A stretch of DNA of 64,000 nt from the NCBI GenBank assembly GCA_017462345.1, contig JAFTRI010000018.1:1-64000 (forward strand), given 5' to 3'. The position numbers and the translations under genes are program-made. Every line of letters begins with the position of its first letter. The first letter of the stretch is position 1. Shown here one piece after another: positions 1 through 64,000 of this stretch. This stretch comes from Muribaculaceae bacterium (lineage in GTDB: Bacteria; Bacteroidota; Bacteroidia; Bacteroidales; Muribaculaceae). The notes beneath the pieces are model-generated. The model was not told the origin of the DNA, did no database searches, and saw only the letters and a program-made list of their open reading frames with translations.

Positions 1-1
1 G

Positions 2-394
2 TCAGAGACAGCCAGCGAGCAGGAAGCAGTAAACGCATTGCGTTTGCTGAAAGAAAAGGCGGACAAGGCCGAAAGCCTCCAGCTCGCCAGCATTAACGCC
101 CTTGTTGATGGTGCGGTCGCCGACAAGCGTATCACAGCGGACAAAAAGGAGCATTTCGTAAATCTTGGCAAGTCCTCAGGCATTGAGGCTTTGCGTACCA
201 CATTGGAGCTGATGCAACCACAGCACAAGCCCACAGAGGTAATCCATCAGACAGCAGACCAGCCCGCAGGTGGTGAGCACAAGACTTATGCAAAGCTTTC
301 GGATGTCCCGGCAAGTGAAATCCCCACCCTCAAAGAGAGTAATCCCACAGAGTATGCCCGCCTATATAAAGCGGAGTATGATGTAGAAGTTTAA
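2..394 (+). CDS. Phage protease/scaffold protein, C-terminal part (Mu gpI-like), 5' partial
   Basis: The frame is open from the first base of the window, so the TTG at 38 is probably not a start. The visible part is charged and helical (a scaffold-like segment) and ends with a motif rich in Pro and Glu (LSDVPASEIPTLKE) followed by a short tail ending YDVEV. Such tails close Mu-like protease/scaffold proteins that sit directly before the capsid gene, as here (26 bp gap). The protease domain itself would lie to the left of the window. In Mu, gpI cleaves itself and is released during head maturation. The assignment rests on position and on the tail motif, not on a visible active site. Confidence 0.6.
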   Translation, partial: SETASEQEAVNALRLLKEKADKAESLQLASINALVDGAVADKRITADKKEHFVNLGKSSGIEALRTTLELMQPQHKPTEVIHQTADQPAGGEHKTYAKLSDVPASEIPTLKESNPTEYARLYKAEYDVEV

Positions 395-420
395 CCTTAT
401 TAAACAATAATTAAAAAGAA

Positions 421-1497
421 ATGAAACGAATTTTAATGGCTTTTTTAAGTTTGATTTGTGCCGTAGTATTCAATAGTGTAATGGGAGCGACGGTGGGCAC
501 AATTGCAGGGATAACCCCTGTTATTGGTGCCATAGCAGGAAATGTAATACCATTTTTAGCCGGTAGTTTTATCCCCTGTGGGGTTTTGCCCGAAGGAGTT
601 TTTACCGAGATATGGACGGGCGAGATGATAAAGGCGTTCAGAAACGCACCTGAGAGCCTGGGCTGGTATGACAAGATTAAGAGTTATGACCAGTATGTCA
701 ACAATGATGTAATCCACTTTACGGAGCTTGGCGGCGACCCAACCGTATTGGTAAATAACAAGACCTATCCGCTGAATATTGAGGCATTGGAAGATGCGGA
801 TAAGCCAATTTCATTGGATTACTTTGACACAACGGCAACACCTGTAACAGATGACGAGTTGCATGCTTGCAGTTATAACAAGATGGCGAGTGTTCAGGAA
901 CGCCATAAAGAGGCATTGCGTGAGAAAATCCACGAGAAAGCAATCCACGCCATTGCTCCGAGTGCACACACTGCCAACACCCCTGTATTGCTTACAACGG
1001 GTGATGCGACAACTGACGGCACACGCAAGCGATTGACCTTTGCCGACCTATTGGCAGCGAAAGAGGCTTGCGATAAAATGAAGATGCCAAAAAAGGACCG
1101 TATCCTTGTGCTTTGCAGTGAGCATATAAACGACTTGCTTGCTACCGAGCAGAAGTTCAAAGAGCATTACAACATTAACCAGACGGAGGGTAAGATTGCA
1201 CGCTTGTACGGTTTCGATATTTACGAGTATGACAGCACACCTTATTACAAGGTTTCGGGCAAGTCAAAACTTGCTTGGGGAGCAGTTCCTGCTTCTGCTA
1301 CAGACCGCCAGGCTTCAGTGTTCTACTATAATGGCCGAATGATGAAAGCTAACGGCTCAGTACAATTCTATCACAGCGAAGCTTCAAAGGATACTTTATA
1401 CCATCGTAACTTAGTGAACTTCCGCAAGTGGGGCATTTGCTTGCCATTGAAAGCGGAGGGAAGTGTGGGCGCGATTGTGAGTGCACTTAATTCATAA
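421..1497 (+). CDS. Phage major capsid protein
   Basis: 358 residues. After a hydrophobic N-terminal stretch of about 60 residues the protein runs into FTEIWTGEMIKAFR, then a region with VNNDVIHFTELGGDP and LDYFDTTATPVTDDEL, which I recognise as the pattern of Bacteroidetes prophage capsid proteins of the Mu-like class. It would form the icosahedral head shell. Its place directly after the protease/scaffold gene fits. The first 22 residues look like a signal peptide, which is odd for a capsid. A later Met at 481 is an alternative start, but the hydrophobic run continues past it. No separate decoration protein is seen before the lysis genes. Confidence 0.75.
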   Translation: MKRILMAFLSLICAVVFNSVMGATVGTIAGITPVIGAIAGNVIPFLAGSFIPCGVLPEGVFTEIWTGEMIKAFRNAPESLGWYDKIKSYDQYVNNDVIHFTELGGDPTVLVNNKTYPLNIEALEDADKPISLDYFDTTATPVTDDELHACSYNKMASVQERHKEALREKIHEKAIHAIAPSAHTANTPVLLTTGDATTDGTRKRLTFADLLAAKEACDKMKMPKKDRILVLCSEHINDLLATEQKFKEHYNINQTEGKIARLYGFDIYEYDSTPYYKVSGKSKLAWGAVPASATDRQASVFYYNGRMMKANGSVQFYHSEASKDTLYHRNLVNFRKWGICLPLKAEGSVGAIVSALNS

Positions 1498-1506
1498 TGC
1501 ATAATT

Positions 1507-1974
1507 ATGGCAAAGAAACTGAAATATCTTGTTATCCATTGCACAGCCACCCCTGAGGGGCGTGAGGTAAGTGCCGCCGACATAAAGCGGTGGCACACCT
1601 CAGCACCTCCATCGGGCCGAGGTTGGAAACAAGTCGGATATACCGACATGATACATCTTGATGGCAGAGTTGAGCGACTTGTAAATAATAATGAGGACGC
1701 CAATGTGGATCCATGGGAGATTACCAACGGAGCCAAAGGCTATAACTCGTTAAGTCGCCATATCGTGTATGTAGGGGGTGTTGATGCCAACAATGTAAAA
1801 AAAGCGAAGGACACCCGAACCACATCACAGAAAGAGGCGATGAAAAAATATGTGCTTGATTTTCACAATCGATTTCCGAGTGTGAAGATAATAGGACACA
1901 GAGATGTAGCAGCCAAGGCATGCCCGAGTTTTGATGTTGAGCAGTGGTTAGAAGAAATAGGAATTAAACAGTAG
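1507..1974 (+). CDS. Endolysin: N-acetylmuramoyl-L-alanine amidase
   Basis: 155 residues, the size of T7-lysozyme type amidases (Amidase_2 family). Zinc ligands are visible: His11 in VIHCTATPEG, His131 in IIGHRDV and Cys139 in KACPSFDV, the same spacing class as T7 lysozyme. The enzyme cuts the amide bond between N-acetylmuramic acid and the stem peptide at the end of infection. There is no signal peptide, so it needs a holin-type release. It begins 9 bp after the capsid gene and is followed by two membrane proteins that complete a lysis cassette. Placing lysis genes between capsid and tail sheath differs from the Mu order. Confidence 0.92.
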   Translation: MAKKLKYLVIHCTATPEGREVSAADIKRWHTSAPPSGRGWKQVGYTDMIHLDGRVERLVNNNEDANVDPWEITNGAKGYNSLSRHIVYVGGVDANNVKKAKDTRTTSQKEAMKKYVLDFHNRFPSVKIIGHRDVAAKACPSFDVEQWLEEIGIKQ

Positions 1975-1986
1975 AAACAAAACTTA

Positions 1987-2355
1987 ATGAGTGGCGAACT
2001 GCTAAATATCATATTACCATTAATAGCCGCAATAGTTACAGCCCCCGTTGCGTCATGGCTCACGAGCCGATTGCAGAAGCGCGAGTATGAGGAAAAGATA
2101 CGTCAGCTTCATGCCGAGGTCGAAAAGGTTAAGAGCGAAGTTAAAAGCAATGAGCTGGAGAATGTGCGCAAGGCGAGCAATATGTTGATGGAGCAGATCG
2201 TGGAGCCATTAAGGAAAGAGATGACACGCCTAAGAAATGAAGTCAACAGATTTAGGAAAGCCCTTGAAGATATACCTCGCTGTCCTCATGCTGACGAGTG
2301 CCCTGTTCAGTTCAAGTTGCGGGAGCTCGAAAAAAGCGACACAGATAACGGATAA
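1987..2355 (+). CDS. Phage membrane-anchored coiled-coil protein (holin or inner-membrane spanin candidate)
   Basis: 122 residues. Residues 5-25 form one hydrophobic segment (LLNIILPLIAAIVTAPVASW), followed by a long charged heptad-like region (about 30-95) and a short Cys pair near the end (RCPHADECPV). One N-terminal membrane segment plus a coiled coil is the layout of Rz-type inner-membrane spanins. The position after the endolysin also allows a holin role. Its last 119 bp overlap, in another frame, the start of a lipoprotein gene, as Rz1 lies inside Rz. No sequence family is recognised with certainty. Confidence 0.6.
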   Translation: MSGELLNIILPLIAAIVTAPVASWLTSRLQKREYEEKIRQLHAEVEKVKSEVKSNELENVRKASNMLMEQIVEPLRKEMTRLRNEVNRFRKALEDIPRCPHADECPVQFKLRELEKSDTDNG

Positions 2356-2767
2356 CAGCGAGATGTCGCAGAGCTACAGAACCACCGAAGCGGATAGTGT
2401 GAAGCGGGAGCAAGTCGCCACCATGGTGGAGGATAACAGAACCGACATAGAGATGGTGACGCACTGGGTAATCTATGACACCGCACGAGGCGACACAACC
2501 ACAACGAAGCCACCGATACTGGCTGAGGGGCATACAGAACAGCGGAGCAGATCGGCAAGCCGGCGCGAGGTCGAGACTAATGACACTCAAAAAGGCGCGA
2601 CCTCCCGGAATATCGAGTCGGAAGCGACGAAACAGACCGATATAGAGACGGAGGAGCAGCGGGAAACAAAAGCCGGAGCCGACGGCTTCGATAAGCTGGC
2701 ACTATTGATGCTCGTAGCGGTGGGTGTGGGAGTGGTGTATCTTGTGCGGCGAAAAAAGAGTAATTAA
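2237..2767 (+). CDS. Lipoprotein with C-terminal membrane segment (spanin candidate)
   Basis: 176 residues. The start is fixed by a signal peptide: a basic N-terminus, the hydrophobic run YLAVLMLTSALF, then a lipid-attachment Cys28 (FSSSCGSSKK). The middle is hydrophilic and rich in Glu, Thr and Arg. Residues about 152-170 form a second hydrophobic segment (KLALLMLVAVGVGVVYLV) ending RRKK. A lipid anchor at one end and a membrane helix at the other is the layout of one-piece u-spanins such as T1 gp11, which link outer and inner membranes and fuse them at lysis. The gene starts 119 bp inside the previous gene in another frame, an arrangement more typical of Rz/Rz1 pairs. Function is inferred from architecture and position. 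Confidence 0.65.
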   Translation: MKSTDLGKPLKIYLAVLMLTSALFSSSCGSSKKATQITDNSEMSQSYRTTEADSVKREQVATMVEDNRTDIEMVTHWVIYDTARGDTTTTKPPILAEGHTEQRSRSASRREVETNDTQKGATSRNIESEATKQTDIETEEQRETKAGADGFDKLALLMLVAVGVGVVYLVRRKKSN

Positions 2768-2799
2768 CAACGATTAAACGAATTAAAAACATAAAAATA

Positions 2800-3051
2800 A
2801 TGGCAAAGAAAGATGAAACCCCTGCTGAGGTTGTCCCCGCAGCAGAAAGTGAAAAGAAAACCGAGAAGACTGCAACCGAGAAAAGCGGGAGAGGCAGTGT
2901 ATTGGAAAAGGTGGGAAAAGCAGCGATAAAAGAGCATGGGTTGAAGGAGGCGTTTGTGGCGAGCGACGGGACTGTGTTCCGCACCGAGAACGATGCTAAG
3001 AACTATGCCGCCAACCTTAAAAACAAGAGTATTCTAACCGTTAAGGAGTAA
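2800..3051 (+). CDS. Small phage structural-region protein of unknown function
   Basis: 83 residues. The first 30 are low-complexity and charged (Lys, Glu, Ala, Pro), followed by a compact region with HGLKEAFVASDGTVF and ENDAKNYAANL. The second half resembles short proteins that carry a displayed residue or label just before the sheath gene in Mu-like phages. It lies 5 bp before the sheath gene and is surely co-transcribed with it. I do not recognise a named family. Confidence 0.55.
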   Translation: MAKKDETPAEVVPAAESEKKTEKTATEKSGRGSVLEKVGKAAIKEHGLKEAFVASDGTVFRTENDAKNYAANLKNKSILTVKE

Positions 3052-3056
3052 CGACA

Positions 3057-4229
3057 ATGCATAAATTAGAGATAATAAGAGAGAACGGTAATGTCCCTAA
3101 GAGTCTTGCAGGGGAGGATCATGTGACGGGGCTTGTGTTTTACATGGCCGAGGGCGAAATCCCGGCAGCGTTCAAACAGGAACGCGTGCAGGCTATTTCG
3201 ACTATTGACAGAGCCGAAGCATTGGGTATTACTGCTGATGCGGAAAGCTGGGCGGTGAAGGTGCTACATTATCAGCTTTCGGAGATCTTCCGTATCAACC
3301 CCGCCATATCGCTTTATTTGGGTGTGTTTACGAAGCCTGATGCCTACACCTTTGTAGAGATTAAGACCGTGCAGAACTATGCCGGCGGTCGTATTCGCCA
3401 GATGGGAGTTTGGTGTGGAGAGAAAGCTTTCGCAGCTGCTGATGTGGTGACTATTCAGGGAGTGGCAGATGCTCTTGATAAGGTAAATGCCCCTTTGTCG
3501 GTGCTATATGCGCCAAAAGTGGAGGATGTGACAAAACTCCCGACTGATGTAGCAGGAGCAAATCAGTTCCGTGTAAGTGTCGTTATAGGTCAAGCCGGTA
3601 GCGGAACAGGTGCAGAGCTCTACACCGCGGAAGCAAACAAGACAGTCAAATCGACAGTTTCGTGTCTTGGTGTGATGCTTGGATTGTTGTCCGCTGCAAA
3701 GGTGCACCAATCTATCAGCTGGGTAAAGAACTTCGCCACAGGCGTAACCTTGCCGGCTTTTGGAGACGGAACACTTTATCGCAACCTTGATGGAGCTCTC
3801 GTTGAACAGTTAGACGCAGCCCGTTATATGTTCCTTGTAACCCAAATCGGACAGTCGGGCAGTTATGTGAACGACAGCCACACGATGGACACTGCCACCA
3901 GCGACTACGCAATGATTGAGAGTGTGCGTACAATGGATAAGGCGGTGCGTGGTGTTCGTACCTATTTGACCCCAGAATTTGGCGGTAATGTGTACATAGA
4001 CGCAAGCACAGGGAAGATGCAGGCGTTCAGTGTTGCCCACCTTGAAACAACGGCAAACAAAGCCCTTGAGGATATGGAAAAGGGGGGCGAGTTGAGCGGC
4101 TATAAGGGAGAGATAGACCCGGAACAGGATGTGTTAAGCACCGGAGAGGTAGAAATCGTTATCAAGCAGGTAGCTGTGGGCGTGATGCGAAAAATCAAAG
4201 TAAGAATCGGATTTGCAAAATCAGTATAA
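3057..4229 (+). CDS. Contractile tail sheath protein (DUF2586-type)
   Basis: 390 residues. The pattern (TGLVFYMAEG near the N-terminus, a central region with YLTPEFGGNVYIDASTGKM, and a C-terminal domain ending in paired beta strands VEIVIKQVAVGVMRKIKVRI) fits the DUF2586 sheath proteins of Bacteroidetes phages. It would polymerise around the tail tube and contract on infection. It lies 2 bp before the tail-tube gene, as sheath and tube genes usually do. It makes this a myovirus-type tail. Confidence 0.8.
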   Translation: MHKLEIIRENGNVPKSLAGEDHVTGLVFYMAEGEIPAAFKQERVQAISTIDRAEALGITADAESWAVKVLHYQLSEIFRINPAISLYLGVFTKPDAYTFVEIKTVQNYAGGRIRQMGVWCGEKAFAAADVVTIQGVADALDKVNAPLSVLYAPKVEDVTKLPTDVAGANQFRVSVVIGQAGSGTGAELYTAEANKTVKSTVSCLGVMLGLLSAAKVHQSISWVKNFATGVTLPAFGDGTLYRNLDGALVEQLDAARYMFLVTQIGQSGSYVNDSHTMDTATSDYAMIESVRTMDKAVRGVRTYLTPEFGGNVYIDASTGKMQAFSVAHLETTANKALEDMEKGGELSGYKGEIDPEQDVLSTGEVEIVIKQVAVGVMRKIKVRIGFAKSV

Positions 4230-4231
4230 CA

Positions 4232-4672
4232 ATGGCAAGTGTAATCAATAATGGCATTCCTTTGGTGAATGGAGCGTTATACTCGTGGGCTGACATTGTG
4301 GCAGCGATAAGCGGTGTACCTGTAACGGGCATTACCGGGATCGAGTATGGCGAAGATCAAGAGGTAGTAAACAAGTATGGAGCAGGTCGCCACCCGGTGG
4401 GTCGCGCCAAGGGGCGAATAACGCCGAGCGCAAAGATCACTCTCTACCAGGAGGAGGTCGAAGCTTTGCAGCGACAAGCGCCTAACGGCAGGTTGCAGGA
4501 TATCGCCCCCTTTGACATTACAGTTACCTATCTGCCGGATAGTGGCATTGTAACGGTAGATAAGATACGAAACTGTCAATTTAAGGCGAATAGCCGTAAG
4601 TGGAAAGAGGGAGATACCGGTCAGGAGGTAGAGCTTGAACTTGTGCCGTCGCATATAGAGTGGAACAAGTGA
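4232..4672 (+). CDS. Tail tube protein
   Basis: 146 residues, the usual size for Mu gpM-like and P2 FII-like tube proteins. Features include YSWADIVAAISGVPVTGITGIEYGE in two runs, a loop with GAGRHPVGRAKG, and a C-terminal strand ending VELELVPSHIEW. The protein would form the hexameric rings of the inner tube. It directly follows the sheath gene and is followed by a hairpin (4699-4738) and the tail-assembly chaperone gene. Confidence 0.8.
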   Translation: MASVINNGIPLVNGALYSWADIVAAISGVPVTGITGIEYGEDQEVVNKYGAGRHPVGRAKGRITPSAKITLYQEEVEALQRQAPNGRLQDIAPFDITVTYLPDSGIVTVDKIRNCQFKANSRKWKEGDTGQEVELELVPSHIEWNK

Positions 4673-4698
4673 TAGATATTAAGTAATAAAACAAAAAC

Positions 4699-4738
4699 GA
4701 CCTTAGGGTCAATTAGGGTCGCTAATGGCTCTAAGGTC
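4699..4738 (+). promoter_or_regulatory. Inverted repeat between tail tube and chaperone genes
   Basis: GACCTTAG (4699-4706) pairs with CTAAGGTC (4731-4738), an 8-bp stem around a 24-base loop. The loop contains a second short repeat, TTAGGGTC twice. There is no T run after the stem, so it is more likely an RNA processing or stability element, or a partial terminator that lowers chaperone expression relative to tube protein. Confidence 0.4.
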
Positions 4739-4761
4739 AAATTAATAACAGTAGAAAAATT

Positions 4762-5100
4762 ATGGAAGAAACAGTAAAAACAGGAGAAACCTTTGATGGC
4801 GGAGTAACCGAGGAACAGATTAATCAATGGAAAGGGCGATATGGGAAAGTTGTGAGAATCGATGTTGTGGATGCCGGCGATTTACATGTGGGCTATTTCC
4901 ACCGCCCCCGACTTGAAACAATGAGTGCTGTTGCAAAGATGGCAAAGAGTGACGAGTTGAAAAGCTCGGAGGTGATGTTTGATAACTGTTGGCTTGGCGG
5001 TAGCGAGGCCATGCGCAAAGATGCGGTGCTCTTTTTGGAGGCGACAAAGCAGTTGGGTACAATGCTTAACAGTTGCCGCTCAAGCCTAAAAAACTTGTAG
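4762..5100 (+). CDS. Tail assembly chaperone, short form
   Basis: 112 residues, acidic, beginning MEETVKTGETFDGG. It sits between tube and tape measure, the place of the Mu gp41 and lambda G chaperones that hold the tape measure protein while the tube assembles. It stops at a TAG (5098-5100) four bases after a perfect slippery heptamer (5088-5094). The function is inferred from position, size and the frameshift site, since chaperone sequences vary widely. Confidence 0.7.
   Translation: MEETVKTGETFDGGVTEEQINQWKGRYGKVVRIDVVDAGDLHVGYFHRPRLETMSAVAKMAKSDELKSSEVMFDNCWLGGSEAMRKDAVLFLEATKQLGTMLNSCRSSLKNL
5088..5094 (+). promoter_or_regulatory. -1 programmed frameshift slippery site (A AAA AAC)
   Basis: In the frame of the short chaperone the codons read CTA AAA AAC TTG TAG, so the heptamer A-AAA-AAC is in the canonical register for -1 slippage. 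After slipping, reading goes on in the frame of the downstream ORF (CTT GTA GAG ...). That ORF has no good start codon of its own. Tail-chaperone frameshifting is well known in lambda (G/GT) and Mu-like phages. Confidence 0.85.
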
Positions 5101-5312
5101 AGGCGCAACTGTTATCGGATCGTGACGAAGAGGACGGATTTGAAAAAGGTTGTGCCTTGATAAGGTCGAATTTGGGGATTGACCCGACGATATGCAGTTA
5201 TGAGGATTGGGCAGCAAATTATGCGCAAGCCTTGTGGCTGGAAAAGTGGAGGTTGAAAAATCTAAATGAGATGATAGCGAGGATGTTCAGCACGGAAGGG
5301 AAAAAGCATTAA
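5094..5312 (+). CDS. Tail assembly chaperone, frameshift extension (GT-like)
   Basis: About 72 residues in the -1 frame (LVEAQLLSDRDEEDG to STEGKKH). They would be made only as the C-terminal part of a fusion of about 183 residues with the preceding ORF. The only in-frame start available at the left edge is a TTG at 5073, inside the upstream gene, with no ribosome site. The extension contains YEDWAANYAQALWLEKWRL, a helical Trp-rich segment as expected for a T domain that contacts the tape measure protein. By family knowledge, a minority of ribosomes would make the long form. Confidence 0.75.
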   Translation, partial: LVEAQLLSDRDEEDGFEKGCALIRSNLGIDPTICSYEDWAANYAQALWLEKWRLKNLNEMIARMFSTEGKKH

Positions 5313-5452
5313 GCCTTTTTGCGAAATAATTTAATGAATGGTTTAATCGCCCCTTGATAAATAAACCAAAGGAATAAAAAAGGGACGCAGATGACCAGTA
5401 GAAACTGAATAATCACGCCTAAATATCCAATTATGGCAACGATTAAATCCAT
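5309..5452 (-). CDS. Small membrane protein on the opposite strand (moron candidate)
   Basis: 47 residues starting at 5452 and ending at a TAA (5309-5311). Residues about 3-33 are almost wholly hydrophobic (GYLGVIIQFLLVICVPFLF), followed by a basic end (KLFRKKA), so it should be a one- or two-pass inner-membrane protein with its C-terminus inside. It is the only minus-strand gene in this late operon. A full Bacteroidetes-type promoter lies just upstream on the same strand (5474-5503). Independent promoters and opposite orientation mark morons, which are often expressed in the lysogen and protect against other phages or alter the host envelope. No family is recognised; the gene call rests on composition, promoter and lack of other use of the gap. 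Confidence 0.6.
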   Translation of the reverse strand: MDLIVAIIGYLGVIIQFLLVICVPFLFLWFIYQGAIKPFIKLFRKKA

Positions 5453-5473
5453 TGTTAAATAATTACTTCGCTA

Positions 5474-5503
5474 CAAAAGTATAAAAATTATTCTATATGT
5501 CAA
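5474..5503 (-). promoter_or_regulatory. Promoter of the minus-strand small membrane protein
   Basis: On the minus strand TTGACA (5498-5503) lies upstream of TACTTTTG (5474-5481), a match to the Bacteroidetes -7 consensus TAnnTTTG at a normal distance. The predicted transcript starts near 5467, about 15 bases before the ATG at 5452. The -33 part overlaps the first codons of the tape measure gene on the other strand. Confidence 0.6.
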
Positions 5504-7875
5504 GCATTTTTGATTATCAATTTAATGTTGGTGGTAATTTTACCGCTGCGATGGACGGAATGGCAGAGAGCACAGGTCGTTTTAATGCTGCCGTAGAAAC
5601 CAGCACAAAAGGTCTGTCAAAGTGGGAACAGAAGCTTGCTGCTTTCGGTTTGATAACAGATTATATGGAACGCTTAGACAGGACTGTACAGCAGTTCAGT
5701 TCTTCGGGTATTGCTCTTGACAGCCAGATGCATGACCTGAGTGCTGTTGCCGGTGTTGTGGGAGAAGACCTTAAAAAGATTGAGGGTTATGCGAGGGAGA
5801 GTGCAAAGGCTTTCGGGACTGATGCCGCGGTAGCAGTGGAGGGATATAAGTTGCTGCTTGGGCAGTTAACACCGGAATTGGCAAAATGCCCGGAAGCATT
5901 AAAAGCGATGGGTGAAAGTGTTCAGGTGACAAGTAAGCTGATGGGGAATGACGGTGTTGCCGCAGCGGAGGTATTAACGACGGCTATGAACCAATATGGT
6001 GTGAGCCTTGATGACCCAATGGAAGCCAGCAGGAAAATGGCTGAGATGATGAATGTGATGGCGGCTGCGGGACAGGAGGGAAGCGCAGAGTTGCCGGCTC
6101 AAAAGGTGGCATTGGAACAGTGTGGTATGGCTGCGAAGGCTGCGAATGTGGCTTTTGAGGAAACGGCTGCTGCTATTCAGGTATTAGACAAAGCAGGCAA
6201 AAAAGGTAGTGAGGGCGGTGTTGCCTTGCGTAACACGCTTGCCATACTTGGGCAAGGCCGTTTCTTACCGAAACAAACACAGGAGGAACTTGCAGCAGCG
6301 GGTATTGATATCAACAAACTTGCAGATACCAGTTTGAGCCTAAAAGAGCGGTTGGATATGCTAAAGCCGGTGATGACAGATGCTGCGTTGTTCTCGAAAT
6401 TGTTTGGGATGGAGAATGCGAATGCAGCGAGGGCATTGGTACAGGGGAGTGATGAGCTTGGGAGACTTACGACAGCGATAACCGGGACGTCATCGGCGGA
6501 GGAGCAGGCTGCGGTTGTAATGGATAGTTACGCAGAACGCCAGGCTCGAATAAACCAAAAGTTTGAGGATTTTAAGATAAGCATTTTCCAAGCTACAGGT
6601 GATTTGAGTATATGGATAACTACAATAATGGGGGCCCTTGTGCCATTATCACAAATATTCCCACTGCTGCAAGGTATGTGGACGGGTATGAAAGCCATTA
6701 AAAACTTGCAATGGGCATCTATGTGGTCAAGCATACGAGGCTTTTTATATGCAAGCCGGATACAAATGCTTTTGATTAATAAAGAATTATTAACTGGTCA
6801 AATTCGTTCTGCAGGATTTCTCGTGAACATCATGCGAGCAACCGTGGGGATTGTGCGATTTGCTACAGTGGGAATATTTCAAGCGTTGAAAGGATTGGGT
6901 GCATTATTGCTGTCGTTTATTACTACCGGAGGCGCATCAACTGCATTTGCGACCACCGCATCAATTTCTTTTGGCATATTTAAGCAAACGGCAGTGTCAG
7001 CATGTCGAGCCGTCAGTGTTGCAATAATGAATATCCCAATTATAGGGTGGATTGCAGCAATCATTACAGGATTAATCGCAATTTTCCAGTATTTATGGAA
7101 CAATTGTGAGGAGTTCCGTGCGTTTCTGTATGGGATATGGGAAGTCATAAAAGTTACAGTTGGAACACTTTGGGATTTTATTGTGTCGCGTATTACAGAA
7201 ATATGGACATCAATAAAAAATGGAGCTCTTTATGTATGGGGTATAATCAAACCTATTTTTGACAAAATATGGACCTGGATACAGAATTTGATCCGTTTCG
7301 TTATAAGTATCCCCTCGCGCATTTATAAAGCCATAATTTCAGCATGGAGATATGTCAAAGGATTGTTGTCCTCGGCATACCGATGGTTGTCTAATTCTAT
7401 CTTTAAGCCTATAATTGGTTTTTTTACAAATCTATACTCAAAATATGTAAAGCCTGTCCTTGACAAGATTGTTTCACTTATGGGTAAGATTTTCAATCCA
7501 ATAATTGAACTATGGAATAAACTCACTGGCGATGCCGTAAGCGCATTTAAGGCAGGAGCAGAAAAGGGCAGAAAATCATTCCAAGAGGATCAAAACGAAC
7601 CGGATGATCCTCTTGGAGATATACCATTAGGAGACATACCATTAGGAGATATACCAACCATTCCGACGACCTTGGATCCGACAGCAGGTACTCTTGGTAA
7701 AGTTGGTAACCAATCAGCTACCAACTATAAAATAAAGAATATAACGGTAAATATTGATAAACTTATCGAACGTTTTGAGATACATACCACCAATTTGCAG
7801 GGCGACATTTCGCGTGTAAAAGACTTAGTAAGTGAAGCCTTATTATCAGCATTGAACGATGTAAATTTAGCATAA
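5497..7875 (+). CDS. Tail tape measure protein
   Basis: 792 residues, the longest tail gene, placed right after the chaperone pair. The N-terminal 350 residues are helical and Ala-rich with the pattern of phage tape measure proteins (MHDLSAVAGVVGEDL, AAAEVLTTAMNQYGV, AAAIQVLDKAGKKGSEGG). Residues about 365-540 carry several hydrophobic segments, as in tape measures that insert in the membrane during DNA injection. The next 150 residues are Trp-rich amphipathic repeats. Near residues 705-723 the unit LGDIP occurs three times in a row. It sets tail length and passes with the DNA. Confidence 0.9.
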   Translation: MSSIFDYQFNVGGNFTAAMDGMAESTGRFNAAVETSTKGLSKWEQKLAAFGLITDYMERLDRTVQQFSSSGIALDSQMHDLSAVAGVVGEDLKKIEGYARESAKAFGTDAAVAVEGYKLLLGQLTPELAKCPEALKAMGESVQVTSKLMGNDGVAAAEVLTTAMNQYGVSLDDPMEASRKMAEMMNVMAAAGQEGSAELPAQKVALEQCGMAAKAANVAFEETAAAIQVLDKAGKKGSEGGVALRNTLAILGQGRFLPKQTQEELAAAGIDINKLADTSLSLKERLDMLKPVMTDAALFSKLFGMENANAARALVQGSDELGRLTTAITGTSSAEEQAAVVMDSYAERQARINQKFEDFKISIFQATGDLSIWITTIMGALVPLSQIFPLLQGMWTGMKAIKNLQWASMWSSIRGFLYASRIQMLLINKELLTGQIRSAGFLVNIMRATVGIVRFATVGIFQALKGLGALLLSFITTGGASTAFATTASISFGIFKQTAVSACRAVSVAIMNIPIIGWIAAIITGLIAIFQYLWNNCEEFRAFLYGIWEVIKVTVGTLWDFIVSRITEIWTSIKNGALYVWGIIKPIFDKIWTWIQNLIRFVISIPSRIYKAIISAWRYVKGLLSSAYRWLSNSIFKPIIGFFTNLYSKYVKPVLDKIVSLMGKIFNPIIELWNKLTGDAVSAFKAGAEKGRKSFQEDQNEPDDPLGDIPLGDIPLGDIPTIPTTLDPTAGTLGKVGNQSATNYKIKNITVNIDKLIERFEIHTTNLQGDISRVKDLVSEALLSALNDVNLA

Positions 7876-8480
7876 TGATATCACCAATAAGTTTTCAATT
7901 TGTGGCGTCGGGCGTAGCGACGCAGGTAAAGGGGTCGTTGTATAGGTTTAAGCCGTCGAGGACAGGAAAGAGCCCGAACTGGGATGGGAGAGGGAATGAG
8001 ATAACGACAAATGAGCAAAGGAGCCCGATAACGGACAAGAGTTATTGGAAGGACCGTTATGTGCTATGTGAGCTGACTTTAGAGAACCGCAAGAAGGATC
8101 GTCTTGTGATGAATGACGCAGTTGTGTCGGTGAGCCGGACGAAGAATATCGTTACGACGCAGATTGTGGGGACGAACGGGACTGTTAAGGAGTATATCAG
8201 TGCGGGTGATTATAGTGTGAATATCGTTGTGGGTGTTGCTGCGGTGCGCGATGGTGTGATAGTCGATGAGTATCCGGCAGAGGGGTTGCGCGAGCTTCGT
8301 GCGTTCCTTGATGACAACGAGGCTTTAAGCGTGCACAGCGAGTTTCTTGAAGTGTTCGATATAACCAGCATAGTTGTAAAATCGTTCTCGGTATCGCAAG
8401 ACACGGCCAGCAACTACCAAAGCGTAAGCATCACGGCAGTGAGTGATGAGGAATACAATATTTACAGCACGGACTATTAA
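7875..8480 (+). CDS. Tail protein between tape measure and hub (DUF6046-like)
   Basis: 201 residues. It begins one base inside the tape measure stop codon (TAATG), which implies coupled translation. Visible features are KSPNWDGRGNEITTNEQ near the N-terminus and LRAFLDDNEALSVHSEFLE near the C-terminus; I associate these with a conserved tail family of Bacteroidetes prophages (DUF6046). By place it corresponds to the Mu N (gp43) protein that joins tape measure and hub. The exact family number is from memory and should be treated as likely, not certain. Confidence 0.6.
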   Translation: MISPISFQFVASGVATQVKGSLYRFKPSRTGKSPNWDGRGNEITTNEQRSPITDKSYWKDRYVLCELTLENRKKDRLVMNDAVVSVSRTKNIVTTQIVGTNGTVKEYISAGDYSVNIVVGVAAVRDGVIVDEYPAEGLRELRAFLDDNEALSVHSEFLEVFDITSIVVKSFSVSQDTASNYQSVSITAVSDEEYNIYSTDY

Positions 8481-8516
8481 ACAGCGTTTAACAACCCATT
8501 AAACATCATTTAACCG

Positions 8517-9473
8517 ATGTATAGACTAACGGCAAAAATAGAGATAGCGGGCGAGAAGCGATGGGAGCTTGATGGGGTAACGGAGGTGGAAATCACCCTC
8601 GACACCGAGCAGCTTACTGACACATGTAAACTGACGCTACCGAAACGGTTGAAATGGGACGGTGTGGCTGAAATGCCTGTGCGTCGAGGAGATGGGGTGA
8701 AGGTGTGGCTTGGCTATGATGACGATTTTCAATTGGCGTTCTCGGGCTACGTGCGCGATGTGGGTATTAAGACTCCAATAGTATTGACATGCGAGGACGA
8801 GATGTTTAGGTTGAAGCAAATGGCAACGGTAAAAAAGGCGTATAAGAGTGTAACGATTGAAACCTTGCTCAAGGATCAGGGGATAAGTTATCGGCTCAAT
8901 GTTATGGGAGAGCAGAGCTTGGGACAGTATCGCGTGACTGCCGACACAGTTGCCTCGTTGCTGGGGCATCTGCGGGAGAACGGTATCAGGAGTTTTTTCA
9001 GGTATGAGAATGGTGAGCCGGTGTTGTATTGCGGGGTGCTGTTTGAAAAAGAGGACAGTCCGACACAGGTATTTGAGACCGGTGTAAATATCATCAGCGA
9101 CCAGAGTCTGGAACAGCAGCAGGCTGAAAATATAAGATTGCGCGTGAAGGCAATATCGTTGATGCCGAACAACAAGAAAATCAAGGTAGAGGTGGGCGAT
9201 GCTGACGGAGAACACCGCACGCTGCACACCTACAACAAGACGGAAAGCGAACTCAAAGCGTGGGCGGAACAGGAGATAAAACGGTTGAAACGCGACGGTT
9301 TGAAAGGCAGTTTCACGACATTCGGGGCAAAACTTGTGGATAAACTTACCGCCATAGGGATAAAGATAGACGGCGAGAAAAAAGGTGTGTATCAGGTAGC
9401 GAAGAATGTAATAAAATATGGCACAGGAGGTTTCCGTCAGGAGATAACATTGGGGTCAAGAATAGGCGAATAA
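8517..9473 (+). CDS. Baseplate hub protein (gpD / Mu gp44-like)
   Basis: 318 residues. The N-terminal half has the beta-barrel pattern of hub proteins (VTEVEITLDTEQLTDTCKL, VRRGDGVKVWLGYDDD, FSGYVRDVG), which start by defining a ligand-like domain and a coordinate frame. The C-terminal half ends with HTYNKTESELKAWAEQEIKR, matching late-control D / gp27-like hubs. It should form the trimeric hub that holds the spike, encoded next. It follows the previous gene by 36 bp and precedes the spike gene by 14 bp. Confidence 0.8.
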   Translation: MYRLTAKIEIAGEKRWELDGVTEVEITLDTEQLTDTCKLTLPKRLKWDGVAEMPVRRGDGVKVWLGYDDDFQLAFSGYVRDVGIKTPIVLTCEDEMFRLKQMATVKKAYKSVTIETLLKDQGISYRLNVMGEQSLGQYRVTADTVASLLGHLRENGIRSFFRYENGEPVLYCGVLFEKEDSPTQVFETGVNIISDQSLEQQQAENIRLRVKAISLMPNNKKIKVEVGDADGEHRTLHTYNKTESELKAWAEQEIKRLKRDGLKGSFTTFGAKLVDKLTAIGIKIDGEKKGVYQVAKNVIKYGTGGFRQEITLGSRIGE

Positions 9474-9487
9474 AAACAGGATAAATC

Positions 9488-10099
9488 ATGAATAATATAG
9501 CAGACGCAATAAGACGAATGGCACAGGGCGGGAGGCAGACCGTGAGCATGGTATGCATGGTTGACGCGGTAGATAAAGAAGCCCGCACGGTTGATTGCAC
9601 TCCGATAGATGAGGGAGCTCCATTGCTTGGGGTGAACTTGCAGGCCAACCAGGATAGCGCATGGGGCGTTGTAATCTACCCCCGAGTGGGGAGTTATGTG
9701 GTGGTTGGGTTCGTTGCCGATGGCAATGCCGGGATAGTGTTGCTGACAGATGATATTGAAAGCATAGAGGTAGTAGTGAGCGACACGACGAGCCGGGTGG
9801 TAATCGACGAGGAGCGAGTGCGTATCGATGTGGGAGATGAAACGAGTGCCGAGCTAACGAAAGAAGGTGTGTTGCTGAATGGAGGTAGCCTCGGAGGACT
9901 TATCAAGGTTAAGGAGTTAACAAGCCGCATTAACAATATTGAGGAGGATATAAACTTATTAAAAGATGTTTTCTCAGGTTGGGTGTCAGTTCCGCAAGAT
10001 GGTGGAGCCGCCTTAAAGGCCGCTTCGGGGGCATGGGCAGGGAACAAATTGACACTTACGACGCGTGGTGATTATGAAAACGAGAAGGTGAAGCAATGA
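9488..10099 (+). CDS. Baseplate spike / assembly protein (gpV / Mu gp45-like)
   Basis: 203 residues. The N-terminal part is an OB-like domain (SMVCMVDAVDKEARTVDCT) with the pattern of baseplate assembly V proteins. A beta-rich region with strands of alternating residues follows, then a short coiled coil (about 145-165). Together these form the membrane-piercing spike at the tail tip. Its last four bases overlap the start of the next gene (ATGA), showing translational coupling with the gp46-like gene. Confidence 0.75.
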   Translation: MNNIADAIRRMAQGGRQTVSMVCMVDAVDKEARTVDCTPIDEGAPLLGVNLQANQDSAWGVVIYPRVGSYVVVGFVADGNAGIVLLTDDIESIEVVVSDTTSRVVIDEERVRIDVGDETSAELTKEGVLLNGGSLGGLIKVKELTSRINNIEEDINLLKDVFSGWVSVPQDGGAALKAASGAWAGNKLTLTTRGDYENEKVKQ

Positions 10100-10371
10100 G
10101 AGGAATATTGATAGATAGTGGAACAGGAGACCTATTGGTTGAAAATGGCTCGATTGTGATAGGCGACACTGAAGCACAGACGGTGGAGGCGGTATTGACT
10201 ACTAATCGTGGTGAGTTTAAGGAGTCTCCGTTGATAGGTGGTGAGGTGATGCAGATGCTTGGGGGAGTCGTAGATGTGATGTGGCCCGGTAGGGTGAAAA
10301 AGATGCTAAAGGCATGTGGTGTGGACTGTGAACGGGTAAAGGTTGATAATGGCGAGGTCATAATCGAATAG
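10096..10371 (+). CDS. Baseplate wedge protein (Mu gp46 / gp25-like)
   Basis: 91 residues. It opens with GILIDSGTGDLLVENGSIVIGD and has the segment VEAVLTTNRGEFKESPLIG, the pattern of Mu gp46 and P2 gpW/T4 gp25-like wedge proteins, which are short and lie between spike and gp47-like proteins. The ATG overlaps the stop of the spike gene. It would link hub and wedge in the baseplate. Confidence 0.75.
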   Translation: MRGILIDSGTGDLLVENGSIVIGDTEAQTVEAVLTTNRGEFKESPLIGGEVMQMLGGVVDVMWPGRVKKMLKACGVDCERVKVDNGEVIIE

Positions 10372-10373
10372 CA

Positions 10374-10643
10374 ATGGGAACGATAATAGTAAAAGACAGA
10401 CAAACGCTGCTTGACGTTGCGTTGCAGACGAGTGGCAGCCTTGAGGGTCTGATGGATCTTGCGATAGCTAACGGAAGGAGTGTAACCGATGAGCTTGCCG
10501 ATGGCGAAGAATTGATAACGGGTGAAGTGGTCGATAGAAAAGTTGTAGAACGGTATGAAATGGAGGGAGTATGCCCTGCGACGGAGGAGATAATAACAAC
10601 AAAAAAAATAAGTGATGAGAACAATTCAGGAGATCAAGGATAG
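10374..10643 (+). CDS. Small baseplate protein, LysM-like
   Basis: 89 residues starting 2 bp after the wedge gene. The segment IIVKDRQTLLDVALQTSGSL, followed by LMDLAIANGRSVTDELADG, has the helix-turn arrangement of a LysM-like domain, as seen in small baseplate proteins of contractile tails. Its 3' end overlaps the next gene by 29 bp if that starts at the ATG at 10615. The domain call is a pattern match only. Confidence 0.5.
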   Translation: MGTIIVKDRQTLLDVALQTSGSLEGLMDLAIANGRSVTDELADGEELITGEVVDRKVVERYEMEGVCPATEEIITTKKISDENNSGDQG

Positions 10644-11457
10644 CATGACGAGTGCTTTTATGGCCAACGCAGAAGCGGCGAAATTATGGGGCTTCGCTGT
10701 GGGTGATGAGTGGAATAATGTAATGGGCAGAGTGAGTGTGGAGAATGTGCTGTTTTACATAGTTGCTGTGTGTTGTCATGTGGTGGAGGGGTTGATGGAT
10801 GCTCATAAGCGAGAGGTTGATGATATGCTTAGTGCGCGATCACCGCATGGGTTGAGGTGGTATAGGGAAAAGGCATTGGCATTTATGAAGGATAAGGAAC
10901 TGCCTGGTGACAGCGACGAGTATGATACCGGGGGAATGAGTGAAGCTGAAATCGCTGAGCGGCGAGTGGTAAAATATGCGGCAGTGGAGGAAGATGCGCA
11001 GACTGGCATTCTGATTCTTAAAGTCGCCGGTGAAAATGGTGGTGCTCGATGTCGCTTACAAGAGGAGGAGGCGACGATGTTGCGCAGTTACATGAATGAG
11101 GTGAAAGATGCGGGGGTGTTAATCAACATCATCAACCGGGATGCGGATATATTTGGGTGCGAGGTTGATGTGTATTATAATGCTAACCTTGATGGAGAAC
11201 AGATAAGGAAGGATGTCGAGGACCGGATAAGAAGTTATGTGGCGAATTTGCCGTTTAATGGGGAGTATCATGATATGGGTCTTGTAAATGAGCTGCAAGG
11301 AGTTGCGGGGGTAAAGGTTGTGGATCTAAAAAACTCATTGAGCGGGACGGATAAAGATACGCTAACTTCAATTATGGGTCTTGCTTATCCTGTGAGTGGT
11401 TATTTCAAGGTGGAAGATGTGAATATAAATATGAAGCCTTATGGGAAGTATTTATGA
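10615..11457 (+). CDS. Baseplate J-like protein (Mu gp47-like)
   Basis: 280 residues from the ATG at 10615; a GTG immediately before it at 10612 is a less likely start. The N-terminal part has WNNVMGRVSVENVLFYIVAVC, the middle is acidic, and the C-terminal half carries VDVYYNANLDGEQIRKDVEDRI-type strands and a helix as in baseplate J domains, with VNELQGVAGVKVVDL near the end. It would form the peripheral wedge that carries the fibres. Position between gp46- and gp48-like genes supports this. It overlaps the next gene by 17 bp. Confidence 0.65.
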   Translation: MRTIQEIKDSMTSAFMANAEAAKLWGFAVGDEWNNVMGRVSVENVLFYIVAVCCHVVEGLMDAHKREVDDMLSARSPHGLRWYREKALAFMKDKELPGDSDEYDTGGMSEAEIAERRVVKYAAVEEDAQTGILILKVAGENGGARCRLQEEEATMLRSYMNEVKDAGVLINIINRDADIFGCEVDVYYNANLDGEQIRKDVEDRIRSYVANLPFNGEYHDMGLVNELQGVAGVKVVDLKNSLSGTDKDTLTSIMGLAYPVSGYFKVEDVNINMKPYGKYL

Positions 11458-11917
11458 TGTTGATATAAATAGGTTGTTGAAGTTGTTGTTGCCGATGAGG
11501 TGGCGCCAGGTCGGTTTGTTGGCAATGGGGAAAGCTCTGACAACACCAATAACGGGAATGCCTGCGAAGTTGAAGGATTATAAGGCAGAATGTGAATATA
11601 GGATGAGGTATAGCGGTCAGGTCTGTCGGTTGCGTGGGTTGCTGAATGATGAGTTTGACTGTGATAAACGCCGGATAACAGTTACAGACTCCAAAAGTAG
11701 TTTTGCTGATGGTTACATATTTGTTTATTCAAGAAAAGAAGGCAAATATGAAGTGCAATTACCATGTGAAATAAGGGAGCGAAGCAATCCGCAATATGAC
11801 ATCGGGGATTTTGATGTTAATGTCCCCATGGAATTGAAAGAAAAAGAATTGAGAATAAAAGCACTTATAAATGAGTATAAACTTGCCTCGAAGAGGTATA
11901 AAATAAATTATATATAA
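11441..11917 (+). CDS. Tail protein upstream of fibre (gpI / Mu gp48-like position)
   Basis: 158 residues. It begins MGSIYDVDINRLLKLLLPMRWR and has a region with CEYRMRYSGQVCRLRGLLNDEFD, a common pattern in Bacteroidetes phage proteins that attach the fibre to the baseplate. The C-terminus is charged. It overlaps the gene before it by 17 bp and its stop shares one base with the fibre start (TAATG). No catalytic motif is seen. Function is by position. Confidence 0.5.
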   Translation: MGSIYDVDINRLLKLLLPMRWRQVGLLAMGKALTTPITGMPAKLKDYKAECEYRMRYSGQVCRLRGLLNDEFDCDKRRITVTDSKSSFADGYIFVYSRKEGKYEVQLPCEIRERSNPQYDIGDFDVNVPMELKEKELRIKALINEYKLASKRYKINYI

Positions 11918-14900
11918 TGGATAAAGTAATAGGAAATTATGGAGGTCAAGCTGATAACAGCTTCCCTCTCGATTGCGGAACGCTTGAGGCGTTACAGACA
12001 AATACAATGCTTGTAGAGCTGCTTGGTAATATCGCAGGAGATAAGATAATCCTAAGTGGCTGCGAACCGAGTTCAGGAGGGAGCCACCGTTCGGAGGGTT
12101 ATGTTTTTTTGAGGACCCGAGATTACCCAATGGGTGAAATATTGCGTTGGGAAGGGGGTAAAACTTTTGCGGGAATGAGAATAGCCGTGCAAGATGTGCA
12201 GATTACTACCAAGGGGAATGTTTATCCCAAGGCATACAGCCGCAGATACCTTGAGCCCGGAAGTGGCGGGGAGCACTTTGAGTGGGCAGATTTCCATGAA
12301 CCATATAAGAACTCATTGTTTAAAATTAAACAGTTGTTGACCGAAGATGAGCAGGCACAAGTGCGGGATAATATAGGTGCTGTAAGTGCAGAGGTGGTAA
12401 ATAAGTTGAGTGCGGGGTTGAATGGTATAGATGCTTATACAGAGGTGTTGTATTCGTTTATTACGAAATTATTTAAAGATAAACAGGATAAACTTATCGA
12501 TGGTGTCTCAATAAAGACGATAAATGGAGTGTCGATGCTCGGAGAAGGCGATGTGCAATTGCCGGCAGGAGGCGAAGGTAGTGGAGACGTCGATTTAAGT
12601 GCATATCTGACAAAATCCTTGGCAAAGGTGGAATATGTTCAGAAAAACGATGTAGGATTATATGATGTTGATAGATATAATCCTGCTGCTTCTGATGTGA
12701 TATTCCACACCCCAAGAAGTGCAAGAAACACAGTGCCAGATGAAGCCAGACGCCAGGGACTTACGATTACTTACAGGACAGCTGACGGTGTTCATGTGGT
12801 GGAACGTTTTGTAGGCAGCGGGGAACTTGATTTGACAACGGAAAGGGATTGGCTCAATAATAATTATTGGCTACGCGAGTTCCCTTATGTTATAAATGCC
12901 CATGATTTCAAGACCCTTGCCGATGGGGAATGTTTTGAGACTTTGGAAGAAGCGATAAATTGGATACCGGAGTGCCATAGACGCCCAGGAGTAATATTTA
13001 CATGCCAAACAACGAATGGCAAATGGCTGTTTAAACGATTTATCGGAGCTTCGGCAGATGAATGGTTTTACACCTCAAGCAAGTGGGTAGATGTTGATAC
13101 TGTGCGACGTAATGTAAATGTGATTGTGGCGGCGTTTGATTCGTCGGAAGAAGATAAACGATATGCCGATGTCGTTGCTCCGGCCGAAGACAAAGGTTAC
13201 AATGTGATACGTTACGCATTAGGGCTTCTTGGTGCAGACGGCGGAAAAATCACTTTGATGAATGGGACATATAGAGGAGCGATAATTGACGGAGAGACGG
13301 AAAATGCCTCGTTGGCGGATATAATTTATCTGAACAAGGAAGGAATTATTATTGAGGGCATGGGAAGGTCAACGGTTATCACAACAGATTCAACGGTTGC
13401 AGATGCCAATATCCAAGTGTCGAAAGAGGGTTGCGTATTGCGAGATTTGTCGTTGTCGTTGCCATTGCGCAATAACAGCAATTATGATGTTAGATTGGAA
13501 AATGTATATATCGCAGGCGAGAGAAATGATGCTTTTGCCGACAAAAGCAAAGTAATGGAGATGATGACGGTTAAGCCGTCGGAAGGCATTGCGGGCATTA
13601 ATGCGGCAATAAAGAGCTTATCGGCAACAGGCGGTAAGATTTATCTTGAGTCGGGAACTTATAGCGGTACATCGGGCGTTGCCCTATATGTATCGAATAT
13701 TACCATTGAGGGGCAAGGACCTACAACAATTATCAGTCGCGAGGGTAGCACAAATACGGTATTTGTACAAGGGGCGTATGCAGATACGTTGAAAAATGTT
13801 GTATTGCGTGATTTGACGATAGCACAGGGCGGAACCTTTGTCACTAAAGAATTTACCGAAAAGCCCGTTAAGCTGATTAATTGTTGGGTTAATGGCCAAT
13901 ATTATTATCAGTCGCAAGAAACTACCGCCAATATTATCACTGTAGGCAAAGGCATGGACTTTGATACAGTTTATAAGGCATATATAAGTATAGATTCAAC
14001 GAAACCACTTCCCTCTGAATTTAATAGGTATGAGATTCACGTTTATGGGCATATAAAGGAAGAAAAAGGTAAACGTTTATATTTAAACAGACAGTATGTC
14101 GATATTATCGGGCATAATGCTATAATCGAGTACGAAGATGACGACCCAGTGGGCGAATCGGCTTACCCTTGTGCTGTGATATTGGATAATGCGGTCACAA
14201 ATCCTGATGTTGCGCATTTATACGGAAATTATAACCATTCGACATATCGAGATTTGCATTTCTTGCGGACCGGGACGGTAAATGCGTGGAATTTCCCATG
14301 TGTTCATTTAAGCAGTGATTATGTTACACTAATTAACTGCGTGTTTGAAAACCGCACAAAATCGGCTACTGATTTCATACCAAGCAATACCCCATCGGGA
14401 GGAGATGATAAAGCAGGAGCACGCCGTCATGGTATAGTAATATCGTGCAACAACTTTGATGATGAGTGTAAAACAAGATTGATAAACTGCGTTGGTATCG
14501 GTTCTCCGTATGGGTTTATGAATACGCGAGGTATTTATATTGGGTATGGAGGACCATCTCTATATAATTGCGTAGGTTATGGCGGAGGCATGGGTGAGCG
14601 CAGCCATGGGATTATAAGTCACCGTTATTCAAAAGCGAAATTATTTAATTGCATCGGCTATGGGTCGAAATATACAATTCCCGAATCTAATGGCGAGTGT
14701 TGCGGTATTAGATTTCAATCAATGACGCAATCGGAATGCCATAACTGCATTGGATATGCCGGGACCTCGGATAAATCATCAGGCATATCTGTTTGGCACA
14801 AATCCCAACCAAAGTTGATTAATTGCACCGGATACGGAGGAAAGGGGAAAGAATCTGTTGGGCTTGATATTGCGGATTATGCTAATCCGACAGTGCTTGG

Positions 14901-15561
14901 CGGATTTTACGGAGTAGCCAATAATGCCATGGCGGTGACATTCGTGAAAAATACAGGCAACCGTATGACATTTACACTTGTTGAAGATGCCCCATGTGTG
15001 ATAAAGCAATGTGTGACATGGCTTACTACATCAAACATGACAGAGGCTAATGTGCCGGTTGGAACTACATTCAGTCTGTTAAGAGCTGATGGCTCAGTGA
15101 TAATTGATAAAAGCGAAGTTAATTTTAAAATGTCGGCTATCTCCTATCCTGAAATATCGGAAGTTACGATCCAACCGGGCGAAAAACTAACTGTTTTATG
15201 GCAAGACGCAAACGGCAATGAGATTGCTGTTGAAGATGATACTTTGAAATTGCAATTTGTGTATCAATATTCAGCCGATGGTGGTCATGGATTACGATTG
15301 CTTCGCTACTCAAAAGGAGTAATGCGAGATGTGACATTTGAAAGTAATATCAACGGTTACGGTGTGATTATTGATACCGTTAATAACACTTCGGAAATGG
15401 ATAGATGCACGATTATAGGTAATAATGGAGTTGCCATAAATTCAATGCGAGCAAACCTTGATAATGTAAATATTGGCAATTCCTCAATAAAAGGTGAGAT
15501 CGTGAATATTAATTCGTTCAAGGAGGTGGAAGTGATAGGAGGAAATAATTGTAAGATATAA
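11917..15561 (+). CDS. Tail fibre / tailspike with pectate-lyase-like beta-helix
   Basis: 1214 residues. Residues 1-140 form the baseplate-binding head; LTEDEQAQVRDNIGA (about 141-155) is the short helix common in phage fibres. Two related modules follow, each with the pectate-lyase beta-helix opening (GGKITLMNGTYRG near 445, GGKIYLESGTYSG near 570, then ITIEGQGPTTII). From about 846 to 990 there are five turns with the unit NC(V/I/T)G(Y/I)(G/A), the repeating rungs of a right-handed beta-helix. The C-terminus is another beta region. The protein would bind, and may cleave, a capsule or other glycan on the host. No DGR or inversion sites were found beside it. Confidence 0.8.
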   Translation: MDKVIGNYGGQADNSFPLDCGTLEALQTNTMLVELLGNIAGDKIILSGCEPSSGGSHRSEGYVFLRTRDYPMGEILRWEGGKTFAGMRIAVQDVQITTKGNVYPKAYSRRYLEPGSGGEHFEWADFHEPYKNSLFKIKQLLTEDEQAQVRDNIGAVSAEVVNKLSAGLNGIDAYTEVLYSFITKLFKDKQDKLIDGVSIKTINGVSMLGEGDVQLPAGGEGSGDVDLSAYLTKSLAKVEYVQKNDVGLYDVDRYNPAASDVIFHTPRSARNTVPDEARRQGLTITYRTADGVHVVERFVGSGELDLTTERDWLNNNYWLREFPYVINAHDFKTLADGECFETLEEAINWIPECHRRPGVIFTCQTTNGKWLFKRFIGASADEWFYTSSKWVDVDTVRRNVNVIVAAFDSSEEDKRYADVVAPAEDKGYNVIRYALGLLGADGGKITLMNGTYRGAIIDGETENASLADIIYLNKEGIIIEGMGRSTVITTDSTVADANIQVSKEGCVLRDLSLSLPLRNNSNYDVRLENVYIAGERNDAFADKSKVMEMMTVKPSEGIAGINAAIKSLSATGGKIYLESGTYSGTSGVALYVSNITIEGQGPTTIISREGSTNTVFVQGAYADTLKNVVLRDLTIAQGGTFVTKEFTEKPVKLINCWVNGQYYYQSQETTANIITVGKGMDFDTVYKAYISIDSTKPLPSEFNRYEIHVYGHIKEEKGKRLYLNRQYVDIIGHNAIIEYEDDDPVGESAYPCAVILDNAVTNPDVAHLYGNYNHSTYRDLHFLRTGTVNAWNFPCVHLSSDYVTLINCVFENRTKSATDFIPSNTPSGGDDKAGARRHGIVISCNNFDDECKTRLINCVGIGSPYGFMNTRGIYIGYGGPSLYNCVGYGGGMGERSHGIISHRYSKAKLFNCIGYGSKYTIPESNGECCGIRFQSMTQSECHNCIGYAGTSDKSSGISVWHKSQPKLINCTGYGGKGKESVGLDIADYANPTVLGGFYGVANNAMAVTFVKNTGNRMTFTLVEDAPCVIKQCVTWLTTSNMTEANVPVGTTFSLLRADGSVIIDKSEVNFKMSAISYPEISEVTIQPGEKLTVLWQDANGNEIAVEDDTLKLQFVYQYSADGGHGLRLLRYSKGVMRDVTFESNINGYGVIIDTVNNTSEMDRCTIIGNNGVAINSMRANLDNVNIGNSSIKGEIVNINSFKEVEVIGGNNCKI

Positions 15562-15619
15562 CCGAACCTGCATTAAGGGGGCGGCAGAAAAAATAAAGCC
15601 CCCAACCTGTTAGTAGAAG

Positions 15620-15740
15620 ATCCTACCCAACATACTAACACAAAGATGCGACATACCGCACAGTCGGAGGCCTAAATGCCTTTTGACTGCGGTATGTCGT
15701 TTTTTGTGCTTGCTTATGCAAAAAGTATGTTGAGTAGGAT
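15620..15740 (+). terminator. Nested inverted repeat with intrinsic terminator after the fibre gene
   Basis: The core is a terminator: CGACATACCGCA (15649-15660) pairs with TGCGGTATGTCG (15688-15699), and a T run follows (15700-15705). Outside it, CACAAA pairs with TTTGTG, and further out a 17-bp arm (15620-15636) pairs with 15724-15740 with one mismatch. The whole 121 bases can fold as one long interrupted hairpin. It should end the late transcript after the fibre gene; the outer arm is more than a terminator needs. Confidence 0.75.
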
Positions 15741-15806
15741 TGTGCAAAGTTACGAAATTTTTGGGTTAATCCCTATTTTATAAACCAATTAAATTATAAT
15801 TTATGA

Positions 15807-16445
15807 ATGAATAAGTATTATTCGATGCTTGAAAAGGTCCTAAAATCGGACAAAACGCAACAAAACAAAAAAGGTGGTATAAGATACCTGCTGAATGAAC
15901 AAATTACATTGACCCCCGCAGATCTCTTGGATATATTCGAGAGCCACGGCATAGCGAGAAAGAAGTTGCGAAGTGAACTAAACCTATTTATGGCGGGTGA
16001 GCGAACTGTTGAGAAGTATAGGGAAGCCGGTATAAATTGGTGGGACTATTGCGGTTCGATATTGGTAAACACCTACCCTACTTATTTTGAAAAATTGCCA
16101 CCGTTGATTGCAAAAATCAACAGAGAGAAGCGAAACAGCAAGAATTATGTACTATTCTTGGGCGAGACAGGTGTCGAGAGCAACCAAATGCCTTGTTTGA
16201 GTCTTGTGCAGTTTCAAATTGATAATGGTGAATTGGTAGTGTCGGCATATCAGCGCAGTTCTGATGCAAATCTCGGTTTGCCGGCAGATATTTACCACCT
16301 CTATTTGATAAGTCGTCAGATCGATGTTCCTTTGAAATCGATAACAATAAACTTCGGCAATGTGCATATCTATGAGAGTAATGAAATGAATACACGCAGG
16401 CTGCTTGCCGGCGAGGAAAACGTAAGATTTGAACTGAATGTGTGA
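15807..16445 (+). CDS. Thymidylate-synthase-like protein, predicted deoxycytidylate-type
   Basis: 212 residues that align end to end with thymidylate synthase (264 in E. coli) but lack the last 40 or so. Visible counterparts: Glu57 (RSELNLF), Trp79, catalytic Cys130 (QMPCLSLVQF), the phosphate-binding YQRSSD (149-153), LGLPADI (156-162) and HIY (187-189). Two key changes stand out. Asn177 of E. coli, which reads uracil, is Asp161 here, the change known from dCMP hydroxymethylase and from engineered dCMP-specific TS; the His after the catalytic Cys is Leu. It overlaps the methyltransferase gene by 8 bp. I infer action on a cytosine nucleotide for phage DNA modification. A TS that has lost folate chemistry cannot be excluded. 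Confidence 0.7.
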   Translation: MNKYYSMLEKVLKSDKTQQNKKGGIRYLLNEQITLTPADLLDIFESHGIARKKLRSELNLFMAGERTVEKYREAGINWWDYCGSILVNTYPTYFEKLPPLIAKINREKRNSKNYVLFLGETGVESNQMPCLSLVQFQIDNGELVVSAYQRSSDANLGLPADIYHLYLISRQIDVPLKSITINFGNVHIYESNEMNTRRLLAGEENVRFELNV

Positions 16446-17262
16446 GAAGGTATATAAGTCTGCACCATTGCCATTTCAGGGTCAGAAACGCCGTTTTTTG
16501 AACGATTTACGGGAAGTTATTTCTCGGCTTGAAGATATAGATATTGTTGTGGATTTATTTGGTGGTAGTGGTTTGCTTGCTCATACGGTCAAGCGAGAAC
16601 GCCCGGAGCTGAAAGTAATCTACAACGATTATGACAACTATTGTGAGAGGCTTGAAAATGTTGCCACGACCAATGATATTTTGGCGCGGCTGCGAAAGAT
16701 GGTGAAAGATGTTCCTGCTGACAAACGCATCCCTGATGCTATACGTGGCAAAATACTTGAGGTGATTGCCGAATATGCAGGGAAAAGTTATGTCGATTAT
16801 TTGACATTAGGCTCATCGTTATTATTCAGTGGAAAGTGGGCGGATAGTTTTGCAGAGTTGTCGAAGCACGCGATGTATAATTGCGTGAAACAGAATGATT
16901 ATTGTGTTGATGGCTATTTAGATGGATTAGAAATAACTCACAAAGATTATAAGGAACTATTTAATGAGTACAAAGGCAATAAACGTGTTTTGTTCCTGAT
17001 TGATCCGCCTTACCTTTCAACTGATTGTGGCTCGTATAAAAGTTATTGGGGATTGTCGGAATATCTTGATGTGCTGAAGGTGCTTGTGGGAACAAAGTAC
17101 ATTTATTTCACAAGCAATAAATCACATATAATAGACCTTTGCGAATGGATAAATGATAACATGGATATTGGAAATCCTTTTGATGGTGTTGAAAGGCGTT
17201 TGCAGCAAAACCGGCTCAATTACCAAAGTTCTTTTACAGATATAATGTTAGTGAAAGAGTAA
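16438..17262 (+). CDS. Dam-like DNA adenine methyltransferase
   Basis: 274 residues, close to Dam (278). The N-terminal PLPFQGQKRRFL carries the class-alpha motif X, VVDLFGGSG (38-45) is the AdoMet-binding motif I, and DPPYLSTD (189-196) is the catalytic motif IV of N6-adenine (or N4-cytosine) methyltransferases. The C-terminal part is short. No restriction enzyme is adjacent, so it is best read as an orphan phage methylase that shields phage DNA. The 8-bp overlap with the TS-like gene implies that the two act together. The recognition sequence cannot be read from the protein. Confidence 0.85.
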   Translation: MCEKVYKSAPLPFQGQKRRFLNDLREVISRLEDIDIVVDLFGGSGLLAHTVKRERPELKVIYNDYDNYCERLENVATTNDILARLRKMVKDVPADKRIPDAIRGKILEVIAEYAGKSYVDYLTLGSSLLFSGKWADSFAELSKHAMYNCVKQNDYCVDGYLDGLEITHKDYKELFNEYKGNKRVLFLIDPPYLSTDCGSYKSYWGLSEYLDVLKVLVGTKYIYFTSNKSHIIDLCEWINDNMDIGNPFDGVERRLQQNRLNYQSSFTDIMLVKE

Positions 17263-17412
17263 AAAAAGAGTGTTAAAGCGGCAACTTAAACACTCAGTAA
17301 AATGCTTGGGGAAGCAAAAGAACGAAAAACTCAACCTAAATGCGAGGCCAATTTTTTCGATTGCAATTTTGTTTTGAATAGATTGCAAATAGGCAAACTA
17401 ATACTTTAACCT
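17261..17412 (-). ncRNA. Predicted minus-strand small RNA at the prophage right end
   Basis: On the minus strand a promoter match (TTTG, 20 bp, TACCTTTG at 17419-17426) predicts a start near 17412. About 115 bases later a strong terminator follows: GAGTGTTTAAG, loop TTGCCG, CTTTAACACTC (17268-17295), then seven T (17261-17267). The interval has no ATG on this strand. It contains TTGCAATC twice and a small GCTTCCCCAAGC hairpin. The 3' end overlaps the stop of the methyltransferase gene on the other strand, so it could also act as an antisense regulator or merely stop inward host transcription. Confidence 0.5.
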
Positions 17413-17418
17413 ACTATA

Positions 17419-17450
17419 CAAAGGTACAAAAAAATAGCGAAACTACCAAA
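17419..17450 (-). promoter_or_regulatory. Promoter for the predicted small RNA
   Basis: Minus strand: TTTG (17447-17450) then 20 bp then TACCTTTG (17419-17426), a full match to TAnnTTTG. It points away from the host gene and into the prophage. Confidence 0.5.
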
Positions 17451-17504
17451 TAAAAGTATTGAAAAATAAGGAATTAAATACACTTTTTATCCATAAAATA
17501 AAAA

Positions 17505-17538
17505 GCTTTTAATTACCGCTCAAACAGTGATTAAAAGC
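17505..17538. repeat. Inverted repeat near prophage right end
   Basis: GCTTTTAAT (17505-17513) and ATTAAAAGC (17530-17538) form a perfect 9-bp stem with a 16-base loop. No T run of terminator quality follows. It may be a DNA-binding site or a weak terminator. Confidence 0.4.
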
Positions 17539-17576
17539 CTTTCAGTTTGCGTATTTTTGAGAATGCGAAAAAATGA

Positions 17577-17620
17577 GAAAATTGTACGTTTCGTTTTGAA
17601 AAATTGTACGTTTCGTTTTT
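17577..17620. repeat. Two tandem 22-bp repeats, candidate transposase sites of the prophage right end
   Basis: Units 17577-17598 and 17599-17620 match at 20 of 22 positions (core AAAATTGTACGTTTCGTTTT) and abut exactly. Mu carries two abutting 22-bp MuA sites (R1, R2) at its right end, so size, spacing and place fit, though the sequence differs from the Mu consensus. No terminal CA dinucleotide lies within 5 bp of the outer repeat; the nearest on the plus strand is near 17652. Confidence 0.6.
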
Positions 17621-17700
17621 GCGATTATAGAGGGTAAGAATATTGGTAACGCACCCCTTGAGATTTCGCTATAAAAAAGAATATTACTACACTGTTAAGG

Positions 17701-17734
17701 TTCAGTAACATTCCCTAATGTGTAAAAGACTGAA
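17701..17734 (-). terminator. Interrupted hairpin after the small secreted protein gene
   Basis: TTCAGT and ACATT on one side pair with AATGT and ACTGAA on the other, with a loop of CCCT and an unequal internal bulge. It lies 3 bp past the restored stop codon at 17737. There is no clean T run. Confidence 0.35.
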
Positions 17735-17736
17735 AT

Positions 17737-18127
17737 TTACTTTCCTTGTCGTTCCTTAAACATTCTCTTAGTTTGGAAACCTTGAGTTATTTCATCATCA
17801 GATGTAACTTCTTTAGACAAAATCCATATAAAAATAAGCCCACCCCAAGTTTGGTCCTTAGAATTGTAACAGCCCTCGTAACTCCAACCTAATTTTGACC
17901 ATGTAATTCATTGCAGAAACCATAGTATTGAATTTGATTTCTTGCCCATTCTCGTCCACAAGTTTATTATCTTTAAGAGATTCTTGACCGAAGTCAATGC
18001 TTAAAGATATTTGATTGTTGCGTAATTCTTTCTCATTCCCTTGTAAAGTACAATATACTTTATAAGGCGTCTGAGCAGAAACAGAAACAGCAATGATAGC
18101 GAACAACAAAGCGATAAAACGCTTCAT
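17737..18127 (-). pseudogene. Small secreted Bacteroidales protein, frameshifted
   Basis: A signal peptide (MKRFIALLFAIIAVSVSAQ) is followed by TPYKVYCTLQG and SIDFGQES, then LVDENGQEI and FNTMVSAMNYM. The frame then runs into an early stop at 17858 (89 residues). Removing one A from the AAAA run near 17918 restores LGWSYEGCYNSKDQTWGG and a normal C-terminus ending KRMFKERQGK at 17737, giving about 129 residues, the length I know for this conserved family. This may be a true frameshift, a slippage-controlled gene, or an assembly error in a short homopolymer. Function is unknown. A -7 element TAATTTTG (18152-18159, minus strand) lies upstream. Confidence 0.75.
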
Positions 18128-18960
18128 GATATTAAAGTTTTAATGTTTTAGCAAAATTACGAAAATATCAGAACAATAGACTTTTTACTCTTTATTATTT
18201 ACAAAACAGGGAGAGAGAATAGCTTTGCCAAGCCGCAAACATTCCTTGCAATAGGAAATTTCCTCATAATTCTTACCAAATAGCGCCAATTTTAGACCAT
18301 ATTTCAGATTTTTCTGATGCTATTGAAAAGAGAGTCCATATATTTACATTTTACTCATATAAATGAGTCAACACCAACAAATTAACACGCATTATCGCTG
18401 ATTATTATGCTGATTTAACCGTCTCAGGTTTTAATATTTTCGCAGCACAAACCATTCACTCACAAATATTCCAAATTTTAAATTTTAGCAGCAAATCTGT
18501 TTACATTTAGCAACTATTTCTGAATATATTCTCATTTGCTATTCCCAACCGCAAATCAGCCCATTAAACAATTTACCCATGCATCCGTAAACAGCACCTA
18601 TATTCCAATTTACATCGGTTATTAGCCAATATTTCTCTTTCCAAAATCGTATCCTATTTACATATTTACACTATTTACACCTGAAACCCACCTATCAATC
18701 ACTTTCCTTAACTTTAATGCCAATTATCTGATTTCCTTATTATTTACACGCGATATTTCAAGTTTTCATCCCTAATTTTATTCATTTTACCTCAAAAAAT
18801 ATACCACCACACCGCGCAAACAACAAATGCCACTAACAATCAACGCTATACAATAAATATCATTACTATCACTTTAATAAATATTCCACTTTTCCCAATC
18901 TATTACCGCCTGATAAGTTTACAATTCTGCTCAATTGCAGTATTTTTATTCCGTTTTGCA
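18128..18960. other. Gene-free AT-rich region with extreme C over G bias
   Basis: No convincing gene is seen in more than 800 bp. From 18661 to 18900 I count about 63 C and 10 G on the plus strand. The hexamer TTTACA occurs nine times on the plus strand between 18190 and 18930 (three in a row near 18657-18680) and I find no TGTAAA. Such C-rich, G-poor tracts suit Rho loading on a rightward transcript, which would stop read-through before the XRE gene. Confidence 0.6.
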
Positions 18961-18963
18961 AAT

Positions 18964-18994
18964 TTTGAAATTTGAATTTTTATAATTACATTTG
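18964..18994 (+). promoter_or_regulatory. Promoter of the XRE regulator gene
   Basis: TTTG (18964-18967), 19 bp, TACATTTG (18987-18994), a full match to the Bacteroidetes consensus. The start should be near 19001, leaving a leader of about 21 bases before the ATG at 19023. Confidence 0.7.
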
Positions 18995-19022
18995 CACATC
19001 GATAATTGCAAAACAAAACAGC

Positions 19023-19565
19023 ATGGACATTGTTTCTCGCATCAAAATTTTCATGAATTATCTTAACATCGCCAACTCACAGTTTGCTGACAGTTGCCGG
19101 ATACCTCGCCCTACTATTTCACAAATACTGAATGGACGGAACAAAAAGATCAGCGATGAACTTATTAGTAAGATTCATGAAACATATCCATCCCTTTCCG
19201 TACTATGGCTAATGTTTGGCGAGGGAGAGATGCTGATTGATTCAAATATCAAAACCTCAGAGCCCCAAAATGACGCACTAATCGATTTTAACGATAATGA
19301 AACATCAGAAGTTGAAGGTTTTATGCAAACTCTTGACTTCAGTACATCACCAACAGATCCTATACTTCAAAAAAATCCTGACCCCGATATTTCTGCGAAA
19401 GAGGATGATAACGGAATTTTTATAGGAAAAAAGGACATTACACAAGAGCCACAAAAAACATCAATATCATTCAATACCGACAATTCAAAAAAAATTGTCA
19501 ATATAATGGTATTTTACAGCGACAACAGTTTTGAGTCATTCACACCGGCTTCCGCCAAAAACTGA
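19023..19565 (+). CDS. XRE-family helix-turn-helix regulator
   Basis: 180 residues from the ATG at 19023; an open frame reaches back to 18972 but crosses the promoter, so the later start is right. Residues about 5-60 form the helix-turn-helix (MNYLNIANSQFADSCRI, PTISQILNGRNKKIS), followed by SVLWLMFGEGEML, typical of Bacteroidales XRE proteins. The middle is acidic and disordered. The C-terminus has IVNIMVFYSDNSFESF, a conserved short motif in this family. It stands alone and may regulate itself. Targets are unknown. It is probably chromosomal and not part of the prophage, as it lies beyond the right end. Confidence 0.8.
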   Translation: MDIVSRIKIFMNYLNIANSQFADSCRIPRPTISQILNGRNKKISDELISKIHETYPSLSVLWLMFGEGEMLIDSNIKTSEPQNDALIDFNDNETSEVEGFMQTLDFSTSPTDPILQKNPDPDISAKEDDNGIFIGKKDITQEPQKTSISFNTDNSKKIVNIMVFYSDNSFESFTPASAKN

Positions 19566-19628
19566 CACCGTCAGCTACCACAAAAGATATAGGACTGAAT
19601 TATTGAGACGAGAATCACATTTTCTTTC

Positions 19629-19636
19629 TATATTTG
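19629..19636 (+). promoter_or_regulatory. -7 element of the pyrK-pyrD promoter
   Basis: TATATTTG matches TAnnTTTG. A TTG at 19603-19605 is 23 bp upstream, slightly far for a -33 element. The transcript would start near 19643, 44 bases before the pyrK ATG. Confidence 0.5.
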
Positions 19637-19686
19637 CACAATAAAATCATTCCTACATCCGGAACTGATACACATTATAAACAATA

Positions 19687-20466
19687 ATGAAGAAATATAT
19701 CTTAGATTTTATCATCGAGGATAATCAGCATCTTAGTGACATTTATTCATTGCTGATTCTCAAACCGGCTACAGGAGATACTCTGCCGGAAATACACCCC
19801 GGACAATTTGTCCAGATTTCAATTGATGATTCCAAAACCACCTTTTTGCGGCGACCTATCTCTATTAACTACGTTGACAGAAACAACAACAGCATGTGGT
19901 TACTTGTGCGTAAAGCCGGAGAAGGGACATCTCACTTGACCGCCATGCCGATTGGTTCGGTCATCAACATTATCCTTCCATTAGGCAACAGTTTCTCAAT
20001 ACCCGAGAACCAAAGCGATAGGATATTGCTTATAGGCGGAGGTGTAGGAGTTGCGCCCATGCTCTATTGGGGCAGTTACCTTAAAGAACACGGCTACAAC
20101 CCTGAATTTCTATTAGGGGCACGCTCAGCAAAGGACATTCTTGAATTGGAATATTTCCAAAACATAGGTACTGTCCACATCTCCACTGAAGACGGATCTC
20201 TTGGAGAAAAAGGTCTTGTCACTTCCCATAGCATACTGAAAGATAGAATTTCCATGATATATTGTTGCGGTCCAGCCCCGATGATGAAAGCAGTTGCAAA
20301 GGTCGCCAACACTATTGGAGCAGGCTGTGAAGTTTCCCTTGAAAACATGATGGCATGTGGACTTGGTGCATGTCTATGTTGTGTGGAAAATACTGTCAAA
20401 GGAAATGTATGCGTATGTACAGAAGGTCCTGTTTTTAATATCAATCAACTCACATGGCAAATTTAG
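19687..20466 (+). CDS. pyrK: Dihydroorotate dehydrogenase B, electron transfer subunit
   Basis: 259 residues, usual for PyrK. The N-terminal FAD-binding domain has [12 protein letters not shown], the NAD-binding domain has [13 protein letters not shown], and the C-terminal cluster (about residues 223-245) has the four Cys for a 2Fe-2S centre ([10 protein letters not shown] and a later CVCTEG). It passes electrons from dihydroorotate oxidised by PyrD to NAD. The gene overlaps pyrD by 13 bp. It belongs to pyrimidine synthesis in the cytoplasm. Confidence 0.95.
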
Positions 20467-21359
20467 CAGTTAACATCGGGAATCTGTCCTTGAAGAATCC
20501 GGTACTTACCGCATCGGGGACATTCGGTTACGGCGAGGAATTCAGTGATTTCATCGATCTAAACCGTCTTGGAGGCTTCATTATCAAAGGTACAACAATA
20601 AATCACCGCGAAGGAAACCCTTATCCTCGCATGATAGAGACCCCATCCGGAATGCTTAATGCCGTAGGATTACAGAATAAAGGTGTCGATTACTTTATCA
20701 ATAACATATATCCACGGATTAAGGATGTCGATTCCAATGTTATAGTAAATGTATCAGGAGCGACAGTAGATGACTATATCGCAGTGTGTGAAAAGCTCGC
20801 CCCACTTGACAAAATCAATGCCATAGAGGTAAACATTTCCTGTCCCAATGTAAAACAGGGAGGAATGGCATTCGGGACTACTTGTGACGGAGCGGCACAA
20901 GTAGCCAAAGCCGTGAGACAAGCCTTTCCAAAGACTGTAATCATAAAACTCTCCCCAAACGTTACCGATATAACAGAAATTGCCCGCGCAGTTGAAGCTG
21001 AAGGAGCCGATGCCGTATCCCTGATAAATACATTGCTCGGAATGTCAATCGACATCGAACGCCAACGCCCGCACCTGTCGACTATAACAGGAGGACTCTC
21101 AGGACCTGCAGTACGTCCGGTTGCAGTAAGGATGGTCTGGCAAGTATCTCATGCCGTAAAGATTCCGGTAATCGGGTTGGGCGGCATCATGAACGGACTT
21201 GACGCGATAGAGTTCATCCTTGCAGGGGCATGTGCCATCCAGGTAGGGACTGCCAATTTCATCGACCCGTCAGTTACAATGAAAATAATCGATTACATGG
21301 ATGACTATTGTAACCGCCACGGCATTAATGACATCAATGAAATTGTAGGATTAATCTAA
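20454..21359 (+). CDS. pyrD: Dihydroorotate dehydrogenase B, catalytic subunit
   Basis: 301 residues. FMN-barrel motifs are present: [13 protein letters not shown] at the N-terminus, [11 protein letters not shown] with catalytic Cys130 (the same number as in class 1B enzymes), and [14 protein letters not shown] near the C-terminus. Class 1B uses PyrK and NAD as acceptor, in agreement with the gene before it. Its stop (21357-21359) overlaps the stop of a convergent gene, and its terminator lies inside that gene (21401-21433). Confidence 0.95.
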
Positions 21360-21715
21360 AGGGATACAAAGTTCCACCCACTACTCACATCATATTTCAA
21401 CAAGGACACAACATCATGTCCTTGTTTTTTTTTGCAGTCAGACAAATACAGCCCGTTTTTTCCAAGATACATGTCAATTGCCGATAACGCGTCATACACA
21501 GAGCCACATCTGCACACAATCGCATTCATTTCAGTCAGACATACCGGATTGACTCCATTATTGCATACTGCAATACATCCCGATATAAACACCGTGAATG
21601 CAGTCTCTTCTTCATAAGGGACAACGGCTATACACCCGCCATTCACTTCCACTACAGCATTTCTATGTACATTACCCTGATGAAGTACAACCTGACTGAA
21701 ATAACGTTCAACCAT
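21356..21715 (-). CDS. Conserved Bacteroidales protein of unknown function
   Basis: 119 residues. It opens with [27 protein letters not shown], cut here into short strands, and carries [11 protein letters not shown] and [14 protein letters not shown]. The first half resembles the N-terminal beta strands of a small conserved family often found after the DUF4296 gene in Bacteroidales; I cannot name it. Its start shares one base with the stop of the DUF4296 gene, so it is translationally coupled. The C-terminal codons include an AAA run that forms the T run of the pyrD terminator on the other strand. Confidence 0.6.
21401..21433 (+). terminator. Terminator of pyrKD
   Basis: CAAGGACA (21401-21408) pairs perfectly with TGTCCTTG (21417-21424), followed by nine T. 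It lies 42 bp past the pyrD stop and inside the coding part of the convergent gene. Confidence 0.85.
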
Positions 21716-22503
21716 TATTTCTTACCGTAATTGAATCTTTTGTGATTGAACCGCATATAACGATCAGGATTCATTCTGGTACGAACCAATGAAATACTGT
21801 CGGCAAACACCCTGTCACCCGATGCCAGATTAACACGTGCAGCACCATATACACGTGTAGCGACCTTTGTTGTATCAAGCACGAATGAAATATCAATCCA
21901 CCCGTCCCCCGACTCGGTCTCACTATAATATTCAGTCGATCCGTCATCATAGTCAGCGAATATTGACCAATCCATTGAAGACCGGCTATTAAATAACTTC
22001 ATCCTCCATTGGTATTTGTCACCCTTCTCCCAATTATCATCCCGATTAATCGAGAATGATATATACTCGCTTGGAGCATCATGTGCCATAATATAATAGC
22101 GAATCCCGTTCCAGGCATCGGCAGAATCTCCGGCAACAGTTATTTGTACCTCATCAGTAGTTGTTCCAATCTCACGGACATCTTTATCAAGAATCTCAAT
22201 GACCCGGTCATACACTTTAATATATTCTTCAATGTGATGACCATACCATACAAATGATGTGTCTACCTGTTCGGCAGTAACACCATGTTTTATATATATC
22301 GATTGCTTCAATGCCTTTTTCAGAGAATCCTCCCTATAGTCCCCCCTGTTTATCTCGACAACACTCTCTCCAATGTGAATGTCGGCAAGCAGCATTGCCA
22401 TTTCTTCCGGCGGTATTACATGCTCAGGTACAGCATTGCAGCCGGCCATGGATATAACAGCCAACACAACAGGAATTAAACGAGCAACACACCTCATAAT
22501 CAT
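21715..22503 (-). CDS. DUF4296 lipoprotein
   Basis: 262 residues. The signal peptide ends in a lipobox (VISMAGC, Cys near 22), so it is a lipoprotein. The DUF4296 domain follows: VIPPEEMAMLLADIHIGE, then YIKHGVTAEQVDTSFVWYGHH and a helix with VYDRVIEIL. The C-terminal 130 residues form a beta-rich extension (WKGDK-type strands, a Trp- and Tyr-rich region). It overlaps lspA by 4 bp, and its signal needs the product of lspA. The role of DUF4296 is not established. Confidence 0.85.
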   Translation of the reverse strand: MIMRCVARLIPVVLAVISMAGCNAVPEHVIPPEEMAMLLADIHIGESVVEINRGDYREDSLKKALKQSIYIKHGVTAEQVDTSFVWYGHHIEEYIKVYDRVIEILDKDVREIGTTTDEVQITVAGDSADAWNGIRYYIMAHDAPSEYISFSINRDDNWEKGDKYQWRMKLFNSRSSMDWSIFADYDDGSTEYYSETESGDGWIDISFVLDTTKVATRVYGAARVNLASGDRVFADSISLVRTRMNPDRYMRFNHKRFNYGKK

Positions 22504-23117
22504 GACTCCGTCTCAGAACCCGATAACCGTTTGGAATAAAAAAGTATCAACGATACAATTCCAACCGTTATTGCGGCATCGGCAAAATTGAACACCGGTT
22601 GGAAGAAAACAAAATGTTCACCCCCCACCCACGGTATCCATTCCGGCCAGTTGAAACTGAACAACGGGAAATAGAACATATCAACAACCTTGCCATAGAA
22701 CAACGGAGCATAACCTCCATTTTCAGGGAACATTGTTGCAATTTCAGGAGGGAAAGGGTCATTGAAAATCAACCCATAGAGCAAGCAATCGATTATATTT
22801 CCTGCCGCTCCGGCCGTTATCAGTGAAAAACAAGCAACATAGCCATTACTGATACATTCTCTCGTCTTTATTTTACAGATATAGAATATCAACGCAGCAA
22901 CGGCTATGATACGGAACAATGTAAGAAATAATTTACTCCCCATCTCCATGCCGAATGCCATTCCATTGTTTTCGATGAAATACAGATGGAAGAAGTCTGT
23001 TACAGGCAAATCTTCACCAAGATAAAAATTGGTTTTTACCCATATTTTCAGGAATTGGTCAATGACTATTACACCAAGAATGATTACTAATGCCAAATAC
23101 CCTTTAGATAGCTTCAT
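22500..23117 (-). CDS. lspA: Lipoprotein signal peptidase
   Basis: 205 residues with four membrane segments. Both catalytic Asp motifs are visible: AAGNIIDCL and FNFADAAITVG. The N-terminal KIWVKTNFYLGEDLPV and FIENNGMAFGM are the family signature. It cuts the signal peptide of prolipoproteins in the inner membrane. It is longer than the E. coli enzyme (164) because of an extended periplasmic loop rich in aromatics, which is usual in Bacteroidetes. The operon is ileS-traR-lspA-DUF4296. Confidence 0.95.
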   Translation of the reverse strand: MKLSKGYLALVIILGVIVIDQFLKIWVKTNFYLGEDLPVTDFFHLYFIENNGMAFGMEMGSKLFLTLFRIIAVAALIFYICKIKTRECISNGYVACFSLITAGAAGNIIDCLLYGLIFNDPFPPEIATMFPENGGYAPLFYGKVVDMFYFPLFSFNWPEWIPWVGGEHFVFFQPVFNFADAAITVGIVSLILFYSKRLSGSETES

Positions 23118-23130
23118 TCAATGTGGGCTG

Positions 23131-23508
23131 TTATTTCTTCAACATTTTCTGATCTATACTCAATGTCGCATGAGGTACAGCACGCAGCCGTTCCTTTGGA
23201 ATCAATTTCCCTGACTCGCGGCATATTCCATAAGTTTTGTTCTCTATGCGCACCAATGCAGCCTGAAGATGCTGTATAAACTTCATCTGACGCTGGGCAA
23301 GCTGTCCTGCCTCTTCTTTGCTGAGTGTGCTCGCACCCTCTTCAAGCACCTTGAATGTAGGAGATGTATCTGACACGTCATTGCCGTCAGTATTCATCAG
23401 ATTGGCTTTCAGCAATTCATAATCGCGTTGAGCCTTTTCCAATTTTGCAAGGATTATTTCCTTAAATTCCTGCAATTCCTCATCGGAATATCTTGTCTTT
23501 TCGCTCAT
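23131..23508 (-). CDS. TraR/DksA-family protein with a degenerate zinc finger
   Basis: 125 residues. A long N-terminal coiled coil (about 8-90) leads into YGICRESGKLIPKERLRAVPHA, the place of the zinc finger. Of the usual four Cys only one (GICRE) remains, so zinc binding by this site is unlikely. DksA-type proteins bind RNA polymerase through the secondary channel and act with ppGpp. The gene lies between ileS and lspA, as is normal in Bacteroidales. The loss of the zinc ligands is common in this lineage, to my knowledge. Confidence 0.85.
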   Translation of the reverse strand: MSEKTRYSDEELQEFKEIILAKLEKAQRDYELLKANLMNTDGNDVSDTSPTFKVLEEGASTLSKEEAGQLAQRQMKFIQHLQAALVRIENKTYGICRESGKLIPKERLRAVPHATLSIDQKMLKK

Positions 23509-23536
23509 GATATATCATTTACGTTTTCCAAAATGG

Positions 23537-26500
23537 TCATCGGTTAAGAGTAATTACCACATTTAATGTAATTCCGTCAAGATCGAGTTCCTCAATGACC
23601 GCACCATCAGGAATTTCACCGATATTGAGTGAAGCAGCAAGCACTTGGCGCGATATATATTCACTGAACTTGAGCAAGGCAGCATCGGTTGCGTCATTAG
23701 GAGCAACCACGATGTTGATTTTATCAGTAATATCATAGTCGCGGTTCTTCCTTATATTCTGTACACGGTTTACGACATCTCGCGCAATTCCTTCCTGCTT
23801 CAAATCCTCAGTAATAGTAACATCGAGAGCTACAGTAATGTTCCCCTCGTTAGCGACAAGCCATCCGGGAATATCCTCGGATATAACCTCAACGTCAGAG
23901 AGTTCAATTACTGCCGGTGTGCCGTCCACATCAAGCGATACGTTGCCTTGCTTTTCCATTGCAGCAATATCCTGCTGGCTCATTGCCTCTATCGCTTTTG
24001 CCACAAGCTTCATCGTTTTGCCGAATTTCGGGCCGAGTTTCTTAAAATCAGGTTTCACTCGCTTTACAAGCACGCCCTCATCATTATCGACATATTTTAT
24101 TCCTTTCACATTCACTTCACCCAAAATAAGGTCACTCATAGATTCTATCGCCTGATACTGGGCGTTGTCAAGTACCGGGATCATCAACATCGACAACGGC
24201 TGACGCACCTTAATATTCACTTTACGGCGTAACGACAACACCATTGAAGTTATAGTCTGGGCTATTCCCATGCGAGTTTCAAGACTTTTGTCAATTGCCT
24301 TTTCATCAACGACAGGGAATAATTCAAGATGAACCGATACCGTGTTTCCTGTTGTAACCGAAGTCAAATCCTGGTACAATCGATCGGCAAAGAAAGGAGA
24401 TATAGGAGCAATAAGTTTGGCAATTGTCACAAGACATGCATAGAGAGTCTGATATGCCGACAACTTGTCCTCATCCATATCTCCGCCCCAGAAACGTTTA
24501 CGGTTCAAACGCACATACCAGTTACTAAGATTATCATTAACAAAATCATTTATGGCACGTGCAGCCTTTGTTGGCTCATAGTCGGCAAGAGCCTCATCAA
24601 CCTCCTTGACAAGTGTGTTGAGCAACGATATTATCCAACGGTCAATCTCCGGACGCTTTTCAAGAGCAATCTGGGGCTGACTGTTGTCAAATCCGTCAAC
24701 ATTAGCATACAAGGCAAAGAAAGAATAAGTGTTATACAAGGTTGCAAACAATTTTCGGCTCGCCTCCTGCACTCCGGCGGTATCAAATTTGAGATTGTCC
24801 CATGGCGCCGAATTGGCAATCATATACCAGCGCAACGGATCTGAACCGAATTTTTCTATTGCATCAAACGGGTTCACGGCATTGCCAAGTCGTTTCGACA
24901 TCTTGTTTCCTTCCTTGTCAAGCACAAGTCCATTAGATATAACAGCCTTATAAGCAACCGAATCAAACACCATCGTAGCTATGGCATGAAGAGTAAAGAA
25001 CCATCCTCGTGTCTGATCTACACCCTCTGCGATAAAATCCGACGGGTAAAGTTCTCCCGAGTCAAGTCCATCCTTATTCTCAAACGGATAATGAATCTGG
25101 GCGTATGGCATAGCTCCGGAGTCAAACCATACGTCAATCAAGTCAAGTTCACGGTGCATGGGCTTGCCTGATGCCGATACAAGGACTATATCATCAACAT
25201 ACGGACGATGCAAATCTATCTTATCATAATTTTCCACGCTGTAATCTCCCGGGACAAATCCTTTATCCTTATATGGATTGGATGCCATGATACCGGAGGC
25301 AACCGACTTATCGATCTCCTTATATAATGTCTCGACACTATCGATACACAATTCCTCCATACCATCCTCTGTACGCCAGATGGGAAGCGGTGTTCCCCAA
25401 TAACGGCTACGTGACAGATTCCAATCCTGTAAGTTTTCAAGCCATTTGCCAAAACGGCCTGAACCGGTTGATTGCGGTTTCCATTTAATTGTGTCATTCA
25501 ATGCCATCATGCGTTCACGTGCTGCTGTTGTCCGAATAAACCAACTGTCAAGCGGGTAATAGAGCACAGGCTTGTCAGTTCGCCAACAATGCGGATAATT
25601 GTGTACATGTTTTTCTATCTTGAACGCAATTCCCGACTGCTTCATCTCCATACACAGAACAACGTTCAGATCCTCGGCTTTCTGTGCCGCAACTTCATCA
25701 AATTTACCATCGGGGTTAAACCGCGGGTCGTAGGCATTCTTCACATAATCCCCCGCATGGGCAGAATACACACCGTCGTTCACACATCGTGCGACAAATT
25801 CTTCAGCACACTCGTCCAAAAGGTAATATTTTCCGGTAAGGTCGACCATCGGACGAGTCTCCCCTTTCCTGTTTATCATAAATAGTGACGGTACTCCGGC
25901 AGCCTTGGCGACCTTGGCATCATCAGCACCGAATGTGGGCGCGATATGCACAATACCTGTACCGTCTTCGGTTGTAACATAATCACCGGGAATCACACGG
26001 AACGCCTCGTCCGACAGTTCTACAAAGCGATCATTACCCACATTAAAGCACTTTTCAGGATGAGCCCCGGCATATTTTTTGATAAATTCCGCAGCGTTTC
26101 CGTCAACCTTTTCAGTCGGTTTAACCCATGGTATCAACTGCTTGTATTTCATACCGACAAGGTCGGCACCTATATATTCCGATACAACACGATAAGGCAC
26201 TGTTTTATCCCCCTGCTTATATTCTTCCATCGGAAGTTCCGCACCTTCGGGCTTGAAATAGGACTTCACGAGTTCCTTCGCCATTACTATGCTGACTTTC
26301 TCCCCATTATAAGGATTATAGGTCCGCACGCACACGTATTCAATCTTAGGCCCGACACATAATGCAGTATTTGACGGTAATGTCCACGGGGTGGTTGTCC
26401 ATGCGACAAAACACGGCTTACCCCACTCCATCATTTCCGGACGAGGATCAAGCATCTCAAACAATGCCGTTACCGTAGTGTCTTTCACGTCACGATAACA

Positions 26501-27100
26501 CCCGGGCTGATTTAATTCATGTGTACTCAGCCCCGTTCCTGCCGCAGGAGAATATGGCTGTATAGTATAACCCTTATAAAGATAACCCTTGTCATACAGC
26601 TGACGCAACAGCCACCACACCGACTCAATATAACGGTTATCATAAGTAATATACGGATTATCGATGTCGACCCAATATCCCATCATGTTGGTCAAGGCAC
26701 CCCATTCCTTGGTGTATTTCATCACCTCGCGTCGACATGCGGCATTATATTCGTCGACAGATATTTTTTTTCCAATATCTTCCTTCGTTATTCCAAGAGA
26801 TTTTTCCACACCAAGTTCCACCGGCAGACCATGCGTATCCCAACCGGCCTTACGCTTGACGTGGAATCCTTTCATCGTCTTGTAGCGACAGAAAATATCT
26901 TTTATGGTACGAGCCATCACATGATGAATCCCGGGCATACCGTTTGCCGATGGGGGACCTTCATAAAACACAAACGAAAGATTGCCCTCACGCACTTTCA
27001 TGCTCTGCTCAAACAATTTCTCCTTGTTCCACCGTTCAAGAACCTCCTTGTTGATATCCGACAGATTAAAGCTATTATATTCGTTGAATTTCTTCATCAT
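23537..27100 (-). CDS. ileS: Isoleucyl-tRNA synthetase
   Basis: 1187 residues. The ATP-binding motif is GIHH (residues 57-60, in NGMPGIHHVMART), a variant of HIGH, and KMSKR lies near residue 730 (GNKMSKRLGN). An editing domain follows the first third (WTTTPWTLPSN). The length and the HIGH variant resemble the eukaryote-like class of IleRS, which is often less sensitive to mupirocin. It heads the leftward operon. A -7 element TACCTTTG (27132-27139, minus strand) lies 32 bp upstream of the start. Confidence 0.97.
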   Translation of the reverse strand: MMKKFNEYNSFNLSDINKEVLERWNKEKLFEQSMKVREGNLSFVFYEGPPSANGMPGIHHVMARTIKDIFCRYKTMKGFHVKRKAGWDTHGLPVELGVEKSLGITKEDIGKKISVDEYNAACRREVMKYTKEWGALTNMMGYWVDIDNPYITYDNRYIESVWWLLRQLYDKGYLYKGYTIQPYSPAAGTGLSTHELNQPGCYRDVKDTTVTALFEMLDPRPEMMEWGKPCFVAWTTTPWTLPSNTALCVGPKIEYVCVRTYNPYNGEKVSIVMAKELVKSYFKPEGAELPMEEYKQGDKTVPYRVVSEYIGADLVGMKYKQLIPWVKPTEKVDGNAAEFIKKYAGAHPEKCFNVGNDRFVELSDEAFRVIPGDYVTTEDGTGIVHIAPTFGADDAKVAKAAGVPSLFMINRKGETRPMVDLTGKYYLLDECAEEFVARCVNDGVYSAHAGDYVKNAYDPRFNPDGKFDEVAAQKAEDLNVVLCMEMKQSGIAFKIEKHVHNYPHCWRTDKPVLYYPLDSWFIRTTAARERMMALNDTIKWKPQSTGSGRFGKWLENLQDWNLSRSRYWGTPLPIWRTEDGMEELCIDSVETLYKEIDKSVASGIMASNPYKDKGFVPGDYSVENYDKIDLHRPYVDDIVLVSASGKPMHRELDLIDVWFDSGAMPYAQIHYPFENKDGLDSGELYPSDFIAEGVDQTRGWFFTLHAIATMVFDSVAYKAVISNGLVLDKEGNKMSKRLGNAVNPFDAIEKFGSDPLRWYMIANSAPWDNLKFDTAGVQEASRKLFATLYNTYSFFALYANVDGFDNSQPQIALEKRPEIDRWIISLLNTLVKEVDEALADYEPTKAARAINDFVNDNLSNWYVRLNRKRFWGGDMDEDKLSAYQTLYACLVTIAKLIAPISPFFADRLYQDLTSVTTGNTVSVHLELFPVVDEKAIDKSLETRMGIAQTITSMVLSLRRKVNIKVRQPLSMLMIPVLDNAQYQAIESMSDLILGEVNVKGIKYVDNDEGVLVKRVKPDFKKLGPKFGKTMKLVAKAIEAMSQQDIAAMEKQGNVSLDVDGTPAVIELSDVEVISEDIPGWLVANEGNITVALDVTITEDLKQEGIARDVVNRVQNIRKNRDYDITDKINIVVAPNDATDAALLKFSEYISRQVLAASLNIGEIPDGAVIEELDLDGITLNVVITLNR

Positions 27101-27131
27101 GTAATGAAAATTACTTATACAAAATTTTTTG

Positions 27132-27139
27132 CAAAGGTA
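27132..27139 (-). promoter_or_regulatory. -7 element of the ileS promoter
   Basis: Minus-strand TACCTTTG matches TAnnTTTG. A TTG about 22 bp upstream could be the -33 part. It predicts a start near 27125. Confidence 0.55.
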
Positions 27140-27265
27140 AAAATTTTAATGCACAATCCACAATGCCCGACACATAAATTATTGTAAACGACAGATAACA
27201 ATAACAGGTTTAATTCATTATAAAATTCTCATGGAATAATTAACGTGCAAAAACTGGATATTTAG

Positions 27266-27296
27266 TTGCTTTTATCAATAAAATGGCATAACTTTG
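27266..27296 (+). promoter_or_regulatory. Promoter of the his operon
   Basis: TTG (27266-27268), 20 bp, TAACTTTG (27289-27296), a good Bacteroidetes promoter. The transcript should start near 27303, 23 bases before the leader peptide ATG. Confidence 0.7.
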
Positions 27297-27325
27297 CCAC
27301 AAATTAAAAGCATTTACGAATAAAT

Positions 27326-27379
27326 ATGATTATTTTCATCGTTCGTCATCATTACCATCATCATTCCATCTTCATCTAA
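27326..27379 (+). CDS. hisL: his operon leader peptide
   Basis: A 17-residue ORF, MIIFIVRHHYHHHSIFI, with five His within six codons. It lies between the his promoter and the terminator hairpin that precedes hisG. When charged tRNA-His is scarce the ribosome stalls in the His codons and a different RNA fold is favoured. This is the standard attenuation layout known from enteric his operons. Confidence 0.9.
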   Translation: MIIFIVRHHYHHHSIFI

Positions 27380-27468
27380 GGAAGCGTGGTTACGGTTTAT
27401 GCATGATTAACTCAGGATATTATAACTCATTCAAGCCGGCTTCCTCCAACAAAGGCAACCGGCTTTTT
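27379..27468 (+). promoter_or_regulatory. his attenuator (antiterminator and terminator)
   Basis: Terminator: AAGCCGG (27433-27439) pairs with CCGGCTT (27459-27465) and TTTTT follows. Antiterminator: AGGAAGC (27379-27385), directly at the leader stop, is complementary to GCTTCCT (27439-27445), which lies at and just inside the left terminator arm. The two pairings exclude each other. A ribosome that finishes the leader covers the first segment and permits termination; stalling at the His codons frees it. Confidence 0.8.
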
Positions 27469-27499
27469 GATTTGCAGACAACACATAATAAAAACAATA

Positions 27500-28366
27500 A
27501 TGGAAACAAGATTAAGGATAGCCGTACAGTCAAAAGGCAGACTATATGACGAGACAATGGAACTGCTCGGAGAAGCCGGGATAAAAATGACGACAGCAAA
27601 ACGCACATTGCTTATCCCGTCCAGAAATTTCCCGGTAGAGCTGCTATTCCTGCGTGATGATGACATTCCTGACTCCGTCGCATCAGGAACAGCTGACATA
27701 GGAATTGTCGGGCTAAATGAAGTACTTGAGAAGAATAAAAGCGTTAACATACTAAAGGAATTGGGCTTCAGCCGTTGCAGGCTATCTCTTGCTATTCCCC
27801 AGCACATAGAATATCATGGCCTGAGCTGGTTTAACAATCGTAAGATAGCGACCTCCTACCCTGTTATACTTTCAAAATTTCTTTCCGAGAACGGAATTAA
27901 ATCCGACATCCATGTTATTACCGGCTCAGTTGAGATTGCCCCCGGAATAGGTCTTGCCGACGCAATTTTCGACATAGTTTCCTCAGGTTCCACTTTGGTT
28001 AGTAATAATCTTACTGAAGTGGAGAAAGTGCTTGAATCACAAGCAGTATTAATCGGGGCACAAAACCGCAAGCTGCCACAGGAGAAACACGTAATTCTTA
28101 ATGAACTGATGTTCCGCATCGATGCGGTAAAAGCTGCCGACGGAAAAAAATACATTCTGATGAATGTTCCTAAAGAAAAACTTGATGAAGTGCTCGCCAT
28201 ACTGCCCGGAATAAAAAGCCCGACAGTACTGCCACTCGCCAATACCGACTGGTGTTCGGTACACTCCGTTCTGGATGAGAAACGTTTTTGGGAAATCATA
28301 GGCAAATTGAAATCAGCCGGAGCTGAAGGCATTCTTGCCCTTGACATTGAAAAAATGATACTTTAG
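27500..28366 (+). CDS. hisG: ATP phosphoribosyltransferase
   Basis: 288 residues from the ATG at 27500 (an open frame runs back to 27467, but there it overlaps the terminator). It is the long form: catalytic domains to about residue 210 (RIAVQSKGRLYDET, GTADIGIVGLNEV, ITGSVEIAPGIGLADAI) and a C-terminal ACT-like domain (about 213-288) that binds histidine for feedback inhibition. It makes phosphoribosyl-ATP, the first step of histidine synthesis. The start of hisD follows after 6 bp. Confidence 0.96.
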   Translation: METRLRIAVQSKGRLYDETMELLGEAGIKMTTAKRTLLIPSRNFPVELLFLRDDDIPDSVASGTADIGIVGLNEVLEKNKSVNILKELGFSRCRLSLAIPQHIEYHGLSWFNNRKIATSYPVILSKFLSENGIKSDIHVITGSVEIAPGIGLADAIFDIVSSGSTLVSNNLTEVEKVLESQAVLIGAQNRKLPQEKHVILNELMFRIDAVKAADGKKYILMNVPKEKLDEVLAILPGIKSPTVLPLANTDWCSVHSVLDEKRFWEIIGKLKSAGAEGILALDIEKMIL

Positions 28367-28372
28367 GCAATT

Positions 28373-29665
28373 ATGGAAATAATAAGATACCCTCAACGTA
28401 GTGAATGGAGAGCTCTTACCAAGCGAGCATTATCCGATACAGCCGACGAGGTAAAAGTCGTTGTTGCCAATATTATCGAGAATATACGCACTCATGGTGA
28501 TGACGCATTAAAAGAATATGAGAAACGGTTTACCGGAGCGACACTCGACACTCTCGCTGTCGGTGAAGAGGAATTTAAAGAAGCGGAAAAGCTCATTGAT
28601 CCCGAATTGCGTGAAGCAATAACAGTTGCCGAAAAGAATATCACGGCATTCCATTCGGCACAACGTATGACGCCCGTCTCTGTAGAAACCTCACCAGGAG
28701 TAAAATGTATGCAACGTGCAGTCCCAATCGATAAAGTCGGCCTATATATACCGGGAGGAAACTCACCACTGTTCTCCACCATGCTTATGCTTGCAATCCC
28801 CGCAGGTATTGCAGGATGCAAAGAAATAATCATGTGTACACCTCCGGGAAAAGACGGGAAAATACATCCGGCCATAATATATGCAGCCCAAGTGGCAGGT
28901 GTACACCGCATATATAAAACAGGAGGAGCACAAGCTATTGCAGCAATGGCATACGGCACAGAAACAATACCTGCCGTGTACAAGATATTCGGACCAGGAA
29001 ACCGGTATGTCATGGAAGCCAAACAACAGGTCTCACGGGACAATGTTTCAATCGACATGCCGGCAGGGCCCTCGGAAGTTCTTGTAATTGCCGACGACAG
29101 CGCACGGGCCGACTTTGTCGCAGCTGACTTCCTGTCACAAGCCGAACATGGACCTGACAGCCAGTCCATACTGCTGACGACATCTGAAAGGCTGATAAGT
29201 TCACTCCCAAAAGAGATTGAACAATTACTGTCATTGATGCCAAGGCGTGAAATGATGGAAAAATCACTTAATCACAGCCGATTGATACTATTACATGACA
29301 TTGATGAAGTAATGGCATTCTCCAATGAATATGCTCCGGAGCACCTCATTATCAACCATAACGATGCCTTATCCTTATGTGACAGGGTCAGGAATGCCGG
29401 TTCAGTATTTATCGGTGCATATTCTCCCGAGAGCGCAGGAGACTATGCCTCCGGTACTAACCACACACTGCCCACCTCGGGGTATGCAAAGTCCTATAGC
29501 GGTGTCAATCTTGACAGTTTCTGCAAGAAAATAACATTCCAGCAGTTGGATGCCAAAGGGATAAAATCCATAGGCAAAGCAGTAGAGATAATGGCCGAGA
29601 ATGAAGACCTTATGGCTCATAAGATGGCGATGACACTACGTTTACAATCAATCGATAACCAATAG
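28373..29665 (+). CDS. hisD: Histidinol dehydrogenase
   Basis: 430 residues, the usual length. Motifs: YIPGGNSPLFSTMLM, GNRYVMEAKQQV, DMPAGPSEVLV and EYAPEHLIINH, the last with the catalytic His region. The zinc-dependent enzyme oxidises histidinol to histidine in two NAD steps. It is the second gene of hisGDCB. Confidence 0.97.
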   Translation: MEIIRYPQRSEWRALTKRALSDTADEVKVVVANIIENIRTHGDDALKEYEKRFTGATLDTLAVGEEEFKEAEKLIDPELREAITVAEKNITAFHSAQRMTPVSVETSPGVKCMQRAVPIDKVGLYIPGGNSPLFSTMLMLAIPAGIAGCKEIIMCTPPGKDGKIHPAIIYAAQVAGVHRIYKTGGAQAIAAMAYGTETIPAVYKIFGPGNRYVMEAKQQVSRDNVSIDMPAGPSEVLVIADDSARADFVAADFLSQAEHGPDSQSILLTTSERLISSLPKEIEQLLSLMPRREMMEKSLNHSRLILLHDIDEVMAFSNEYAPEHLIINHNDALSLCDRVRNAGSVFIGAYSPESAGDYASGTNHTLPTSGYAKSYSGVNLDSFCKKITFQQLDAKGIKSIGKAVEIMAENEDLMAHKMAMTLRLQSIDNQ

Positions 29666-29673
29666 CCTTAACT

Positions 29674-30717
29674 ATGACATTAGAAGAATTAGTCCGACCG
29701 AATATACTGAATCTTTCACCATATACTTGCGCCCGTAATGAATTTACAGGAGAAGCGCGCGCCTGGCTCGACGCAAATGAAAACAGCCGCATTACAGGGT
29801 TAAACCGTTATCCTGACCCGTTACAGACCAAGGTAAAAGAACAACTTGGCAAATATCGGAATGTATCACCTGAAAGAATATTTCTCGGAGTAGGAAGTGA
29901 CGAATGTATAGATATTGCCTACCGCGTATTCTGCCGACCGGGAATCGATAACGTCGTTGCGATAGAACCCACCTACGGCATGTATCAGGTTTGTGCCGAC
30001 ATCAATGACATAGAGTACCGTCGCGTGAGCCTAAGAAAAGATTTTTCGCTTGATAGCGAAGCTCTACTCTCAGCCTGCGACAATAACACAAAAATAATTT
30101 GGATATGCACTCCCAATAATCCTACAGGCAACGCCTTCTCCCGTGAACAGCTATGTGATATATGCAACCGTTTCAATGGCATAACTGTCATTGACGAGGC
30201 CTATATAGATTTCTCCACCAAAGGTTCAATGACTGAATATCTCGACAGCTTCCCTAACCTGATAGTAATGCAAACATTTTCTAAGGCTTGGGCCAGTGCA
30301 GCAATACGTCTCGGCATCTCCTATGCATCTTCCTCCATCATAGATATATATAATAAAGTCAAATATCCGTATAATATAAATGAACTGACCCAGCGACAGG
30401 CCTTAAAAGTACTCGACGACATCACCCATATTGAAGAAACGACTCAGGAGATTCTTGATGCCCGCGACAACCTTATTACCGAACTTGAAACTATTGACAA
30501 TATCGTATTGGGGATATACCCGTCCGATGCCAATTTTATACTTGTGAAAGTCACTGAAGCCGATGCCATATACAATTACCTTCGAGACTGCGGTGTCATA
30601 GTCAGGAATCGTAGTCGTGTACATTTATGTGGCAATTGCCTGCGCATTACCGTAGGTAATACCGAAGAAAACAGATTATTGATTGACAAGCTGAGCGATT
30701 ATGGAAACAACAGATAA
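29674..30717 (+). CDS. hisC: Histidinol-phosphate aminotransferase
   Basis: 347 residues, class II PLP fold. Motifs: [29 protein letters not shown] and the PLP lysine at 204 in [15 protein letters not shown]. It forms histidinol phosphate from imidazole acetol phosphate and glutamate. Its 3' end overlaps hisB by 17 bp, which suggests coupled translation. Confidence 0.96.
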
Positions 30718-31843
30718 GCCAAGAGTACTATTCATAGACCGAGACGGCACTCTTATCGTCGAACCTCCGGAAGACTATCAGGTCGATTCACTCGAAAAAC
30801 TGGAGCTGCTCCCCGGAGTGTTACGTGCCATGCACTTTATTGCCAATCGTATGCCATTCAAGCTCGTTATGGTAACAAACCAGGACGGACTGGGCACTGA
30901 GTCATTCCCTGAATCGGACTTTCTTCCTCCGCACAACAAGATGCTCCGCACATTTGAGAATGAAGGAGTGATATTCGATGACATAATAATCGACCGCACA
31001 TTCGAGCAGGAAAATGCGCCAACCCGTAAACCGGGCACAGCCCTATTAGGCGAATACTTATCAGGAGAATATGACCTTGACAATTCTTTTGTAATCGGAG
31101 ACCGACTGACAGATGTGATGCTTGCCAAGAATATCGGGTGCAAAGCGATCCTGCTTCGCGATCCTGACGAGATTTCCGATGAACTTGCCAAAAATAATCT
31201 TTCCGGCACTACGGCATTGATTACCTGTTCGTGGGAGCGTATTGCCGATTTTCTGCAAGGTGGTACAAGACAAGCTCATGTTAGCCGTAAAACAAGCGAG
31301 ACATCTGTCGAAATAGACATTGACCTTGACGGCAACAGCAAATGCGACATACATACAGGACTCGGTTTTTTTGACCACATGCTTGAGCAGATCGGACGGC
31401 ATTCCGGAATAGACTTGTCAATTAATGTAACCGGAGATCTGCATGTTGATGAACACCACACAATAGAGGATACAGCCATTGCCCTTGGTAACGCCTTTCA
31501 TAAAGCACTTGGAGACAAGCGCGGGATAGAACGCTACGGTTACGTACTGCCTATGGATGACTGCCTCTGCACAGTTGCCATCGATTTCGGCGGACGCCCT
31601 TGGCTTGTATGGGATGCCGAATTCCGTCGTGAAAAAATAGGAGATATGCCCACTGAGATGTTTCTCCACTTTTTCAAAAGCTTCAGCGACAATGCACACA
31701 TGAACCTGTTCATACGCGCAGAAGGAGTAAACGAACACCACAAAATAGAGGGAATATTCAAGTCTCTCGCCCGAGCGATCAAAATGGCAATCAAGCGCGA
31801 TATGTTCAAATACACATTACCATCAACCAAAGGGTCCCTATAG
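30701..31843 (+). CDS. hisB: Bifunctional histidinol-phosphatase / imidazoleglycerol-phosphate dehydratase
   Basis: 380 residues. The N-terminal HAD domain has the nucleophile motif FIDRDGTLI (Asp13, Asp15) and is the phosphatase; the C-terminal part from about residue 190 has [17 protein letters not shown] and [12 protein letters not shown] with the metal-binding His groups of the dehydratase. The fusion is the same as in enteric bacteria and is common in Bacteroidetes. It carries out steps 7 and 9 of the pathway. Two hairpins follow (31845-31860 and 31873-31905). Confidence 0.97.
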
Positions 31844-31844
31844 A

Positions 31845-31905
31845 CTGCCGAAAACGGCAGGATAAAATAATTAAGGGTGGTAACCGGGGGAAGGTTGCCA
31901 CCCTT
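31845..31905 (+). terminator. his operon terminator (two hairpins)
   Basis: The first stem is CTGCCG-AAAA-CGGCAG (31845-31860). The second is AAGGGTGG, T, AACC with loop GGGGGAA and GGTT, G, CCACCCTT (31873-31905). A short T-rich run follows the second. hisB and the leftward flippase gene converge here. Confidence 0.7.
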
Positions 31906-31913
31906 GTTATATC

Positions 31914-31930
31914 CACGTCATCACGACGTG
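31914..31930. repeat. Short inverted repeat in the convergent gap
   Basis: CACGTC (31914-31919) and GACGTG (31925-31930) with a 5-base spacer. It may be a weak terminator for the leftward flippase operon or a protein site; there is no T run. Confidence 0.25.
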
Positions 31931-32023
31931 ACATATAACACTATGCTATTTTTATGTCATACAAATATAGTAATACAATACGAATATCAGGGATATTTTC
32001 TCAGAATATTTTTCGCGATAGAT

Positions 32024-33571
32024 TTATTTTATTCCATTCAAATTATCAGGAGTTTTCTCCTTGTTTTTTCCAACCCTCCTGTTCCGGAAACGGTACATGA
32101 AATAATCCATTGCATCAGTCTGAATACGAGAGTGTAACACTCGGTTTACAGCAAAATACAATCCACATCCGGCAACTGCCTGAACACACAATATCAAAAA
32201 CGGAGTATCAACCAATTGCGACATGATTGCCATTATAGGCATTATCACTACGGTCTCACATACATACGGCAACATATCAGCAATATATTCCCAGAAATTA
32301 CGCGAGGCGACATGTGCAGTGACAACAAGGGTTACTATCCAAGTCAATGCCGATGCAATAACCTGACCCCAAAGCAATATTTTCACCCCGTATGTCATAT
32401 CGTCAGGAAACGTAACAGCAATATAAGGAAGTGTAAGGAATATTGCCACCAAAGCCACGCCATCACGCACAAGTTCCATTATAACCAACAGCCTTGCCCG
32501 CCCAAGCGCAAGGATATAATTGTTGTAAAGCGATGACAGTACGGTAAATATTCCTCTTACCAGTAATAACTGGAACAATATAACCGACGCATCCCATTTC
32601 GTACCGAACAATAGGTGGAATAACGGTTCGGCCATTACAATAAGGAATCCAATCGCAGGAAAAAGAATGTATGCGGTAAAACGGTTCATCTTGGCTGTCG
32701 CACGATTAAACCGCTCCCTGTCATCCTGAAATCCCGACAGGACCGGCAAAAATGATGAAGTAAGCACCTGCGATAGTGATGACACACCCATCTTGCTCCA
32801 CTTATCGGCTTGAGTATAATATCCGAGACTCACAAGCCCCACCCTGTTTCCTATAAAAAAAGAATATATATTCTGGAATAAAGTATTTAGAAACGAACTT
32901 GCCATTATTCCCGAACCAATGCGGAATATCGACCGTAGCGACGACCACGAGAAACGCATGACCGGTAGCCAATGGCTTGTAATCCATAATAACAAAGACT
33001 TGACCGATGCAAGAACAATAGTTTGCCATACAACCGCCCATGCCCCATATCCATTAACAGCAAGCCATATACCGACAATAGCTCCGGCAGTAAGTCCGAG
33101 AGTATTTGATACGGCTATCATCTTGACCTCCATCCGCTTCATCAGCCTATTGGTCTGTACTATGGCCGTTGCATTTATTATAAATGTCAAGAACATTACC
33201 CTTGATAACGGAATCAAGCGGGTATCATTCTGGAACAGCCCGGCTATGAACGGAGCAAAAAACCATAATATGGCATATATCAATACCGCAACGCCGACGT
33301 TAAACCACAGTACGGTACTGTAATCAACCTCCGTAGGGTTCTTTCGCTGAATCAAAGCGTATGAAAAACCACTGTCAATAAACAGTGTGGCAAACGTCTG
33401 AAATACCATTATCGCCCCGACAAGGCCGAAATCCTCCTGAGACAGGATACGTGCAAGTACTATGCCTGTCACCGCATATAACAATTGCGACGAAACACGG
33501 TCGATGACATTCCATTTAATAGTACGAGCCGTGCGCAGTTTCAGACTTGGCATATCACTCGGCATCTGCAT
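32024..33571 (-). CDS. Polysaccharide flippase (WzxC-like)
   Basis: 515 residues with about 12-14 membrane segments. The N-terminal part (RTIKWNVIDRVSSQLL, GIVLARILSQEDFGLVGA, DSGFSYALIQRKNPTEVDYS) is typical of MATE-like polysaccharide flippases of the WzxC/Polysacc_synt_3 family. It would move lipid-linked glycan repeats across the inner membrane. No glycosyltransferases are next to it. It is the last gene of a leftward operon that starts with dusB. The first of several Met codons within the first ten residues is chosen. Confidence 0.85.
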   Translation of the reverse strand: MQMPSDMPSLKLRTARTIKWNVIDRVSSQLLYAVTGIVLARILSQEDFGLVGAIMVFQTFATLFIDSGFSYALIQRKNPTEVDYSTVLWFNVGVAVLIYAILWFFAPFIAGLFQNDTRLIPLSRVMFLTFIINATAIVQTNRLMKRMEVKMIAVSNTLGLTAGAIVGIWLAVNGYGAWAVVWQTIVLASVKSLLLWITSHWLPVMRFSWSSLRSIFRIGSGIMASSFLNTLFQNIYSFFIGNRVGLVSLGYYTQADKWSKMGVSSLSQVLTSSFLPVLSGFQDDRERFNRATAKMNRFTAYILFPAIGFLIVMAEPLFHLLFGTKWDASVILFQLLLVRGIFTVLSSLYNNYILALGRARLLVIMELVRDGVALVAIFLTLPYIAVTFPDDMTYGVKILLWGQVIASALTWIVTLVVTAHVASRNFWEYIADMLPYVCETVVIMPIMAIMSQLVDTPFLILCVQAVAGCGLYFAVNRVLHSRIQTDAMDYFMYRFRNRRVGKNKEKTPDNLNGIK

Positions 33572-33580
33572 AAAGTGTAA

Positions 33581-34282
33581 TTAGTCAAGCGGAACAATCT
33601 TAACTCCCAAAGACCGGTTGATCGTTTTCTCGGGAGTTCCACGATAGAAAACAGTTCCCGAGCCTGTGCCTATAACTTTCAGATTCTGCTTGACAGAACA
33701 GCCTATCGATCCAGTTCCGAGCAGAATACACTTCACATCGGTTGCATCCAATCCGTCGGCTTCAATAGAGCCGGTTCCAACTGAACTCAATTTTGCGGTC
33801 GTACAAGTACCCGAAACAACAATTGTTCCGTTTCCCGAATTAATCGATGCATCGACCTGAGTGGCTTTTATATTCCGGACAACAATTCGCCCGTTACCAA
33901 TAAGATTAGCCTTGAATTTTGGACCGGAAGCCACACTAAGGACTCTCACCATAGAATCCCCACTATTCTCAATCTTTGTAAGAAAATTGGAATAAACCTT
34001 AACTGTCGGTAAATCATGATAACTGATTCCATCGGTGGCTATCTGCATTTCAAGTTTATTCTTATTATTTGAAAACATAAGGACTGATGCCAGATCAGAT
34101 GACGTATAGAATACAGCTTTTCCGGCAGAATCGGCATTACACTCATAATCGACATTTATACCCTCGACAACTTTTAGTTCCGAGAAGTCATTAATATCAA
34201 GTTCATATCGGGTCAACTCCGTTCCATAACCCGTCAAAACCGTAAATAAAGTAACAGCCAATATAATGACACCGTGTTTCAT
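33581..34282 (-). CDS. DUF2807 secreted protein (beta-helix head domain), copy 2
   Basis: 233 residues. The signal peptide ends near VLTGYGTE. The rest has the DUF2807 pattern (RYELDINDFSELKVVEGINVDYE, then short strand repeats such as GNGTIVVSGTCTTAKLSSVGTG and LLGTGSIG), which folds as a right-handed beta-helix. The end has the family motif YRGTPE. These proteins are periplasmic or surface-exposed and of unknown role. It follows a paralogue by 10 bp. Confidence 0.85.
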   Translation of the reverse strand: MKHGVIILAVTLFTVLTGYGTELTRYELDINDFSELKVVEGINVDYECNADSAGKAVFYTSSDLASVLMFSNNKNKLEMQIATDGISYHDLPTVKVYSNFLTKIENSGDSMVRVLSVASGPKFKANLIGNGRIVVRNIKATQVDASINSGNGTIVVSGTCTTAKLSSVGTGSIEADGLDATDVKCILLGTGSIGCSVKQNLKVIGTGSGTVFYRGTPEKTINRSLGVKIVPLD

Positions 34283-34292
34283 AATTCAGATT

Positions 34293-35189
34293 CTATTTCG
34301 CAATTACATTAGTTCCATTAGCATCCACATTATCCGGATTCCCTCTATATGAAATTTTTCCGTCTCCATAGACCTTGGCTGAAATTGATTTTTTCACCCT
34401 ACAATCGATATTTCCGGTACTTGTCGATGAGGCATTCACGATATTGCAGCTCATCTTGCCGGCTTCAATCGAACCCGCGCCATTACTTGCCATCGTTGCC
34501 TCATGAACTTTTCCTGCCACCGCAATCGAGCCTTCGGCATTAGCGACAAATGATGCATCTCGTGCCTTTACATCTCCAATAGAAATGTCAGCAGAACTAT
34601 TGGTTATAGCAGATAACTTGTCACAACGTATCTTGAGTATACCCATCGGCTCGGCACCTGTTCCATTGGCAATAATCCTCACCTCTGAGGACTTTATCAT
34701 CGGAATACGTATAGACCCCTCTCCATTGTTTATCAATGTCACCTTTTCAAGTTTCATCTTCTTGCCGAGTTTTATCGCACCCGACCCGTTGAGTATCACC
34801 TCAATGGATGACTCTTCCGGCATTCTTGTCGCGAGTATAGTACCTGCGCCATTGTTAACAATCCGTTTTAAAGGTTCATCATAGAACACTACAATACGGG
34901 ACTCCACACCATGCTGCTCGCAACGTCCGTCAATATACAACTTTGTTCCGTCATTGTAACAACGTATCCGCTCACTCTCATCAGACGCATTATTATACAC
35001 AATTAATCCTGCATGTCGTGTATTGCAACAAATTTCAACAGTAGCATCGCCTGAAACATACACCTCATCAAACTCCCGTGCAGCAGCCATCACCACACGT
35101 CTTACATCCCCACTGCCGTCAGCAGCAATGACCGATGATATATACATTGCAATTAAAGCACCTAAAACCAATAATCTTTTCATTGACAT
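34293..35189 (-). CDS. DUF2807 secreted protein, copy 1
   Basis: 298 residues, signal peptide ending near SSVIAADG. It has the DUF2807 layout: EFDEVYVSGDATVEICC, then turns such as NNGAGTILATRM, NGSGAIKLGKKM, NNGEGSIRIPM, SNGAGSIEAGKM, and the family end motif SYRGNPD. It is a longer paralogue of the next gene. It starts 6 bp after dusB, an unusual partner for a tRNA enzyme. Confidence 0.85.
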   Translation of the reverse strand: MSMKRLLVLGALIAMYISSVIAADGSGDVRRVVMAAAREFDEVYVSGDATVEICCNTRHAGLIVYNNASDESERIRCYNDGTKLYIDGRCEQHGVESRIVVFYDEPLKRIVNNGAGTILATRMPEESSIEVILNGSGAIKLGKKMKLEKVTLINNGEGSIRIPMIKSSEVRIIANGTGAEPMGILKIRCDKLSAITNSSADISIGDVKARDASFVANAEGSIAVAGKVHEATMASNGAGSIEAGKMSCNIVNASSTSTGNIDCRVKKSISAKVYGDGKISYRGNPDNVDANGTNVIAK

Positions 35190-35195
35190 ACGATT

Positions 35196-36221
35196 TTAAT
35201 TATCTGTGTTATTATCACAAAACCGGGCTTCAGCCACAGCCGGAATAATATCATTTTCAATATGCAGCAATATCGCGTCAAGCTCATTATATGTTTCGGC
35301 ACGCAGCATTGCCACACGTGTATCACGGAAATGTGGAATTCCTTTGAACAACGGGGAAGCAGCAAGATGCCGGCGAATATGGAGTATTCCGCGATACTCA
35401 TCAATACGGTCGATACTTTCGGTAATTTGACGGCGCAGTATAGCAAATTTCTCCTGAACAGAGAGTTCCGGGACTCGTACACCCCTTAGCAACATCTGTT
35501 TCATGTCATGAAATATCCAAGGGGCTCCTATCGAAGCTCTCCCCACCATCACACCGTCAACACCATATCGCGAAAAGGCATTGCACAATTTCTCCGGAGT
35601 GGTAATATCCCCATTACCTATCAGCGGTATTGTAAGGCGAGGATTCTCTTTGACGTGGGCAATCATTGTCCAGTCAGCCTCACCCGTATACATCTGTGAG
35701 CGTGTACGTCCATGTACAGTCAAGGCCTTTATTCCACAATCCTGTAGCCGCTCGGCAAGCTCCACAATAATTTTACTCTCGCAGTCCCAACCGAGGCGCG
35801 TTTTTACTGTTACCGGAATATTTACCGCTTTGACTACTGCAGTTGTTATTGCAAGCATCTTGGGTACATCACGTAACATTCCTGCCCCTGCACCCTTTCC
35901 GGCAACTTTTTTTACAGGGCAACCGAAATTTATGTCAAGGATGTCAGGACCGGCAGCTTCGACTATCCTGGCAGCCTCAACCATCGGCTCTACATCCCGC
36001 CCATAAATCTGTATTGCAGTCGGGCGTTCTTTTGGATCAATATGAAGTTTACGCGTTGTTGCACTGATGTTCCGTATTAACGCATCAGCCGAAACAAATT
36101 CAGTATAAACCATATCCGCTCCCTGCTCTTTACAGATCAGGCGGAATGAATGATCGGTCACATCCTCCATGGGTGCGAGCATCACCGGACGGTCTCCCAA
36201 ATCAATATCTCCTATCTTCAT
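35196..36221 (-). CDS. dusB: tRNA-dihydrouridine synthase
   Basis: 341 residues. The FMN barrel shows VMLAPMEDVTDHSFR, the catalytic Cys101 in INFGCPVKKVAGKGAGAG, TVKTRLGW, TVHGRTRSQMYTG and GVMVGRASIGAPW. The pattern is DusB-type. It reduces uridines of the tRNA D-loop. It heads the leftward operon dusB-DUF2807-DUF2807-flippase with gaps of 6, 10 and 9 bp. Confidence 0.95.
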   Translation of the reverse strand: MKIGDIDLGDRPVMLAPMEDVTDHSFRLICKEQGADMVYTEFVSADALIRNISATTRKLHIDPKERPTAIQIYGRDVEPMVEAARIVEAAGPDILDINFGCPVKKVAGKGAGAGMLRDVPKMLAITTAVVKAVNIPVTVKTRLGWDCESKIIVELAERLQDCGIKALTVHGRTRSQMYTGEADWTMIAHVKENPRLTIPLIGNGDITTPEKLCNAFSRYGVDGVMVGRASIGAPWIFHDMKQMLLRGVRVPELSVQEKFAILRRQITESIDRIDEYRGILHIRRHLAASPLFKGIPHFRDTRVAMLRAETYNELDAILLHIENDIIPAVAEARFCDNNTDN

Positions 36222-36388
36222 AGCTTTCCGCCTACGAAGATAGCCATTTTATTGCTATTATCTAATACTATGTGACAAATAAGGACAAAAACTCCTCCAT
36301 TCAAGTAATAAAATTCGCAACAATTAAATGCGGCTAATATTCTTAATATTATTTAACTAAATGGGGGGGTAATTTGACTCACTTTTCA

Positions 36389-36396
36389 TAATTTTG
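36389..36396 (+). promoter_or_regulatory. -7 element upstream of the vWA lipoprotein
   Basis: TAATTTTG matches TAnnTTTG and lies 30 bp before the ATG. No -33 element at the right distance is seen; the sequence upstream has a G7 run. Confidence 0.45.
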
Positions 36397-36425
36397 CAAC
36401 ACATTAATCAAATACACCTAATTTT

Positions 36426-37577
36426 ATGAAACAATTTAAGATTTTTGGCATCACAATGATGCTTGTATTGGGCATGGGATTCGTTTCATGTTCAGGTGAC
36501 GATGAAGAAATTGTCGAGGAAAAAGTAGATACCGGTATTCCTGACGACTCATTAGCTTCCCCGAATCCTGATATTGACGAATCAACCACTTCAATTCCCA
36601 ATATCCAATACTCTGTTGAAAGCATTAACAATATCCCTGTAGTAAGAATCGACCTGACCGGTGTCCAGAATCAAGAGACTCTCGAATGGATGAAACTTTA
36701 TGGAACAGGCTCCGTTCAACAGAATATATGGGTTGAAGTCGACGAAAAGCCAAAAGGGATTACAGTCTATAATAACTCTGACAACGAAGAGAACAAGGCG
36801 ATCAAAGCGGATCTTGTTTTCCTTGTTGACAATTCCGGAAGTATGAGCGAAGAAGCCAATACTATTGCACGCGACATCATTTCATGGTCCGAGAAGTTGG
36901 CTACATCAGGTCTTGACATCCGTTTTGGCTGTGTAGGATATGACGGTGAAATCACAGGAGCGATTAACATTACAACCGTAGATGTATTAAGCAATTATCT
37001 TAACCGTTACAGTGGGACAAGCCGTACCACAGGCTTTGACGGTGATGATGCCAATTCGTTAGCATCCGCAAGTTCGTCATACCTATGTTCGACATCACAA
37101 CGTGAATGCGGAGCTGCAGCGTTACGTTTTGCCGACGAACAATTCACATTCCGTTCCGGAGCAAACCGCATATATGTAAACTTTACCGATGAGCCCAACC
37201 AACCAAATTATATCGAACGGTTTTCTGTCGAGAATTTCAAAGATCAACAGAACTGGAACACGGTACAAGGAACAGTACATACAGTTTATAGCGACACATA
37301 TACAAGTTTTACAGAGAGGACCCTATATAACGAATATCCGTGGAAACTGTCAGAATATACAGGTGGCACCATCATATACACATCATCGTCTTTCAGCGGT
37401 GTTTCATTGGAATCGCTTCCGGTAACCGGAGCTATGGAGAACTCCTATATTCTTAAATTCGGTAATATTGATGGACTCTTAGACGGGGAGACACACAACG
37501 TCAAGATCACGATCCAGTCTTTGGATAAGAAAGTGAAAGCCGAACGAGAATTTAATGTAGTTTTCGGCAGTAAATAA
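36426..37577 (+). CDS. von Willebrand factor A domain lipoprotein
   Basis: 383 residues. The signal ends in a lipobox with Cys22 (MGFVSCSGDDEE); the acidic residues right after the Cys agree with the surface-export signal of Bacteroidetes lipoproteins. An acidic linker leads to the vWA domain (about 128-320) with the metal site DNSGSMS near 135-141 and a later Thr/Asp site region (YVNFTDEPNQ). It is probably a surface adhesin or binding protein. It stands alone, with its own promoter and terminator. Confidence 0.85.
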   Translation: MKQFKIFGITMMLVLGMGFVSCSGDDEEIVEEKVDTGIPDDSLASPNPDIDESTTSIPNIQYSVESINNIPVVRIDLTGVQNQETLEWMKLYGTGSVQQNIWVEVDEKPKGITVYNNSDNEENKAIKADLVFLVDNSGSMSEEANTIARDIISWSEKLATSGLDIRFGCVGYDGEITGAINITTVDVLSNYLNRYSGTSRTTGFDGDDANSLASASSSYLCSTSQRECGAAALRFADEQFTFRSGANRIYVNFTDEPNQPNYIERFSVENFKDQQNWNTVQGTVHTVYSDTYTSFTERTLYNEYPWKLSEYTGGTIIYTSSSFSGVSLESLPVTGAMENSYILKFGNIDGLLDGETHNVKITIQSLDKKVKAEREFNVVFGSK

Positions 37578-37609
37578 CCTGATAACATTCATCCTACATC
37601 TTAAATCAT

Positions 37610-37640
37610 CCGGCTTCGGAATCGTATGTCCCGAAGCCGG
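37610..37640. terminator. Bidirectional terminator between converging genes
   Basis: CCGGCTTCGG (37610-37619) pairs perfectly with CCGAAGCCGG (37631-37640). It lies between the vWA gene (plus) and the M16 peptidase gene (minus), 5 bp before the end of the latter. Confidence 0.75.
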
Positions 37641-37644
37641 AATT

Positions 37645-38871
37645 TTATCCGAACGTAAGGATGGAACAATTGGACGGCGATACTAATTCGGCCACTTCGC
37701 GTAACGATTCCGGAGTTATCGCCATTATCCGTTCGGTTATTTCTTCAGCAGTCGCGACACGACCATGATACAATGTTGCACGAGCTGTAGACAATGCCAT
37801 CTGCTCCTTGTTGTCGGATGCTACCGTTAACTGTCCGAGATATTGTTTCTTGGCTGCTTCAAGACGTCTCACCGGCATTTGAGAAGAAGCCATACTGTCA
37901 AGATGATTCAACACTATTCTCCGACAAGTTTTAATATCTTCGGCATCACATCCGAAATATATGGTAAATTCCCCGACATCGGTAAACATTGAAGATGACG
38001 CATCTACCGTATAGACAAGACCACGCCGTTCCCGCAATGACACGTTCAGCAATGAGTTCATGCCGGGACCGCCGACAATATTGGTAAGTAGCGCAATAGG
38101 ATAACGCAACTCCGAGTACATTCCGGGCAAGCGGGCACCGATGACCGTGTGACACTGATGATTTCCGGTCTCGCGACGCAAGTCAAACGGGGCATTCACA
38201 GGGACGTTGACGACACGACCGGTCCTTTCTCCCGCGAGAAGCCCACTCAAGTACGTTTCTACATATTTCATCAACCGCTCAGGCGTTGTTCTTCCCATAT
38301 AAAACAGTACCATATTGCCCGATGTATAATGGCTGTCGAGATAATCGCGGCACACATCGGAGGTAAAACCCGACAGGCTTTCAACCGAGCCGAGGATATT
38401 GTGCCCCAACGATGAACCGGCAAACAACAAGTCTTCATAATCGTCAAATATCGCCTCTGACGGAGTATCAAGATAGGAGTTTATCTCATCGGCAACAACC
38501 TCACGCTCCTTTGCCAGTTCCGTTTCCGGGAATTGTGACGAAGTTACCAGGTCGGCAATCAGCTCCAACGCCCTTCCAAGATACCCATTCGGGAATACCG
38601 AATAAAGCATCGTCTCCTCCTTAGTCGTGTAGGCATTCAATTCTCCGCCAATGCTTTCCATCCGGTTAATTATATGCCATGACCGTCGTCGTGCCGTTCC
38701 TTTGAAGATCGTATGTTCCACAAAATGAGCCAACCCATGCTGCACGACTGTCTCGTCGCGGCTTCCCACGTTCACGGCAACGCCACAATATTCGACAGGA
38801 GAATCAGAATATCTGTGTACTATACGCAACCCCGATGGCAACGTGCAATATTTTACCGCATCTTTATCCAT
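37645..38871 (-). CDS. M16-family zinc peptidase
   Basis: 408 residues, the size of the short bacterial M16B proteins. The inverted zinc motif HxxEH is at 49-53 (LAHFVEHTIFKGT), and the distal Glu lies in the KEREVVADEI region. The C-terminal half is the inactive-like second lobe. There is no signal peptide. It ends the rpoN-PAP2-purE-ispG-M16 operon, 2 bp after ispG. Confidence 0.92.
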   Translation of the reverse strand: MDKDAVKYCTLPSGLRIVHRYSDSPVEYCGVAVNVGSRDETVVQHGLAHFVEHTIFKGTARRRSWHIINRMESIGGELNAYTTKEETMLYSVFPNGYLGRALELIADLVTSSQFPETELAKEREVVADEINSYLDTPSEAIFDDYEDLLFAGSSLGHNILGSVESLSGFTSDVCRDYLDSHYTSGNMVLFYMGRTTPERLMKYVETYLSGLLAGERTGRVVNVPVNAPFDLRRETGNHQCHTVIGARLPGMYSELRYPIALLTNIVGGPGMNSLLNVSLRERRGLVYTVDASSSMFTDVGEFTIYFGCDAEDIKTCRRIVLNHLDSMASSQMPVRRLEAAKKQYLGQLTVASDNKEQMALSTARATLYHGRVATAEEITERIMAITPESLREVAELVSPSNCSILTFG

Positions 38872-38873
38872 TT

Positions 38874-40691
38874 TCAGCTATCAGTCCAGTCTCCCGATGA
38901 CTTTATCAATGCTATCAGATGAGCGATAGCATCTTTTTCAGGGATATTTTTCTCGACACACCTTTTTCCCTTATACAGACTCACATGTCCGGCAGCCGCA
39001 CCGACATACCCGTAATCGGCATCAGCCATCTCTCCGGGGCCGTTTACGATACATCCCATTATCCCTATTTTCAATCCTTTCAGGTGAGACGTGGCAGCCT
39101 TTACATTCCTGACTGTAGACTGCAAATCAAAGAGTGTACGACCGCATCCGGGACATGAAATAAATTCTGTGCGTGTGATCCGCAGACGAGCCGCCTGTAA
39201 GATCCCGAATGACAGACGGTCAACCGCAACAGTATCCATCTGTACAGCATTAATCCAGATTCCGTCCCGCAGACCGTTCAGCAACATTGTACCCATATCG
39301 GCCGACGACTGTACGGTCACCATTTCAGGGTTTTCTCCATACGACGCACTCAAAATTACCGGATTTACCACTCCTGAGCATCTCAGGGCATGAACTGCCG
39401 CCTGAATTTCCCCAGGCATGTTCAGATGACCACTGCCCATTACAACAACCGTCTCCGGGTGGTTAATCAACAATCCGCAATATTCCTCGACCGGAATTGA
39501 GGCATCCGTTTGCAGGAATTTCACCGCAGCGCAATCTCCGGCAATATATTCTTTTTCATCGTATCCGTAACATGGAAATACCCCACGAGTTTCCGTCCAA
39601 AGCCATCTCGGCACTATTGCACGACCATATCCCACCTCATCAGGAACAATCCCGTCAGGGAAATAACAATAATCGGCCGCAATGGCATCAGAATAGCCAT
39701 TTACGATAACTATCGGAGGATTCTCGCCTCCTATATTCGTCACGGCAACCGATCCAATCCGTTCCGGGGCCTCATGACAATATCCGTCGATTGCCACTCC
39801 ATTTATTGCCGGAGCATTCGCCCGTCTTGCAATGTAATCGACAAGCGTTGCCGCAACAGGGATCTCACACTCAGGTTCTTCGCTAAGTGACACCCTTACC
39901 GTGTCACCGATCCCCTCGGCAAGCAACGTCCCTATCCCGACTGCCGACTTTATCCTGCCGTCTTCCCCGTCTCCCGCCTCGGTAACCCCGAGATGCAACG
40001 GGAATTTCATGTCTTCCGCATCCATTGCCTTCACAAGACGGCGCACTGTCTCAACCATGATTACCGTATTGGACGCTTTTATGGAAATGACCACTTCAAA
40101 AAATTCATGGGCGACACAGACCCGCAGGAACTCCATCGCTGACTCCACCATTCCTGCCGGAGTGTCACCGTAACGGCTCATTATACGATCAGACAGTGAA
40201 CCATGATTAACCCCGATGCGTATAGCCGTCCCATTCTCGCGGCACAATTGTAGAAACGGTACAAGCGTGTCCTCAATCTTCTTAATTTCCGACGCATATT
40301 CCTCATCGGTATATGACAATTGCCGGAATGTACGCCCCGGGTCGACAAAATTACCGGGATTGATACGGACTTTCTGTACGACCTTAGCTGCAGCAAAAGC
40401 AGCCCGTGGATTGAAATGGATATCGGCAATGAGTGGCACCTCAATTCCGCGGTGCCGCAGCTCCTCGCCTATTCGTCCAATATTTTCAGCTTCACGCACA
40501 CCCTGAGCCGTAAGCCTCACATACGATGCACCCGCAGCACAGATGCGCTTTATCTGTTCCACCGACCCGACTGTATCCATTGTTGAAGTAGAGGTCATGG
40601 ACTGAAGCCTCACCGGATAATCACTGCCAAGTGGCGTGCCGCCGATATCCACCACGCATGTCTTGCGACGATGATAGTCAAAAATACACAT
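38874..40691 (-). CDS. ispG: 4-hydroxy-3-methylbut-2-enyl-diphosphate synthase, long form
   Basis: 605 residues, much longer than the E. coli enzyme (372), because of the extra central domain found in Bacteroidetes, chlamydia and plants. The N-terminal barrel has VDIGGTPLGSDYPVRLQSM and RINPGNFVD. The C-terminal 4Fe-4S domain has FISCPGCGRTLFDLQ and IGIMGCIVNGPGEM. It catalyses the sixth step of the MEP isoprenoid pathway. Confidence 0.96.
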   Translation of the reverse strand: MCIFDYHRRKTCVVDIGGTPLGSDYPVRLQSMTSTSTMDTVGSVEQIKRICAAGASYVRLTAQGVREAENIGRIGEELRHRGIEVPLIADIHFNPRAAFAAAKVVQKVRINPGNFVDPGRTFRQLSYTDEEYASEIKKIEDTLVPFLQLCRENGTAIRIGVNHGSLSDRIMSRYGDTPAGMVESAMEFLRVCVAHEFFEVVISIKASNTVIMVETVRRLVKAMDAEDMKFPLHLGVTEAGDGEDGRIKSAVGIGTLLAEGIGDTVRVSLSEEPECEIPVAATLVDYIARRANAPAINGVAIDGYCHEAPERIGSVAVTNIGGENPPIVIVNGYSDAIAADYCYFPDGIVPDEVGYGRAIVPRWLWTETRGVFPCYGYDEKEYIAGDCAAVKFLQTDASIPVEEYCGLLINHPETVVVMGSGHLNMPGEIQAAVHALRCSGVVNPVILSASYGENPEMVTVQSSADMGTMLLNGLRDGIWINAVQMDTVAVDRLSFGILQAARLRITRTEFISCPGCGRTLFDLQSTVRNVKAATSHLKGLKIGIMGCIVNGPGEMADADYGYVGAAAGHVSLYKGKRCVEKNIPEKDAIAHLIALIKSSGDWTDS

Positions 40692-40703
40692 CTTCCGAAA
40701 ATC

Positions 40704-41210
40704 TCAATTAGTCTTGAACTTGTATTTAACCTCTTTGAGGTCGGCATTTGCCTTTACAATCTTGTCTGACAGCGTACTGCGGTATTCGCTAAGTCTTGCA
40801 GCTATAGCTTCATCACTCAGAGACAGAATCTGCGCAGCCAGTATAGCTGCATTAAGACCGCCATTAATCCCCACAGTAGCCACAGGTACACCCGGAGGCA
40901 TCTGAACGATGGACAACAGCGCATCCTGTCCGTCGAGAGTGGAGTTTATAGGAATTCCGATTACCGGCAGCGGTGTCATTGCAGCAATGACACCCGGGAG
41001 AGCCGCAGCCATTCCTGCCGCAGCTATTATCACTTTCAGTCCACGTTCACGTGCTCCACGAGCAAACTGTTCCACTTCACCAGGTGTACGATGAGCCGAC
41101 AAGGCATTCATTTCAAACGGGATTTCAAGCTTGTCTAAAAAATCCGCCGCCTTTTTCAGAATAGGAAGATCTGACGTACTTCCCATAATTATACTTACCA
41201 ATGGTGTCAT
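40704..41210 (-). CDS. purE: N5-carboxyaminoimidazole ribonucleotide mutase
   Basis: 168 residues, class I Pur[17 protein letters not shown] at the N-terminus and [13 protein letters not shown] carry the substrate-binding Ser and His. [22 protein letters not shown] forms the phosphate and ring site. It moves the carboxyl group from N5 to C4 in purine synthesis. Confidence 0.96.
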
Positions 41211-41240
41211 AAAATATATCTTTTTTAATTCTTATAAATA

Positions 41241-41849
41241 CTATCCTAATGCCGAACATGCATATACACATATAAATCCGTTGGCAGTTCCCGCAATAAC
41301 CTGCCACAGGGTATGGCGTCCGAGCATTATCCGGCTCGTGCCTACAACCCCTGCCACAATAATGACAGACGAAATTACAGGGAACATCTCTATCACATTA
41401 TGCCCGTCAGACACAATACGGAACAGGATCGCGACAATTCCTCCCATCGCAGCACCGTGAGCACTGATTTTCCACCAATTGTTAACCACAAGCGAGACAA
41501 GCGTCGCCAATCCGGCCCCGACAAAGAACATGGAGAGCCACAACGGAGCATTGGCGCGGAAGAAATACACCGCACAGCCTGAATAACAGAGCATTGCGAC
41601 AATATAAGGAATCAGCCTGTCTTTCTTTTCATTGACACCGGGATCAGAGATACGACCCATATAATACAGCGTACCGATGACCGACATCGGGAGCAGTCCC
41701 GTAATCAGGAATGTGGCAAGCACGGCGAGCCATCGTGTTTCCGACGGCAGATATACAAGTAGGGAGAACCACATCGCAAGGAACGTTCCGTAGGACGGCA
41801 CAAGCAACGGGCTGAACATTCGAGAAAAAAAACGAGCTGCTTTTTCCAT
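41241..41849 (-). CDS. PAP2-like integral membrane protein
   Basis: 202 residues, five or six membrane segments. KISAHGAAMGG and GTSRIMLGRHTLWQVIAGT correspond to the SGH and R...H motifs of PAP2 phosphatases, with the first Ser-Gly-His read as Ser-Ala-His. It probably removes phosphate from a lipid such as phosphatidylglycerol phosphate or undecaprenyl diphosphate. Conserved next to purE and rpoN in Bacteroidales to my knowledge. Confidence 0.75.
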   Translation of the reverse strand: MEKAARFFSRMFSPLLVPSYGTFLAMWFSLLVYLPSETRWLAVLATFLITGLLPMSVIGTLYYMGRISDPGVNEKKDRLIPYIVAMLCYSGCAVYFFRANAPLWLSMFFVGAGLATLVSLVVNNWWKISAHGAAMGGIVAILFRIVSDGHNVIEMFPVISSVIIVAGVVGTSRIMLGRHTLWQVIAGTANGFICVYACSALG

Positions 41850-41866
41850 TTCTTTACAGTATTTTA

Positions 41867-43312
41867 CTATTGTATTTCACGACGTAAACGGGCAACCGGC
41901 AACCCAAGACGTTCACGATACTTTGCAACCGTGCGCCGGGCAATATCATAACCACGCTTCACCAACAGCGCGGTTATCGCCTCATCACTTAACGGTCTGG
42001 ACTTCTCTTCTCCGGCAATAATCTCCTTTATCACTGCCAGGATTTCATGTGAAGACACATCGTCATCCTCCTTGGGACGTTCGTTAAAAAACAACTTCAA
42101 AGGATATATCCCACTCGCCGTCGACACATACTTCCCGGCCGTAGCCCTTGAAATCACCGACAGGTCATAACCTGTCAATGCTGCTACATCCTTAAGAATC
42201 ATCGGACGGATAAGACTTTCATCATCGGTCAGGAAAAATTCACGCTGCAATTTTACAATCGCAGCCATCACCCGGTAAAGCGTCTCCTGCCTCATACGCA
42301 ATATCCTGATAAAGCCCGATGCCTCATCACGTTTCTGACGTATAAACGCCTGAGCCTCCCGCTCCCGCCGGTTCGGACGGACAACCGTATTCTCCGTATT
42401 TTCCGCCGAAAACGACTCCTCTATCTGCAACTCAGGCAGATTGTTCAATAACGTGAGCGTTATCGCTCCGCTGTCGACCTCGACACTGAATTCCGGGACA
42501 ATATGTCTTGACTTATCCTCAATAGAGGTACCGTTCACCTGACTCCCCGGCTTAGGATTAAGCGTGCGTATTACGTTCATGGCACTTTTCAGGCAGTCAG
42601 AATCGATGCCCATTAAAGCACACAACCGGTCAAAGTGCTTCTTGGAGAACAGGTCGAAATAATCCTCCACAATTTCGGTTGCATGGGACACATCCGGTGT
42701 CGGCCGGCGTCGGCGCAGCTGCAGCAGCAGGCAATCACGCAAGTCTACAGCCCCTACCCCTGCCGGATCAAGACCTCTTATCTCATCAAACACCGATTTC
42801 AGTTCCTGCATTGTAACATCTATCCCCTGTATGGCAAGATCGTTTTCCATCGATTTCAAGTCACGTGCCAGATAGCCATTGTCATCGATATTACCAATGA
42901 TATATTCCCCGACCGCCATTTGCCGTTCAGTCATGTCATGTTCTGCCAATTGCGCTTTCAATGAATCGATGAGAGTATCTCCTGATGCTACCGCTACAGG
43001 CTCATAATAAGAGTCATCAGGGCTGTAATTGTTTGACTCAAGACGATAGGATGGGATATCGTCCTCAGTCTTATAGTCGGCAAGCTGCATCTGCTCGGCA
43101 CTCTCGGAAAAAGCGTCACTGTCATCTTGCCGTTCATCGGAAAAGGATTCGGGCTCACTAACTTCAAGAGCCGGATTCTCATCAACGGCACGCCTCACCT
43201 CATCCTCCACCTCAGGGCCTGTCATTTCAAGCATTCTGACAAACTGTACCTGCTGTGGAGTCAACCGCTGCTGCAACTTCTGTTGCATCGATAGGTTCAA
43301 CGACTCTTCCAT
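41867..43312 (-). CDS. rpoN: RNA polymerase sigma-54 factor
   Basis: 481 residues. Region I is Gln-rich (SLNLSMQQKLQQRLTPQQVQ), an acidic region II follows, then the core-binding region and the C-terminal RpoN box ARRTVAKYRERLG (near 458-470). It binds the -24/-12 class of promoters with help of an AAA activator. It leads the leftward operon. Its promoter shows TACATTTG at 43335-43342 (minus strand). Confidence 0.96.
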   Translation of the reverse strand: MEESLNLSMQQKLQQRLTPQQVQFVRMLEMTGPEVEDEVRRAVDENPALEVSEPESFSDERQDDSDAFSESAEQMQLADYKTEDDIPSYRLESNNYSPDDSYYEPVAVASGDTLIDSLKAQLAEHDMTERQMAVGEYIIGNIDDNGYLARDLKSMENDLAIQGIDVTMQELKSVFDEIRGLDPAGVGAVDLRDCLLLQLRRRRPTPDVSHATEIVEDYFDLFSKKHFDRLCALMGIDSDCLKSAMNVIRTLNPKPGSQVNGTSIEDKSRHIVPEFSVEVDSGAITLTLLNNLPELQIEESFSAENTENTVVRPNRREREAQAFIRQKRDEASGFIRILRMRQETLYRVMAAIVKLQREFFLTDDESLIRPMILKDVAALTGYDLSVISRATAGKYVSTASGIYPLKLFFNERPKEDDDVSSHEILAVIKEIIAGEEKSRPLSDEAITALLVKRGYDIARRTVAKYRERLGLPVARLRREIQ

Positions 43313-43334
43313 TACCGGTTAAAGATTAACTTTA

Positions 43335-43342
43335 CAAATGTA
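43335..43342 (-). promoter_or_regulatory. -7 element near rpoN
   Basis: Minus-strand TACATTTG matches TAnnTTTG and lies 23 bp before the rpoN start. Confidence 0.5.
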
Positions 43343-43481
43343 GCCACAAATTTTGACACTCACCCCATTCGACCCCATAAAAACTGCTCTGCCGAGACAT
43401 CCTCAGCAGAAATAACACATATATTATATGATGGTGTGTAAACCATGTTGCCCCGTAACACCACCCTATCCCATATAGCCA

Positions 43482-43498
43482 ATCTCTTACTAAGAGAT
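43482..43498. promoter_or_regulatory. 17-bp palindromic operator, copy 1
   Basis: ATCTCTTACTAAGAGAT is a perfect 8-bp inverted repeat around one base. The same palindrome recurs at 43657-43673. A minus-strand -7 match TAAATTTG (43512-43519) places a leftward start just before it, so the site would lie at about +7 to +23 of that transcript. Confidence 0.65.
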
Positions 43499-43511
43499 AT
43501 GTTTTATTGTG

Positions 43512-43519
43512 CAAATTTA
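43512..43519 (-). promoter_or_regulatory. Distal leftward -7 element upstream of rpoN
   Basis: Minus-strand TAAATTTG matches TAnnTTTG. No clear -33 element is seen. It would start a transcript near 43505 that crosses operator copy 1 on its way to rpoN. Confidence 0.4.
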
Positions 43520-43656
43520 CGTAAAGTTTCCTATAAATAAACATTTTAGAGGATTTTTTTAGATGTAATTCCTCCGATTTTGTTTAACAAATTTAGCAAA
43601 AATTTTGTAACACCCATTTGTTTCTCCTGATTATTACAGTATTATTTTCATCATCA

Positions 43657-43673
43657 ATCTCTTAGTAAGAGAT
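43657..43673. promoter_or_regulatory. 17-bp palindromic operator, copy 2
   Basis: ATCTCTTAGTAAGAGAT has the same arms as copy 1 with G in place of C at the centre. Both copies are preceded by CA and followed by A. It lies 48 bp before the first gene of the caspase cluster. The centres are 175 bp apart. Confidence 0.65.
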
Positions 43674-43721
43674 AGGCTCTAAAAACAGATCTTTTTTGTA
43701 GAATTATAACTAAAAATAACA

Positions 43722-45794
43722 ATGAGAAAAGTATTATCCATTGCAACAATTATGCTTGGTGCTCTTGCCGTTTCGGCGCAGAATGACGCAATAGCAAAGA
43801 GGGTATTCAATGTAAAACACCAACCGGAATTTGTTGACAACCATTCGTATAAGGTATTCTACTTGTCGGATGGCAAAGTGTACAACCTGATGAACTTCAA
43901 ATTGTCGGACAAAGCCAAGAACATTTCCCAAATGGCAATACAGCCCGGAGGAGCGACATGTGCGATATTGATCAATGACACACAAGACACTAAGGTTGAA
44001 ATATACGATACCGAAACGACCAATAAACTTATTTCCCGAATTAACGATACTGAAATGTTACAAACTGCAATATGTTACTCTCCCGACGGAAAGACATTGG
44101 CAGTGGGAAATACCGGCAACGAAGTAAGGTTATACGACACCAAGCAACATGCAATTTACGGCATAATATCCACCGGAATAACACCTCAAGGGATAGCTTT
44201 AAGTGAAAACAATTACTTCATGGCAATATCAAACGGAAGTGTTATCGAAATATGGAACCATCAAAACAATTCGCTTAGAGCAACACTTCCATGTGGAGCA
44301 AACATAACATCCCTTACATTCTCTCCCGACAATTCAATGCTTGCCGTAACATCAGTCGACGGGAACGTTAAGGTTTACGACACCGAAACATTCTCAGACT
44401 ACCCGCTGTACAGTTATACCGGAATGGGTAATGCCCTATCTTCACACTTCCATCCCGACAACAAATATTTAGGAATAGTCAAAGATGACAAGACTATATT
44501 GTTACAAAACGTACATAACACAATGGATGTTCGTGAAATCATCAGCTACAACGGAGGAATACACAACATGCGCTTTGTAAGAGACATCAACAACCCTGAA
44601 AAAGAATTCATACTTTACACCTCAAGTGTAGGAATCATAATGCAACAATTGACCGACTTGAATCCTAACTATAACCAATTGCTGTCACAAAGAGTCAATG
44701 AACGCATGAACGAGTGGATGAAAATGATGGAAGGAGAAAGCCTTGAAGACTATCGTATACGAGTAAACGAAGAAACCCGTGCACAGCAGATGATGATCTT
44801 TGAAAACGAGATTGCGACAGAAATGGCAGGTGACCTTATTGCAGCAGAAACAATTTCACTTGGAGGCTTCAACCAAGAAAAAAACCTTTTGACACTTGAT
44901 TTTGGCGGCATGCCTTCAATTGCGCTTGAAGTTCCGCAGAACGAATTATCATCATTCAACAATCCTTCAAATCTAAGATTTGAAAATACAATATACGGAC
45001 TTAACGACAAAGATCAATTTGAGGTCATCTATACCGAAGTATTCAACAGCGAAACCGGAAAAACCTATACATACAACAACCTTGACCGCAAACCCATATC
45101 ATTTGATGACGATTTCGTACCGTTCGAAGTGATAGACCAAGCCAACATGGATCAAATCAAGCTCGAAGGTATCAAGAACGATATAGTAGAAACAGCCAAA
45201 ACCGAGAACCTGATTTCAGACAACACTCACATCGATGTAAACACCGAAGTATTAAGTGATGTGGATGCTAACGGTAAGCGCATACTGAATTACAAAATCG
45301 GTTACAAATATGAAGTCGAGAAAAATTTCTCAGCAAAAGAGGACTTCCCCTCAGGAAAATATATCATTACTGAAAGTAACGCAGCAATGTCAATGCTTGC
45401 AATTATCAACAAAGCATTCTCATCGGATTTTGCCCAATATATCAAGCCGGGTAAACGTGTACGCGTAAAGATTACCGGAAGTGCCGACGCCTCCCCTATC
45501 CTTAACCGCATCAGATATAACGGTTGCTATGGAGACTTCAATAACGAACTCGTGTATAAAAACGGGCAATTGTCAAACATCTCGGTAAACAAGGCTTCAG
45601 GCATAAAGGAGAATGACCAGCTTGCATTCCTGCGTGCAATGGGCGTAAAAGACTATATCGACAACAACATTACCGAACTCAAGACAATGGACTGCGAATA
45701 CCAATACAACATCGAGCTTGCGACCAAAAAAGGTGGAGAGTTCCGTCGCATCAGTGTCGAGTTCTTATTTATCGATGCTATTGAAAAACAATAA
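43722..45794 (+). CDS. Secreted WD40-like beta-propeller protein of the caspase cluster
   Basis: 690 residues. Signal peptide to about residue 19 (GALAVSAQ). Residues about 50-310 hold propeller blades with WD40-like strands (TAICYSPDGKTLAVGNTGNE, SLTFSPDNSMLAVTSVDG). Residues about 322-470 form a module also present in the caspase protein next door (ERMNEWMKM, GKTYTYNNLD). The C-terminal third has GKRVRVKITGSADASPI and FLRAMGVKDYID, which faintly recalls OmpA-like peptidoglycan-binding domains. It should act in the periplasm or at the cell surface, as a scaffold or sensor for the caspase. It is the first gene of the cluster. Confidence 0.8.
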   Translation: MRKVLSIATIMLGALAVSAQNDAIAKRVFNVKHQPEFVDNHSYKVFYLSDGKVYNLMNFKLSDKAKNISQMAIQPGGATCAILINDTQDTKVEIYDTETTNKLISRINDTEMLQTAICYSPDGKTLAVGNTGNEVRLYDTKQHAIYGIISTGITPQGIALSENNYFMAISNGSVIEIWNHQNNSLRATLPCGANITSLTFSPDNSMLAVTSVDGNVKVYDTETFSDYPLYSYTGMGNALSSHFHPDNKYLGIVKDDKTILLQNVHNTMDVREIISYNGGIHNMRFVRDINNPEKEFILYTSSVGIIMQQLTDLNPNYNQLLSQRVNERMNEWMKMMEGESLEDYRIRVNEETRAQQMMIFENEIATEMAGDLIAAETISLGGFNQEKNLLTLDFGGMPSIALEVPQNELSSFNNPSNLRFENTIYGLNDKDQFEVIYTEVFNSETGKTYTYNNLDRKPISFDDDFVPFEVIDQANMDQIKLEGIKNDIVETAKTENLISDNTHIDVNTEVLSDVDANGKRILNYKIGYKYEVEKNFSAKEDFPSGKYIITESNAAMSMLAIINKAFSSDFAQYIKPGKRVRVKITGSADASPILNRIRYNGCYGDFNNELVYKNGQLSNISVNKASGIKENDQLAFLRAMGVKDYIDNNITELKTMDCEYQYNIELATKKGGEFRRISVEFLFIDAIEKQ

Positions 45795-45802
45795 ACCAGG
45801 TC

Positions 45803-48229
45803 ATGATGATGAGACAACTCAAACAAATACTGACACTTTTAATGACCATCGTTTTAACCGGGACGCTGTCGGCACAGACAAGCGTCTCGGCTAAAGCCGA
45901 TAATGACCTCAAAGAATTTGAGTCCCAATATCATGCAGGGGCAAACAGTACCCAACTGTATGAAACCCTGTACTCAGCCTATAAAGGTTATCTCTATGTC
46001 ATAGAAACGAATCCTAACGACAGGACAGCATTAGCAGGATTAAGGAAAATATATCCCTACATGATTAACGGGGCTGTATTCTATTCATCCAACAACAATA
46101 ACACACGTGCATACGATTTCGCAACAGCCTATATCGACATGCCGACGCTCCCGGCATTTAAAAAGGAAAGATTTTCACGAGATAACCAATATCCACAATT
46201 CTGCTATTTTGCAGCAACAATCGCATACAACAACAAACAATATGACGATGCCATCAAGTACTATAAATTCTACATCGAAAGCGGAGATAAAATTTACTTG
46301 GAAAAAAGCATGACCTACCTAAAAAACACGTATTATCTCAAAATAACCGACAACTTCGAGAACAAAGACTTTTCGCCGCAAACGGAACAGATTATAAATG
46401 AACTCCTTGAATTAGACCCCAATAATATAGGAGGACTTTTTAACAAAGCAATACTACTTAATAAAAAAGGGGATTTAAAAAATGCTGTCCAGGTATATGA
46501 ACGCTTATACAGGATGAAGCCTAATGAATTGAGCATCTGCCGGAATTATGCTCTTACATCGTTCAAATATGCCAATGAACTTATTAATGAAAATGACCAA
46601 TACCAAGCAAAGAAACACCTTGAGACATCAGCATATATTTTCGGACTTTTAGCAGACAATACATCCGATGAAAATACTCCTGTATACAGACAGGGTCATA
46701 ATCAAGCAAAAGAGATGTTATCCAAGCTAAGCGACGTCAAGGGAAAATATTACGCATCAACCGGTCAGACTCCACACACAAACAGCACACCTTCTGCTTC
46801 AAGCAGCTATACAAGCACCCGGACACATACTCCGGTGTCAAAACATGAATATATTGCATTCTCCGAACTGCCAAGTTTCATTGAATATGCAAAAAAATTC
46901 GTTGAAGACGGGGTAAATTCATGGCAGAAAAAGGATGACTATGAAACGATGAACGAATATAAAGCCAGAGTTACCGAACAATCAAGAGAAGTAAAGAAAA
47001 AACAATTAGCAAAAGCAGCCGAAAACAACTACATTGCAGAATACGGTTCACGCATAAGCCTTGACAACCTGAGATTAGAGAAATATGATGCAGATAACGG
47101 AGTATTCCTAATAACCTCACCCGACTTCGGGAATATGCTCCTGCCGGTACCACGGGCGAATAATGAAGCCCGCTCATTTGAACAGCAATGGGGAACAGTA
47201 AAGATCGAGAATCCGCAATACTGCATTGCAAACGACAAATTGGCATTGTCACAACTTTCGTTCCGCACCAATACCGGTAAACGCTATACCTACAACAATG
47301 AAGCGCAATTGACCTACAACAACACAACAATTGAATATCGTTTTGAAGAAGTTGATGTTAATGGACTTATTGCCAACGACAACCAACCTACATCAGGAGC
47401 GACAATTGTCAATAACAACGTAAGCGTAGGCAAATCGGATGTCGATATCGACATCCCGGAAACAAATAAAACAAATGAAAATCTATTTGCAGTAATCTTT
47501 GCAAACGAGAACTACCGTCGCGAATCAAAAGTCAGCTTTGCTCACAATGACGGAACGGCATTCAAAAACTACTGCATCAAAACACTGGGTTGCCCAGAAA
47601 ATAACGTGCATTTTGTCAAGGATGCAACTCTAAACGACTTTATAGCAGAAACCGACTGGGTAACAAAAATTGCCGAAGCCTACGATGGGGAGGCACAGAT
47701 ATTGTTATACTATGCAGGTCATGGAGTTCCCGATGAAGCATCAAAATCGGCATACCTGCTGCCTACCGACGGAATGGCATCAAACATACGAAGCGGTTAC
47801 AAACTCGATGACCTCTATGCCACACTCGGAAACCTACCTGCAAAAAGTGTAACCGTGTTTCTTGACGCATGTTTCAGCGGGGCACAACGTTCAGGCGGAC
47901 CGATGGAATCAAAAAAGGATAGCCGTGCCCCAATCATCAAGGCAAAAGCGAGTATCCCACAAGGGAAAATGGTTGTATTGAGCGCAGCAACAGGAGACGA
48001 AACGGCATTCCCCTATAAAGAACACCAGCATGGCATGTTCACCTACTTCCTACTCAAGAAACTCAAAGAGAGTAACGGAGAAGCCACATACGGAGAACTT
48101 GCCGACTACATCACCAAGAATGTCACACGCAACAGTCTTCGCATAAACAATAAATCCCAAACTCCAACCGCTACCGCCTCACCGGCAGTAACAGAGGATG
48201 AATGGAAAAAATGGAAACTAAGAAACTAA
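45803..48229 (+). CDS. Secreted TPR-caspase (peptidase C14)
   Basis: 808 residues with a signal peptide (TIVLTGTLSAQ). Residues about 30-320 are helical TPR-like repeats (KQYDDAIKYYKFYIES, NKKGDLKNAVQVYERLY). Residues about 362-515 are the module shared with the propeller protein (GKRYTYNNEA). The C-terminal 240 residues are a caspase domain: LFAVIFANENYR, His640 in LYYAGHGVP and Cys690 in LDACFSGAQRSG, the intact catalytic pair. Specificity is unknown; bacterial members usually cut after Arg or Lys. Export of an active caspase to the envelope is notable. Its gene follows the propeller gene by 8 bp. Confidence 0.9.
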   Translation: MMMRQLKQILTLLMTIVLTGTLSAQTSVSAKADNDLKEFESQYHAGANSTQLYETLYSAYKGYLYVIETNPNDRTALAGLRKIYPYMINGAVFYSSNNNNTRAYDFATAYIDMPTLPAFKKERFSRDNQYPQFCYFAATIAYNNKQYDDAIKYYKFYIESGDKIYLEKSMTYLKNTYYLKITDNFENKDFSPQTEQIINELLELDPNNIGGLFNKAILLNKKGDLKNAVQVYERLYRMKPNELSICRNYALTSFKYANELINENDQYQAKKHLETSAYIFGLLADNTSDENTPVYRQGHNQAKEMLSKLSDVKGKYYASTGQTPHTNSTPSASSSYTSTRTHTPVSKHEYIAFSELPSFIEYAKKFVEDGVNSWQKKDDYETMNEYKARVTEQSREVKKKQLAKAAENNYIAEYGSRISLDNLRLEKYDADNGVFLITSPDFGNMLLPVPRANNEARSFEQQWGTVKIENPQYCIANDKLALSQLSFRTNTGKRYTYNNEAQLTYNNTTIEYRFEEVDVNGLIANDNQPTSGATIVNNNVSVGKSDVDIDIPETNKTNENLFAVIFANENYRRESKVSFAHNDGTAFKNYCIKTLGCPENNVHFVKDATLNDFIAETDWVTKIAEAYDGEAQILLYYAGHGVPDEASKSAYLLPTDGMASNIRSGYKLDDLYATLGNLPAKSVTVFLDACFSGAQRSGGPMESKKDSRAPIIKAKASIPQGKMVVLSAATGDETAFPYKEHQHGMFTYFLLKKLKESNGEATYGELADYITKNVTRNSLRINNKSQTPTATASPAVTEDEWKKWKLRN

Positions 48230-48254
48230 ACATAACATCTAAACAAATTAAAGC

Positions 48255-49121
48255 ATGAAGAAAAGATTACTTTCGGCACTATGCCTGTGCCTGTCCGTTT
48301 TTGCGACAGCAATAGCGGAAGATGTAAACTACAACGGAGTAGTTGTATCTCCCGAGGGTACACCAATCATGGGAGCAACAGTTACAGTTACCGGAACAGA
48401 AGTCAGCACCATGACCGACATGGACGGTAAGTTTTCAATTGTCATACCTGAAGGGTATTCAAACATCACCGTAAGCTATGCCGGAATGAAGAAACAGACC
48501 ATAAATGTGCAACGCGAACCGGTGATTCTCTATCCAACTGCGGCTGATGCCCTTGCAGCCCAAATGAAAGCGAGAAAACGGGCACAAGCGGCAAGCAGCT
48601 ACAAGAAAAACCTTTTCAACCTTGAGGTAAGCTACGGCAGCATGGGCGGAGATTTAGGTGACATCTATAAAGATTATGAATTATGTACCGACTATATAGG
48701 TCTGAACATGGGATGGCATCACAACTATAAAGAGTGGATAGGATGGGAAATTTTCAACTTGGGAGCCATGATGCCTGATGATGGGGAAGATCCCGAAGAA
48801 ATCATAGCATATCTCACCACCGGTATCAGACTTCAAACACCAAGCTGGAACAAACTTTCTCTATTCACATCATTCAACATTGGTGCAGCCTATAACTATT
48901 ACGCTTGGAACTATAACGACGGGGCAAGCCTCGCATGGCGTTTTAAAGTGGGTCTCAACTTAGGCAAATGGGTATATATTGCATACGAAATGGACAACAT
49001 ATCTTCATTCGAAGGAATCGAAGAATATGAATATGACTATTACTACGACGGCTATAATTCAGTCGACACAAAAGATGCGTCATTCATCCGTAACTCAATT
49101 GCCATCGGTTTTAATTTCTAA
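48255..49121 (+). CDS. Carboxypeptidase-regulatory domain / outer-membrane barrel protein, copy 1
   Basis: 288 residues, signal peptide to about 21 (LSVFATAIAED). Residues 24-100 form a CarboxypepD_reg-like fold (VVVSPEGTPIMGATVTVTG, TMTDMDGKFSIVIPEG), the domain that precedes barrels in SusC-like proteins. The rest is a small beta-barrel with alternating aromatic strands ending IAIGFNF, a terminal Phe as in outer-membrane proteins. It is homologous to the next gene. Confidence 0.75.
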   Translation: MKKRLLSALCLCLSVFATAIAEDVNYNGVVVSPEGTPIMGATVTVTGTEVSTMTDMDGKFSIVIPEGYSNITVSYAGMKKQTINVQREPVILYPTAADALAAQMKARKRAQAASSYKKNLFNLEVSYGSMGGDLGDIYKDYELCTDYIGLNMGWHHNYKEWIGWEIFNLGAMMPDDGEDPEEIIAYLTTGIRLQTPSWNKLSLFTSFNIGAAYNYYAWNYNDGASLAWRFKVGLNLGKWVYIAYEMDNISSFEGIEEYEYDYYYDGYNSVDTKDASFIRNSIAIGFNF

Positions 49122-49142
49122 TTCTCCAAAATCACAACAACT

Positions 49143-50078
49143 ATGAACAAGTTAACAGCAATTATATTGTGCATTGCCTCAAGTGCGGCAATCGCTTCTG
49201 CTCAAAGCAATAAAATTTCGACTGTTGTCATATCACCAAACGGCGAAGCCGTTCCCGGAGCGTCAGTAACAGTAACAGGCAGCGACATATCGACGACAAC
49301 CGACATCAACGGTAAGTTCACCATCGATGCACCAACCGAATACAAGACACTAACAATATCACACAACAGCTATCAGCCGACAACAATCGACATTATGCCG
49401 ACAATCACAATGACTCCTGCTAAAAAGATCATCAACGGATTCGGCATAGAGTTGGGCTACGTATCATCAACATGGAGCTATAAAAATTCAGGAGATGAGG
49501 AAACAAGCAGTACCGGAGGTTTCACATTTGGTATAACATACGACCACACTATCAAATCAGTTCCCAACTTCTCGATTATGGGCGGATTATTCTATGTTCC
49601 AAAAGGGATATCAATGTGGGACGACGAAGAAGTTTACAATGCTAACTACATCGAACTCCAAGTACTTGCCAAATACAAATATGACCTTCCTGTACTCAAC
49701 AACGAACTCAACATATTTGCCATGGCTGGACCATACATTGCATACGGAGTAAGTGGAAGCATTGATGTAGAGGATGACCCCGACGGCATATTTGAGGACG
49801 CATCAACATTTGATCTATACAATCGTTTTGATGCCGGTCTTGCACTCGGTCTTGGAGTAAACTGGCGCAACTACTCCTTGACATTCCGCTATGATTTGGG
49901 GCTTTCCAACATATTTGACAAAGAAAATTATGCTGAAGGTATCCTTGCCCTAAATGGAGTAGAGAAAAGCAACAATACTAAATCATACGATTATCTAAAA
50001 GAGGATATCGTTTCCGAGCTTGAAGATATAAGTGTAAAGAACCGCAGTTTCATGATTACCGTAGGCTACCGTTTCTAA
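49143..50078 (+). CDS. Carboxypeptidase-regulatory domain / outer-membrane barrel protein, copy 2
   Basis: 311 residues, signal peptide (SSAAIASAQ). The same two-part layout: VVISPNGEAVPGASVTVTG and TTTDINGKFTIDAPTE, then a barrel with VPNFSIMGGLFYVPKG and a terminal VGYRF. The two copies probably arose by duplication. They may hold the other cluster proteins at the outer membrane. Confidence 0.75.
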   Translation: MNKLTAIILCIASSAAIASAQSNKISTVVISPNGEAVPGASVTVTGSDISTTTDINGKFTIDAPTEYKTLTISHNSYQPTTIDIMPTITMTPAKKIINGFGIELGYVSSTWSYKNSGDEETSSTGGFTFGITYDHTIKSVPNFSIMGGLFYVPKGISMWDDEEVYNANYIELQVLAKYKYDLPVLNNELNIFAMAGPYIAYGVSGSIDVEDDPDGIFEDASTFDLYNRFDAGLALGLGVNWRNYSLTFRYDLGLSNIFDKENYAEGILALNGVEKSNNTKSYDYLKEDIVSELEDISVKNRSFMITVGYRF

Positions 50079-50111
50079 CATTAAATAAATCCAATTAAAA
50101 TCAGAACAATA

Positions 50112-50795
50112 ATGAAAAAGTTATTAATGATTGTGAGCTGCATGCTCATCACACTGTCAACAATCAATCTTCATGCCGAAGATTCAGAGACAGAAAAAAT
50201 CATGAAAGAGCGCAAAGAATTGCGCAAGATGTCACGTAAGGCACTGAACGAAAAGGCATCAAAGGATGCACGTAAGGAAGCCAAGCAGCTCAAAAAACAA
50301 GGTTGGAAGTCAGCTCCCGGAGCCCTTCCTTTGGAAAAACAGCTCGACCGCTCATACATGATGCAGCAGGAATATGACGAAGACATGTTCCCCAAATATA
50401 TCCTCGGAACAGCACAGAGTATCGGTGAAAACTTTGACGGGGCAAAAATGCAGGCGATGGAACTTGCAAAACTTGATCTTGCCGGACAGATACAAACCGA
50501 AGTCACTGCACTTGCAGAATCAAATGTTGCCAACAAACAGATGTCAGAAAACGATGCCGCTACCGTTACCAAGACCGTCATGGGCGCAAAGAACCTCATA
50601 TCCCAAAGCATTGGTCGCGTAATTCCGATAGTGGAAGTGTACCGTGACACAAATAAAGGGACAAAAGAGGTTAGAGTTACCATTGCCTACAACGCCGCGA
50701 TGGCTAAAGAGGCTGCAAAGAAAGCCATCCGCCAAGAGCTTGAGGACAAAGGGGAAGAACTTATCGACCAACTCGATAAAGCCATGGGCTGGTAA
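50112..50795 (+). CDS. LPP20-like secreted protein
   Basis: 227 residues, signal peptide ending NLHAE. A basic coiled region (about 28-75) precedes a domain with YILGTAQSIGENFDGAKMQA, AKLDLAGQIQTEV and VIPIVEVYRDTNKGTKEVRV, the alternating helix-strand pattern of LPP20 / TolB-N-like domains. The C-terminus is helical and charged. It may bind peptidoglycan or a partner. A hairpin terminator follows at 50822-50850. Confidence 0.65.
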   Translation: MKKLLMIVSCMLITLSTINLHAEDSETEKIMKERKELRKMSRKALNEKASKDARKEAKQLKKQGWKSAPGALPLEKQLDRSYMMQQEYDEDMFPKYILGTAQSIGENFDGAKMQAMELAKLDLAGQIQTEVTALAESNVANKQMSENDAATVTKTVMGAKNLISQSIGRVIPIVEVYRDTNKGTKEVRVTIAYNAAMAKEAAKKAIRQELEDKGEELIDQLDKAMGW

Positions 50796-50821
50796 TTAAT
50801 TCCATTAGATCACATTAGAGG

Positions 50822-50850
50822 TGAGGGCAACCCTTTTGGGGTCACCCTCA
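50822..50850 (+). terminator. Internal terminator in the caspase cluster
   Basis: TGAGGG and ACCC pair with GGGT and CCCTCA with a 2-base internal mismatch, followed by TCTTTATATTT. It would separate genes 1-5 from the DUF4384 and transglutaminase genes, at least in part. Confidence 0.6.
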
Positions 50851-50893
50851 TCTTTATATTTAATCCACATTTTCAAAAAAACAATTCCGACGG

Positions 50894-51772
50894 ATGAAAA
50901 AATTTCTACTAATACTGTTCTTTTCATGCACAATTTTTCAGGCATTCCCTGATGATAATGTCAGTGCCGAATACACTTATCATGCAAGCGAACAAGAATC
51001 CCCTGCCGAAGCAAAGCAAACGGCCGTACAACGCGCCAGAATACAAGCTCTTGAAGACAGATACGGGAGGAAATTGCGTAGCGATAATATTACGGACATA
51101 ACAAATCGTGACGGCAAAACATCACAAAATTTCATAGCCACAAGCTACAGTGAGGTAAACGGAGAATGGCTTAGAGACACCAAAGAACCGGAATTTGAAA
51201 TATTATTTGAGGCAAATACGCTTGTCATTAAAGTAAAAGTGTGGGGAAAAGCCCGTGAAATAAAGCAGAATGCTGTAGATGTGGATGTGGCAATACTGAG
51301 AAACGGGACAAACCGAAAATTTGAGAGCGAAGAGTTCAATGACGGAGACCAATTCTATGTTGCGTTCAAATCCCCGATAAACGGATATGTAGCGATATAC
51401 TATATCGACAAAGAGACGCAGGACGCATTCTGTCTTCTACCCTACTCAGGAGATACCGAAGGGCAGGTTTCCATTGCAGCAAACCGCGAATACATATTTT
51501 TCAGTCCCGAAATGTGTCCGGATCAGCACAAAAAAGCATTAGTGGATGAAATATTGCTTCCCAGCGGGAGAAACAAAAAAATCGACGAGATAGTGATAAT
51601 CTTCTCACACAATTCGTTTTTCAAAGCTCTTGACAATGAATATAAATCAGACGAGGGTCAACTTCCCCGTGGTCTGAAGACCAAAGAATTCAATGAATGG
51701 CTAAGCAAATGCCGATCAAAAGACAGTGATATGATTACCGTCAGGAAACACATAACCATAGCAGCCAAATAA
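50894..51772 (+). CDS. DUF4384 domain protein
   Basis: 292 residues, signal peptide to about 19 (LFFSCTIFQAFPD). Residues 25-115 are LPP20/FlgT-N-like (AEAKQTAVQRARIQALEDRYG). Residues about 130-250 are a DUF4384 domain (FNDGDQFYVAFKSPINGYVAIYYID broken here into FYVAFKSPINGYVAIYY and the later LPYSGDTEGQVSI). DUF4384 is a frequent partner of caspase-like peptidases and protein kinases in bacteria. Its stop shares a base with the next start (TAATG). Confidence 0.75.
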   Translation: MKKFLLILFFSCTIFQAFPDDNVSAEYTYHASEQESPAEAKQTAVQRARIQALEDRYGRKLRSDNITDITNRDGKTSQNFIATSYSEVNGEWLRDTKEPEFEILFEANTLVIKVKVWGKAREIKQNAVDVDVAILRNGTNRKFESEEFNDGDQFYVAFKSPINGYVAIYYIDKETQDAFCLLPYSGDTEGQVSIAANREYIFFSPEMCPDQHKKALVDEILLPSGRNKKIDEIVIIFSHNSFFKALDNEYKSDEGQLPRGLKTKEFNEWLSKCRSKDSDMITVRKHITIAAK

Positions 51773-53241
51773 TGACCATGAAAAAAGCAATTATCACATC
51801 ATTACTTACAATCTCGGCAGTGACATGTCTTGCGCAACGGGATTTCAAGGCCGAATATGAGGCATTCAAGAATCAGACAAAAAAAGAGTACAACGATTTC
51901 CGGAGCAACTGCAACAAGGAGTATGCCGATTTCATGCGTAAAGCATGGGCAACATACAAAGGCGAAAAGCCAATACCACAACCCAAGGAAGAACCGGCTC
52001 CTCCCATACCGACAATCAGCACAATACCGCCAACAATCAGCACCGTGCCTATTGTCCTTGACACGATCATACCGGCTCCCAAACCTCACCATATTCCGCA
52101 GCCGCAGCCCATAGAGCCGATTAAAGAAACACCACGCCCCGACGACAGATACCATACATTCAGTTTCTTCGGCACTTCATGTAAAGTACGACTTGACGAC
52201 AGACACAAGTTTTCAATCAACAATACCGACGAAGCATCGATAGCCGACAGCTGGGAACATTGCTCTCTCCCCTTATTCAACAACGTGATTTTCGATTGTC
52301 TCGAATTAAGGAAATCGCTTAACCTGTGTGACTTTGCCTATCTTGAAATGCTGCATGAAATGTCTGAATCATTCTTCGGAAGTGAAACAAATGCCGCAAC
52401 CCTGCTCATGGCATACATCTACTGCCAGTCAGGCTACAAGATGAAACTTGCCATAAGCAATGACAGGCTATATATGATGTACGCGACCCGACACACCATC
52501 TACCGCCAGTCTTATTTCCTCATCGACAACACAGCCTACTACCCCTACCGTATGGACTCGGAAAGCTGCAGGATATGCCACGCGTCATTCCCCAACGAGC
52601 AGCCGCTGTCATTGGAGATTGGCCGGCAGATGGCACTTGCCTCCAAACCGTCGGCAGCACGTGAAATAAAATCGGCAACCTATCCCGATGTAAAAGTCTC
52701 GGTATCGGTCAACAAGAACCTGATAGATTTCTACAACAACTATCCCGCTTCGGAAATAGACGACAATTTCATGAGCAAATGGGCTATGTATGCCAACACT
52801 CCGGCAAGTCCGCAAATCAAGGAGGCGCTTTATCCCGCTCTCAGGGAGGCAATCAAAGGAAAGACTCCCCATGCGGCAGTAAGCCGGATACTGAACTTTG
52901 TCCAGACCGGGTTCACATACGGTTACGACAGCAAGATATGGGGATATGACCGTGCGTTCTTTGCCGACGAGACACTATACTATCCCTATTGCGACTGCGA
53001 GGATCGATCGATACTTTTTTCCCGTATTGTACGCGATCTGCTCAGTCTGGAAGTGGTACTGGTCTACTATCCCGGACACCTTGCCACTGCTGTACATTTC
53101 AATGAAGAAGTAAAAGGTGACTACATACCGTTGAACGGAAAAAAATTCACCGTATGCGACCCGACATTCGTCGGCGCCCGGGTGGGAATGACAATGCCCG
53201 ATCTCGACAACATGACAGCGACCGTAATCCTTCTAGAATAG
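51772..53241 (+). CDS. Transglutaminase-like protein
   Basis: 489 residues, signal peptide ending AVTCLAQ. Residues about 20-65 are a charged coil (YEAFKNQTKKEYNDF), 70-125 are Pro-rich, then a large domain. The C-terminal part has the transglutaminase core: Cys409 in CDCEDRSILF, His436 or His443 in GHLATAVHF, Asp463 in VCDPTFVGARVG. It could be a protease, amidase or cross-linking enzyme in the envelope. The Pro-rich stretch suggests a spacer across the periplasm. It is translationally coupled to the DUF4384 gene. Confidence 0.75.
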   Translation: MTMKKAIITSLLTISAVTCLAQRDFKAEYEAFKNQTKKEYNDFRSNCNKEYADFMRKAWATYKGEKPIPQPKEEPAPPIPTISTIPPTISTVPIVLDTIIPAPKPHHIPQPQPIEPIKETPRPDDRYHTFSFFGTSCKVRLDDRHKFSINNTDEASIADSWEHCSLPLFNNVIFDCLELRKSLNLCDFAYLEMLHEMSESFFGSETNAATLLMAYIYCQSGYKMKLAISNDRLYMMYATRHTIYRQSYFLIDNTAYYPYRMDSESCRICHASFPNEQPLSLEIGRQMALASKPSAAREIKSATYPDVKVSVSVNKNLIDFYNNYPASEIDDNFMSKWAMYANTPASPQIKEALYPALREAIKGKTPHAAVSRILNFVQTGFTYGYDSKIWGYDRAFFADETLYYPYCDCEDRSILFSRIVRDLLSLEVVLVYYPGHLATAVHFNEEVKGDYIPLNGKKFTVCDPTFVGARVGMTMPDLDNMTATVILLE

Positions 53242-53263
53242 ACCCTGAACGGCTGCACCCAAT

Positions 53264-53306
53264 GAGGCTGTACCGGAATCGGTTTCTGTGATTCCGGTAC
53301 AGCCTC
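53264..53306 (+). terminator. Long perfect hairpin at the end of the caspase cluster
   Basis: GAGGCTGTACCGGAATC (53264-53280) pairs perfectly with GATTCCGGTACAGCCTC (53290-53306), a 17-bp stem with a 9-base loop. No T run follows, so it may be a barrier to RNase as much as a terminator. It closes the cluster before the guaB promoter. Confidence 0.7.
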
Positions 53307-53334
53307 CGCTATTAATGCCAAGGCGTGAAAATAA

Positions 53335-54894
<1,560 letters not shown>

Positions 54895-55033
54895 CAACAA
54901 TGACCATCGCATAATTTATGACTACAATAGCATAGGGGTATAATAAAACGGCAACAGTTTTCGTTATACCTCTATACTTTTCAATTAAAAATAAGCAAGA
55001 ATGCTTGCCTAAATCTTTTATTACAGCACAGAA

Positions 55034-56959
55034 ATGAGAAGACATTTGATGTCGGCAGCGTTTATAGCCGCTACCATACTGACTGCCACGGCCAAGAACA
55101 ACGATCCGGTACTGATGACAATCGACAAGAAGCCGGTAACCCTCAGCGAGTTTGAATACCTATACCACAAAAACAACTCCCAGCAGCTCCAACAGCAATC
55201 ACTGGAAGAATATGTCGACATGTTTGTAACCTACAAACTAAAAGTCGCCGATGCCGAAGCTGCAGGGATAGACACAACAGCATCCTTCATCAAAGAATTC
55301 AACGGTTACCGCAATGAACTTGCACGACCCTATCTGAGAGACAACGAAGTCGAGGAACGGCTTATAGATGAAGCATACGCACGAATGCATGAGAATGTGG
55401 ACGTAAGTCACATCATGCTGCCATTAGGGATGAACCCACACGAAGCCGACTCATTGAAAGCTAAACTCGACAGTATCCGCACCACGATTATCAACGGTGG
55501 TGATTTCGAAAAATTTGCAGTAGAAAACTCGATTGACCCGGCTGTAAAATACAACAAAGGGCGTATGGGGTATATTTCGGCCAACCGTTACCCATACACA
55601 TTCGAAAAAGCGGCATACGAGACTGCTGTCGGAGAGATTTCACCGATAACAGAAACCCCGTTCGGCTATCATATCATCAAAGTACACGCCCGCCGTCCCG
55701 ATCAGGGCAAAGTACTGGTTCAGCACATTCTGAAACTGAATCCCCGAGACGGAAATCCCGAGAAAATTGCAGCGAACAAAGCTAAAATAGACTCGCTGTA
55801 CCAAGTACTGAAAAATGGAGCAGACTTCTCGGAAATCGCAAAGCGTGAAAGTGAAGATCCCGGGACAAACCGTAAAGGCGGTATGCTTCCGTGGTTTGGA
55901 GCAGGAGAAATGGTAAAAGAATTTGAAACCGTGTCATTCTCACTTGCCAATGGCGAAATATCAGAGCCATTTGCCACTTCATACGGGTTCCACATAATAC
56001 ATAAAATCGACAGCAAAGGCATCGAATCAAAAGACGAAGCACGCAAGATGATACTGCGTACATTCGACAACGATGACCGCAGCCAAATGGCCGAAAGAGC
56101 CAAACTTGAAGCCCTCAAGAAAGAATACAATTCCCGGATTGAAGAATCGACACTCGAAACCGTAAGAGAAGCAATGGTTGCAAACGGAGGATATGATTCC
56201 GTAATTGTACGCCAATTTGCCAACAGCGAACTACCCATCGTCAAAGTCGGCAAAACCTCCGCCCAACTTTCCGATGCAATAAAGAGTATGCCGGCTACAG
56301 TAAAAATTGGAGTTAACGAAGGGATGGCCCTTTTGAGAAGCTCAGCAGAGAGATTGCTTAATACTACAACAATTGAATACGAAACAGGACAACTTGAGGC
56401 TAAATATCCCGAATTCCGGAATCTCATTAACGAATACCGGGACGGAATGCTGCTCTTCGAAATCAGCAATCGCAATGTTTGGGAAAAGTCATCCAAAGAC
56501 AAAGAAGGACTTGAGAATTATTTCAAGAAAAACCGTAGCCGCTACCTGTGGGATGAGCGCAAATACAAAGGCATCATCATCTATACAACAAATGACTCCA
56601 TCAACAATGCAGTAAAACAATATCTCGATACCAACAAGCCTGAAGCCGACTCATTGGCACGCGTAATGCGCAAAGAGTTCGGGCGCAATGTTAAAGTCGA
56701 ACGGATCATTGCTGCAAAAGGCGAAAATCCGGTTGTTGACCATATCGGATTTTTTGGACCGGCTCCCGAGCCTGACAAGAAGTGGCAATGCTATACCGAG
56801 TACAGCGGAAAGACAATCTCCATTCCGGAAGAAGCAGCCGATGTAAGAGGGCCGGTTACATCCGACTATCAGGCTCAACTCGAAAAAGAATGGATTGCGA
56901 CACTGAAGACAAAGTATCCTGTAAAAATCAACCAAAAGGTACTTAAGAAAGTGAAATAA
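55034..56959 (+). CDS. Periplasmic peptidyl-prolyl isomerase with two parvulin domains
   Basis: 641 residues, signal peptide (AATILTATA). The N-terminal helical part has LMTIDKKPVTLSEFEYLYHK, then two parvulin domains: VSHIMLPLG to GYHIIKVHAR (about 125-220) and VQHILKLNP to GFHIIHKID (about 228-330). The C-terminal 300 residues are helical. SurA/PpiD-like chaperones of this kind help outer-membrane proteins fold. It starts a row of three such genes and OstA. Confidence 0.9.
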   Translation: MRRHLMSAAFIAATILTATAKNNDPVLMTIDKKPVTLSEFEYLYHKNNSQQLQQQSLEEYVDMFVTYKLKVADAEAAGIDTTASFIKEFNGYRNELARPYLRDNEVEERLIDEAYARMHENVDVSHIMLPLGMNPHEADSLKAKLDSIRTTIINGGDFEKFAVENSIDPAVKYNKGRMGYISANRYPYTFEKAAYETAVGEISPITETPFGYHIIKVHARRPDQGKVLVQHILKLNPRDGNPEKIAANKAKIDSLYQVLKNGADFSEIAKRESEDPGTNRKGGMLPWFGAGEMVKEFETVSFSLANGEISEPFATSYGFHIIHKIDSKGIESKDEARKMILRTFDNDDRSQMAERAKLEALKKEYNSRIEESTLETVREAMVANGGYDSVIVRQFANSELPIVKVGKTSAQLSDAIKSMPATVKIGVNEGMALLRSSAERLLNTTTIEYETGQLEAKYPEFRNLINEYRDGMLLFEISNRNVWEKSSKDKEGLENYFKKNRSRYLWDERKYKGIIIYTTNDSINNAVKQYLDTNKPEADSLARVMRKEFGRNVKVERIIAAKGENPVVDHIGFFGPAPEPDKKWQCYTEYSGKTISIPEEAADVRGPVTSDYQAQLEKEWIATLKTKYPVKINQKVLKKVK

Positions 56960-56998
56960 TAGCCTATACAACTGATTTTCTCCATCATATTAATGAAT

Positions 56999-57037
56999 AC
57001 TCCCCGGTTTTTTCGTAAATTTGGGGAGTTTTCTTTT
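56999..57037 (+). terminator. Terminator between the first and second PPIase genes
   Basis: ACTCCCC (56999-57005) pairs with GGGGAGT (57023-57029), followed by TTTTCTTTT. It excludes the TTG at 57021 as the start of the next gene. Confidence 0.65.
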
Positions 57038-57050
57038 GCCAATCACTTCA

Positions 57051-57923
57051 ATGAAATTGTCCGCCAGATATATATATGCACTCTTGCCGGTATCAATGCT
57101 TGTCGCCTCATGCAACAGCAATGACAGCAAGGAATCCGGACACATATTGGTCAAAGTAGGCAATACGACACTCACGGCATCCGAACTTGAACGCCAGATG
57201 CCATACGGACTGTCCGAAACCGACAGCACGAAATTTGCCCGTACATTTATACGCAACTGGATTGACTCCCGGCTTGTAAGCGAAATAGCCTACAACAACA
57301 TCAGCGACACACGGGAAATAGACCGCATGGTTGAAGACTACCGTAACGATCTCATCATTTGGGAATATAGAAAACGCATGTACGCCCAACATGCATCCGA
57401 TGCTTTTTCAGAAGACTCCGCAAGAGCCTATTATGAAGCCCACAAGAGCGATTTCATAAGCCAATATCCGTATGTCAAAGGTATATATATCAAAATAGAG
57501 AACAATGCACCGAGAATAGCCGAATTGCGCAAATGGTGCCGTTCTCATGACACCGAAGATATAGACAAAATAGAGAAATACGGACTAAACGGAGCGATTC
57601 ACTACGATTATTTCAGGGACAAGTGGATTGACTGGAGACAAATCACATCCAAAATCCCATATAATTTCGGGAATAATCCCGATATATTCCTGAAAAACAA
57701 CCGTTTTCTTGATACATCTATAGGAGACTTTACCTATCTTCTCGACATCAGCGACTATCTGCCGTCTGGATCGTCAATTCCATTTGACATAGCCCGCCCA
57801 CAAATAGAGGAAATGATGAAAAATGAACACCGTATGCAATATGACAAACAACTGAGAGAACAGCTCTATAACGAGGCAGTCGAAGACGGCAAGCTCGAAA
57901 TATACTGCAATATGGGTTCATAA
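57051..57923 (+). CDS. PpiC/SurA-associated lipoprotein
   Basis: 290 residues from the ATG at 57051, which gives a proper lipoprotein signal (YALLPVSMLVASCNS). VKVGNTTLTASELERQMPYG and FIRNWIDSRLVSEIAY are the N-terminal helices of SurA-like chaperones; the expected parvulin active site is not evident, and the middle (DTEDIDKIEKYG) is divergent. It likely works as a holdase together with its two neighbours. Confidence 0.75.
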   Translation: MKLSARYIYALLPVSMLVASCNSNDSKESGHILVKVGNTTLTASELERQMPYGLSETDSTKFARTFIRNWIDSRLVSEIAYNNISDTREIDRMVEDYRNDLIIWEYRKRMYAQHASDAFSEDSARAYYEAHKSDFISQYPYVKGIYIKIENNAPRIAELRKWCRSHDTEDIDKIEKYGLNGAIHYDYFRDKWIDWRQITSKIPYNFGNNPDIFLKNNRFLDTSIGDFTYLLDISDYLPSGSSIPFDIARPQIEEMMKNEHRMQYDKQLREQLYNEAVEDGKLEIYCNMGS

Positions 57924-57977
57924 AGACACCGAGACCGGAAATAAAACGATATTCACATTAAACGAAAACATTATAGC

Positions 57978-59339
57978 GTGAGACTGAAAACATTTACACT
58001 AAGTGCCATTTGTGCAAGTACAGCGATAATATCAATGGCCCAGAACAATAATATTGCTGAAGAAGCAGCATGGATTATAGGTGACCAGCCGATATGGAAA
58101 TCTGAAATAGAACAAGCCTACCAGCAGATGCAGAATGAACGCATATCTATCGATGGAGACCCCTATTGCGTCATTCCAGAACGCCTTGCAATACAAAAAC
58201 TTTATTTGCACCAGGCCGAACTCGATACTGTAGAAGTACAGGAGAGCACAATCTCTCAGGAAATCGACAGCCGCATCAACTATTTCATCACCAATCTCGG
58301 TTCTAAAGAAAAAGTAGAGGAATATTTTCATAAACCGATACCCGAGTTACGAGAAGACCTGTCGGAATCGATCCGTAACCAATACAAAATATCGGAAGTG
58401 CAACGTTCACTGACCAAGAATATTAAGACGACACCATCAGACGTACGCAAATATTTCGACAAACTACCGGCCGACAGCATCCCTTTCGTACCCTTACAAG
58501 TCGAAGTACAGATTATAACACTCAATCCCGTAATACCGCGCCAGGAAATAGACGAAGTAAAAGCCCGGTTGAGAGATTATGCCGACCGCGTAAATAAAGG
58601 CGAAAGCGACTTTTCCACTCTCGCAATCCTTTATTCGGAAGACGGCAGCAGCGTGCGAGGAGGAGAAATAGGTTTCCTCGGACGCGGACACCTTGAACCT
58701 GAATATGCCGCTGTTGCATTCAACCTTAACGACCCCAAGAAAGCATCCAAGATAGTCGAGACACAATACGGATTTCACATCATCCAGCTTATCGAAAAAC
58801 GAGGCGACCGCATCAACACACGCCATATCCTTCTCCAACCGAAAGTTTCGGAAAAGGATCTTACCGTAGCCATAAACCGTCTGGATTCAGTACGTACCGA
58901 TATTATGGATAAGAAATTCACCTTTGAAGAAGCCGCGCCCTATATTTCCCAGGATAAGGATACCCGTTACAGCAAAGGTGTGATGGTCAATGACAAGGAC
59001 AATACTACACGGTTCGAGATGGCCGACCTCCCTCAAGAAGTGTCAAAGACGGTCAATAAAATGCAAGTCGGGGAAATTTCCCTGCCTTTCATCATGAAAG
59101 ACCCGAAACGAAACCGAGACATTGTTGCAATCGTAAAACTCACCAACCGCATAGAGGCACACAAAGCCAACCTGTCCGATGACTACCAACAGATCAAAGA
59201 CATGTACGAAAATCACAAAAAGGAAGAAATTCTGAAAAATTGGCTTGAAAACAAAATTAAAGACACATACGTCCGTATCGAAGACGGTTGGCGTAACTGC
59301 GAATTCAAGCATAAAGGTTGGATCAAATCCAATAAATAA
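57978..59339 (+). CDS. SurA-like periplasmic peptidyl-prolyl isomerase
   Basis: 453 residues, GTG start at 57978, signal peptide (STAIISMAQ). The N-terminal helical domain has EEAAWIIGDQPIWKSEIEQ and a long helix set; two parvulin regions follow, with GGEIGFLGRGHLEPEY and TQYGFHIIQLIEKRGD (about 225-275), then TRHILLQPKV and ISLPFIMKD. The pattern is SurA (428 residues in E. coli). It shares its last base with the next start. Confidence 0.92.
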   Translation: MRLKTFTLSAICASTAIISMAQNNNIAEEAAWIIGDQPIWKSEIEQAYQQMQNERISIDGDPYCVIPERLAIQKLYLHQAELDTVEVQESTISQEIDSRINYFITNLGSKEKVEEYFHKPIPELREDLSESIRNQYKISEVQRSLTKNIKTTPSDVRKYFDKLPADSIPFVPLQVEVQIITLNPVIPRQEIDEVKARLRDYADRVNKGESDFSTLAILYSEDGSSVRGGEIGFLGRGHLEPEYAAVAFNLNDPKKASKIVETQYGFHIIQLIEKRGDRINTRHILLQPKVSEKDLTVAINRLDSVRTDIMDKKFTFEEAAPYISQDKDTRYSKGVMVNDKDNTTRFEMADLPQEVSKTVNKMQVGEISLPFIMKDPKRNRDIVAIVKLTNRIEAHKANLSDDYQQIKDMYENHKKEEILKNWLENKIKDTYVRIEDGWRNCEFKHKGWIKSNK

Positions 59340-61039
59340 TGAGTCATAACCCTAAGAAAAACCATCCCGGTCATGCTCCTTGGGGCATTATGCTCTGCCT
59401 CTTGGCATTTGCCATATTATCGCTCTCGGGAAAGATGGCGACCGCCAACTCTCAGCAAGCGGAGCAGACACCTATCGTCCCCACCATTCCCGGAGTGGAC
59501 CGGCATCAGAAAGGGAAAGTATTCCTTGAACACGCCGACAGGCTATGGACCGACCATACTATAGGAATCGATTATCAGGTACTGATAGGTAACGTACAGT
59601 TCCGTAAAGACGACATGTTCATGTATTGTGACAGCGCACACTTCTATGACAAGTCCAATTCACTCGATGCTTTCGGCAACGTACGCATGGAACAGGGAGA
59701 CACACTCTTTGTCTATGCCGATACACTTAACTACGACGGTGTTAAAGAACTGGCGATACTTTATGCCGATGCCGGCAAAAAAGTACGACTGATCAACCGT
59801 GATGTACAACTTGAGACCGATGTATTCAACTATGATCTCGGAATAGACCTCGGATATTACGAAGTGTGGGGAGTATTAACCGACAAACAGAACCGACTTG
59901 AGTCATGGCAAGGCGAATACAGCCCCACTACCAAGGATGCCAACTTTTATCTTGATGTAAGGCTCACAAGCATCACATCGAGTGACACCCTTAAAATGTT
60001 CACCGACACCTTGTCCTACAATACGGCTACCCATATAGCAGAATTGGTATGTCCCACTGAAATCATAAATCGGGACGGAACCATATTCAGTTCCAACGGG
60101 CTTTACAATACCGACAACAATATCGCCAACCTGTATGACCGATCATTGGTCGTGACCCACCAAGGCAACACCTTGACAGGTGACACATTGTTTTATGACC
60201 GCAGGAACGGTTACGGTGAAGCTTTCGGAAACATGATTCTGACCGACTCGACAAGACAGACAGCATTGGAAGGAAACTATGGATTCTACAATGAATTCAC
60301 CGACAGCGCATTTGTTACCGGAAGAGCCCGGGCATTGGAATATTCCCGCCAGGACACCCTGTATCTGCACGGAGACACCATAAGGTCTTTTATTGCAGCA
60401 GGAGATACCACTCACATCATGATTGCCAACCCACGCGTCAGATTCTACCGCAATGACATACAAGGAGTATGTGACTCTCTTACTTTCACTGAAAAGGATT
60501 CGATTCTTTACATGAACCGCCATCCGATTGTATGGAGCGGGTCCAGACAGATATTCGGTAACATAATAATGGTGCACATGAATGACTCGACCGTCGATTG
60601 GGCCGATCTGCCCGACTTCGGATTCATGGCTGAGCATATCGATGAAGAATTTTATAACCAGCTAAGTGGGAAAGAAATGCACGCGACATTTGAAAACGGA
60701 GAAATAAACCATCTCGATGTTAAAGGCAACGTGCAGATTATAATGCTTCCGGAGGAAAGCGATTCCACATTCAACAAGATATTCAATATCGAAAGCAGCT
60801 TCCTGTCGGCAAATTTTGCTAAAAGGACTCTTAAAGACATGATCATGTGGCCGGAAACAAGCGGAAACGGTACACCGCTATACCTTGCAAAAAAATCGAT
60901 CTACTATCTGCCTCAATTCCGTTGGTATGACAAAATACGACCCAAATACCCCGATGACATATTCATTGTCCCACAGGAAATGATCGATCTGTTCAACCAA
61001 CCTGAGACATCGATACGCTCACGCAATGGAAATCCATAG
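59339..61039 (+). CDS. OstA-like / LptA-type protein
   Basis: 566 residues, an N-terminal membrane or signal segment (about 15-36, WGIMLCLLAFAILSLSG). The rest is beta-jelly-roll with OstA-like repeats (GNVQFRKDDMFMYCDSAHFYD, with later LDAFGNVRMEQGDTLFVYADTL and LTGDTLFYDRRNGYGEAFG). These bind lipopolysaccharide. By family it links the LPS bridge of inner and outer membrane. In Bacteroidetes it lies next to surA as here. Confidence 0.85.
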   Translation: MSHNPKKNHPGHAPWGIMLCLLAFAILSLSGKMATANSQQAEQTPIVPTIPGVDRHQKGKVFLEHADRLWTDHTIGIDYQVLIGNVQFRKDDMFMYCDSAHFYDKSNSLDAFGNVRMEQGDTLFVYADTLNYDGVKELAILYADAGKKVRLINRDVQLETDVFNYDLGIDLGYYEVWGVLTDKQNRLESWQGEYSPTTKDANFYLDVRLTSITSSDTLKMFTDTLSYNTATHIAELVCPTEIINRDGTIFSSNGLYNTDNNIANLYDRSLVVTHQGNTLTGDTLFYDRRNGYGEAFGNMILTDSTRQTALEGNYGFYNEFTDSAFVTGRARALEYSRQDTLYLHGDTIRSFIAAGDTTHIMIANPRVRFYRNDIQGVCDSLTFTEKDSILYMNRHPIVWSGSRQIFGNIIMVHMNDSTVDWADLPDFGFMAEHIDEEFYNQLSGKEMHATFENGEINHLDVKGNVQIIMLPEESDSTFNKIFNIESSFLSANFAKRTLKDMIMWPETSGNGTPLYLAKKSIYYLPQFRWYDKIRPKYPDDIFIVPQEMIDLFNQPETSIRSRNGNP

Positions 61040-61064
61040 ACACAACAATAACACAAAAAATATT

Positions 61065-61098
61065 AAATCCCCCGGCCACATAAGCCGAGGGATTTTTT
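61065..61098. terminator. Bidirectional terminator between OstA and fumarase genes
   Basis: AATCCC, C, CGGC pair with GCCG, A, GGGATT (61065-61094), followed by TTTTTT on the plus strand and by an A/T-rich run on the other. The two genes converge here. Confidence 0.85.
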
Positions 61099-61116
61099 CA
61101 AGGATAATCACTGACT

Positions 61117-62766
61117 CTACTTGTTTAAGGCACAAGCCTTGCATTTTTCGGAAATCTCGGTAAAAAAATCATTACCCTTGTCATCGACAAGGATGAAAGC
61201 GGGGAAATCCTCAACCTCGATTTTCCATATTGCCTCCATTCCAAGTTCAGGATACTCAAGGCACTCGATTTTCCTGATACTGTTCTGTGCAAGCACTGCA
61301 GCAGGGCCACCGATACTGCCCAGATAGAAACCTCCATGCTTCTGACAGGCATCTGTCACCTGCTTGCTGCGGTTTCCCTTTGCAATCATTATCTTGGAAC
61401 CTCCGGCCGCCTGGAACTGGTCGACGTACGAATCCATACGCCCGGCGGTAGTCGGCCCGAATGAGCCTGAAGGCATTCCCTTAGGAGTTTTTGCAGGACC
61501 GGCATAATAGATAGGATGATCCTTAAGATATTGCGGCATCTCCTCACCGCGATCAAGACGCTCCTTGATCTTGGCATGGGCAATGTCACGACCGACGATT
61601 ATAGTTCCTTTCAATGACAAGCGCGTAGACACCGGATATTTCGACAACTCGGCAAGAACCTCATCCATCGGGCGGTTCAAATCTATATTTACCACCTGCC
61701 CTTCTCCTGCCTTACGGTAGGATTCCGGAATCAATTCACCGGGATTACTGTCAAGTTTTTCAATCCACAATCCGTCTTTGTTGATTTTAGCCTTGACATT
61801 ACGGTCGGCTGAGCATGATACACCAAGACCCACCGGACAGGAGGCACCGTGACGCGGAAGACGTATTACACGTATATCATGTGCAAAATACTTACCTCCG
61901 AACTGTGCGCCAAGACCTATTTTGCGTGTTTCTTCAAGCAACTGCTTTTCCAACTCGACATCACGGAATGCATGACCGAGTTCATTACCCTCGGTAGGTA
62001 AATTATCGTAATATTTTACCGATGCTTTCTTTACTGTGGCGAGATTCATTTCCGCCGAAGTTCCGCCTATTACGAATGCAATGTGATAAGGAGGACACGC
62101 GGCAGTCCCGAGAGATTTCATCTTCTCGACAAGGAACGGGACAAGCGTCTTGGGATTGATCAATGCCTTGGTCTCCTGATAAAGATAAGTCTTGTTTGCC
62201 GAACCTCCACCTTTGGCAACAAACAGGAACTTGTATTCATTTCCCTCCGTTGCATGCAGGTCGATCTGTGCAGGGAGATTACAACCGGTATTAACCTCAT
62301 CATACATGTTCAACGGCGCATTCTGCGAATAGCGCAGGTTGTCCTCCGTGTAGGTAAGATATACACCCTTTGACAGGAACTCTTCATCATTGCATCCGGT
62401 ATATACATTCTGTCCCTTATTTCCATGAATTATCGCAGTACCGGTATCCTGACAGAACGGGAGCTGACCCTTTGCCGCCACCTCTGCATTACGCAACATA
62501 GTGAGAGCTACGAACTTGTCGTTCTCACTTGCTTCAGGGTCATTAAGAATTTTTGCCACCATTTCATTGTGTTCACGCCGTAGCATGAACGCATTGTCAT
62601 GAGTTGCCTGCCGCGCGAGCACAGCGAGTGCTTCAGGAGCGACAACAAGCATTTCATGACCGTTCCAATTCTCTACCTTTACGTAGTCCGAAGTTAGATG
62701 ATAATACTCGGTTGTGTCTTTTGACATCGGGAACATTTCCTGATATTCAAACGGTTTTGTTGCCAT
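61117..62766 (-). CDS. Class I fumarate hydratase (4Fe-4S)
   Basis: 549 residues, like FumA/FumB (548). The iron-sulfur Cys lie in [12 protein letters not shown] (near 105), in the [13 protein letters not shown] part, and in the central [11 protein letters not shown] part. The C-terminal domain has [15 protein letters not shown] and [13 protein letters not shown]. It converts fumarate to malate and back, and is oxygen-sensitive, as expected for an anaerobe. A -7 element TATCTTTG lies upstream. Confidence 0.95.
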
Positions 62767-62793
62767 AGTTCATTATTATTTTATACAGTAATG

Positions 62794-62801
62794 CAAAGAT
62801 A
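62794..62801 (-). promoter_or_regulatory. -7 element of the fumarase promoter
   Basis: Minus-strand TATCTTTG matches TAnnTTTG and lies 27 bp before the fumarase ATG. No clear -33 element is seen. Confidence 0.5.
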
Positions 62802-62919
62802 CAACAAGAAAACGAGATTGGGTATCGACTTGATACAAAAAAGCATGAGGAAATGTCTCACGACATCTCCCCACATTGTCCATACTAAATTTAGATAACT
62901 TTGAGTTAGATTTAAAATC

Positions 62920-63864
62920 CTATTTACTTCGAGTTACCGTGTAGATAGATTCACCTGATTTATTTATAAAATGGAGTTTCAGTGTTTGAGAAGTTGCGGC
63001 AAGTACCGAGAATCCCGATTCACTGCTACAGAATCGGGTACCCTCTGTTTTACCTGCCTTTCGGCTTAACGATCCCGATGAATTGACTACATAGTCTATA
63101 TCGCTCCCAGCAACACGCAGATGTTGGAAATTATGAATGTGACCGGCTACATACATGTCTACCCTATACTTGCGTAATACCGGATCAAGACGCTGTTGCA
63201 TGTCGATACGTTCCTGATCCGCTTTAGGGGTCTCCGCATATATGGGATGGTGTCCCACTACTACCACCCAGTCCTCTTTAGCGACCGACAGTACACTGTC
63301 AACCCATTGTAACTGACGGGTATAATCCTCTTTACATGCATCGGGATAGGTCTCCTTATCTTTACGGTACTTGTCTATGATCGGAGCTGTGTCAAGCATC
63401 ACCAGACGCAACGACACCCCGTCATCCTCTATAACACGGGTATAATATCGTGACGGCATACACCATCGGCGGCTTACGTTGCTATAATCGATTACTGCAC
63501 GTGTATTGCCACGATACTCATGATTACCGAGAATCGGAAGCCATTCGAGCATCAGTTCGGGATGGGAATATATTGTCTCGAAATTGGTCATCCACAAAGG
63601 ATCGCTGACACTGCGCACACCCTCAAAATGATGGATATCCCCGGCAGCAACTACAACTTCAGGGTCAACCGTCTCCGCCATTTTCCCCATCAGTTCCGCA
63701 ATAGGTTTCTGGTCATAATAGCCGTTGCGGCCAAGATCATTTGCGATATACAGGTTAACGTCTCCTTTCAGAGCTTCCCACTTTGCCGCATCCTGCGCCT
63801 GTGCCATTGTCATAATGGCACAGAACGCTATCGACATACCTACTAATCTATATCTCATTTTCAT
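62920..63864 (-). CDS. Secreted calcineurin-like metallophosphatase
   Basis: 314 residues, signal peptide ending TMAQAQD. The metallophosphoesterase motifs are in order: IANDLGRNG, VVAAGDIHHFEG, ILGNHEYRG, VVVGHHPIYAE and YVAGHIHNFQ. The pattern is close to purple acid phosphatases. It should remove phosphate from a periplasmic or diet-derived substrate. The gene lies 40 bp after the outer-membrane protein gene at the window edge, which may put the two in one operon. Confidence 0.88.
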   Translation of the reverse strand: MKMRYRLVGMSIAFCAIMTMAQAQDAAKWEALKGDVNLYIANDLGRNGYYDQKPIAELMGKMAETVDPEVVVAAGDIHHFEGVRSVSDPLWMTNFETIYSHPELMLEWLPILGNHEYRGNTRAVIDYSNVSRRWCMPSRYYTRVIEDDGVSLRLVMLDTAPIIDKYRKDKETYPDACKEDYTRQLQWVDSVLSVAKEDWVVVVGHHPIYAETPKADQERIDMQQRLDPVLRKYRVDMYVAGHIHNFQHLRVAGSDIDYVVNSSGSLSRKAGKTEGTRFCSSESGFSVLAATSQTLKLHFINKSGESIYTVTRSK

Positions 63865-63904
63865 ATTACCTTTTATTTTTCTGAAAATCCAACAATTTAT
63901 ATTT

Positions 63905-64000
63905 TTAGAAACTTACCTTTACTCCGCCATTCAATTTCACCCCATAGTACTCAGCCTGCATCGTGTAGTCTTTTGAACCCTGATAGTATCGCAGAGGCTG
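63905..64000 (-). CDS. Outer-membrane beta-barrel protein, C-terminal end only (SusC/TonB-receptor-like)
   Basis: The frame is open to the right edge and ends at 63905. The 31 visible residues run from QPLRYYQGSKDY to GVKLNGGVKVSF. The terminal strand with Phe at the end and the Tyr-rich turn before it are typical of TonB-dependent receptors and other barrels. It continues beyond the window, so the exact family is not settled. It precedes the phosphatase gene on the same strand. Confidence 0.55.
   Translation of the reverse strand, partial: QPLRYYQGSKDYTMQAEYYGVKLNGGVKVSF

Follow-up and report, generated by a model that had tools for sequence, protein, structure and literature searches.

In most discussions, bacterial caspases figure as proteases of cell death or defense that act inside the cell. 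What, then, would a caspase do in a gene set whose products all look exported? The window analyzed here, a 64-kb stretch of DNA, raises this question, since seven ORFs, hereafter P1 to P7, occupy positions 43722-53241, all on the + strand (Table 1). The original prediction, made from the letters of this DNA, had described them as a tightly spaced set around a secreted caspase, pointing to a surface or envelope protein-processing system. We asked how much of this description holds, and what else the locus contains.

A compact set of exported-looking proteins

All seven ORFs are present and closely packed: the gaps from P1 to P6 measure 8, 25, 21, 33, and 98 bp, and P6 and P7 overlap by 1 bp. 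The long hairpin said to close the set folds at -38.9 kcal/mol (z -6.5). The cluster is flanked by the housekeeping genes rpoN and guaB. A scan for sigma-70-type promoters was uninformative, with 29 found for 25.7 expected.

The description had assigned a signal peptide to every gene of the set. Indeed, by a crude home-made rule, signal-peptide-like N-termini were found in 7/7 cluster proteins and in 11/40 of the other window ORFs of at least 150 aa. A looser rule, applied to the other loci, does not discriminate and was dropped: 622/1233 background ORFs, about half, also pass it. The seven signal-peptide-like starts would fit a system residing in the envelope.

Table 1 Features of the cluster and of its upstream region, in window positions
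Feature	Position	Strand	Description	Basis
P1	43722..45794	+	WD40 propeller, shared domain (~aa 311-461), conserved C-terminal domain without Pfam match	signal-peptide-like start
P2	45803..48229	+	TPR, shared domain (~aa 353-507), C-terminal caspase domain (aa 562-792)	signal-peptide-like start
P2 residues	45803..48229	+	His640/Cys690; acidic Asp583/Asp688	alignment
P3	48255..49121	+	CarboxypepD_reg domain protein; barrel unconfirmed	Pfam; signal-peptide-like start
P4	49143..50078	+	CarboxypepD_reg and outer-membrane barrel (OMP_b-brl_2)	Pfam; signal-peptide-like start
P5	50112..50795	+	small protein, resembles LPP20 by eye only; its family is conserved within the module	signal-peptide-like start
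P6	50894..51772	+	DUF4384 protein (sub-threshold); strictest co-occurrence partner of the caspase	signal-peptide-like start
P7	51772..53241	+	transglutaminase-like, Cys409/His436/Asp463	signal-peptide-like start
Hairpin	~53264..53306	+	long hairpin 3' of P7, 18-bp stem, no T-run	fold
Left arm	43474..43498	.	25-nt inverted repeat, core ATCTCTTACTAAGAGAT at 43482-43498	repeat search
Right arm	43657..43681	.	core ATCTCTTAGTAAGAGAT at 43657-43673	92% complementary to left arm over 25 nt
Segment between arms	43499..43656	.	putative invertible promoter segment, 158 nt	-7 boxes

The caspase keeps its catalytic residues

P2 matches Peptidase_C14 (PF00656) with 79.7 bits, for a curated Pfam cut-off of 21.4. 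The intact His640/Cys690 pair proposed for this TPR-caspase was borne out: both residues are invariant in 20/20 aligned sequences, the P2 of the window included, and in a wider alignment the pair is kept in 68/72 relatives, the other 4/72 being pseudo-caspases that carry neither residue. The acidic Asp583 and Asp688 are found in 72/72. A strict text motif had counted fewer proteins (64/72 caspases and 88/116 transglutaminase-like proteins) and was replaced by the alignment counts; the sets of 72 and 116 include a few duplicates, some loci being present twice under different ids (e.g. L032/L051 and L047/L075).

In the available text of PMC6426788, two Asp of a type I metacaspase accommodate basic residues, and we equated Asp583/Asp688 with Asp95/Asp211 of TbMC2, as given there, by motif position. 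Because these putative acidic pocket residues are conserved, P2 should cut after Arg or Lys, and we infer a basic-specific protease. The ten PDB sequences related to the caspase domain are all MALT1 paracaspase (E 1e-6 to 2e-4). P2 reaches 63.1 bits against the EACC1-associated caspase type (NF047832), below the curated NCBIfam cut-off of 140. A PDB search with whole P2 was filled by TPR chains.

A domain common to the propeller and the caspase

The first gene had been read as a propeller, and P1 does match WD40 (45.4 bits, Pfam cut-off 27). An OmpA-like C-terminus, suggested by eye, was rejected, with no Pfam match and no OmpA in a PDB search. P1 and P2 have in common a domain of about 150 residues without Pfam match (BLAST 2e-9; profile-profile probability 98%), whose profiles, run against the 1841 ORFs of the fetched loci, match 28 caspases, 17 propellers, and nothing else. 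Neither this domain nor the inverted-repeat region described below had appeared in the original prediction. Linking propeller and caspase, the domain provides a specific docking hypothesis.

Most other family assignments hold in part

P3 and P4 had both been described as CarboxypepD-reg/barrel proteins. The CarbopepD_reg_2 domain is present in each, but the barrel was confirmed in P4 only, which also matches OMP_b-brl_2; CarbopepD_reg_2 is the sole Pfam match of P3. For P5, no Pfam family comes near its cut-off and LPP20 (PF02169) matches none of 14 family members at E 0.01, so the proposed LPP20 likeness is a resemblance by eye, and we use "LPP20-like" below as a label. P6 falls short of the DUF4384 threshold (PF14326; 23.8 bits, cut-off 27), and 11/14 members of its family match at E 0.05 (best 2.8e-8). 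No PDB relative of DUF4384 was found (one phage-fibre chain, E 0.086).

A similar picture emerged for P7, described as transglutaminase-like with Cys409, a His, and Asp463. Its own score against Transglut_core (PF01841) is sub-threshold (14.7 bits, cut-off 23), and just 3/12 family members match at E 0.05, but the proposed triad stands: Cys409, His436, and Asp463 are invariant in 12/12 aligned sequences, and the Cys/His/Asp order is kept in 115/116 proteins (one Asp replaced by Glu; a few duplicate loci). No PDB relative was found for the protein or its domain.

A conserved core across Bacteroidales

A failure of the neighbors to co-occur across genomes had been named at the outset as evidence against a joint system. 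They co-occur. Among 149 genomes sampled in the order, with different thresholds for the two families (E 1e-8 for DUF4384, E 1e-30 for the caspase), 24/24 DUF4384 genomes fall within the 31 caspase genomes (p 8e-22); the sample holds 27 DUF4384 places, of which 20 were fetched. Likewise, 18/18 DUF4384 genomes among 61 relatives have the caspase, itself found in 25/61 at E 0.001. In these closer relatives, caspase and DUF4384 genes lie at most 8 kb apart at 21/24 DUF4384 places, and the propeller is equally near the caspase at 13/14. At a chosen cut-off of E 5e-34 or better, strong caspase matches number 40 places in 20 genomes, and 18/40 have no DUF4384 within 8 kb.

Gene distances covary between caspase and DUF4384 and between DUF4384 and LPP20-like families (0/2000 permutations each), but hardly between the transglutaminase-like and LPP20-like families (340/2000). 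The transglutaminase-like gene, which the predicted neighborhood also included, is near a strong caspase match at only 16/29 places. Moreover, among the best 80 of 573 tblastn-confirmed relatives, which make 79 loci, 25/79 have no caspase, DUF4384, LPP20-like, or CHASE2 gene in the same gene run. Since this caspase-less flavor exists, we regard the transglutaminase-like gene as more loosely linked; the core is the caspase, DUF4384, and the small LPP20-like gene.

Around this core the composition varies. Some relatives have larger sets with an added CHASE2 protein and a protein of about 285 aa, and among twenty loci the CarboxypepD/barrel gene pair is limited to the version of this genus, in which 3/12 genomes, several of them incomplete, carry the cluster. 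We also looked for the empty rpoN-guaB site: both genes were found in 8 genus-mates, on different contigs, leaving no synteny to compare. Among the titles and abstracts listed in searches of openly licensed PubMed Central papers, none dealt with this cluster or placed an invertible promoter ahead of a caspase gene.

A putative invertible promoter upstream of P1

Two arms of an inverted repeat precede the cluster (Table 1). On its - strand, the segment between them carries the Bacteroides-type -7 box TAnnTTTG twice (43519-43512 and 43595-43588), and on the + strand a weaker pair seen by eye only, TTTG at 43617-43620 and TATTTTCA at 43643-43650; the -7 boxes match the consensus and the -33 box is weak. 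With up to 3 mismatches the repeat has 2 matches in the window, a number reached in 0/100 shuffles. When up to 1 mismatch is allowed, every occurrence in genomes G000 and G009 belongs to a pair with a spacing of 175-198 bp, and G010 has none (reversed-pattern control, 0). At 2 mismatches, additional unpaired sites turn up, roughly as often as in the reversed control. The three remaining pairs, distributed over this genome and that of a congener, precede SusC genes of SusC/SusD loci. This shared repeat makes it probable that the cluster is phase-variable in this strain, through a predicted promoter inversion. The repeat pair is absent from the cluster copies of G009 and G010, and the switch is therefore not a fixed part of the system.

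In the wider set, repeat pairs precede 6/65 cluster leaders and 7/301 controls, a modest enrichment (p 0.015). Counted leaders had an upstream gap of at least 120 bp and enough sequence, the 80-350 bp limit applying to the 13-nt seeds; 2/7 control pairs (window rpoN and L041) are case repeats viewed from the divergent neighbor. An earlier count (5/47 cluster starts, 13/919 ORFs) gave way to this one, whose controls also need the upstream gap. Among the six leader-preceding pairs, one has a T-rich arm (L041) and one lies before a cluster without caspase (L120).

Alternatively, the repeats could be an operator pair for a transcription factor and not recombination sites, the cluster being simply regulated. 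Each arm is a palindrome in its own right, a trait of operators. In addition, the serine resolvase family occurs once in G000, but no serine invertase was found in G009, which also bears repeat pairs, and this candidate, not common to both genomes, was dropped. However, the odd central base is mirrored between the arms in 4/4 pairs, and G009:C2 also mirrors an extra substitution, as expected for matched recombination sites. The arms extend to 25 nt at 92%, and two pairs lie between divergent SusC operons, with the TAnnTTTG box pointing in opposite directions in the two. We consider an operator pair unlikely, and keep promoter inversion as the preferred reading of the repeats.

Relation to known systems

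Parts of this arrangement have precedents. The prokaryotic caspase homologs surveyed in PMC3501461 (orthocaspases/metacaspases) likewise combine a Peptidase_C14 domain with TPR and WD40 company, and the available excerpts already mention surface functions of some operons and the possibility that N-terminal helices serve as signal peptides. These excerpts name neither a DUF4384/LPP20-like/transglutaminase neighborhood nor promoter inversion; by contrast, the seven proteins of our cluster all look exported, and its core recurs across Bacteroidales. DUF4384 is also linked to a caspase-type domain in the QC-dyad pseudo-orthocaspases of Alphaproteobacteria, which, in the available part of PMC6426788, carry it at the C-terminus together with trypsin-like and QC-dyad caspase domains, whereas in our cluster DUF4384 belongs to a protein of its own, next to an intact caspase. 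As for the switch, the invertible promoters of Bacteroidales, as partially available text describes them for BF3397-BF3403 of B. fragilis, likewise place a promoter between inverted repeats, upstream of seven clustered genes whose products include membrane proteins, a likeness of layout. TAnnTTTG, the -7 consensus there, is also present here, but in our case inversion is predicted from sequence.

Defense, nutrition, or surface processing?

The closest comparison for a defense function is with the caspase conflict systems, where caspases and, in rare cases, transglutaminase-like peptidases figure as alternatives (available text of PMC7159879) and CHASE2 appears in related systems (available text of PMC8195603). 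The cluster could be their extracytoplasmic cousin, in which the propeller or CHASE2 would sense phage or envelope attack and, from the periplasm, the caspase and transglutaminase-like enzyme would kill the cell or seal it. The patchy presence in the genus and the existence of pseudo-caspases are compatible with this, and the FGE-sulfatase, CHASE2, TPR, and WD40 of conflict systems recur here, in relatives, or in the sister flavor. However, the seven proteins contain no NTPase, TIR, nuclease, or vWA/MoxR domain (Pfam), and all look exported, while the systems described in those excerpts are placed in the cytoplasm or at the membrane. PADLOC reported no system: P2 drew only a generic caspase hit (PDLC02987), P1 a HEAT-ARM_XIII hit (26.2 bits), and the remaining five proteins none. 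The flanking genes are housekeeping ones. A defense role seems improbable to us. We give even less credit to a nutritional or scavenging set, with the exported caspase and a transglutaminase-like peptidase trimming proteins of the diet or the host, either at the cell surface or in vesicles, and sharing the switch of SusC/SusD uptake systems. The repeat shared with SusC/SusD loci and the one outer-membrane barrel point that way, but no SusD, TonB-dependent receptor barrel or plug, or transporter was matched in the seven proteins (Pfam), and P3 and P4 have just the N-terminal CarboxypepD_reg domain in common with SusC. The fixed DUF4384 and LPP20-like partners, the TPR, and the common domain would suggest a regulated assembly and not a digestive enzyme.

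We rather favor, with some reserve, an envelope-located proteolytic module of Bacteroidales, probably phase-variable here. Co-occurrence, catalytic residues, and signal-peptide-like starts speak for the surface or envelope protein-processing system first proposed; its weaker elements are the barrel pair, limited to this genus, and the transglutaminase-like gene, also found without the caspase. In such a module, signal peptides would export all parts. The TPR-caspase, judged by its conserved residues, would be an active cysteine protease whose acidic pocket makes it cut after Arg or Lys. The propeller, which carries the same domain, is probably its docking partner, its sensor, or the part that presents its substrate. 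The DUF4384 and LPP20-like proteins would form with the caspase a fixed core, probably an outer-membrane-associated assembly, which in this genus the CarboxypepD/barrel proteins may anchor at the outer membrane. The transglutaminase-like protein may act as a second cysteine enzyme on the same surface, peptidase or crosslinker, and a CHASE2 membrane receptor may serve as sensor in some relatives. The repeat-bounded segment of about 200 bp just upstream is predicted to flip, as for SusC/SusD promoters that carry this repeat, so that a fraction of the cells would have the cluster switched on; the output may be surface or vesicle remodeling.

More speculatively, and we hold this doubtful, these parts could make up an extracytoplasmic caspase cascade: a propeller or CHASE2 sensor would signal to a periplasmic Arg/Lys caspase which, with the second cysteine enzyme and the outer-membrane assembly, remodels, vesiculates, or kills the cell surface, while promoter flipping arms part of the population. 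Given repeat pairs of other sequence ahead of this cluster in other genera, phase variation would be a recurrent feature of such systems, and the predicted DNA switch, if it flips, would allow the system to be locked ON or OFF. This exported-looking set, with catalytic residues intact in nearly all copies examined, provides a concrete place to seek an envelope caspase pathway.

Organization of the caspase cluster

Contig C39, which holds the window, belongs to a 2.1-Mb genome (84% complete). As the original prediction had it, seven exported-type genes are tightly spaced and closed by a hairpin. All lie on one strand: the intergenic gaps are 8, 25, 21, 33 and 98 bp, the final two genes overlap by 1 bp, and an 18-bp hairpin follows the last gene. 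By a simple rule, signal-peptide-like N-termini were found in 7/7 cluster products versus 11/40 other window ORFs. The WD40 propeller and the caspase domain scored above the Pfam cut-off, which confirms both; of the two proposed CarboxypepD-reg/barrel proteins, each had its CarboxypepD_reg domain above the cut-off but only one its barrel. Pfam gave no support for the LPP20 assignment, and the DUF4384 and transglutaminase core scored below the cut-off.

Elsewhere in the window, a set of phage genes suggests a contractile-tail prophage, and seven of the eight window ORFs tested had PHROG matches, including a repressor-like one.

Positions of the cluster and related features in the window and in loci fetched from relatives or the same genome (L numbers)
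Location	Positions	Strand	Feature
Window	43722-53241	+	Seven ORFs, between rpoN and guaB
Window, cluster flank		-	rpoN (sigma-54), Pfam
Window, cluster flank			guaB (IMP dehydrogenase), Pfam
Window	43502-43605		28-nt direct repeat (71%) inside putative invertible segment, one -7 box per copy
Window	1507-11454		Genes for phage amidase, tail sheath, tape measure and two baseplate hub proteins; also one phage family without known function
Window	19023-19562		Repressor-like ORF
L130 (G000:C4)	3992-9750		Second, caspase-less transglutaminase-like cluster of the window's genome, next to 202-, 618- and 593-aa ORFs
L054	7071-9182		Single protein combining five PEGA stretches with an FGE-sulfatase domain; caspase-less transglutaminase-like cluster
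L140	5828-6021		Same repeat pair as window, between divergent SusC operons
L141	5874-6066		Same repeat pair as window, between divergent SusC operons
L142 (G009)	6211-6425		Repeat pair 198 bp apart, upstream of SusC/SusD pair
L115	5536-5769		Odoribacter MAG, upstream of caspase cluster; inverted repeats identical over 26 nt and separated by 182 nt, without TAnnTTTG box
L124			Bacteroidaceae MAG; 19-nt pair
L062			Alistipes; arms have TAAGAGA in common with window's repeat
L041			T-rich pair
L120			Pair upstream of caspase-less cluster
L057	5314-5507		Pair with CTTGGTAAGAGATA arms, sequence near window's repeat, between divergent genes of another MAG

DUF4384 genes travel with the caspase

The cluster neighbourhood is conserved. 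The DUF4384 protein occurs in 18 of 61 relatives, all of them among the 20 genomes with a strong caspase match, a cut of our own (25/61 at E 0.001), and in an order sample of 149 genomes from 133 genera the DUF4384 family (E 1e-8) occurs in 24, all within the 31 caspase genomes (E 1e-30); the p-values, 1e-13 and 8e-22 respectively, ignore shared ancestry. In the 61 relatives, a strong caspase lies 8 kb away or less at 21/24 DUF4384 places, 13/14 propeller places and 16/29 transglutaminase-like places. The predicted caspase-DUF4384 neighbourhood is thus upheld, and that of the transglutaminase partly so, since caspase-less loci exist. Within the same distance and relatives, DUF4384 is near only 22 of 40 strong caspase places; therefore, many caspases of the family stand apart. 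At 20 further DUF4384 places (of the 27 in the order sample, some on short contigs), a caspase was visible in the fetched stretch at eight. Phylum-wide, among 296 genomes, the DUF4384 family matched the window's genome and two others, the latter weakly and partially.

Core and accessory genes

The best 80 matches to the transglutaminase-like protein gave 79 loci, whose contig titles include Prevotella, Bacteroides, Phocaeicola, Parabacteroides, Alistipes, Odoribacter, Paludibacteraceae and Muribaculaceae. Among these, neighbours on the same strand and at most 3 kb apart comprised a caspase in 33, DUF4384 in 35, both in 30, an LPP20-like protein in 48 and CHASE2 in 17, while 25 had none of these four. 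The caspase-less loci inspected usually have three neighbours: a small protein that by eye is probably lipid-anchored, one of ~600-640 aa, and one of ~560-700 aa carrying, where scanned, PEGA domains together with either an FGE-sulfatase domain (in L054) or a barrel (in L061). The second cluster of the window's genome, on C4, has this layout.

Gene distances across 30 full loci (2000 permutations) covaried for caspase-DUF4384 (r 0.51, reached in 0/2000) and DUF4384-LPP20-like (r 0.58, 0/2000). The other pairs gave lower values: caspase-LPP20-like (r 0.27, 1/2000), caspase-transglutaminase (r 0.21, 8/2000), DUF4384-transglutaminase (r 0.24, 71/2000) and transglutaminase-LPP20-like (r 0.13, 340/2000). 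Together with the neighbour counts in the 79 loci, these values indicate a core of caspase, DUF4384 and LPP20-like genes, with the transglutaminase-like gene as a looser partner.

In 6/20 cluster loci, two further genes lie 5' of the propeller, one for a product of ~285 aa and one for a CHASE2 protein, which scored 70 and 94 bits in the two cases tested. The two CarboxypepD/barrel genes form a pair only in the window genus's version, with single look-alikes in three others of the 20 loci. A full propeller-caspase-LPP20-like-DUF4384-transglutaminase cluster was also seen on a contig titled Roseburia sp. (L099); Roseburia is a Firmicutes name, which probably reflects a mislabelled contig or a mixed bin.

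Both enzymes retain their catalytic residues

His640 and Cys690, predicted to be intact, are invariant in 20 aligned caspases. Aligning 72 caspase domains drawn from the retrieved loci (a few of them duplicates) showed both catalytic residues in 68 and two Asp in all 72. In the remaining four (L065, L137, L147), His and Cys are lost together with the two Asp still present, and because of this joint loss they look like pseudo-caspases. According to PMC6426788, two pocket Asp residues of a metacaspase accommodate basic side chains; we infer that the Asp pair of the cluster caspase is equivalent in position. The Cys/His/Asp triad is kept in 115/116 transglutaminase-like domains (a few duplicate loci included), with Glu replacing Asp in one. 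A strict text motif gave lower counts on the same sets (64/72 and 88/116). From residue conservation, both cluster enzymes appear to be alive.

Propeller and caspase have ~150 residues in common (BLAST E 2e-9; profile-profile probability 98%). Run against 1841 ORFs from the retrieved loci, profiles of this shared domain matched 28 caspases, 17 propellers and no others. The domain itself had no Pfam match above the cut-off.

A putative invertible promoter precedes the cluster

Upstream of the propeller, ATCTCTTASTAAGAGAT occurs twice at a distance of 175 bp, within 25-nt inverted arms that are 92% complementary, with 158 nt between. A search of three genomes that allowed at most one mismatch found the motif exclusively in pairs, two in the window's genome (G000), two in the congener G009 and none in G010, and a reversed-pattern control was not found. 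With two mismatches in 12 genus genomes, the extra sites were all single and about as frequent as those of the reversed control. The repeat is absent from the cluster copies in G009 and G010. The odd central base is mirrored between arms in 4/4 pairs, as is a second change in one (G009:C2). The other three pairs, two of them between divergent SusC operons, lie directly upstream of SusC genes with SusD-type genes behind them (Pfam check of five products for SusC and two for SusD). Each of the four segments has a -7 box of the Bacteroides type, TAnnTTTG, the promoter consensus being TTTG at -33 and TANNTTTGY at -7 in an excerpt of PMC8748976. Between the divergent SusC operons, this box points leftward in one genome and rightward in the other. 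In the window, both -7 boxes point away from the cluster, so that this orientation would be OFF, but the state is uncertain since a weaker promoter pair, found by eye, faces the cluster. Taken together, the inverted repeats are a probable DNA switch.

Across all loci, a repeat pair with exact arms of at least 13 nt precedes 6/65 cluster leaders versus 7/301 control genes (p 0.015); the pairs at L115 (26 nt), L124, L062, L041 and L120 are among the six. For B. fragilis, PMC4747536 describes promoters that invert at SusC/SusD genes and also ahead of a cluster of seven genes that hypervesiculation requires.

Proposed working of the cluster

Of the rival readings, simple operator control by the inverted repeats would leave the mirrored central bases unexplained. 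As for the cluster itself, no defence partner was found among its seven proteins, which argues against a defence system, nor any uptake gene, which argues against a nutritional set. Operon and signal-peptide remarks on caspase homologues are already in print (part of PMC3501461), as is the DUF4384-caspase link (part of PMC6426788); a literature search of limited coverage found no published account of the cluster neighbourhood or of a phase-variable caspase.

Starting from what was directly observed, namely the genes with their conservation, co-occurrence and adjacency, the repeats, and the domain shared by propeller and caspase, the most likely working is that the proteins, probably exported, would assemble in the periplasm or at the outer membrane, where the TPR-caspase would dock to the propeller via the shared domain and, on signal, cleave envelope proteins after Arg or Lys. 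The obligatory core would consist of the DUF4384 and LPP20-like proteins; a second enzyme would be the transglutaminase-like protein. In this strain, promoter flipping would arm the cluster in part of the population.
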